A stretch of 33,339 nt of DNA. It comes from Ignavibacteriota bacterium. Its GTDB lineage: Bacteria; Bacteroidota; Ignavibacteria; Kapaibacteriales; UBA2268. The stretch is taken from NCBI GenBank assembly GCA_024636855.1, contig JAGXGG010000108.1:1-33339 (forward strand), written 5' to 3'. Of this stretch, positions 1-33,339 are shown piece by piece. Position numbers and translations under genes: made by a program. The notes under the pieces were generated by a model, which saw only the letters and a program-made list of their open reading frames with translations, did no database searches and was not told the origin of the DNA. Position 1 is the first letter of the stretch, and the number at the start of each line of letters is the position of its first letter.

Positions 1-69
1 AACATTACTCCGAAGCTGTAAGTTGGTTAATATAGTAACAAATAGAATAGTAAATAAAAATCTAAACAT
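1..69 (-). CDS. 5' end of a secreted or outer-membrane protein gene (partial; TolC-type factor by context)
   Basis: The minus strand opens with an ATG at 69 and stays open for 23 codons to the window edge: MFRFLFTILFVTILTNLQLR and three more residues. One early Arg, a long hydrophobic run and then polar residues are what a Sec signal peptide looks like. The ATG lies inside the end of the HlyD gene and overlaps it by 8 nt (ATGTTTAG), the same arrangement as the ABC/HlyD junction upstream, so translational coupling is likely. ABC exporter plus HlyD adaptor operons in this group are usually completed by a TolC-family outer-membrane factor, so that is the best guess. No mature sequence is visible, so the identity is inferred only from context. 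Confidence 0.55.
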   Translation of the reverse strand, partial: MFRFLFTILFVTILTNLQLRSNV

Positions 70-1393
70 CTTCTATACTATAGTAATCAGGTGGAAATCC
101 ATTTAATTGACGCCATAACTCATACCAAAGTGGTACATCTCTAAGAAGTACAAATGCTTTTGCACCCGAACCAATTCTGAGTACTTCAGGCCATTGTTTA
201 CTGTCCTTATCTGGTGCTATTAGAACTCTATATAGTCCATTTTTACTAATAATCCTGTCTACTGCAACTACATTACCTCCGTAAGTTCCAGTGGAAATGT
301 TAGGCCAGCCACTGAAAACTACTGCAGGCCATCCATCAAACTGTATCCTAGCATCTTCATCTTTGAATATTAGTGGCAAATCCATAGGTCTAACATAGAT
401 TTCGATTGCTAAATCAAAATTTGTAGGCATAATTGTTACTATATCAGTACCTTCTTTAATTATTTCACCCAAGCCCTTTTTTATGGCTTTAGTTATATAA
501 CCTGATTGAGGAGCAGTTATATAGTAGTATTGCTGCCTAACTTCATAATTACTTAGATTGTTTTTTAATTTTGATGCCTTAGCTCTTGTATCCAATTTAC
601 TTGATATAGCAGAGAATTTTTCTGATTCAGATTTTGCTATCTTATCTGCATATTCTGCTTTTATGGAAAATAATTCTAATTCTAAATTCAATAACTTATT
701 ATATTGATTTTCAAGCTTATTTTTCTGGACAATTACTTTTGAAGCCATTTCTCTTTGTTTTACACTCTTTGCTTCAAGATCTGTTTTTGATTTTAGTCCT
801 TTTTCGAAAAGTTCATTCGTTCGGTTTAATTGTTTATTAGCAACATCTAACACTAGCTCATAAGCAACTAAGTCAATACTATCGCTTTCTATCTCACGTC
901 TTAGCTGGATTATTTTATTTTTCGTCGTTGCTGTTTTCAAATCTCTATTTTGAATCATAGCAATTTGCTGTTGCTCAATGGATTTCACCTTATCTTCATA
1001 AGATGTTATACTTTCAAGATTTGCATCAACTTGTTCGTTTGTTCTAGCCAGTAATTCAGGATCGAAATACTCACTTTTTACTTCAGAAATAAAAACAATT
1101 GTATCACCTTTTTCAACGAAATTACCTTCTTGAACATACCATTTTTCTAATCTACCAGAAATTACAGACTGTATGGATTGGGGTTGTTGTGATGGATTAA
1201 TAGTTGTAACATATCCTTTAGCGTCTATGTTTTGAGTCCAAGGTAGAAATAACCCCAATATTATCACTAAAAGAACACTAAGAGATATAATTAACAATAA
1301 CTTGCTTTTATTCTTCTTCTTCAAAGAAACATATGACTTAATCTCTTCATCTGTTATGTGATTGTAAAGACTATTCTCAGATATATTAAGCAT
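62..1393 (-). CDS. HlyD-family membrane fusion (periplasmic adaptor) protein
   Basis: 443-residue adaptor that would link an inner-membrane ABC exporter to an outer-membrane channel. A cytoplasmic N-terminus of about 30 residues is followed by one transmembrane helix (about 32-51). A biotinyl-lipoyl half-domain follows (about 70-105, GRLEKWYVQEGNFVEKGD), then a long coiled-coil hairpin (about 115-285) rich in K, E, Q and L. The second lipoyl half (about 285-325, ITAPQSGYITKAIKKG) comes next, then a beta-barrel domain ending in a conserved-looking WYELWRQLNGFPPDYY. I chose the ATG at 1393 over the in-frame GTGs at 1399 and 1402 because a purine-rich AAAGGTGGTGG precedes it. It overlaps the ABC gene by 8 nt (ATGCTTAA) and the next gene by 8 nt, so the three are one transcription unit. 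Substrate unknown. Confidence 0.9.
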   Translation of the reverse strand: MLNISENSLYNHITDEEIKSYVSLKKKNKSKLLLIISLSVLLVIILGLFLPWTQNIDAKGYVTTINPSQQPQSIQSVISGRLEKWYVQEGNFVEKGDTIVFISEVKSEYFDPELLARTNEQVDANLESITSYEDKVKSIEQQQIAMIQNRDLKTATTKNKIIQLRREIESDSIDLVAYELVLDVANKQLNRTNELFEKGLKSKTDLEAKSVKQREMASKVIVQKNKLENQYNKLLNLELELFSIKAEYADKIAKSESEKFSAISSKLDTRAKASKLKNNLSNYEVRQQYYYITAPQSGYITKAIKKGLGEIIKEGTDIVTIMPTNFDLAIEIYVRPMDLPLIFKDEDARIQFDGWPAVVFSGWPNISTGTYGGNVVAVDRIISKNGLYRVLIAPDKDSKQWPEVLRIGSGAKAFVLLRDVPLWYELWRQLNGFPPDYYSIEDV

Positions 1394-3029
1394 TTCCACC
1401 ACCTTTGCTTATTACAACTTGTTGATTAGATTTTTTTAACCAATAATCGTCTTCTGTCACTATAATAAAGGTACTTTCTTTGAATTCTTCGAGCATATAT
1501 TCTATTATCCTTTCTTTCTCATTCTCTTTAATATACAAGAATGGATATTCGAATAAATATAATCTACATTTAGTTACTAATGATCTAGCAAGTAATATCT
1601 TCTGAGTTACATCTTTAGATAAAAAGTAATTTGAAGGATTGATAACTGATTCAAGACCATTAGGCAAATTTGAAACAAAAAGATCAAGTCCCATTATAGA
1701 GATAATTTCTCTAATCTTTTCTTCAGTTATTTTTCTTCCAACTGTGATATTGTCAATCAAACTTGCTTCAAATAATTCATTTGTTGAAAAATGAATTGAA
1801 ATTTGTTTATTCAGAATGCTTTTATTCAAATTCTCAATAGGGATACCATCTAATTTTACAGCACCAGATTTTATATCAATAAATCCAGAAATTATGTTCA
1901 AAAGAATTGATTTTGAAACTTTATTCTCTCCTAATATCATTGTGTTCGAGCCACTTTTTATATTAGCAGAAAAATTATTCAAATAATAATCAGCACCATC
2001 ACTTCCAGAATAATTTAAGTTAGTTATATCTACAGATATGCCGTCTGTTACATCTTTTAACTCAACTTTCTTCTTTTCATCCAATTCTATATCAGTTATG
2101 TATCCTATTTTATCAAGGGCAGTTAGAAGGTCATAAATAGAGTCTATACTGTTAATCAACTTTTCAGTAGATGTCAATATTAACAAGATAATAATTTCTG
2201 CAGCTACGAATTGACCAATATTCATCTGTTCGTTATAGACTAATAACCCCCCTAGCACAAGAAGTCCTGCAGCAAGAAGAACTTTAAACAGTATAAAGAA
2301 TTTAAATTGCGTTACTAATACGCCAAAATGTTTCTCTCTAGCTTCTAAATACTCTATCGTTTTTTGGTCAGTCTGTTTTAGGTGAAGAGCAAAGCTTGAA
2401 AATTTCTTAAATGATTTATGCGTTCTAGCTACTTCTTCTAACCAATGTGCTACTATATACTTGAATTTACTTTCCAGAATACTTGTTGACATTCCTTTAG
2501 GGCTAGTCGCTCTAAATAAAACCCAAATTGAGGAAACAAGGAAGACACCTAATATTAGGAAATAAGGACTATAAACGGACAATAGTACAAGTCCAAAGAA
2601 TGCTTGGAAAACAGCTAATGAGAAGTCAACTAATATTTTAGGAAGAGTTTTCTGGATAGTTAATGTGTCAAAAAATCTATTAGCTAACTCTGGTGTATGA
2701 AGGTTTTGCAAATTTGTAAGTTTTATTTTGGGAAATCTAAATGCAAATTCGAAAGAAGATTTAGCAAATATTTCCTGTTGTATATTTTCTACTATTCTAA
2801 GTTGGGTTAGTTGAAAAACACCAGAGAATAGAATACCAATCAATACAAACAAAACTAGAACTGCCCATGAGGTTGTTAGAGCTCCCATTTGGATAATATT
2901 AACAATTGCTTGGATACCCAATGGTAATGAAAGGTTCACAAGTCCATTTAGTATAGCATATAAATATATTTGGTATACTTCCTTTTTAAAGGGAGATAAT
3001 AATTTCCAAAACCTTTGTATTGGGGTCAT
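1386..3029 (-). CDS. ABC exporter-like protein with a degenerate nucleotide-binding domain
   Basis: 547 residues with the layout of a fused ABC half-exporter: a membrane domain with about six hydrophobic segments (residues 20-290) and a C-terminal nucleotide-binding-like domain (about 330-540). There is no N-terminal C39 peptidase. The NBD fold is recognisable, but its motifs are altered. The Walker A position reads GENKVSKS (367-374, two glycines lost, Lys and Ser kept). The Q-loop Gln is replaced in IHFSTNELF (412-420). The signature reads LSKDVTQ instead of LSGGQ (470-476). Walker B ends LYLFEYP (490-496), with Glu for Asp and Tyr for the catalytic Glu. The H-loop His is Glu526. The frame is intact, so this is not a simple frameshift product. 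It may be the inactive half of a heterodimer or a non-ATPase scaffold. First visible gene of the adaptor/outer-membrane factor operon. Confidence 0.85.
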   Translation of the reverse strand: MTPIQRFWKLLSPFKKEVYQIYLYAILNGLVNLSLPLGIQAIVNIIQMGALTTSWAVLVLFVLIGILFSGVFQLTQLRIVENIQQEIFAKSSFEFAFRFPKIKLTNLQNLHTPELANRFFDTLTIQKTLPKILVDFSLAVFQAFFGLVLLSVYSPYFLILGVFLVSSIWVLFRATSPKGMSTSILESKFKYIVAHWLEEVARTHKSFKKFSSFALHLKQTDQKTIEYLEAREKHFGVLVTQFKFFILFKVLLAAGLLVLGGLLVYNEQMNIGQFVAAEIIILLILTSTEKLINSIDSIYDLLTALDKIGYITDIELDEKKKVELKDVTDGISVDITNLNYSGSDGADYYLNNFSANIKSGSNTMILGENKVSKSILLNIISGFIDIKSGAVKLDGIPIENLNKSILNKQISIHFSTNELFEASLIDNITVGRKITEEKIREIISIMGLDLFVSNLPNGLESVINPSNYFLSKDVTQKILLARSLVTKCRLYLFEYPFLYIKENEKERIIEYMLEEFKESTFIIVTEDDYWLKKSNQQVVISKGGGNA

Positions 3030-3180
3030 TTTTTACTTTTAATTAGTAGATAAAAAAACTCAGAATACTTTACTTTTCCCGATTACGAATATAGGACACT
3101 AATAGTCTAATATATAATTAAAGATATTAATACTACCTATAAAAAACTTATATTTCTATAATATTCATTTTTCCTGAGCT

Positions 3181-3795
3181 TTACAAACCCTTTACCATCC
3201 AATGATTAGTATGTTTTGTTTTTAGTTCATTGTACATAATTTCTTTCTTCGTAAAATCACTTTCTAATTGAAATCGATAAACTTTAATTGGAATTGCATT
3301 TGGATATATTGCAATAAATTTAGCAAAGTGTTTAATTGCCTCACTCTTTTGACCAGTCGCAAGTAGTGATTCACCTTTATATATAGCTACCATTTTTGGG
3401 ATTACTCCAAATAAGGTATCCATTTCTTCTGAAAGTGTATTTATTAGCCATAACTGTAAATCAGGATTAGATAACTTTGGGTTACGAGTCGCTTCTGAAA
3501 CAAAATATTGATAAGTTGTAAATAAAAAGAACAAGTGCTCATTAGGTATATTTCCGGCCTCATTAAACATTTTATATAAATTAACGGTTTCTTCTGTTAT
3601 ACTATTTTCATCACTTTGAAGTGACTCATTGAATAAATTATCAAGTAACTTCAATATTCTTGTGTCTGAAGAATCAATTATGGTTTTACTTTTTAATTCC
3701 TTATATTCTTCTTCTGTAGCAACTACAACGTCTTGTATTTGTGAAAAAACAGAGCAAGTTGTCAAAAAAATAATTAAAAATATTCTGAATTTCAT
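3181..3795 (-). CDS. Secreted hypothetical protein with TPR-like helices
   Basis: 204 residues. The start MKFRIFLIIFLTTCSVFSQ is a Sec signal peptide with probable cleavage near FSQ. The Cys at residue 14 (LTTC) is a poor lipobox, so I do not call a lipoprotein. The mature part is helical and charged. Residues about 130-175 (GVIPKMVAIYKGESLLATGQ, then KSEAIKHFAKFIAIYPNA) have the small/large residue spacing of a tetratricopeptide pair, suggesting a periplasmic interaction role. It starts only 11 nt after the stop of the PLP enzyme gene on the same strand, so it is probably co-transcribed with it. A 151-nt gap separates it from the ABC operon downstream; I saw no convincing terminator or promoter there. 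No specific family recognised. Confidence 0.7.
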   Translation of the reverse strand: MKFRIFLIIFLTTCSVFSQIQDVVVATEEEYKELKSKTIIDSSDTRILKLLDNLFNESLQSDENSITEETVNLYKMFNEAGNIPNEHLFFLFTTYQYFVSEATRNPKLSNPDLQLWLINTLSEEMDTLFGVIPKMVAIYKGESLLATGQKSEAIKHFAKFIAIYPNAIPIKVYRFQLESDFTKKEIMYNELKTKHTNHWMVKGL

Positions 3796-3806
3796 TTGTT
3801 TCCCTT

Positions 3807-5054
3807 TTATACCTTTTCCAAAGCTTGGCTAACATCCCAAATTAGATCGTCTATATTTTCTACACCGATTGATAACCTAACAAGACTCGAAGTTACTCCT
3901 ATACTCTTCAAATATTCTGGTTCAACTCCCGCATGGGTCATAGTGCTTGGGTGTTCTGCCAAACTCTCAGTGCCACCTAGGCTAACTGCTAATGTCATTA
4001 GTTTTAATGAGTTCAAGAAGATAAATGCTTCTTTCTCACCACCAACAATGTCGAAAGCTACCATTGCTCCAGGTCCATCATGTTGTCTTTTGTATAATTC
4101 ATAGCTAGGACTTTCCTCGTCAATCATTCCCAAATAATGGACTTTTGTAACCTTTGGATGTACATTCAAAAATTTGGCAATTTCAATTGCATTCTGTTGT
4201 TGCTGTTCCATTCTCACTTTCAAAGTTTCCAGACTTCTCATTAATAACCAACCAGTCCAAGGTCCAGCCATATTTCCAAGAAAGGTTCTTAGAGTTTTTA
4301 CTCTTTTCATTGGACCTTTGTACCCAAGAACTGCACCAGCTATTACATCACTATGTCCACCAATATATTTTGTAGCTGAGTATACAACTAAGTCCGCACC
4401 AAATCGAAGTGGGTGTTGCCAAAGTGGGCCCATATACGTGTTATCAACTACTGTCAGTACTTGTTTTTCCTCAATACTATAATGGTTTTTTAGTTCATTT
4501 ATCATCTGCAAATCAACTATTGCGTTAGTAGGATTAGCAGGTGTTTCAACAAAAATCATAGCTACTTTATCAGAAAAACCTTTTTCCTCAATTTTTGCCA
4601 TTATTTCTTCTTTAGTTGCATTTGGCTTAAACCCAACTGTATCAATACCATATTTTGGAAGAAAGTGGTGAATAAAGTGATCAGTTCCACCATAAAGTGG
4701 GCTACTATACACTAACACATCACCAGGACTCAAAAACTCCATAAATACAGTCGTAATTGCTGACATTCCACTTTCAAATACTGCACATTCTTCTGCTTTA
4801 TCCCATAAGCAAAGTCTGTTCTCTAGTATTTCCAAATCAGGATTATTTATTCGACTGTAGATTAGTCCTAACTCTTCGTCTTGACCTTTCTCTCGTAAAC
4901 CATAAGCTACTTCGAAAAATGCTTTTCCTTCTTCTGCATTCTTAAAAACAAATGTAGACGTTTGGAAAATTGGACATTTCAAGGAGCCTTCTGATAACTC
5001 TGGCTTATAGCCGTATGACATCATAAGACTTTCAGGTTTCATATTTCTATTCAT
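3807..5054 (-). CDS. Cys/Met-metabolism PLP-dependent enzyme (cystathionine gamma-synthase / methionine gamma-lyase family)
   Basis: 415-residue fold-type I PLP enzyme of the trans-sulfuration family, cytosolic and normally tetrameric. Lys229 in YSATKYIGGHSDVIAGA is the expected Schiff-base lysine. Asp204 (VVDNTYMGPLWQHPL) would contact the pyridine nitrogen. Tyr66/Arg68 (IYSRINNP) are the residues that bind cofactor phosphate across the dimer, and Tyr121 in PLYGGTDHF stacks on PLP. SLGGTESLAEHPSTMTHAGV (358-377) is the C-terminal substrate-carboxylate region. Classical methionine gamma-lyases carry Cys after PLYG; here it is Gly, so synthase versus lyase activity cannot be settled from sequence. 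Divergent from the TonB receptor, with 137 nt between start codons, and followed by the secreted hypothetical. MNRN at 5054 is the natural start; a second Met lies at codon 5. Confidence 0.88.
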   Translation of the reverse strand: MNRNMKPESLMMSYGYKPELSEGSLKCPIFQTSTFVFKNAEEGKAFFEVAYGLREKGQDEELGLIYSRINNPDLEILENRLCLWDKAEECAVFESGMSAITTVFMEFLSPGDVLVYSSPLYGGTDHFIHHFLPKYGIDTVGFKPNATKEEIMAKIEEKGFSDKVAMIFVETPANPTNAIVDLQMINELKNHYSIEEKQVLTVVDNTYMGPLWQHPLRFGADLVVYSATKYIGGHSDVIAGAVLGYKGPMKRVKTLRTFLGNMAGPWTGWLLMRSLETLKVRMEQQQQNAIEIAKFLNVHPKVTKVHYLGMIDEESPSYELYKRQHDGPGAMVAFDIVGGEKEAFIFLNSLKLMTLAVSLGGTESLAEHPSTMTHAGVEPEYLKSIGVTSSLVRLSIGVENIDDLIWDVSQALEKV

Positions 5055-5191
5055 TGTTTATCTCAATTTTAGCTTTATTTAGAATACTAATTTAACAATT
5101 ACAAATGATTAATAATTATTAGTAAGATAAAACATTGAGACAAGAATATCGTTTTTGAGCAAATGAGAAATTACAATTCCCAAAATTGCCA

Positions 5192-7450
5192 ATGAAATAT
5201 AGATTTTTGCTTTTTGCTTTTATACAGATTATGTTTGCTTATGATGTATTTGCTGACAATGCTACTATAAGTGGTTATGTAAAAGATAGTTCGAATAAAG
5301 AAACACTTATCGGTGCTACTATTAGAATAGATGGTACCACTAGAGGTTCGTTAACCAATAAAGATGGCTACTTCGTAATAAGTAATATAAAACCAGGTAA
5401 ATACACAGTCGTGTATTCGTATATAGGTTATGAAGAAAATAGAAAAACTATCAGTCTAAAATCAAATCAAGACCTTAGATTAGATGCATTATTATCATCT
5501 GGTTCTATGACTTCAGAAGAGATTTCAGTCTATGCTGATAGAGATGATGATAAAGTTCAGATATCTATTAGTAAAGTTAACATCCCTATGCAGCAAATTA
5601 AGGAAATACGAATTGGTGGAGAATCCGATATATTTCGTTCATTGCAATTGCTCCCTGGGGTCCTAACTTCTTCACAAATATCATCTGGTTTGTATATTAG
5701 GGGAGGTTCACCTGATCAAAACTTAGTTCTACTGGATGGGTCTATGGTGTATAATCCATCGCATTTGTTCGGATTTATATCAGCGTTTAATACAGACGCT
5801 ATCAAAGATGTAGAGCTTATCAAAGGTGGCTTCAATGCAGAATATGGTGGTCGACTTTCGTCTGTACTTACTCTAACCCAGAAAGATGGGAATAGGGAAG
5901 AGGTAGAAGGAATGTTCTCTATTGGAGCTATATCATCTAAACTTGCTCTAGAAGGTCCAATAGGTAATGGCTCATGGTTTCTAGGTGGACGTAGAACATA
6001 CTTCGAGTTGATTAAATCATTCCTATCAGAAGACCCACTAAACCCAATTCCTGATTTTGCTTTTTATGATGTGAATGCTAAAATCACTCAAGACTTTGGT
6101 GATAATGATAAGGTTGCTATTTCTGGATTCTATAGTAGAGATAATCTTGATTATGAAGCTGGTAATATAAATTTTAATTTGGGGATATCAAACAGACTAG
6201 GTTCTGCCAGATGGACTCATATATTCAACCCTCAGTTATTTAGTACTGTTAATCTTAGTACGAGTCAGTATATAAATGGGTTTGATGCAAGTAATTCAGG
6301 TTACGAAGTACTTCAAGAAAACATAATAACTGATTACACTATAAAGCATACTTTGGATTGGTTCCACAACGAAGATTTCACTACCAAATATGGCTACGAA
6401 GTTAACTTCTACGAATTTGATTATCTAGCTAATTTCACAGGATCGACAGACTCTACTGATCAGGGTTCAGCGGCTGGACGTACTAACTTACGTTTTACTG
6501 ATAGAAATTACGCTGCATTCGCACAGGCTAAGTGGCAAGTGAACTCACTACTTTCAGCACAATTTGGTTTGAGAGCAAATCATTTTGAGTTTGCTAACCA
6601 AACAGCTATAGAACCTCGAATTGCTATGAAATACAATTTTCAACCAGATATAGCTTTAAAAGCTTCTTGGGGTATATATCATCAGAACTTGAAGTTAGCT
6701 ACTTTACAAGATTTCTCATTCTTTGATACTTGGTTAGGTACTGATAGCTCACTTAATATAGGGCGTTCAGTCCATTATATAATGGCATTAGAAACAGAGC
6801 CTTGGGATGGTTATGATGTCAATGTTGACGTATATTATAAATCTTTAGAAAATATAAATGAGATACGAAGAGTAGTCCTACAAATAGACAATGGTACTGA
6901 TGTTCTTTATGAAGGAAAAGGTGAGGCATTTGGTGCAGAGCTATTCATACAAAAGAAAATGGGTGATTTCACAGGTTGGTTTGGCTATGGTCTAGGTTTC
7001 ATCAATGCTCAATATGATAGTTTGAATTCTGGTAATTATTTCCGTCCCAAATTTGACAGAAGACACGATTTCAAAGGTGTAATTCAATATAGTATAAATG
7101 AACATTGGGATGTTGGGGCAAACTTCACCTTCCAAACAGGTCAATCATATACTGGGCAGACATCTCGATTCCAACTTCAACTAGAGGGAGAGACCAACGG
7201 TAGAGGAAAAACTGTACCTTCGCAAAGATATGGACTCCGTTTGCCTCCTTCGCATCAACTAAATCTTAACGGGAGTTATAAGTTTAAGGCATTCGGATAT
7301 GATGCCAAGCTACTGCTGGACATATATAATGTATATAATCGACGTGATATATGGTTCAGATTCTACAACGTAAATGAAGAAACTACTACTGTAGAAGACT
7401 TTAGACTATTACCAATTATACCAACATTTTCATTTGAAATAAAATTCTAG
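5192..7450 (+). CDS. TonB-dependent receptor with carboxypeptidase-regulatory-like N-terminal domain
   Basis: 752-residue outer-membrane receptor for TonB-driven uptake of an unknown ligand. A signal peptide (MKYRFLLFAFIQIMFAYDVFA) is followed by a CarboxypepD_reg-like beta-sandwich (about 25-105: ISGYVKDSSNKETLIGATI, then NKDGYFVISNIKPGKYTV). The plug domain (about 125-235) includes LQLLPGVLTSSQISSGLYIR, GGSPDQNLVLLDG and IKDVELIKGGFNAEYGGRLS. The rest is a barrel of alternating strands ending in FSFEIKF with the usual terminal Phe. The ATG at 5192 is chosen over the in-frame TTG at 5186 because it starts a normal signal peptide. The next gene starts 8 nt after the stop, a typical Bacteroidota receptor + DUF4249 lipoprotein pair. 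No metal or haem motif reveals the cargo. Confidence 0.93.
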   Translation: MKYRFLLFAFIQIMFAYDVFADNATISGYVKDSSNKETLIGATIRIDGTTRGSLTNKDGYFVISNIKPGKYTVVYSYIGYEENRKTISLKSNQDLRLDALLSSGSMTSEEISVYADRDDDKVQISISKVNIPMQQIKEIRIGGESDIFRSLQLLPGVLTSSQISSGLYIRGGSPDQNLVLLDGSMVYNPSHLFGFISAFNTDAIKDVELIKGGFNAEYGGRLSSVLTLTQKDGNREEVEGMFSIGAISSKLALEGPIGNGSWFLGGRRTYFELIKSFLSEDPLNPIPDFAFYDVNAKITQDFGDNDKVAISGFYSRDNLDYEAGNINFNLGISNRLGSARWTHIFNPQLFSTVNLSTSQYINGFDASNSGYEVLQENIITDYTIKHTLDWFHNEDFTTKYGYEVNFYEFDYLANFTGSTDSTDQGSAAGRTNLRFTDRNYAAFAQAKWQVNSLLSAQFGLRANHFEFANQTAIEPRIAMKYNFQPDIALKASWGIYHQNLKLATLQDFSFFDTWLGTDSSLNIGRSVHYIMALETEPWDGYDVNVDVYYKSLENINEIRRVVLQIDNGTDVLYEGKGEAFGAELFIQKKMGDFTGWFGYGLGFINAQYDSLNSGNYFRPKFDRRHDFKGVIQYSINEHWDVGANFTFQTGQSYTGQTSRFQLQLEGETNGRGKTVPSQRYGLRLPPSHQLNLNGSYKFKAFGYDAKLLLDIYNVYNRRDIWFRFYNVNEETTTVEDFRLLPIIPTFSFEIKF

Positions 7451-7458
7451 AATAGAAT

Positions 7459-8343
7459 ATGAATAAAATAATAATTATAATACTTACAATATTAGCTTTG
7501 AATAGCTGCGAAGACCCAATTCCTACGGACTATGTACCTCAGAATTATCTTGAAGCAGCTTTGTTAGTAGGTCAACCAATAGATGACATAGTACTGATGA
7601 GATCACAGCCTATAAATGCACTATTTGATTATGAAAAATCACTAATCAGAGATGCTGAAGTAATAATTACAGGTGATGACAAAGAGTTCAAATTACAAAT
7701 AGACCCTACTGGTATTAGAGGGTACTACAGTAAAGAGGATTACAGGATAAAAGGAAACACCAGATATAATATAGAAGTTAGAATGCCAGATGGTTCACGA
7801 ATAACTGGTTCTACGCTTACTCCGGATACAGTATTTTGGGTTCGTGACTTACCAGAATATATCCAATATCCTATTGATACTGTTAAGAAAGAATCTAAAG
7901 ATACTATAATATGGGATGGTATCCCAACACCAATTGATGAAAGTGGAATTGTAAGTGGAGGATATTGGGGAGTTTCAGTAAAAGCACTAGATACATTAGA
8001 ATATGGAATTTATCTGGATAATGTTCCTAATAGAGAAAAGAATAGAAGGTTATTCAGAGCTAATGCAAATCCAGACAATGATTGGAGATATAAAGAATTA
8101 ACTCGATGGGTTATATTACCTAGCTTTAAAACTCCAGTAGTATGGAATTATTTCAAATGGTATGGGCTGCACGAAATTGCTATATACAATATGGATAATA
8201 ATTATCTCAAATGGTATTTGCAGAGATTTGTGCAAAGCGAATTTGATCCTAATTTGAGTACTGTAGAGGGAAATGGAATAGGTGTATTTGGATCGATGAA
8301 CGCAATTCGAGATACATTCTTTCTAATAAAAAATCAACCATAA
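7459..8343 (+). CDS. DUF4249-type surface lipoprotein
   Basis: 294 residues. The N-terminus MNKIIIIILTILALNSCEDP is a lipoprotein signal with LNSC as the lipobox (Cys17). The mature part begins with a beta-rich domain: LIRDAEVIITGDDKEFKLQI, then GIRGYYSKEDYRIKGNTRYN and VRMPDGSRITGSTLTPDT. This matches the DUF4249 plan, in which an immunoglobulin-like N-terminus is followed by a larger C-terminal domain closing with a VEGNGIGVFGS-like segment (about 268-278). DUF4249 lipoproteins are habitually encoded directly downstream of a TonB receptor in Bacteroidota and are thought to act with it at the cell surface. Here the gap is 8 nt, so the pair is an operon. The ligand cannot be deduced. Confidence 0.8.
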   Translation: MNKIIIIILTILALNSCEDPIPTDYVPQNYLEAALLVGQPIDDIVLMRSQPINALFDYEKSLIRDAEVIITGDDKEFKLQIDPTGIRGYYSKEDYRIKGNTRYNIEVRMPDGSRITGSTLTPDTVFWVRDLPEYIQYPIDTVKKESKDTIIWDGIPTPIDESGIVSGGYWGVSVKALDTLEYGIYLDNVPNREKNRRLFRANANPDNDWRYKELTRWVILPSFKTPVVWNYFKWYGLHEIAIYNMDNNYLKWYLQRFVQSEFDPNLSTVEGNGIGVFGSMNAIRDTFFLIKNQP

Positions 8344-8353
8344 GATAATTGAT

Positions 8354-8385
8354 TTTGATTATTTGAGAAAAAATGTATATTTTTG
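8354..8385 (+). promoter_or_regulatory. Bacteroidota-type promoter for the basic protein / rpsU unit
   Basis: TTTG at 8354-8357, a 20-nt spacer, then TATTTTTG at 8378-8385. This is a perfect fit to the TTTG / TAnnTTTG pattern used by the primary sigma factor of Bacteroidota. Transcription would start near 8391, about 25 nt before the ATG at 8416. It lies immediately after the stop of the DUF4249 gene. Confidence 0.6.
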
Positions 8386-8415
8386 TAATCCCTATAAAAC
8401 ATAGATGTGATATAA

Positions 8416-8829
8416 ATGGCTAAAAAAGTTGCAAAAAGAAGAACAAGAAGAGCAAAGTATCTAACACTTTACTCTCCCTTCTTGATGAAAGAAACTAAGC
8501 ATGAGCTGATAGGCGAGCCTATCGAAACAGAAAATGGAAGACACCAGTGGGCTAGATGTACTAGAAGTAGACACTCTCAGCTTGTTAACTTAGATACTAT
8601 CGAAGCAGAAAGAGATAAGTCTAAGGCAGTTATCCATATTTCGAAAGATGATGCTCGTAAATATTCTCCTAGAGAAGCTTATGACATCGGAGAAATACTT
8701 TACCATAAGATATTTGATGATGTAGGAATTGTTCGTGCAAAAGAAGTAACATCTACTGGCGGTCACGCTATAGTTGTTCAGTTCGAAAAATCAGAAGAAA
8801 AAAGATTAATAGAAAATTATTCAAACTAA
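8416..8829 (+). CDS. Basic protein with C-terminal Tudor/SH3-like domain, upstream of rpsU
   Basis: 137 residues, in two parts. The first 60 residues are very basic (MAKKVAKRRTRRAKYL) and contain WARCTRSRHSQ (45-55), which looks like a zinc knuckle that has kept one Cys (Cys48) and lost its partner. The C-terminal part (about 88-136: AYDIGEILYHKIFDDVGIVR, then GGHAIVVQFEKSEEKRLIENY) resembles the small SH3/Tudor-like domain at the C-terminus of UvrD/PcrA helicases and in CarD-type proteins, which binds RNA polymerase. That likeness is pattern recognition, not a database match. A strong promoter precedes it, and S21 follows 25 nt after its stop. A role at the transcription or translation machinery is plausible; no function is proven. 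Confidence 0.75.
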   Translation: MAKKVAKRRTRRAKYLTLYSPFLMKETKHELIGEPIETENGRHQWARCTRSRHSQLVNLDTIEAERDKSKAVIHISKDDARKYSPREAYDIGEILYHKIFDDVGIVRAKEVTSTGGHAIVVQFEKSEEKRLIENYSN

Positions 8830-8840
8830 ATACCATAAAG

Positions 8841-8847
8841 AGAGGTG
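8841..8847 (+). promoter_or_regulatory. Ribosome binding site setting the GTG start of rpsU
   Basis: AGAGGTG lies 7 nt before the GTG at 8855. Clear Shine-Dalgarno sequences are uncommon in this window, so this one supports the GTG as the real start of S21. Confidence 0.6.
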
Positions 8848-8854
8848 ATATCAA

Positions 8855-9052
8855 GTGGTAGGTATAAATGTACAAAATAATGAATCAATAGACAGAGCTC
8901 TAAGAAGATTCAAGAAGAAATACGAGAGAAGTGGCGTACTTAGAGAATACAAGAAAAGAACGCAATTCATCAAACCTTCAGTAGAGAAGAGAATGGCTCG
9001 TATAAAAGCAGAAAGAAGACAAAGAAAGATTTCGAAAGATATGCAAAACTAG
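8855..9052 (+). CDS. rpsU: 30S ribosomal protein S21
   Basis: 65 residues, the normal size of bS21. GINVQNNESIDRALRRFKKK, then YERSGVLREYKKRTQF and KPSVEKRMARIKAERRQRK are the family's conserved core and basic helices. It binds the small ribosomal subunit next to the 3' end of 16S rRNA and helps start translation. It starts with GTG behind an AGAGGTG site. Second gene of a two-gene unit with the basic Tudor-like protein; a bidirectional terminator follows about 40 nt after the stop. Confidence 0.97.
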   Translation: MVGINVQNNESIDRALRRFKKKYERSGVLREYKKRTQFIKPSVEKRMARIKAERRQRKISKDMQN

Positions 9053-9090
9053 AGATCACACAATTTCTTTGTTATACCACTTTTTATAAA

Positions 9091-9119
9091 AATCCCGATC
9101 AAGTCGGGATTTTTTATTT
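9091..9119. terminator. Bidirectional intrinsic terminator between rpsU and the DUF6157 gene
   Basis: Perfect 8-bp stem AATCCCGA (9091-9098) / TCGGGATT (9104-9111) with a 5-nt loop, followed by TTTTTATTT on the plus strand. On the minus strand the stem is followed by TTTTATAAAAAG, so it can end both converging transcripts. The minus-strand gene stops at 9114, inside the U tract. Confidence 0.85.
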
Positions 9120-9527
9120 CCTACTACTTCGCATTGCTTTTATTACTACAAGCTCTTGGCTATTAGATATACGTTCATATTTTTCATCATCCATAGCTAC
9201 AAGTGACACTTTTGATTGCTCATCATATTGAAAACCCCATCCATAAGTTTTAGCTAGGGGAGAAGACCTAAAGCAAGGTTGCCCTTTTGAGAAGAATGAT
9301 TCTCTTTCGTTATCAGTTGGATCTATCCCTTTTCTTTTGCAATGTATCTGAAATATAATATCATCGGAGGTTAACTGGAATGGGTTATCTGTAATAATCT
9401 CGAATTGCATTCTTGCTATTGATTTTGGTTTATCTAATTTGAGTGGTGGAATCTCTGATTCCGTCTTTTTGCAATCTTCGGCAACACTTATAAAAGTATT
9501 TGTATAATTTGTGGTATGTATTTTCAT
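9114..9527 (-). CDS. DUF6157-family conserved protein
   Basis: 137 residues from the ATG at 9527. MKIHTTNYTNTFISVAEDC, KSIARMQFEIITDNPFQLTS, DDIIFQIHCKRKGI and FFSKGQPCFRSSPLAKTYGW match my memory of the DUF6157 family, small cytosolic proteins of unknown function. The frame stays open upstream to 9593, but the extra 22 residues look unlike the family. A TATTTTTG promoter box at 9558-9565 also sits inside that extension, so 9527 is preferred. Convergent with rpsU, sharing its terminator; divergent from the DUF3108 gene. Confidence 0.75.
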   Translation of the reverse strand: MKIHTTNYTNTFISVAEDCKKTESEIPPLKLDKPKSIARMQFEIITDNPFQLTSDDIIFQIHCKRKGIDPTDNERESFFSKGQPCFRSSPLAKTYGWGFQYDEQSKVSLVAMDDEKYERISNSQELVVIKAMRSSRK

Positions 9528-9557
9528 ATTTGTTAGAGTTTGTGTTTTACATTTGAA

Positions 9558-9586
9558 CAAAAATACTCTATATTTCGTATTAACAA
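9558..9586 (-). promoter_or_regulatory. Candidate Bacteroidota-type promoter for the DUF6157 gene
   Basis: On the minus strand TATTTTTG occupies 9565-9558, an exact TAnnTTTG match, with a TTG at 9586-9584 some 18 nt upstream. It lies 30 nt before the chosen ATG at 9527. Confidence 0.4.
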
Positions 9587-9606
9587 GAAACAACTGAGAA
9601 AAACTA

Positions 9607-10404
9607 ATGAATAAGTTTGTAATATTTATATCTTCTATCCTTTTACTTTCATTTACAACTGCTAGTTCGCAAGATTACAGTAACGAATCTTTCCGCTATG
9701 TAGAGAATGAAGCTTTCGGATTTGGCGAAAAGCTAGATTATAAAGTAGGGTACAAGTTCATAACTGCTGGTACTGGATCTTTTTATATCAAAAAAGAGCC
9801 GTTAATAATAAATGGCAGAAAGGCTTATGATGTTAATTTCTATGTAAAATCATTAGAGAGTCTTGCTTGGATATATGAAGTTAAAGATTGGTATAAGACT
9901 GCTCTAGATGTAGGTGGAATGTTCCCTTGGAGATTCGAACAACATATACGTGAAGGTAAATATAGACGTGATTTTAGCGCTGATTTTGACCAAAAGAAAA
10001 ATATAGCTAAAACTACTGAAGGTGAATACAAAATACCTGAGTATGTGAATGATATTGTTTCTGCTCTTTACTATGTGCGTACTTGGGATTTGAAAAATAT
10101 GAAAAAAGACTCAATTGCTTATCTCAAGAATTTTTACAAAGATTCTACTTTTACTTTAGGTATAAAAATGCTTGGAACTCAAACTATTGAGGTAGAAGCT
10201 GGTAAGTTCAAATGTCATGTTATAGAGCCACTAGTTCAAGAGGGTGGACTATTCAAAAGTGAAGGTAATATAGTAGTATGGATGACTGCTGATGATAGGA
10301 AAATACCTGTTAAAGTAGCGACTAAAATACTAATCGGGTATGTAGGTGCCGAATTAACTAAATATAGTGGTGTTAGAGGTAAAGTCGATGCAAAAATTGA
10401 ATAA
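9607..10404 (+). CDS. DUF3108 domain-containing periplasmic protein
   Basis: 265 residues with a Sec signal (MNKFVIFISSILLLSFTTASSQ). The mature part follows the DUF3108 plan: FGFGEKLDYKVGYKFITAGT near residue 40, then YDVNFYVKSLESLAWIYEVK, RFEQHIREGKYRRDFSADFD, VNDIVSALYYVRTWDL and a C-terminal KFKCHVIEPLVQEGGLFKSE, VWMTADDRKIPVKVATKILI. DUF3108 proteins are beta-rich envelope proteins with a LolA/LolB-like outline; their role is not established. The following LolA-like gene overlaps it by 17 nt, so the two are probably translated together, which fits an envelope lipoprotein or lipid role. It starts 79 nt from the divergent DUF6157 start. Confidence 0.8.
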   Translation: MNKFVIFISSILLLSFTTASSQDYSNESFRYVENEAFGFGEKLDYKVGYKFITAGTGSFYIKKEPLIINGRKAYDVNFYVKSLESLAWIYEVKDWYKTALDVGGMFPWRFEQHIREGKYRRDFSADFDQKKNIAKTTEGEYKIPEYVNDIVSALYYVRTWDLKNMKKDSIAYLKNFYKDSTFTLGIKMLGTQTIEVEAGKFKCHVIEPLVQEGGLFKSEGNIVVWMTADDRKIPVKVATKILIGYVGAELTKYSGVRGKVDAKIE

Positions 10405-11005
10405 AATAATACTACTTGTATTTATGTTGTCTGTGACTATGGCTTTCTCACAAAATGACAAAGAAAGCGTTTTCAAGGCATTAAAATCGGAATATAATGG
10501 AATAAACACTATTCATATTATATTCGGTATGTCCGAGATGAACGAAAAAGCTGCAGAGCTATATGCGATGAAAGGTGGAAAAATGCATCTATCTTTGAAA
10601 GATAATATTATTATTTCAGATGGTGAGACTATATGGAATATTAGTCCTGGTGTGTCCGCTACAGTCAGCGATTACGAAGATTCTAAAGATATGACTTTAG
10701 AAACTATATTCTTCGGATTGATGGATGAACTAGTACCTATAACTTACACATCACTGAAAAATACTAGCAATAATGAAAAATATAGCTTGAAATTGAAGCC
10801 GAAAGAACGCTCAGATTATTCTGAGCAGCTTAAATACATTACTTTGTACTTTGGCAATAATCAAGTATTAAAAAGAGTTACTGTAGATACTCCCAACGGA
10901 GTTATGAATTACACAATAAAACTTATTGAGAAAGACCCTAAGATTGATTCCAATAAATTCAAATATTCTCCTACTAAAGATATAGAAGTAATTGATTTTA
11001 GATAG
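10388..11005 (+). CDS. LolA-like outer-membrane lipoprotein carrier protein
   Basis: 205 residues from the ATG at 10388. MQKLNKIILLVFMLSVTMAF is a clear signal peptide; the in-frame alternative at 10367 would put seven charged residues ahead of it. The mature protein has the LolA outline: KGGKMHLSLKDNIIISDGET, IWNISPGVSATVSDYEDSKD near residues 65-105, then YSLKLKPKERSDYSEQLKYI, TLYFGNNQVLKRVTVDTPNG and the C-terminal KDIEVIDFR. LolA carries lipoproteins across the periplasm from LolCDE to the outer membrane. Whether this is the housekeeping carrier or a paralogue tied to the DUF3108 protein cannot be told here. Converges on dusB with only 3 nt between the two stop codons. Confidence 0.78.
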   Translation: MQKLNKIILLVFMLSVTMAFSQNDKESVFKALKSEYNGINTIHIIFGMSEMNEKAAELYAMKGGKMHLSLKDNIIISDGETIWNISPGVSATVSDYEDSKDMTLETIFFGLMDELVPITYTSLKNTSNNEKYSLKLKPKERSDYSEQLKYITLYFGNNQVLKRVTVDTPNGVMNYTIKLIEKDPKIDSNKFKYSPTKDIEVIDFR

Positions 11006-11008
11006 AAT

Positions 11009-12067
11009 TTAGCTGTCGGCAGTCTGTTTCTTAACGTATGCGCCGCTTTCACAGCTTAGTTTTTGAACTGTTCGTACCTTACTTATTGGCTCTAATTTAT
11101 CTGTCCTGTCTAGCTCATCATAGTAGTTTTCTAGTACAGTTCTAACAGCATCATAAGTAGTGAATTCCATCAACTGTCTTCTTATCGAAGATGCATTGTA
11201 ATATCCTTTCAGATAGCCAGAATAATGCTTTCGGAATACTAAAAGTCCGTGGTCTCCACGATGATCTACTGTTAATCTTAGATGTTCAAGACAAGTATCT
11301 ATTTTCAAACGTAAATCTGGTTCACCAGGGTCGAATCCCTGTTCCATCATCACTTTTGCTCGGTGGAATATAAATGGATAGCCAATACAAGCTCTACCTA
11401 TCATTAGGGCATCTGCGTTGTATTCTTCGATTGCAATCTTACAATCCTCAGCACTACGTACATCTCCATTAAGTATCACAGGAATTGATACTTTCTCTTT
11501 TATCTTAGGTACCCAGCTCCAATCGGCGTTACCTGTCATACCCATATTTCTTGTTCGACAATGTATAGCGAATGCTTTCGCACCAGCTTGTTCCATCATC
11601 TGGGCTACGTCCACTGCTATTATCTTATCGTGGTCCCAACCTAATCTAGTTTTCACTGTGACTGGAATATTAACGGCTTCTACAACTGCTTGAGTCAACT
11701 CAGCCATTCTTTCTGGCTGTTTTAGGAATGCAGCTCCAGCCTCACGCTGAACAACTTTCTTCACCCAACATCCGTAATTGATGTCTAGTATATCCGCGCC
11801 CGAATCTTCAACAATTTTGGCACTAGTTACCATACTATCTACATCAGCGCCGAATATCTGTATAGCAGTAGGTCGTTCGTCGGGGTCTATTATCATCTTT
11901 CGCTTCGATTGTCTCGAATGCCTGATTATTCCCTCGGAAGCTATAAACTCCGAATATACTATATCCGCACCCAATTTCTTACAGATTACTCTAAATGGTA
12001 GATCTGATACATCTTCCATCGGTGCTAAGAATATTCCGTTTCCTATTTCTACGTTACCTATCTTCAT
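11009..12067 (-). CDS. dusB: tRNA dihydrouridine synthase (DusB type)
   Basis: 352-residue FMN/NADPH-dependent enzyme reducing uridines in tRNA. IFLAPMEDVSDLPFRVICKK (12-31) is the FMN-binding start of the TIM barrel. IQIFGADVDSMVTSAKI and DILDINYGCWVKKVV (about 92-106) follow, with catalytic Cys100. TVKTRLGWD and AFAIHCRTRNMGMTGNADWS hold the conserved Lys and His. VILNGDVRSAEDC and ALMIGRACIGYPFIF are the phosphate-binding loops, followed by the helical RNA-binding C-terminus. The residue after the catalytic Cys is Trp where Pro is usual. It starts with the family-typical MKIGNVEIGNGIFLAPM. A TAGTTTTG box lies only 5 nt before the ATG. Confidence 0.95.
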   Translation of the reverse strand: MKIGNVEIGNGIFLAPMEDVSDLPFRVICKKLGADIVYSEFIASEGIIRHSRQSKRKMIIDPDERPTAIQIFGADVDSMVTSAKIVEDSGADILDINYGCWVKKVVQREAGAAFLKQPERMAELTQAVVEAVNIPVTVKTRLGWDHDKIIAVDVAQMMEQAGAKAFAIHCRTRNMGMTGNADWSWVPKIKEKVSIPVILNGDVRSAEDCKIAIEEYNADALMIGRACIGYPFIFHRAKVMMEQGFDPGEPDLRLKIDTCLEHLRLTVDHRGDHGLLVFRKHYSGYLKGYYNASSIRRQLMEFTTYDAVRTVLENYYDELDRTDKLEPISKVRTVQKLSCESGAYVKKQTADS

Positions 12068-12072
12068 AAGTG

Positions 12073-12080
12073 CAAAACTA
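12073..12080 (-). promoter_or_regulatory. Candidate -7 box just ahead of dusB
   Basis: Minus-strand TAGTTTTG fits TAnnTTTG exactly and ends 5 nt before the ATG at 12067. If used, the transcript would start at or next to the start codon (leaderless or nearly so). No well-spaced upstream TTTG was found, which lowers confidence. Confidence 0.3.
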
Positions 12081-12131
12081 AGAAATTATTTCCATAAATA
12101 TTAACAATATAATACGCTTCTAAAGATTCTT

Positions 12132-12163
12132 CTTGACATTGATACAAAAAGTCCATAATTTTT
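12132..12163 (+). promoter_or_regulatory. Candidate promoter for the LCP / sixA unit
   Basis: CTTG at 12132-12135, 20-nt spacer, TAATTTTT at 12156-12163 (seven of eight bases of TAnnTTTG). The upstream part also reads TTGACA. Transcription would start around 12170, shortly before the TTG start at 12184. Confidence 0.4.
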
Positions 12164-12183
12164 CGGCTAACTATTTTATGTAA

Positions 12184-13551
12184 TTGAGAAAAGTGAAACG
12201 TAAATTTAAAAATATCTTAAAACACCTCAGTATAATAGCTGTGCTGTTTTTTATTGCCATTGCAGGCATACTTGTTTTAGTATTTAATATATTCTCAGAG
12301 CCATCTGACGAATTTGCTAAGAAGAACTCTACAGAAACTTTCTCTCCTTTTGTTAGGACAGGTGCTAACACTATAGTCGATAGGAAACAACACGAACTTA
12401 ATCAAGCTAAAAAAATGGCTGGTAATAAGGAATTTTCTATTGTCCGTACGAGTACTGATTTCAATAAAGACATACCTTTTACTGTCGATAAAAAAGCTGG
12501 TGTTGTTTACAAAAAGCAATATAACGGTCGTCGTATCAATATATGCGTAACTGGTGTTGACTCACGTATGGGTAGTAATTTCAAACATGCTGATGCTAAT
12601 CATGTTCTGTCTATACTTATAGATAAGGGTGAAATAGAAATCACATCTATTCCTCGTGATACTTACGCCGATGCAGGTATGCCCGACACAACTACACAGA
12701 ACATAATAGCAGTACTGCGACCTGCAAAAGGTAGAAGAGCCTATCTGAATCGTATAGCTCAGATTGCTGAGTTAGACACTATTCATTACTTTATGGAATT
12801 TGGTTTCTCTCAAGCTATGGGTATAATAGAGTGGTTGGGCTATGATAATTCGAAGCAAACCCTACAAGTGCTACGCTCTCGTAAAGTATTCGGTGGGGGA
12901 GATTGGCAACGAACATACAACCAAGGGAAGTTTATGAAGCAAGCTATGCTAAAAAGCTTCAATAATTATGGTGGTATTTTCGGTGATTTGGTACTGATGG
13001 GTGGACTTTCACTAACAGAGACTAATCTGACTTCTGGGACCCTAAATGCTATTCTCAAAAAGCTGAAAGAAAGCGAATTTGGTCAATCAGATGATGTAAC
13101 TCTACGTGTCCGTCCCGAATTCCCTTATGAATACAAGAACTTCGATTTCAATGACAAAGAAATAATAGCTCATATGAGCGCTAAGGTCGAGCAATACTCT
13201 GGTACAAAACCCGGAACTAGCGTATCAACCGATACACTAGTAATAAATGAATTGAGAAAGGCAATAAACAAAGCTGTGCGTGCTGATAGTACTGGACAAG
13301 CAAACCTAACTATCAACACATTGAAGACTTATTTTGAGCAAAAAGCTTGGTTGCAGATAACTGATAAAAACACCCGTCACCATTACCGTGAGACAATGAA
13401 AAATCTGCTGATGAGTGCTTATAATAAGAAGAAAGACCCAGATAGTGCTGAGAAAGTGCAAAAACTTATAGAACAAGAATCAAATCTATTTCTTAATAGT
13501 AAGAATAGATCTAATCACGAAAATGAAACGGCTCAGGAGTTAATACAATGA
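12184..13551 (+). CDS. LytR-CpsA-Psr (LCP) family protein
   Basis: 455 residues. A short basic N-terminus and one transmembrane helix (about 15-36) are followed by an extracytoplasmic domain. LCP hallmarks are present: INICVTGVDSRMG (118-130, the LGxDxR-like motif), HADANHVLSILID, and EITSIPRDTYAD (152-163) with the pyrophosphate-binding Arg-Asp. LRSRKVFGGGDWQRTYNQ (230-247), then GKFMKQAML, matches the Arg-rich ring. LCP proteins transfer polyprenyl-phosphate-linked glycans to cell-wall or capsule acceptors; in diderms their acceptors are less clear. The C-terminal 100 residues are charged helix with no known domain. Start is TTG at 12184 or GTG at 12193; no ATG is usable. The stop overlaps the next ATG (ATGA), so sixA is translationally coupled. 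Confidence 0.8.
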   Translation: MRKVKRKFKNILKHLSIIAVLFFIAIAGILVLVFNIFSEPSDEFAKKNSTETFSPFVRTGANTIVDRKQHELNQAKKMAGNKEFSIVRTSTDFNKDIPFTVDKKAGVVYKKQYNGRRINICVTGVDSRMGSNFKHADANHVLSILIDKGEIEITSIPRDTYADAGMPDTTTQNIIAVLRPAKGRRAYLNRIAQIAELDTIHYFMEFGFSQAMGIIEWLGYDNSKQTLQVLRSRKVFGGGDWQRTYNQGKFMKQAMLKSFNNYGGIFGDLVLMGGLSLTETNLTSGTLNAILKKLKESEFGQSDDVTLRVRPEFPYEYKNFDFNDKEIIAHMSAKVEQYSGTKPGTSVSTDTLVINELRKAINKAVRADSTGQANLTINTLKTYFEQKAWLQITDKNTRHHYRETMKNLLMSAYNKKKDPDSAEKVQKLIEQESNLFLNSKNRSNHENETAQELIQ

Positions 13552-14039
13552 AAAAAATATTCATCGTTAGACATGCTAAATCGGATTGGGATAATAACCT
13601 GATTGATTTCGAGAGACCGCTAAACGAAAGGGGACACCAAGATGCTCCCATAATGGCGGAACGAATCAAATCCCTTGGCGAAAGACCTGATCTGATAATA
13701 TCAAGCCCAGCTATGAGAGCCAAAACTACTGCCAAGTACTTCGCCGAAGTTTTCGAATATGCTCCAGAATGCATAAAATATCACCACGAAATATACGATG
13801 TGGGGCAAAAATTCACTTTAGAAATGCTTACAAAATTATCTCCAAAAATAGAATCAGTAATGGTATTCGGGCATAATCCTGACCACAGCTATCTAGCTAC
13901 GTACCTTAGCAATGAGAACATTGGTAATATGCCAACTTGCTCAGTAGTTGGTGTTGAAATGCAAACTGAACATTGGATAGATATTAAAAATGCTGAATCC
14001 AAACTCATCTGCTATGAGTACCCTAAGAAGGGTGAGTAG
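13548..14039 (+). CDS. SixA-type histidine phosphatase
   Basis: 163-residue histidine phosphatase. RHAKSDWD at 8-15 contains the nucleophile His9. Arg58 in SPAMRAKTTA and His109 in VMVFGHNPDHS complete the phosphate pocket. Short length and the RHAKS/GHNP motifs fit the SixA branch, which removes phosphate from phosphohistidine proteins such as HPt or PTS components; the partner here is unknown. The start codon overlaps the LCP stop by 4 nt, so the two are expressed together. No terminator is seen after the stop. The foldback repeat cluster begins 30 nt downstream. Confidence 0.88.
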   Translation: MKKIFIVRHAKSDWDNNLIDFERPLNERGHQDAPIMAERIKSLGERPDLIISSPAMRAKTTAKYFAEVFEYAPECIKYHHEIYDVGQKFTLEMLTKLSPKIESVMVFGHNPDHSYLATYLSNENIGNMPTCSVVGVEMQTEHWIDIKNAESKLICYEYPKKGE

Positions 14040-14068
14040 GTCTTACCCCCCTCACTCCAGTCTTACAC

Positions 14069-14094
14069 CGTCACTCTGAGCGAAGCGAAGAGTC
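14069..14094 (+). repeat. Foldback repeat unit 1 (CTC-arm type, GAA triloop)
   Basis: CGTC then arm ACTCT (14073-14077), GAGCGAAGCGA, arm AGAGT (14089-14093), C. Folds into 5 bp, tandem G.A/A.G, GC/GC, GAA triloop. The inner GCGAAGC is the known extra-stable DNA mini-hairpin sequence. Identical over 26 bp to the complement of unit 11. Confidence 0.95.
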
Positions 14095-14124
14095 CACAAA
14101 AACACCACTGTCATTGAGCGTGCC

Positions 14125-14151
14125 CGTCATACTGAGCAACGCGAAGTATCC
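14125..14151 (+). repeat. Foldback repeat unit 2 (TAC-arm type, AAC triloop)
   Basis: CGTC, arm ATACT (14129-14133), GAGCAACGCGA, arm AGTAT (14145-14149), CC. Same fold as unit 1 with both arms changed in step. First part of tandem copy 1. Confidence 0.93.
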
Positions 14152-14163
14152 AAACGACTCTTT

Positions 14164-14198
14164 GGACTCTTCATTCACTGCGTTCTTTCAGAGTGACG
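14164..14198 (-). repeat. Foldback repeat unit 3 (long form, GCA triloop)
   Basis: Read on the minus strand: CGTC, arm ACTCT, a 19-nt centre beginning and ending GA, arm AGAGT, CC. The plus-strand arms are at 14166-14170 and 14190-14194. The centre can pair again through a second G.A step and an AC/GT stem around a GCA loop. Confidence 0.85.
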
Positions 14199-14220
14199 TG
14201 CTTTCATTCAGAGGAAGCCC

Positions 14221-14247
14221 CGTCATACTGAGCAACACGAAGTATCC
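14221..14247 (+). repeat. Foldback repeat unit 4 (TAC-arm type)
   Basis: Copy of unit 2 with one change in the inner stem (GCAACAC), which breaks one C-G pair. Arms ATACT (14225-14229) and AGTAT (14241-14245) are intact. Confidence 0.9.
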
Positions 14248-14259
14248 ATACGACTCTAT

Positions 14260-14294
14260 GGACTCTTCATTCACTACGTTCTTTCAGAGTGACG
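14260..14294 (-). repeat. Foldback repeat unit 5 (long form, GTA triloop)
   Basis: Copy of unit 3 in the second 96-bp tandem copy. The only difference inside the hairpin is in the loop, GCA to GTA, which keeps the GNA triloop pattern. Arms at 14262-14266 and 14286-14290. Confidence 0.85.
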
Positions 14295-14316
14295 TGCTTT
14301 CATACAAAGGAAGCCA

Positions 14317-14343
14317 AGTCATAATGAGCAACGCGAAGTATCC
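14317..14343 (+). repeat. Foldback repeat unit 6 (TAC-arm type, partly decayed)
   Basis: Starts AGTC rather than CGTC. The left arm is ATAAT against AGTAT, leaving one mismatch. The inner GCAACGC stem-loop is intact. Start of the third, partial 96-bp copy; lies 67 nt before the nuclease gene. Confidence 0.85.
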
Positions 14344-14410
14344 ATAAAAACTCCTCAATGTTTAAAACTCCTCAAAAATAATTATTCCTTTTCTTTTTAT
14401 TTTAAGAAAA

Positions 14411-14698
14411 ATGAAAAGTGCATACACATATATACTAGCATCTAAAAAACATGGTACTCTCTATACAGGTGTTACTTCTGACTTATACTCTAGAGTTTGG
14501 CAACATAAGAATAATGCTTTCAAAGGTTTTACCTCTAAGTATAATGTTAAAACACTTGTTTTCTATGAAGAGTATGGCAGAATAGAAGATGCAATTATGA
14601 GAGAGAAGCAGATAAAAGGTTGGATTCGTAAAAAGAAAATTGATTTAATTGAATCTGTAAATCCTAATTGGGATGATTTGAGTCAAGAGTGGTATTAG
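14411..14698 (+). CDS. GIY-YIG nuclease-domain protein embedded in the foldback repeats
   Basis: 95 residues, one bare GIY-YIG domain. YTYILASKKHGTLYTGVTSD (5-24) holds the two hallmark segments with Tyr7 and Tyr18-Thr-Gly20. Arg28 and His32 (SRVWQHK) follow. Glu65 in MREKQIKGWIRKKKIDLIE is the metal-binding catalytic Glu, and Asn84 lies in VNPNWDDL. All expected active-site residues are present and the length is normal for this subfamily of small stand-alone proteins, whose targets are not established. Many GIY-YIG enzymes (Slx1, UvrC, homing nucleases) cut branched or specific DNA. Six hairpin repeats lie directly upstream and five downstream, hence the proposal that it acts on them. The ATG at 14411 follows an AT-rich spacer; no strong ribosome site or promoter was seen. 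Confidence 0.9.
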   Translation: MKSAYTYILASKKHGTLYTGVTSDLYSRVWQHKNNAFKGFTSKYNVKTLVFYEEYGRIEDAIMREKQIKGWIRKKKIDLIESVNPNWDDLSQEWY

Positions 14699-14712
14699 AC
14701 TTTGAGCTAATT

Positions 14713-14748
14713 TGTCACTCTGAATGTAACGAAGTGGAATGAAGAGTC
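14713..14748 (+). repeat. Foldback repeat unit 7 (long form, GAA triloop)
   Basis: TGTC, arm ACTCT (14717-14721), a 21-nt centre beginning and ending GA, arm AGAGT (14743-14747), C. The innermost bases AACGAAGT form AC/GT around a GAA loop. Starts 15 nt after the nuclease stop codon. Confidence 0.8.
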
Positions 14749-14763
14749 TTTTCATTTTAACTT

Positions 14764-14790
14764 AGACTCTTCGCTACGCTCAGAGTGACG
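14764..14790 (-). repeat. Foldback repeat unit 8 (CTC-arm type, GTA triloop)
   Basis: Minus strand: CGTC, ACTCT, GAGCGTAGCGA, AGAGT, CT. Differs from unit 1 only in the middle loop base (GAA to GTA), again GNA. Plus-strand arms at 14766-14770 and 14782-14786. Confidence 0.95.
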
Positions 14791-14802
14791 TGAGTTTTAC
14801 CT

Positions 14803-14851
14803 AGACTCTTCACTTCCCCTTCGCTTTGCTCAGGGTCGTTCTGAATGACAG
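14803..14851 (-). repeat. Foldback repeat unit 9 (composite, CCC-arm type)
   Basis: Centre on the minus strand is ACCCT, GAGCAAAGCGA, AGGGG (plus-strand 14816-14836): a third arm version (CCC/GGG) around the same GA-GC...GC-GA centre, with an AAA loop and one end mismatch. It is nested in remnants of another unit: GACTCTTC on one side and the complement of TGTCATTC on the other. Confidence 0.8.
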
Positions 14852-14861
14852 TGATATTCCT

Positions 14862-14900
14862 CGTCATACTGATAACGCCGCAGGCGTTAGAAGTATCTCC
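14862..14900 (+). repeat. Foldback repeat unit 10 (TAC-arm type, long inner stem, GCA triloop)
   Basis: CGTC, arm ATACT (14866-14870), GA, inner stem TAACGCC, GCA loop, GGCGTTA, GA, arm AGTAT (14892-14896). The inner stem is a perfect 7 bp. This is the clearest example of the arm/G.A step/stem/GNA-loop plan. Confidence 0.95.
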
Positions 14901-14924
14901 TTTTGTTAGTTTGTTTCTTTTTTG

Positions 14925-14952
14925 GAGACTCTTCGCTTCGCTCAGAGTGACG
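14925..14952 (-). repeat. Foldback repeat unit 11 (CTC-arm type, GAA triloop)
   Basis: Exact reverse complement of unit 1 over 26 bp (14927-14952). Together they form the outer inverted pair of the cluster. Arms at 14928-14932 and 14944-14948. Confidence 0.95.
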
Positions 14953-15011
14953 TGGGGATTTTCAATACCCCCAAAAAAAGAATTCACATACGTTAATATC
15001 TGGCTTTTGTT

Positions 15012-15031
15012 TTGTTAAGTTTCCTTAACAA
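15012..15031. repeat. Short perfect inverted repeat upstream of the giant gene
   Basis: TTGTTAAG (15012-15019), 4-nt TTTC, CTTAACAA (15024-15031). It could be an operator or a weak hairpin; a T-poor follow-up makes a strong terminator unlikely. The rest of 14953-15143 is AT-rich sequence in which I see no gene. Confidence 0.45.
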
Positions 15032-15143
15032 TCTATAATAATTTTTAATTTATTTATCTTCGGAACTGTAGTAATAACAACGACATCAACTCAAAATCAG
15101 TACTAATACCTATAAAAAAACAGAAAATTAATTAATGCAGCGA

Positions 15144-15175
15144 CTTGCTTTTTCCGATTAAATCATTTATTCTTG
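15144..15175 (+). promoter_or_regulatory. Candidate promoter of the giant surface-protein gene
   Basis: CTTG at 15144-15147, exactly 20 nt, then TATTCTTG at 15168-15175 (seven of eight bases of TAnnTTTG). The predicted start near 15181 gives a leader of about 100 nt. Confidence 0.4.
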
Positions 15176-15204
15176 AAAGTGTCATAATAGAAAAAATAGA
15201 AAAA

Positions 15205-15222
15205 GTGTAAGCATTATTACAC
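15205..15222. promoter_or_regulatory. Palindrome in the leader of the giant gene (possible operator)
   Basis: GTGTAA, 6-nt GCATTA, TTACAC: a perfect two-fold symmetric site typical of a dimeric repressor or activator operator. It lies 58 nt before the start codon and about 25 nt downstream of the predicted transcription start. I cannot name the regulator. Confidence 0.4.
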
Positions 15223-15269
15223 ATAAGTCTATATAAATAATGAAAAATAATATTTATAAATTAATTACT

Positions 15270-15276
15270 AGGAGAG
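15270..15276 (+). promoter_or_regulatory. Ribosome binding site of the giant gene
   Basis: AGGAGAG, 3 nt before the ATG at 15280 (5 nt counted from the end of AGGAG). It is one of the few strong Shine-Dalgarno sequences in the window and fixes the start of this protein. Confidence 0.6.
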
Positions 15277-15279
15277 CTT

Positions 15280-18200
15280 ATGTCTAGATTTACTAGATTT
15301 ATCCTCACATTAGCGGTCATATCTATCGTCAGTTTTGTCGAGATATTTGCCGCAACCGCTCCGAGCAGCCAAGCTCGGTACATTTCCTTCTCCAATATAA
15401 CGGCTAATACAGTCGATATAACTATGGTTAGAGGAAATGGTAATAATAGAATAGTTGTTGTTTCTACAACTGCAATTACAGATACTGCCACTTTTGGTGT
15501 TGAGTATACTGACCAAGGTGGAAGCTTTACTGATGGTGTATCTATAATCACTGGTAGTGATGATAGAGTAGTTGATGTGCTAACTGGTTCTCAGTGGCAA
15601 TCAACAATCAGTAATCTTTCTGGTGGTCAGACTTACTATGTAAAAGTATTTGAGTACAACAAAGACGGTGCTACACCTATAACGGCTTACAATCAAGGCA
15701 CTGGCTCGAACAACCCACGTAGTTTTACTACTGCGGCTGGTCCTGTTGAGCCGCCTACTAACTTAGCTCTTGTTAACCCAGCTACAGCTACTACTGCTGA
15801 CCTTTCTTGGGCTGATGGTAATTCTCCATCTGATGGCTTTATATTTACTCTATGGGTAGATCAAGATGGCGAAGGTAATGGTGATGAAACTTATGAAGAG
15901 AATAGTGCTACTGTTTCTCCTTATGTAGAACTTGATTTAGGTTTTACAACTGGATTTGATTTGACTGACCTAGTCGGCCCTTCTGATTACAAATATGAAG
16001 TATCTGCTTATATAGGTAATGATGATTCGGAGTCTGCTTATGGATATTTCTATACTCCTTTAGATAACACCCCCCCTAATGTTTCTTCTATCACACTAAC
16101 TGACGAAGCAAATAATGGTGGAGCAAATGATAATGTAATATTCGAAGACGACGTTAACGTTACTTTCACTGTTACTTTTAGTGAAGCAATGAAAACTTGG
16201 CTAACTCCAACTTTTGCTTTTTCGAACACAACTGGTTTAACTTACGTAACTGGTTCTTGGAATAATACAGTTTTCACTGCTACATTCTCAGTTACTGATA
16301 ATAATGAATATTACGCTAATGAAGATATCACAATTACTAATGCTGAAGATTTAGCAGGTAATTTGATTACTGCTGGTACTAATGTTGCTGCTGACGTCTT
16401 CACTATTGATAATGTAGATGGTGATCTTTCTTTATTCGAATATGCTACTGCTGGCACAAATGTGGATCAACCGACCTGTAAATCAGGTGTTAATGGTGAT
16501 GTAGTAGAATTTGAAATCACTCTATTTGAAGATGGATATAATTCAGGAAGTGTAGTTAACTCAAACTTCGTAGTCGAAGCTGAAGGACAAACAAATTCTA
16601 ATATTATAACTTTCTCATCTACAGGAACAGGTGGCTCTGCTACTTATCTATTCACTACAACTTTAAATGGTACTCCTTCTGAAGATGTGTATGATATTAC
16701 TATCACTTTCACAGATGAAGCTGGTAATGAAGTTGTTCAAACGGAAACGAGTGTCTTTAGTATTGATAACACTGCTCCTGTTCTTACAATAGATGATCCT
16801 ATCACTAATGCAGTTGTAAACGACTCGAAAGTAATAGATTTCACAGTTGTAGAAGATGGTTGTGGTACTGATATTACAGAAGCATCTGTAGATGGTGGTT
16901 CTAACTGGACTACAATTACTGATGGAAACAATACACTTGGTGATATAGCTGAATTCGGACCTTTAGCAGATGGTGCTTTTACTTTAACACTTAGAACTAC
17001 TGACGGTGCAGGTAATACTGACACTGAAACAGTAGACTGTGAAAAAGATGCTACTGCTCCATTATTATCAAGTATTGATATTAGTCATGCTACTATTAGT
17101 ACAAATGATCATGGTCAGACATTCACAATTGATTTCAATTTCAATGAACCGATGGATGAGACAGTTAATCCTACAATAACTATAACGGGTAATTCTACTA
17201 TTTCTGCTACTCCAACTCTCGCGGGATGGACAAATAGTCAAAAATATTCTACTACTTGGGGTACAATAGACGCTTTCACTACTCCTGAATCTAATGACGA
17301 TATGGATATAGTAGTTAGTGGTGCACAAGATCTTGCTCAAGATGTTGCAAATGTAATGTTACAAGATAATGCAACTGGTCTTAATATTCTTGATATTGAT
17401 ACAGAAATTCCAAATGTTGCATTTGATGATGATGGTACTACTACTCCGGGAGATGGCTCTTGTGTAGATGGAACAGAGCAGTTGGAAATTACTTTTAGTG
17501 ATGATAGCCCTTATTCAGGTGTTGCGTACGTCATTGCTAAAATTGATGGTTATGCTGGTCAGTATACAGCCTTTTCAGATGGCTTTACGCCTTATTCACC
17601 TTTTCTTATAATTGACCTTCCAAGTTTTAGCACTGTTCCAGATGGGAGTTTTGATGTATTATTAATTGTATCTGATAATGTAGGTAATTTAGATACGGCT
17701 TCAAGAACATACATCAAAGACGTAACTGGTCCAGTATTATCTAATTTGACTGTTACTAGTTCTAGTTGTGTTAATAACGGCTTAAACAAAATCACTTTCA
17801 CTTTCGAAGGATATGATGCTTGTTCTGGTTTCGATGAAACAGATGTAGTTGCGACTGCTACTACAGCAAGTAATCCTACTTTTGTTGAAAAAAGTGGAAA
17901 TGGAACTTCAACTGTCCCTTATGTTTTCACTTATGAATTAGATATAGCTGACGCTAATGGCGATTATGATATAACTATAAATGCAGATGATAATTTAGGA
18001 AACGCAACTTCACCAGCACTAACAGGTACAGGTGTTTTCACAGTTGATAACACAGCTCCTACATTAGGTGCTTTTACTATGGTAAGTTCTACTTGTGTAA
18101 ATAATGGATTAGAAAGAATCGAATTTACTTTCACAGGTTATGATGAAGGTTGTGGTACTTTTGATGAAACAAATTTATCTGTTTCTTGTACTACTGCTAC

Positions 18201-21200
18201 TCAACCATATTTTGTTGATAAAACAGGTACTGGTACAAGTGGCAATCCTTATGTTTTCACATATAAAATAAATATTAATGACACTGAACAAGGTTATGAT
18301 ATTTCTGCTTTTGCAACAGATGCTGCAGGTAATATCTCACCTAACGTTTCACCTGCTGGTGATGAATTCGACGTCGATAATACAGCTCCAGTTATCAGTG
18401 CTCTATCAGTAACTCCAGGTTGTAATAATGCTGGCGATGTAGTAGACATAACATTTACTATTACTGAAGCTGGTTGTGGAACTGTAGATGCAACAAATGC
18501 AACAGTATCTGGATTACCAACTGGCGATGGTGTTTTATCAGCACCGACAATCACTGGAGCTGGGCCTTATAATTTTGCTTATACTTATACAATAGGTAGC
18601 AATGACGCAGAAGGAACTTTCACAGTTCTTGTTGATGCTGACGATGATGCTGGAAATGATGCTACTCAAGTAGGTAGTTCTCCAGCTTCTGATTTCTCAA
18701 TCGACAATACAAAACCAGTATTCAGTGCTTATACAGTAACTGGAGCTGCTGGCTCTTGTCTTAAAGTAGGAAGCACACTAGAATTTACTGTAGATGTAGT
18801 TGAAGCTGGTTGTGGTACTTTTGATGAAACTGATTTTAATATCGGTATTACACCGGTACCAACTAATAGTTTAGTTGCTGATGGCAGTAACCCTGTTAGT
18901 GGCTCTGGTACTTATAAGTTCACATTGCTATTAGACGTTCTGGACACAGAAGGTGCTTACAATCTTACTTTTGATGGAACAGATGTTGCAGGTAATGTAG
19001 CAGACCAATATGTTCCAGCTGGAACTGAATTTACTTTAGACAAAACTGCTCCTGCATTTAGCGCTATTAGTATTAGTCCTTCTTGTATTAAAGGTGGTAG
19101 TACAGCTACTTTGACTTTCACTGTAACTGAAGCTGGATGTGGTACATTTAACAAAGACGATATAACAATTACTGATGATGTAACTACTGCTACAAACACT
19201 TGGGCTTATGTTTCAGGTAGTGGTGCAGGTGTTTATACTTATCAATTACCTATAGTAGCTGGTGACCCAACTGGTCTAGTAACAGTAACAATAGCTGCAA
19301 CAGATGATGCAGGTAATACAGCTACTCCAGCTACGCCTACATTCTCTATTGATAATCAAGGCCCAGTACTAAGTGCCTTGACAGTAACTCCTTCAGCAGC
19401 TGGTGGTACAACTACTAGCGTGGATATTTCATTTACAGTTGCTAGTAACGGATGTTCTTCATTCGATGCTTCTTCAGTAGTTTATACAGTAACAGGCCCA
19501 GCGGCTTTACAAAGTGCGATAACTACTCCTCCAGTTGATCAAACTGGTGGTGTTTGGAGATCAACATTAGCTATCTCTAATTCGGATCAATCCGGTAACT
19601 ACCATATTTCAGTAGTAGCCGCTGACGAATTGGGTAATCCATCTAATACACTTGACCCTGCGGGCGTTGAGTTAGTAATAGATAATACTCCTCCACTAGT
19701 CGCTAGTCAAACTGTAAGCAAAGTATTGCTTAACAGAGCTGATGATGATGGTCTTATAGATGAATTCTACATAGAAGTTACATATAACGAACCATTGAAC
19801 ACTTCTATAATACCTACATTAAGTTACCAGATTGGTGCTGATCCTACTTCACCAGTTGCAGCGCTTACTCAAATTAGTTCAGCATTCGTTGCAGCTTCAA
19901 CTACTACTATCAGATATACATATAATCTAAATAAAAATTCTAATTTAGATATGAGAGGTATTGGCATAATTGTAGATGGTGCAAGAGATGTTGCTGGTAA
20001 CAATCAATCTAGTGCTAATACTAAGAGTAATCTATTCGGTATAGATTTTATAGCACCTTACTTACAAAGTTTAACTGTTAATAATCCAGCTAATGGAGTA
20101 ATAACAGATACTACAACAACTGGATTAGAATTAGTATTTGATTTCTCAGAGACTATGATTAATACTTCTGCACCTACTATTTCATTCGAAACAGGTAGTG
20201 TACCGAATAACGCAACTCTAGCGCAAATACTTTCAACAACAGCATTCCCTAGTATTTCGAAATGGAATCTTAGTGATGTTTACACAGCGAAATTTACAAT
20301 AAATGGAACTTTTGGTTTAGAAACTGATGATGTTGCAGTTGGTATATCTAACGCGACTGATTTGGCAGGTAACCCATTCCCAGGTTCTAACGAATCGCAA
20401 GTATTCGATGTGGATACTAGAGAGCCAGGTTGTGTTAGTATAACTATGGACCCAGTTGCTCCTACTGTAATAGTTGCTGACCTAGATTTTGATGTTTCTG
20501 TGAAAATGGATCAAACATTAGATGTTGGAGTTACTCCTACTATAGCATTTACTAATAGTAATGCTAATTACTCTATTTCTGGAGGAGTTTATACTTCTTC
20601 GATAGATAATACGAATGATACATATAGTTTCACTGTGACTCATGACGGAACTCAAGAAAACGTAACAGAGACAATGTCTATAAGCGGTTTCAAAGATACA
20701 CAAGGTAACCCTCAGGCAGTTGCTTGTACTACTTCATTCGACGTAGATACTAAGTTACCAGAAATCGTATCTATCACAGTAAGTGATGATAAGATTTGTA
20801 TGGACGACAATACAGATGCTTACACTATTGCTATAGTATTTGATGAAGAGATGGGTGCAACAGCACCAGTATTAACTTACGTCTCTGATCAAAGTGCTAT
20901 ATTTACAGGTGTTACAGGCGGATGGACAACAACAACGATTAATAATGATACATATACATTTACTTCAACTTTAGGTTTAACAGCTGGTGTAGAAGCAATC
21001 GATGTTGATATTCAAGTATCTGCTGCTAAGGATGTCCTAGGCAACACTATGGATGCTGATATTACATCTGGTGTAGATAAATTTAGTATAGATACTAAAG
21101 CACCTACAGTAACTGGAATCGCTTTCAACCCAATCCCTTCTAACGCTTTTGGTGTTAATAGAAGTAATATTGGTGCTGGTGGATTCAACGTAGTTGTAAC

Positions 21201-24200
21201 TTATGACGAAGCAATGAGCAGTTTACCTGCTCCGAATATAGCTTTCACACCTGGTACTACTAATAGTGGAACAGTTGGGGCAGCTTTAGCAGTTGGAACA
21301 GGAAGTTGGACTTCAACTAATGTTTACACACAACCATACACTGTGAACAATGCTATTGTTGATATAGAAGATTTAACAGCAACAGTGACATTGGCAGCAG
21401 ACGCATGTGGAAATGTACAAGCAAGTTCAACACCTGTGACTACATTTGCAATCGACTTAATAGCTCCTACATGTGAGGGTATTGCTGCTGAATATAGCGT
21501 GATTTATGAAGGTCAATTATTACAAGAAGTATATATCGATTTCAGTGAAGAAATGTCAACTTCAGTAACACCTACAATTAAATTTGCTAATAGTTCTGCA
21601 TTTAATATTACACCTAATTTCTGGTTAAATACAAATACAGATTATAAGTTTACAGCTGTTCACAGTGGTGCTCAAGAAGAAATAGACCCAGAGACAGTTT
21701 CACTAGACATAGTAACTACAACACCAACTGACTTAGCTGGTAACCCGATTTTGGTTGCTACTTGTTCAGATGACTTTGAGATTGATACTAAAAAGCCAAC
21801 AGTTGAAAGTGTAGCTTTCACACCAACTAAGGTGATAGGAAGTACAACTACATTTAGTGTAGCAGTTGAATTCAACGAAGATATGGGAGCAACAGTTCCT
21901 ACATTAGCATTTAGTGCTGGTGCTGCTGCATTCACACCTGCAGCTAGTGGTTGGGCAGGCAATACTTATACATTCAACTACACAGTAGCTGATGAAGATG
22001 TAGAAGAAACAGGTGTAACTGTTACAATAAATACGGCTGAAGATATAGCTGGTAACGTAATGGCAGCACACACATCATCTGAAACATTCAATGTAGATCA
22101 AGTAGAGCCGACAATTGTTAGCTTAAGCGTTTCTGACGCATTGATAAACAAAGCTGAAGCGAATAATGGATCATACACATTCACTGCTGCTGCTACTTTT
22201 AACGAAGCAATGAATACAAGTGCTAATCCTACTATTGCATTTAGCCCAGATGTAACATCTGGTTCAGCTTCATTGACATTACAAGCTGGAACTAATCCTG
22301 CTTGGTCTGTTGGTAACACAGTAGCTACTTGGACTTATACAGCAAGCGACCAAAGCGTTGCAATCCAAGACATTGATATTACTATCACTGGTGGCGAAGA
22401 CGCATGTGGAAATGCAACAGACTATACTTCACCTACAGGTGTATTTGCTGATAAATTCAGCATAGATACAGAAAATCCGACAATAGCATTTGATGGCTCT
22501 ACGCCAGGTATTTCTGATTGTGTAAACGGAACTGAAGCTATTGAGTTCACTGCTAATGATGGAAGTGGATTTAGTGGAATCGACGAAGTTCAAGGAAGAG
22601 TTAATGGCGGTACTTTTGCTGCATGTACAACTGGTGTACTAATAAACGAACTAGATGGATGGCCTGGAACTGACGGTTCTATAACTGTTGAGTTAAAGGC
22701 ACTAGATTTGGCAGGAAATACAACTACTATAACTAGAGCATATACTGCAGACGTAACTGCACCGGTAATTTCACTAGTTAACTTTGCAAACACTTGCGTA
22801 ACAACAGGCGACGTGATTAATATTTCATTCACAATTACTGAAACAGGTTGCGGAACTATACTAGCTAATAATATTGATGTTTCTGGTTTCCCTAATGGAA
22901 ATGGAGTATTATCACAATTAACTATAACTGGAAATTCTCCTTATGTAGTTACTGCTACTTATACAGTTGGTTCAACTGATGCACAAGGTGTTTATGACAT
23001 TACATTTGATGTTACAGATGATGCTGGTAACGATGCAACTCCTTCTGTGAATAACTCTGCCTTCACAATTGACAAGACAGCACCTAGTTATTCAGTAAAC
23101 ACTCCACCAACACCAACATGTACTAATAAGAACACTAATGTTCAATTAGTAATAAATAGTGATGATGATACTTTTGGTTGTGGATCTTATGGTGCAAGTA
23201 ATATAACGGCTTCTACTAACTTAGGCGCTGCTACTGTAACTGGTACTGGTCCTTATGTTATAACAGTTGACTTATCAGGAACAGATAACACTGATGATGA
23301 TTTATACAATATTGATATAGTAATGACTGATGCTGCTGGAAATGTGAATAATCAAACGATTACTAACGCATTTACACTTGACAATACAGCACCTGCGTTA
23401 AGTAATCTTAATGTAACAAGTGCTACTTGTTTAAATGACGGATCTGAAAAATTAGTAATTACATTTGAAGTTGAAGAAGAAGGATGTGGATCATTTAGTT
23501 CAAGTAACTTAACAGTTACTACTGGACTATTTGATGACTCATCTCCAACTATAACTAATACTGGTACAGGTACTAATGCTGACCCTTACATATTTACATA
23601 CAAATTTGATATAGATAATGGTAATGGCGACGCAGATGGCGATTATGACATAACAGTCGATGCAAATGATGCTGCTGGTAATAATTCGACTCAACTTTCA
23701 CCTATTGGTGTAGAGTTCACAGTTGACAACACTGACCCTGATATTGCTTTTGATGAACCATTAACAGGTGCTACTGTCAATGGCTCAAAAGAGATATTGT
23801 ATACAGCAGATGATAATGATGGTTGTGGTATAGATTATACTGAAGTCAGAATAAATTCTGGGACTTGGGTAGCTATATCTAGTAGTGGTAATTACTTAGG
23901 TGACTTAAGTGAATTCAACTCATTAGGAGATGTTGGGTTTACACTTAACATTAGATCTTTTGATATTGTTGGTAATATGGGAACAAGTAGTGTTTCGTTA
24001 ACTAAAGATGCTACAGCACCTACAGTAACTTCTGTTACTCCAAGTGATGCATTGATATCAATTGCTGATGGTGGTTCACCATTTACAGTTGCAGTTAATT
24101 TCATCGAGGGTATGGATCAAACGGTTGATCCAACTGTTACATTGACAGCAAACGGAACTGTAGCAAATACTAATACTGGTGGTTCTTGGACTTCAAGTAC

Positions 24201-26817
24201 TCAGTTTACAGCTACATTCGGTAATATCAACGGTGCTTCAGTTGAGGAAATTGCTGACTTAGATGTTACGGTTTCGGGAGCAAAAGATGACACAGAAGAT
24301 ATTGGAAATACTATGACGCTTCAAACAATAGTTGATAAATTCAGCATTGATACAAAAGCACCAACATGTAGTACAATGACAAACAACAACCCAGACATTT
24401 ACGAAAATGATTTGGATGTAACAGTAACTGTAGTCTTCTCAGAAGCTATGTCTGCTAGTCCACTTCCTACATTCAATATAACTGGAACAACTAAACTAAC
24501 ACCGGGTGCAACTAATTGGACAAATCCAACTACATTCACTCAGGTATTTACACATACAGGATTTGAAGAAGAAACAACAGCTAGTTTCCCAATAGGTAAT
24601 ACACCTACTGATGCAGCTGGTAATCAATTAGCATCATCATCTTGTACTACAAGTGTAGCGATTGATACACGTAAACCAATTGTTCAGAATATTGTATTCT
24701 CAACTAATGATATTAATGAGAATACAACTACATTCTCTATTGATGTTACTTTTGATGAGAATATGGATAATGGTGTAACTCCTACAGCGGTAGTTAACAA
24801 TGTTAATGCAGCTACAATATTTACACCTCTAGGTTCATCTGGATGGGTTGGAAATGTTTATACATTTGACTATTCTGTAGCTGACTTAAATGTTAATGAA
24901 TTGGATGTTGATGTTAAAATAGAAAACGCAAAAGATGTGGCTGGTAACGTAATGGCTACTAAGACATCAGTTCAGACTTATGATATCGATCAAGTTGCTC
25001 CTGTTGGAACTATTGATTTAGCATCTAGTCAATCAGACCCTGCGTTCTTTGGTCCTATTAACTTTGCACTGACATTCAATGAAGATGTTACTGGATTAGT
25101 TGTTGGTGACTTAGTACTATCTGGTACTGCTGGAGCCACTACACTAAATCTAACTGGAAGTGGTTCAACTTATAATGTAGCAGTAACTGGTATGAGTACT
25201 ACAGGAACGGTTATTATTAATTTAGCTTCAAATAAAGTAATCGATGCAGCTGGAAATAATAATACTACAACAATACTTACAGACAACAGTGTTGATTACG
25301 AAATTACTGGGTTTACAACAGTAGGTATAGGTAGTGGAATTGAACCTACAACATTATCATCTTTAGTTGATACAGATGGTGAAGAAGTATTAAACTTCGA
25401 CTTTAAAGTAACAGATGATGGTTTAACTCCTCTAGTTGATGGATTAGCTACTAAGATAAAAAGTATAACAATTTCTCAAGGTAATGGTAATGACATTGGT
25501 AATTGGACTACTATCATAGCTGGTGCAAAATTAACTGATGGACCTAATACTGTTTATGCAACTACGATTAATTCAAATTCAATTATATTTAGTGGATTAG
25601 CAAACGGTGCAGGTCAAATTGGTGAAGTTGCAGATGATGCAAATAAAATATATACTTTGAAAGTATGGTTATCTTCATCACCTTCTGGTGAAATCGATAA
25701 TAAAAACTTAGCTTTCAAAGTAGATAGAACTTCATTTGACCATGATAATACAGGATCTTTATTCGTAAATGGTGCTGGACCCGTTGTTGAATCTGGTGAA
25801 ACTAAAAATGCGATTGAAGTTATTGCAACTAAGTTGTTATTTACAACTACACCAACTAGTACTGTAGTAAACACAAATACTACTTTCGTAGTAGATGCAA
25901 CAGATGAAAATGGTAATAGAGATGTTGATTATGGGCCTTCTACGGTTACTTTAACACCTAATTTATCTACGATATCCAATGGTAGTGGTAGCATGACTAG
26001 TGGTACACTAACGTTGAATACAGTTCAGTTTAGTACAGCATTTGAAAATGTTAATGTAACTGCTTCAAATAGTGGCGCTCTTACAAATGGAGTTAGTTCT
26101 GACTTCAACATTAAAGAAGCTGAACCAGCCTCAATTACTGGTTTGTCAATTAATCCTAGTAATTCTTCATTCGTAATTAACTTTATTAATCCAAGTAGTA
26201 AAAACACTTTGATTCTTGCTAAACAAACGAATAGCAAAATTATAAGTTATTCAAATGAAGCAGGTATGGATAATGAGACATCTTGGTCAGCAAATTCTTA
26301 TTATGGCTTATCATCAACTCCTTCAGATGCATCGACATTTGTTATTTATGCAGGTAGTGGTGTAAATACAATTACAATGACTGGTTTATTGAACAATCCT
26401 GAACGTAGATATTCAATAGTAGCTTATGCTTATGCTGGAGCTCTAAACTCAGGTGTTCAAAACTTTAATGAAACTGAAACTACTGCAAGCGATAGAACAC
26501 AACCGAAAGGGACTAATTATTCTGAAAATATAGCAAAAGGATTCAGTCTTGGTATTGATAATATCACTCCTCAACCTGCTAATCTGAATAATATTGTTTC
26601 ATTACAAGTTGAGACAATTGAAGATATGCCGTTGACATTAGAACTATATGATAGTAAAGGACAAAAAATGATGACATTATTTGAAGGAAGAGATTTCAGT
26701 GCTGGTGAAACTCCATTCGAGTTTAACTTAGCTAACACTATTTCTTCTGGTCAACATTTCTTACGATTAACTGGTAACGGTCACGTAGTGATTGCACCTA
26801 TGATGATTGTAAAATAG
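15280..26817 (+). CDS. Giant multi-Ig-domain secreted/surface protein with T9SS sorting domain
   Basis: 3,845 residues. A Sec signal (MSRFTRFILTLAVISIVSFV, cleavage near EIFA) leads into two FN3-like domains (about 30-150 and 155-262). Then come about 28 Ig-like modules of 95-125 residues (263-3340), joined by IDNTAP-type linkers, nearly all with a DxxGN turn near the end. Three subtypes are seen: 'SEAM' modules (TVTFSEAM...), paired-Cys modules (C...EAGCGTFDETD) and short GCGxD/SGxD modules. Residues about 3345-3520 are a different beta domain (SSLVDTDGEEVLNFDFKV). A Big_1-like domain (3517-3617) and an FN3-like domain (3618-3745) follow. The last 90 residues (NITPQPANLNNIVSLQVETI, LELYDSKGQKMMTL, GQHFLRLTGN, MMIVK) are a type A T9SS sorting domain. 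Likely an adhesin or surface-layer/matrix protein; no enzyme domain seen. Own promoter and terminator, so monocistronic. Confidence 0.93.
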   Translation: MSRFTRFILTLAVISIVSFVEIFAATAPSSQARYISFSNITANTVDITMVRGNGNNRIVVVSTTAITDTATFGVEYTDQGGSFTDGVSIITGSDDRVVDVLTGSQWQSTISNLSGGQTYYVKVFEYNKDGATPITAYNQGTGSNNPRSFTTAAGPVEPPTNLALVNPATATTADLSWADGNSPSDGFIFTLWVDQDGEGNGDETYEENSATVSPYVELDLGFTTGFDLTDLVGPSDYKYEVSAYIGNDDSESAYGYFYTPLDNTPPNVSSITLTDEANNGGANDNVIFEDDVNVTFTVTFSEAMKTWLTPTFAFSNTTGLTYVTGSWNNTVFTATFSVTDNNEYYANEDITITNAEDLAGNLITAGTNVAADVFTIDNVDGDLSLFEYATAGTNVDQPTCKSGVNGDVVEFEITLFEDGYNSGSVVNSNFVVEAEGQTNSNIITFSSTGTGGSATYLFTTTLNGTPSEDVYDITITFTDEAGNEVVQTETSVFSIDNTAPVLTIDDPITNAVVNDSKVIDFTVVEDGCGTDITEASVDGGSNWTTITDGNNTLGDIAEFGPLADGAFTLTLRTTDGAGNTDTETVDCEKDATAPLLSSIDISHATISTNDHGQTFTIDFNFNEPMDETVNPTITITGNSTISATPTLAGWTNSQKYSTTWGTIDAFTTPESNDDMDIVVSGAQDLAQDVANVMLQDNATGLNILDIDTEIPNVAFDDDGTTTPGDGSCVDGTEQLEITFSDDSPYSGVAYVIAKIDGYAGQYTAFSDGFTPYSPFLIIDLPSFSTVPDGSFDVLLIVSDNVGNLDTASRTYIKDVTGPVLSNLTVTSSSCVNNGLNKITFTFEGYDACSGFDETDVVATATTASNPTFVEKSGNGTSTVPYVFTYELDIADANGDYDITINADDNLGNATSPALTGTGVFTVDNTAPTLGAFTMVSSTCVNNGLERIEFTFTGYDEGCGTFDETNLSVSCTTATQPYFVDKTGTGTSGNPYVFTYKININDTEQGYDISAFATDAAGNISPNVSPAGDEFDVDNTAPVISALSVTPGCNNAGDVVDITFTITEAGCGTVDATNATVSGLPTGDGVLSAPTITGAGPYNFAYTYTIGSNDAEGTFTVLVDADDDAGNDATQVGSSPASDFSIDNTKPVFSAYTVTGAAGSCLKVGSTLEFTVDVVEAGCGTFDETDFNIGITPVPTNSLVADGSNPVSGSGTYKFTLLLDVLDTEGAYNLTFDGTDVAGNVADQYVPAGTEFTLDKTAPAFSAISISPSCIKGGSTATLTFTVTEAGCGTFNKDDITITDDVTTATNTWAYVSGSGAGVYTYQLPIVAGDPTGLVTVTIAATDDAGNTATPATPTFSIDNQGPVLSALTVTPSAAGGTTTSVDISFTVASNGCSSFDASSVVYTVTGPAALQSAITTPPVDQTGGVWRSTLAISNSDQSGNYHISVVAADELGNPSNTLDPAGVELVIDNTPPLVASQTVSKVLLNRADDDGLIDEFYIEVTYNEPLNTSIIPTLSYQIGADPTSPVAALTQISSAFVAASTTTIRYTYNLNKNSNLDMRGIGIIVDGARDVAGNNQSSANTKSNLFGIDFIAPYLQSLTVNNPANGVITDTTTTGLELVFDFSETMINTSAPTISFETGSVPNNATLAQILSTTAFPSISKWNLSDVYTAKFTINGTFGLETDDVAVGISNATDLAGNPFPGSNESQVFDVDTREPGCVSITMDPVAPTVIVADLDFDVSVKMDQTLDVGVTPTIAFTNSNANYSISGGVYTSSIDNTNDTYSFTVTHDGTQENVTETMSISGFKDTQGNPQAVACTTSFDVDTKLPEIVSITVSDDKICMDDNTDAYTIAIVFDEEMGATAPVLTYVSDQSAIFTGVTGGWTTTTINNDTYTFTSTLGLTAGVEAIDVDIQVSAAKDVLGNTMDADITSGVDKFSIDTKAPTVTGIAFNPIPSNAFGVNRSNIGAGGFNVVVTYDEAMSSLPAPNIAFTPGTTNSGTVGAALAVGTGSWTSTNVYTQPYTVNNAIVDIEDLTATVTLAADACGNVQASSTPVTTFAIDLIAPTCEGIAAEYSVIYEGQLLQEVYIDFSEEMSTSVTPTIKFANSSAFNITPNFWLNTNTDYKFTAVHSGAQEEIDPETVSLDIVTTTPTDLAGNPILVATCSDDFEIDTKKPTVESVAFTPTKVIGSTTTFSVAVEFNEDMGATVPTLAFSAGAAAFTPAASGWAGNTYTFNYTVADEDVEETGVTVTINTAEDIAGNVMAAHTSSETFNVDQVEPTIVSLSVSDALINKAEANNGSYTFTAAATFNEAMNTSANPTIAFSPDVTSGSASLTLQAGTNPAWSVGNTVATWTYTASDQSVAIQDIDITITGGEDACGNATDYTSPTGVFADKFSIDTENPTIAFDGSTPGISDCVNGTEAIEFTANDGSGFSGIDEVQGRVNGGTFAACTTGVLINELDGWPGTDGSITVELKALDLAGNTTTITRAYTADVTAPVISLVNFANTCVTTGDVINISFTITETGCGTILANNIDVSGFPNGNGVLSQLTITGNSPYVVTATYTVGSTDAQGVYDITFDVTDDAGNDATPSVNNSAFTIDKTAPSYSVNTPPTPTCTNKNTNVQLVINSDDDTFGCGSYGASNITASTNLGAATVTGTGPYVITVDLSGTDNTDDDLYNIDIVMTDAAGNVNNQTITNAFTLDNTAPALSNLNVTSATCLNDGSEKLVITFEVEEEGCGSFSSSNLTVTTGLFDDSSPTITNTGTGTNADPYIFTYKFDIDNGNGDADGDYDITVDANDAAGNNSTQLSPIGVEFTVDNTDPDIAFDEPLTGATVNGSKEILYTADDNDGCGIDYTEVRINSGTWVAISSSGNYLGDLSEFNSLGDVGFTLNIRSFDIVGNMGTSSVSLTKDATAPTVTSVTPSDALISIADGGSPFTVAVNFIEGMDQTVDPTVTLTANGTVANTNTGGSWTSSTQFTATFGNINGASVEEIADLDVTVSGAKDDTEDIGNTMTLQTIVDKFSIDTKAPTCSTMTNNNPDIYENDLDVTVTVVFSEAMSASPLPTFNITGTTKLTPGATNWTNPTTFTQVFTHTGFEEETTASFPIGNTPTDAAGNQLASSSCTTSVAIDTRKPIVQNIVFSTNDINENTTTFSIDVTFDENMDNGVTPTAVVNNVNAATIFTPLGSSGWVGNVYTFDYSVADLNVNELDVDVKIENAKDVAGNVMATKTSVQTYDIDQVAPVGTIDLASSQSDPAFFGPINFALTFNEDVTGLVVGDLVLSGTAGATTLNLTGSGSTYNVAVTGMSTTGTVIINLASNKVIDAAGNNNTTTILTDNSVDYEITGFTTVGIGSGIEPTTLSSLVDTDGEEVLNFDFKVTDDGLTPLVDGLATKIKSITISQGNGNDIGNWTTIIAGAKLTDGPNTVYATTINSNSIIFSGLANGAGQIGEVADDANKIYTLKVWLSSSPSGEIDNKNLAFKVDRTSFDHDNTGSLFVNGAGPVVESGETKNAIEVIATKLLFTTTPTSTVVNTNTTFVVDATDENGNRDVDYGPSTVTLTPNLSTISNGSGSMTSGTLTLNTVQFSTAFENVNVTASNSGALTNGVSSDFNIKEAEPASITGLSINPSNSSFVINFINPSSKNTLILAKQTNSKIISYSNEAGMDNETSWSANSYYGLSSTPSDASTFVIYAGSGVNTITMTGLLNNPERRYSIVAYAYAGALNSGVQNFNETETTASDRTQPKGTNYSENIAKGFSLGIDNITPQPANLNNIVSLQVETIEDMPLTLELYDSKGQKMMTLFEGRDFSAGETPFEFNLANTISSGQHFLRLTGNGHVVIAPMMIVK

Positions 26818-26841
26818 TCTAATCTATTATAATTAATATTC

Positions 26842-26877
26842 AAAAACCCCGGTATTTTATATCGGGGTTTTTTATTT
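26842..26877 (+). terminator. Intrinsic terminator of the giant gene
   Basis: 10-bp stem AAAAACCCCG (26842-26851) / CGGGGTTTTT (26863-26872), extendable inward by three more pairs to a 5-nt loop, followed by a T run. It starts 24 nt after the stop codon and separates the giant gene from the S41 peptidase. Confidence 0.9.
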
Positions 26878-26918
26878 TGTATATCTTTATTCGTTCAAAT
26901 TCGTATATATCAGATATG

Positions 26919-28481
26919 ATGAAAATAATCTTATTAATACTTTTAGTTTCAACAAATTGCTTTGCTGCAATACCAGATTCTGTAACTAAAGATATAAATG
27001 CACAGTTAGAGAAGTTTAAAACCCTACTTGAGTTTTCTTATGTTTATCATAAAGATAGCATTGATTTAGACGATAAGTCAGAAGCTGCCTTAAAAGCATA
27101 TATGCAAGCACTTGATGACAAGTCATACTATTTCCCTGAGGAACAGTACAGGACACTTAAAGAGTCTAATACAGGTATAAGAAAGTCATTAGGAATAACC
27201 CAAATAGTATTTGCAGACACTAGTTATATTTTTAGAGTAGAAGAAGGTAGCTCAGCTGATTCGAATGGTGTCCGACCTGGATGGAGAATATTATCAGTTG
27301 ACGATAAAAACACTATAAAAATGGATGAATCAAGTATTAACGAAATAATAAATGATACATCTCTAGTAACGACTAATATTAAATTTCTAGACTTAGATGG
27401 TGTAATCCAAAATAATAGTTTGTATAATTCTCCTCACGTTACTTCATCTATCGATGTATCATTTATGTATAATGATAGTATTGGTTATATAAAATCACTA
27501 AAATTCACTGAAGATGCAGGTAATGAATTCGAGAAAGTAATTGGGCAATTCCCTAAGTCCATCAAAGGTCTAGTAATAGATTTAGAGAATAACCCGGGTG
27601 GTGTTCTAACCGCAATAGCAGATGTTATTTCATTATTTTTACCCGAAGGTAAACAAGTTATAAAGACAAAATCCAAACATCCTGATTTTTACTACGATGT
27701 AAAATCAAAAAAATATGGTCCATTTATTGGTCTGCCAATCGTATTAATAGTAAATGAAGAGACTGCATCTGCTGCGGAGTTATTTGCAGGAGCTGTGCAA
27801 GATTATGATTTGGGTATAGTGATAGGACAGAGAACATATGGGAAAGGAACTTTGCAGAAACATTGGGAATTCAAAGACTGTAGTGCATTCCGAGTAACAG
27901 TAGGGGAGTACGTTACTCCATTGGGTAGAAAAGTTCAGAAAGAATCTGTTAATGCTTTTGATAACTCTAACCAAACTCTAGATGAGAACTTGAACAATCA
28001 GCTAAAAAATATGACAATCCCGAAAGACGTTTCAATTATAAAAAGTACTAAAGGAAGAACTCTAATTTCAATAGGTGGGATAATGCCTGATTCAGTTCTA
28101 AATAAAAAAGAACCTAGAACTAAGCTTACAGAAGTTGCTATACAGAAAAGAGTATTACTAAGAACTGCATTTGAAATATTTATAAGTGAAGGTAAGTCAG
28201 TACTTAGCTTGTACCCAGATTTTCTAAAATATTCAAAAGATTTTATATTTAACAACACAATAATTGACAGAATTAAAAAGAATCTATTGTTGGCGTCTTT
28301 ACAAAATGATGATATGTTTGAGAAGGACAAAGATATTATGATTGGAATAGTAAAAGCAAGATTGGGACAGCTTCTATTTAGTGATGAGGCTTATTATTCG
28401 ACTGAAGCATATGAAAGTCAAGAAGTCCAAAAAGCAATTATATCAATTAAAGATGCAGAATATTTAGTTAGGCAAGAATAA
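26919..28481 (+). CDS. S41-family C-terminal processing peptidase
   Basis: 520 residues from the second of two adjacent ATGs (26916, 26919). MKIILLILLVSTNCFAA is a signal peptide, so the enzyme acts in the periplasm. An N-terminal helical region (about 18-90, MQALDDKSYYFPEEQYRTL) leads to a PDZ domain (about 95-165, VEEGSSADSNGVRPGWRILS). The S41 core follows: GLVIDLENNPGGVLTAIADV, then EETASAAELFAGAVQDY with Ser284 and TYGKGTLQ with Lys309. The Ser-Lys spacing of 25 is that of CtpA-type proteases. A C-terminal helical tail of about 150 residues follows. These proteases trim or degrade envelope proteins from the C-terminus. Its location after the T9SS cargo gene may be chance, as a strong terminator separates them. 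The zinc transporter follows after 43 nt. Confidence 0.92.
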   Translation: MKIILLILLVSTNCFAAIPDSVTKDINAQLEKFKTLLEFSYVYHKDSIDLDDKSEAALKAYMQALDDKSYYFPEEQYRTLKESNTGIRKSLGITQIVFADTSYIFRVEEGSSADSNGVRPGWRILSVDDKNTIKMDESSINEIINDTSLVTTNIKFLDLDGVIQNNSLYNSPHVTSSIDVSFMYNDSIGYIKSLKFTEDAGNEFEKVIGQFPKSIKGLVIDLENNPGGVLTAIADVISLFLPEGKQVIKTKSKHPDFYYDVKSKKYGPFIGLPIVLIVNEETASAAELFAGAVQDYDLGIVIGQRTYGKGTLQKHWEFKDCSAFRVTVGEYVTPLGRKVQKESVNAFDNSNQTLDENLNNQLKNMTIPKDVSIIKSTKGRTLISIGGIMPDSVLNKKEPRTKLTEVAIQKRVLLRTAFEIFISEGKSVLSLYPDFLKYSKDFIFNNTIIDRIKKNLLLASLQNDDMFEKDKDIMIGIVKARLGQLLFSDEAYYSTEAYESQEVQKAIISIKDAEYLVRQE

Positions 28482-28524
28482 ATTATTTAATTTGGTATTC
28501 ATAACAACAATTATTTTAATCTAA

Positions 28525-29337
28525 ATGTCTGAAAACGTATTATTTGCTTTTTTACTTACTTCCTTTGCCGGACTTTCAACTGGTATAGGTAGTGCAATTG
28601 GTTTTTTCTCTAAGAAAACAAATAAAGCTTTTTTAGCAGCTACACTCGGCTTTTCTGCTGGAGCGATGATTTATGTTAGCTTTGTTGAGATATTTGCGAA
28701 ATCAAAAATTGCACTTTCACATGTTTATGGTGAATATTGGGCTAATTGGTACACAGCAGGATCATTTTTCTTAGGTGTCCTAGTAATACTCATTATTGAT
28801 AGATTAATCCCTTCATATGAGAATCCTCATGAACCCCATAAGGTTGAAGAGATGGATTCACTTACTGCCTCAGAAATAGAGAGTCGAAAGTTAAAGAGAA
28901 TGGGTACATTTACTGCTTTAGCTATTGCTATACACAATTTCCCTGAGGGTTTGGCTACATTCACGGCTGCACTTTCGGACCCCAACCTAGGTATTTCAAT
29001 TGCTATTGCAATTGCTATTCACAATATACCTGAAGGTATTGCTGTATCTGTACCTATATATTTCTCTACAGGAAGTAGAAAAAAAGCATTTTGGTATTCT
29101 TTCGCTACTGGACTCACCGAGCCAATTGGTGCTTTGATTGGATATGTACTTCTAAAAGACTTATTCAATGATGTTACGTTCGGTATTCTATTTGGCGCAG
29201 TTGGTGGGATCATGGTCTTTATAGCCGTCGATGAGCTCATACCAACAGCAAAAAGATATGATCTAGGACATAAGGCTATTTATGGATTAGTTGCTGGTAT
29301 GATGGTAATGGCTTTGAGTTTATTGCTTTTCATTTAG
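28525..29337 (+). CDS. zupT: ZIP-family zinc transporter (ZupT type)
   Basis: 270 residues, about eight transmembrane helices, inner membrane. Helices four and five carry the ZIP metal site: AIHNFPEGLATF (His137, Asn138, Glu141) and AIHNIPEGIAVSVPIYF (His166, Asn167, Glu170). The cytoplasmic loop between helices three and four (about 97-125) has the short His-containing stretch ENPHEPHKVEE. Length and the double HNxPEG motif are those of bacterial ZupT, which imports zinc and other divalent metals. It starts 43 nt after the peptidase gene on the same strand and may be co-transcribed. No Zur-like operator was recognised. Confidence 0.93.
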   Translation: MSENVLFAFLLTSFAGLSTGIGSAIGFFSKKTNKAFLAATLGFSAGAMIYVSFVEIFAKSKIALSHVYGEYWANWYTAGSFFLGVLVILIIDRLIPSYENPHEPHKVEEMDSLTASEIESRKLKRMGTFTALAIAIHNFPEGLATFTAALSDPNLGISIAIAIAIHNIPEGIAVSVPIYFSTGSRKKAFWYSFATGLTEPIGALIGYVLLKDLFNDVTFGILFGAVGGIMVFIAVDELIPTAKRYDLGHKAIYGLVAGMMVMALSLLLFI

Positions 29338-29495
29338 TATCTTTAAAACATAATATTTATTGCCTGAAAATTTCAATTTTTTTTCTCCTTCAATGATACT
29401 CTAATTCAAACATTTATACAAACTAAATACACGCTTAACATTTTCTTTGTAAAAATAATTTTAAGATGACTATTTTTTTAGTTATTTTCTTACTT

Positions 29496-32117
29496 ATGAA
29501 TAATGCTAAATCATATTTAATAAAAAACTTTGGATATAGTGATTTCCGACCTGGTCAAGAAGAAATTATTAATTCAATATTAGATGGTAAAGATACACTA
29601 GCTATAATGCCTACGGGTGGTGGTAAGTCTATTTGTTATCAAATACCTGCTTTGGTACTCGAGGGTACTGCTATTATTATTTCCCCTTTGATATCTTTAA
29701 TGAAAGACCAAGTTGATGTACTAAAATCAAAAGGTATCAGTGCCGAAAGTATTAACAGCTTGATGTCCGTAAGGGAAGTCAACGAAATATTAGATAACGC
29801 GACAGAAGGCAAATACAAAATGCTTTACATTGCACCAGAGAGATTGCAAACAAAAAGATTTGCAGATATATTCTCGCAAATTCCAATTTCATTTATTGCT
29901 GTTGACGAAGCACATTGTATAAGTGAATGGGGTCATGATTTCAGACCAGCATATTTAAAAATTCCTCAAGCATTAGGTGCTTATAGGGATTATCCGATTG
30001 CTGCATTTACAGCTACAGCTACGAAAGAAGTGCAGAATGATATTGCAATAAATCTAAAGCTAGATACAGCTAATAAATTTATAAAAGGGTTTGACAGACC
30101 GAACTTAACATATATAACTAAAACTACAGAAGACAAAGTTCAAACGTGCCTTGATATAATAAAAAGTAGTGGTAATGACTCTACTATTATATATGCAGGA
30201 ACAAGAAAAAGAGTTGAAGAGTTCTATGAAGCTCTAAAACTAGAAAATATCGAAATAGATATGTATCATGCTGGTTTACCAGATGATTATAGAACTGAAT
30301 CACAGGAAAAGTTTTTCAATGGTAAAATAAAAACAATTATTGCTACCAATGCCTTTGGTATGGGTATCGATAAAGAGAACGTTAGAAATGTGATTCACGT
30401 TGATTTACCAGGTACTATTGAAGCATATTACCAAGAGGCTGGCCGTGCGGGTCGTGATGGTAAACCTTCGAATTGTATATTATTATATCATCCAGGTGAT
30501 ATAACTTTACAAGAATTTTTTATTGATGTTTCTTACCCTGCGGTAGAACAGATTAACAGAGTTTATACTACTCTTTATAAAAAAGCAGGAGTAGAAATGG
30601 GGGAGTATGCACACGAGCCATTAGACGTTAGCTCAGCACTAATTGCTGCTTATCTTAGTATAACTCAAAAAACAGTTTCTGCAGTTCTAAAATTCTTACG
30701 TAATCATGGAGTAATATCTAACTCTAAGTATTTTTCTAAAGCAACTATCAAGTTTCTTTCGGATAGAGATAGACTGATGGAATATTATAATCTATTACCC
30801 GACTGGCTGAAACTTCCTACAGAATCTATATTTAGATCTGCTGATACATCGACTAATAGTACTTATCAACATATTGACCCTCTTGAAATTGCTCAAAAGC
30901 ATGGTATAATTGCTGATAATATTATAAAAGCAATTAATAAACTTGCATTCGATGGACATATTGAATATAATCCTGAAGCTAATAAAAGTGGTATTTATCT
31001 CATCATGGAAAAAATGCGTTTCGAAGATTTACCAATAGACTTCGAAGAACACGCTAGAAGAAGAGAGTTTGCGAATCAAAAGCTCGAATATATGAAGCAG
31101 TATGCTGAAACGGATTCCTGTAAACGTAATTTCATTCTCAATTATTTCCAAGATGTTAATGTTGATTCTGATTGTGGTAGGTGTACTTCTTGCCTTATAC
31201 CTAAATCTGTAAAAAAACTGAATGATGAGAAAAAGGAATACATAAATATTAGAATAATTGATTCACTCCAAGAGATAGATAGCAAATTTGGTAAGACTAT
31301 TATAAGGCATTTTTTGGCAGGTAAAGCTACACAAAAAGTTCAGAAATTCGAATTAGAGAATTTGAATATGTTTGGTTGTCTATCAGATTACTCAGATGCT
31401 GAAGTAAAAGAATATCTAGATTCGGCTATTTCTAACAATTATATAGCTGTAAGTAGAAATAGATTTCCTGTACTCTCTGTAACTGAGAAGGGATATAAAC
31501 TAGTTGGAAGGAAGCTTAATGAACAACTTGATAAAATCAAATCGGAACATAATTACTCTGATGAACTATATTCAAGATTACATGATTTAAGAAAAGTAAT
31601 TTCAATGAAAGAAAAAATCAGTGAAGAGAGAATAATATCACAAGATTTATTAATGAAGTTGAGTTCGGATTCACCAAAAAATATTCTTGAACTTCGCAAA
31701 TTAAAAGGCTATAATATAGACTTTGTTCGACATCATGGCTCTGAATTCGTTGCCATAATAAATGATTATTACCAAAATACTCCTTTAGAAGAAAACGAAG
31801 AACCTGAGGTTACAGAAATGACAAAAAGGATAGTGGTTTTATTTCAAAAGAATATATCAATAGATGAAATTGCTGACAGATTAGATTTGAGTGATAAAGA
31901 AATAGTTAATAATTTGATATTAGCTATAGATAATGAAATTGATGTAGATATGAGCTCTCATGTATCTGAATCTAAGTATGAAGAGATTTTAGATTTAGTA
32001 GAAGAGAATCCAAATGTTTCTGCTGCAAAAGCTAGAGATGAGTTGGGACCAATTTTAGAGTACAACTTATTTAAAGTTGCTTTAGCGAAAGCCAAGAACG
32101 AGTTAGAATATAATTAA
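29496..32117 (+). CDS. recQ: ATP-dependent DNA helicase RecQ
   Basis: 873 residues. I prefer the ATG at 29496 over 29466 because NNAKSYLIKNFGYSDFRPGQ is the normal RecQ start; the upstream ten codons are an unexplained hydrophobic stretch. Helicase motifs: Walker A MPTGGGKS (38-45), SPLISLMKDQV, DEAH at 137-140 in VDEAHCISEWGHDFRPAY, AFTATAT, and motif VI QEAGRAGRDGKPS. The zinc site is Cys542, Cys560, Cys563, Cys566. RQC winged-helix and HRDC-like regions (YSRLHDLRKVISMKEKIS) follow. The last 100 residues (ISIDEIADRLDLSDKEIVNN) look like the helix-turn-helix tail seen on longer RecQ proteins. Role: 3'-5' unwinding in recombination and fork repair. Stands alone between 158-nt and 42-nt gaps. 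Confidence 0.96.
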   Translation: MNNAKSYLIKNFGYSDFRPGQEEIINSILDGKDTLAIMPTGGGKSICYQIPALVLEGTAIIISPLISLMKDQVDVLKSKGISAESINSLMSVREVNEILDNATEGKYKMLYIAPERLQTKRFADIFSQIPISFIAVDEAHCISEWGHDFRPAYLKIPQALGAYRDYPIAAFTATATKEVQNDIAINLKLDTANKFIKGFDRPNLTYITKTTEDKVQTCLDIIKSSGNDSTIIYAGTRKRVEEFYEALKLENIEIDMYHAGLPDDYRTESQEKFFNGKIKTIIATNAFGMGIDKENVRNVIHVDLPGTIEAYYQEAGRAGRDGKPSNCILLYHPGDITLQEFFIDVSYPAVEQINRVYTTLYKKAGVEMGEYAHEPLDVSSALIAAYLSITQKTVSAVLKFLRNHGVISNSKYFSKATIKFLSDRDRLMEYYNLLPDWLKLPTESIFRSADTSTNSTYQHIDPLEIAQKHGIIADNIIKAINKLAFDGHIEYNPEANKSGIYLIMEKMRFEDLPIDFEEHARRREFANQKLEYMKQYAETDSCKRNFILNYFQDVNVDSDCGRCTSCLIPKSVKKLNDEKKEYINIRIIDSLQEIDSKFGKTIIRHFLAGKATQKVQKFELENLNMFGCLSDYSDAEVKEYLDSAISNNYIAVSRNRFPVLSVTEKGYKLVGRKLNEQLDKIKSEHNYSDELYSRLHDLRKVISMKEKISEERIISQDLLMKLSSDSPKNILELRKLKGYNIDFVRHHGSEFVAIINDYYQNTPLEENEEPEVTEMTKRIVVLFQKNISIDEIADRLDLSDKEIVNNLILAIDNEIDVDMSSHVSESKYEEILDLVEENPNVSAAKARDELGPILEYNLFKVALAKAKNELEYN

Positions 32118-32126
32118 TAAAATCTG

Positions 32127-32134
32127 TAATTTTG
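32127..32134 (+). promoter_or_regulatory. Candidate -7 promoter box for the PH-like gene and pheS
   Basis: TAATTTTG, exact TAnnTTTG, 25 nt before the ATG at 32160. No good TTTG at the right distance upstream, where recQ ends. Confidence 0.4.
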
Positions 32135-32159
32135 ATTTTTCAAAGATTGCAACTAGCTG

Positions 32160-32711
32160 ATGCCAAAAAAGAATTATGCTCCAGAAGGAGAATATATATA
32201 CAATGAACAGCAAAAACTACGTCAGTGGTATGTTTGGTTTATATTAGCTTTTTCATTGGTTTTATCATTAGCATTCCTAATCAATAGCTTTGTAAACTAT
32301 ATGGAAGGTGCCCCTGGGGCGGCTTCTTTTATTGTTTTAGGTGTATTGATTCTTTTTATATGTTTGTTTTTTGTTATTTCTACTGCTGGCTCCAAACTTA
32401 ACGTAATTGCTACTGATGAAGCTATTCATTTCCAATGGATCCCGTTGAATAATAAGTTTAATAAAGTTAATTGGCAGAATGTACAGTCAATAAAGATGAT
32501 TAGATATAAGAGTATGGGATATGGTATGAGGATTAGCGAAAAATACGGTAGCATCTATAATGCCTTTGGTGGTTATGCTATAAATATTGTTACTAGAGGT
32601 GGTAATCATTTCCTAATCGGAACAGCAAGGCCACATGAACTCGAAGAAGTATTAGTTAGATTAAAAGATATACATTATTTCGATTACGAAAATCAATTAG
32701 AAGAAGAATAG
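32160..32711 (+). CDS. Two-TM membrane protein with PH-like cytoplasmic domain
   Basis: 183 residues. Two hydrophobic helices (about 22-45 and 53-75) with a short loop are followed by a C-terminal domain of alternating strands: SKLNVIATDEAIHFQWIPLN, VNWQNVQSIKMIRY, GYAINIVTRGGNHFLIGTAR and the helix PHELEEVLVRLKDI. The order of strands, the Trp-x-x-(V/I) turn and the closing helix match the bacterial PH-like fold found in small membrane proteins of Bacteroidota. Function unknown. pheS starts 3 nt after its stop, so the two are transcribed together. Confidence 0.8.
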   Translation: MPKKNYAPEGEYIYNEQQKLRQWYVWFILAFSLVLSLAFLINSFVNYMEGAPGAASFIVLGVLILFICLFFVISTAGSKLNVIATDEAIHFQWIPLNNKFNKVNWQNVQSIKMIRYKSMGYGMRISEKYGSIYNAFGGYAINIVTRGGNHFLIGTARPHELEEVLVRLKDIHYFDYENQLEEE

Positions 32712-32714
32712 AAA

Positions 32715-33339
32715 ATGATTGAAAATATTAAAAAAGTACACGAAGAAGTAAAAGCAAGAATTAGTGAAGTTATTAATCTAGAACAACTTGAATTATTCAG
32801 ACTTGAATTCCTTGTAAAAAAAGGTAAAATACAAGAGTTCTTTGGTCAATTAAAAGCATTGCCCAACGATCAAAAAAGAGAAGTTGGTAAAGAATTGAAT
32901 ATTCTTAGCAAATTCACTGAGGAAATATACAAGAATACAAAGGAAGAGCTAGAAGAAAAGGCTTTGACAGTTTCTGATCTAGATTTATCACTTCCTGGTA
33001 TTAAAAATAATCTCGGAAGTGAACACCCAGTTCGTCAAACAATTGCTCAAATGATTGAAATATTCAAGAAAATGGGATTCTCTGTAGCAGAAGGACCGGA
33101 AGCAGAAGATGATTATCATAATTTCGATGCTCTAAACTTTCCGCCTAATCATCCTGCACGTGATATGCAAGACACATTCTTCATAGAAAATAAATATGAT
33201 ACAGTGGTATTAAGAACTCATACTTCTCCTGTGCAAATTCGAATGATGGAAAATGTAAAGCCACCTATTCGAGCTATTATGCCAGGACGTGTTTATAGAA
33301 ATGAAACATTGGACTCAACTCACTTGGCAGAATTTCATC
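32715..33339 (+). CDS. pheS: Phenylalanyl-tRNA synthetase alpha subunit (3' end outside window)
   Basis: 208 codons are present before the window ends, roughly two thirds of the usual 340. The N-terminal coiled coil that binds tRNA (about 1-85: EVKARISEVINLEQLELFRL, FLVKKGKIQEFFGQLK) is complete. The class II catalytic domain begins with HPVRQTIAQMIEIFKKMGFS, VAEGPEAEDDYHNFDALNFP (motif 1 region), HPARDMQDTFFI and RTHTSPVQIRMM. It reaches motif 2, PGRVYRNETLDSTHLAEFH. It charges tRNA-Phe together with the beta subunit. ATG at 32715 lies 3 nt after the PH-like gene. Not disrupted; simply truncated by the window. Confidence 0.97.
   Translation, partial: MIENIKKVHEEVKARISEVINLEQLELFRLEFLVKKGKIQEFFGQLKALPNDQKREVGKELNILSKFTEEIYKNTKEELEEKALTVSDLDLSLPGIKNNLGSEHPVRQTIAQMIEIFKKMGFSVAEGPEAEDDYHNFDALNFPPNHPARDMQDTFFIENKYDTVVLRTHTSPVQIRMMENVKPPIRAIMPGRVYRNETLDSTHLAEFH

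Follow-up and report, generated by a model that had tools for sequence, protein, structure and literature searches.

An array of eleven foldback units enclosing the gene of a small GIY-YIG nuclease was found in the window (the whole analysed stretch of 33,339 nucleotides, from a contig of the 3.10-Mb draft genome of an Ignavibacteriota bacterium), and the pairing of this nuclease with CGTC-type REPs was real and recurred over many phyla (Table 1). The array probably belonged to a widespread family of REP mobile elements in which a GIY-YIG nuclease takes the place of a RAYT; the nuclease likely recognised the hairpins, and mobilisation of REPs by it was the best explanation, mobility itself being unproven. 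Shown were the bracketing of the gene by GTC hairpins, a bias in their orientation, covariation of the arms, a recurring GA/GA step with its GNA triloop, ends of the element lying at the tag, presence in some relatives and absence from others at one orthologous site, and a statistical association of nuclease residues 70–72 with arm base pairs 4–5.

Table 1. Hairpin units and nuclease gene of the array (window coordinates)
Feature	Coordinates	Strand	Remarks
Short REP unit 1	14070..14095	+	Arm ACTCT/AGAGT, loop GAA
Short REP unit 2	14126..14151	+	Arm ATACT/AGTAT
Long REP unit 3	14164..14197	-	Arm ACTCT/AGAGT; forms an inverted pair with unit 2
Short REP unit 4	14222..14247	+	Arm ATACT/AGTAT; inner stem with one mismatch
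Long REP unit 5	14260..14293	-	Inverted partner of unit 4
Short REP unit 6	14318..14343	+	Arm ATAAT/AGTAT (one mismatch); closest unit upstream of gene
GIY-YIG endonuclease ORF, 95 aa	14411..14698	+	Mid-array; candidate enzyme of the element
Long REP unit 7	14714..14749	+	Arm ACTCT/AGAGT; closest unit downstream of gene
Short REP unit 8	14764..14789	-	Arm ACTCT/AGAGT, loop GTA; forms an inverted pair with unit 7
Untagged unit 9	14814..14839	-	Arm ACCCT/AGGGG
Long REP unit 10	14863..14898	+	Arm ATACT/AGTAT, 7-bp inner stem, GCA loop
Short REP unit 11	14926..14951	-	Arm ACTCT/AGAGT, loop GAA; outermost of the units, with tag facing outward

The eleven units with their shared foldback plan (14070–14951), and the three versions of the outer arm, had been described in an earlier note, and all were present in the sequence as described: eight of the 11 were found by a script requiring at least two inner-stem pairs, and units 3, 4, and 5 were read directly in the sequence. 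Three things had been passed over in the note: the GIY-YIG gene lying among the units, the GTC tag, and the CGTC-REP superfamily, which was already known. GTC stood immediately 5′ of the arm in 10/11 units, reading CGTC in eight, TGTC in one, and AGTC in one; the untagged exception, unit 9, appeared by eye to be the inner part of a larger degenerate long unit on the minus strand (about 14804–14849). The unpaired tail was CCA in 6/11 units and CT or other in 5/11. The gene-less inverted hairpin pairs in the window spanned 72–89 bp, and the units closest to the gene on its two sides were +/+ and not +/-, which counted against the mobile-element reading. Just downstream of the array lay a 3845-aa ORF (15280–26817) in which similar segments were seen by eye to be repeated.

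Tyr, Arg, and Glu are the catalytic residues of the GIY-YIG superfamily. The 95-aa ORF matched PF01541 (E=4.1e-14) as its sole Pfam match, and thus did not encode a Y1 HUH tyrosine transposase; Y7, Y18, G20, R28, H32, and E65 were invariant among 20 aligned members, and N84 was present in 90% or more of them. Its AlphaFold2 model had a pLDDT of 94.9, with UPF0213 (1zg2, E=3.4e-4) as the top Foldseek match and Slx1 second (E about 0.02). The Pfam match, the invariant residues, and the model with its Foldseek matches together placed the protein in the GIY-YIG superfamily; an NCBIfam search of three proteins found no family. The titles of the Slx1 structures in the PDB describe action on branched DNA, and the occurrence of a branched-DNA nuclease among the nearest folds counted in favour of the mobile-element reading.

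A covariance model built from the seven short window units was searched over the 3.10-Mb draft genome, and, with 150 of 319 candidates scored, at least 31 matches had E<1e-3; seven of these were the training units (matching by construction), and at least 24 lay outside the array. The genome-mean density of such matches gave about 0.009 expected per 884 bp (the array span used for this estimate), and the seven matches in the array were therefore beyond chance. DNA folding of seven stretches of the window against shuffles upheld the described fold in part: two short units adopted it, no better than shuffles (z -0.46 and -0.45), and unit 10 folded well (z -3.6), but long unit 7 on its own took up a different structure (z +0.83), which counted against the mobile-element reading. 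Three inverted pairs beat shuffles, namely units 2+3 (z -2.9), units 7+8 (z -4.3), and a third pair (z -3.2). Such strong folding would also suit ordinary transcription terminators or RNA-stability elements, with the nuclease as an RNA/DNA-processing factor that uses them in regulation; in the same vein, REPs are proposed as RNA elements in the available part of PMC3733652, and other hairpins were seen by eye to occupy the same spacer in several relatives at the orthologous site described below. This explanation was considered quite improbable in view of the specific tag of the hairpins around the gene and their outward direction, an Rfam search of window positions 13500–15500 that gave no match, and an arm type that varied among paralogues of one genome and followed the enzyme (see below).

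The association of gene and hairpins was examined at loci picked by protein sequence alone with the pattern REKQ[IM]K[GS]W, a choice biased toward that subfamily; the best 80 of 572 confirmed protein matches were kept, giving 79 loci, 74 of them spread over 25 named phylum-level groups and five unassigned. Hairpins composed of GTC, 5-bp arm, loop, arm, and C were scanned for, with five permuted tags as controls. GTC hairpins numbered 253, 54, 43, 50, 83, and 134 in the bins 0–250, 250–500, 500–1000, 1000–2000, 2000–4000, and 4000–8000 bp from the gene, i.e., 6.49/kb within 250 bp compared with 0.34/kb at 4–8 kb (19-fold), and permuted-tag hairpins adjoining the gene amounted to 0.08–0.90 per kb. 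At least one GTC hairpin lay within 600 bp at 76/79 loci (20–31 with permuted tags), and at least two at 69/79 (0–12 with permuted tags). The base preceding GTC in 322 hairpins near these genes was T in 256, C in 34, A in 23, and G in nine, so that TGTC dominated, and CTC tails were more frequent than CCA. A scan with 6-bp arms had given no excess over permuted tags and was rejected, the paired arm being 5 bp before the GA step; the 5-bp rescan with the same controls yielded the excess. Lengthening the tag to four bases (GTCA) shifted the frame of the arm, and the hairpin signal was gone.

Gene and repeats were duplicated in tandem or nearby at four loci (L034, L050, L051, and L052), as might be expected if arrays expanded by recombination in gene-poor spacers and a small ORF lay there by chance; this already disfavoured hitchhiking was rendered very improbable by the 19-fold enrichment with flat permuted-tag controls over 79 loci and by the tie between residues and arm (see below). 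Locus L052 contained three gene copies in tandem, spaced about 420 bp apart. A second nuclease type with untagged flanking hairpins was seen by eye at L003:4596-4883, in the window's own genome, and at L168; the plan of these hairpins was arm-CT-GA-inner-GA-AG-arm (GCCTGAG...GAAGGC), and they may be another REP class sharing the core.

Units were present on both flanks of the gene at 58 loci, and a unit was missing on one or both sides at the other 21/79. The nearest pair was +/- at 35 of the 58 (14.5 if random), +/+ at nine, -/+ at eight, and -/- at six; the prevailing plan was thus the gene inside an inverted pair with tags outward. The tag-to-tag length of these 35 bracketed loci had a median of 407 bp (range 356–893) and fell within 356–522 bp in 32 of them.

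The core that the earlier note had taken as fixed recurred at these loci: near the 79 genes, GA/GA occurred in 108/118 hairpins with perfect arms and 11-nt loops, and a GNA triloop in 113/124 GA/GA units with at least 4/5 arm pairs, units within one locus not being independent in these counts. The triloops were GAA (53), GCA (29), GGA (21), and GTA (10), and the inner stem in the 124 units was GC/GC in 82 and AC/GT in 23. When GTC-N5-GA-N7-GA-N5 was sought with arms unconstrained, 5/5 arm pairing was found in 108/167 units less than 600 bp from the gene, falling to 13/45 at 0.6–2 kb and 6/100 at 2–8 kb.

Within the window alone there were few arm versions, and covariation was measured on 99 distinct units from other loci, selected without any demand on the arms, against 500 shuffles. 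The doubly changed cells (115, shuffled 43.6 ± 5.0) and the covariation score (0.449, compared with 0.232 shuffled and at most 0.160 slid) were both above all 500 shuffles, but pairs showing any change on both sides numbered seven, no more than in the shuffles (mean 6.5; 296/500 shuffles reached 7). The arms accordingly covaried, as had been claimed, by the first two measures and not by the third; 20.8% of the cells were unpaired, partly from long units out of register by eye. The covariation beyond shuffles among these distinct units bore on the concern over a few founder sequences, and the doubly changed cells and the score supported the earlier proposal that the folded strand, which may be DNA or RNA, is what selection or copying acts on. 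Because of the arm pairing, the GA/GA and GNA core, and these covariation counts, the fold first read in the window held across loci.

The hairpin arms were then compared with the nucleases. An arm type was assigned to 102 of 159 distinct nucleases, the other 57 genes having none by the rule used; the A-initial arm rule gave a type for 102/157 aligned proteins. After identity control, alignment columns 70, 72, and 71 best predicted arm positions 4–5, the two arm base pairs adjoining the GA step (0.39, 0.36, and 0.31), and among the remaining columns (77 in total) the next best reached 0.15 and the median was 0.00. Residues GW went mostly with arm CT (51/61), KW with CC or TC (13/13), and G at residue 71 mostly with GC (14/17); among GW proteins, residue 72 divided CT from CC arms (49:1 vs 2:9). 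Agreement at arm position 5 was found in 98/102 training loci, the residue classes having been defined after these data were seen. With a held-out rule fixed before fetching, 60 further places yielded 58 new proteins, of which 31 had an arm type: position 5 was correct in 27/31 (Fisher p=2e-4) and the GC rule in 31/31 with two positives only, for loci from the same phylum as the training set and genomes partly shared with it. The genes without an arm type (57/159, and 27/58 in the held-out set) counted against the mobile-element reading. The tree of these short proteins had too few supported branches, giving only two well-supported independent pairs, so that shared descent may underlie the tie between residues and arm. 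In the model, residues 70–72 lay where the E65 helix ends, ahead of the next helix; paralogues in one genome carried different hairpins, the arm type following the enzyme. From these sequence patterns, the nuclease probably reads the hairpin.

The behaviour of the pairs in other genomes pointed to mobility. At 16 of 18 places fetched from genome G072, gene-less inverted pairs of 82–128 bp were found, with few closely similar end types, flanks differing by eye, and ends at the same outward tags. At L050, homology between two gene copies ended within 3 bp of the downstream tag, and upstream both copies sat in repeat arrays. One orthologous site had a stretch spanning it in 17 relatives, with a full pair in four and no full pair in 13, one of the latter (L283) having a shortened tagged palindrome there. 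From the presence/absence and the ends at the tag we infer mobility, no insertion having been caught. A clean empty site was found in none of these 17 relatives and a target duplication in none of the 16 G072 pairs, both of which counted against the mobile-element reading. In the spacer orthologous to that of the window at L133 (genome G150, same genus), an assembly gap (N run) lay between two direct-repeat copies.

The bases outside inverted pairs were often mutually complementary (L260–L275 and L109), as if the pairs had been inserted at small palindromes; L109, the sole strong case of palindrome insertion, sat in an older repeat array. Outward flank complementarity exceeded shuffles in (i) the 16 G072 pairs (79 vs 58.4, p=0.0006) and (ii) 35 gene-bearing units (149 vs 107.2; maximum of 2000 shuffles 134), and was within the shuffle range for 77 gene-less pairs taken from the 79 loci (264 vs 238.7; maximum 276), as was the stem-length score of the 35 gene-bearing units (2.91 vs 2.25; maximum 3.09). 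Insertion at short palindromes was taken as a lead.

The nuclease gene occurred in 82/148 genomes of the phylum (E<=1e-6) and the strict REP pattern in 60/148, the reversed control giving one match in total. Any REP was present in 43/82 genomes with the gene vs 17/66 without it (p=8e-4); REP copy number was unrelated to the gene (at least five REPs in 13/82 genomes with it and 10/66 without). Profile search of these 10 REP-rich, initially gene-less genomes gave a partial match in two (E 3e-11 and 2e-10) and no nuclease in eight, which were mostly drafts, G052 being one contig; among all 12 REP-bearing, initially gene-less genomes so searched, partial matches occurred in G020 and G036 only. Six genomes (G121, G010, G133, G079, G009, and G052) had 13–77 REP matches and no GIY-YIG of the family by profile. 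The eight REP-rich genomes and the lack of a copy-number relation counted against the mobile-element reading. Loss of the enzyme leaving relic REPs is known for RAYTs; the REP-rich gene-less genomes would be explained by such loss or by another mover.

REPs without the gene were thus common, and in G148, of the same genus as the window, REPs stood at the window's site and nuclease genes on other contigs. Both facts would fit a homing-type passenger, whose nuclease cuts REPs spread by something else so that repair copies the gene into arrays, the REPs being landing site and not cargo; the tie between enzyme and arm suits such a target-specific cutter equally well. This was held to be unlikely, though the least unlikely of the alternatives, since the usual plan of one gene in one inverted pair with tags outward resembles a self-contained element, and since gene-less pairs terminate at the same outward tags.

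Under the favoured reading of a mobile REP family run by the nuclease, the autonomous unit would consist of two inverted GTC hairpins, tags outward, enclosing a small gene whose product of about 95 aa is hardly more than a nuclease domain, and the gene-less inverted pairs would be its dispersed non-autonomous copies. The nuclease would bind the ends of the hairpins and cut them where the DNA is single-stranded or extruded, leading to copying or movement of the unit; it would act in trans on gene-less pairs, and new copies would land preferentially at short palindromes. A bolder proposal, to which we gave an even chance, was a new class of autonomous DNA element (356–522 bp in 32/35 loci) over some 25 phyla, in which a lone GIY-YIG domain of about 95 aa would recognise the hairpin ends of its element both from their shape (the sheared GA step and the GNA loop) and through a code formed by amino acids 70–72, and which would be the source of CGTC REPs and insert at short palindromes. 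If they move DNA, such elements would count, to our knowledge, as some of the smallest autonomous mobile elements and as the first to depend on a GIY-YIG domain alone. A widespread family of bacterial repeats may have its missing mover in this nuclease; with the gene bracketed by hairpins and a recognition code that matches them, the question of the CGTC-REP transposase comes down to a simple test with a protein of 95 aa and short oligonucleotides.

In REP/RAYT systems and REPINs, GTAG REPs are served by a Y1 HUH transposase. The units described here were alike in having small palindromes that flank the gene of a dedicated enzyme, together with dispersed gene-less inverted pairs, but the enzyme was a GIY-YIG protein instead of a tyrosine transposase and the tag was CGTC instead of GTAG. 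GIY-YIG homing endonucleases have the same catalytic fold and possibly spread selfishly; the present protein differed in consisting of the domain alone and in being encoded between two hairpins that match it. At L050, a KW-type enzyme was flanked by GTCATTCC...GGAATCC units, which we take to resemble dRS3. The dRS3-like hairpins accompanying the KW-type nucleases of L050 and L052 read as fully paired with no GA/GA step, and from this pattern a KW-type nuclease is predicted for dRS3 in dRS3 hosts. UPF0213 and Slx1 (PDB 1zg2, 1ywl, 6seh, and 7cq4) shared the fold of the window nuclease. Among the matches listed from open-access papers (no preprints), searched by titles and abstracts, there was none linking GIY-YIG to REPs.

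The closest comparison was with CGTC-tagged REPs, reported in five phyla including Bacteroidetes (Di Nocera 2013, PMC3733652). In the available part of that paper, these REPs seem to have no dedicated transposase, no RAYT or other IS200 transposase of their hosts is flanked by CGTC REPs, and Neisseria dRS3 is equated with CGTC-1; that part says nothing of a GA/GA step or a GNA triloop. As described in that part, their stem is 8–9 bp and their loop 4–5 nt, whereas here 5+2 bp surrounded GA/GA with a 3-nt loop, agreement depending on how GA/GA is counted, and most of their tails fit CCA, as compared with 6/11 in the window and the commoner CTC near the 79 genes. The paper, to the same extent, names no transposase, whereas here a GIY-YIG gene was bracketed by the units. 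Head-to-head pairs were common to both, the +/- pairs here occurring in the window, around genes, and in G072; the tag, given as CGTC, TGTC, or CCTC in many (PMC3733652, same part), agreed with that of the window units, as did its position at one end, the A-T first pair, and the short unpaired tail. The window units thus largely fit CGTC-tagged REPs, with stem, loop, and tail agreeing in part.
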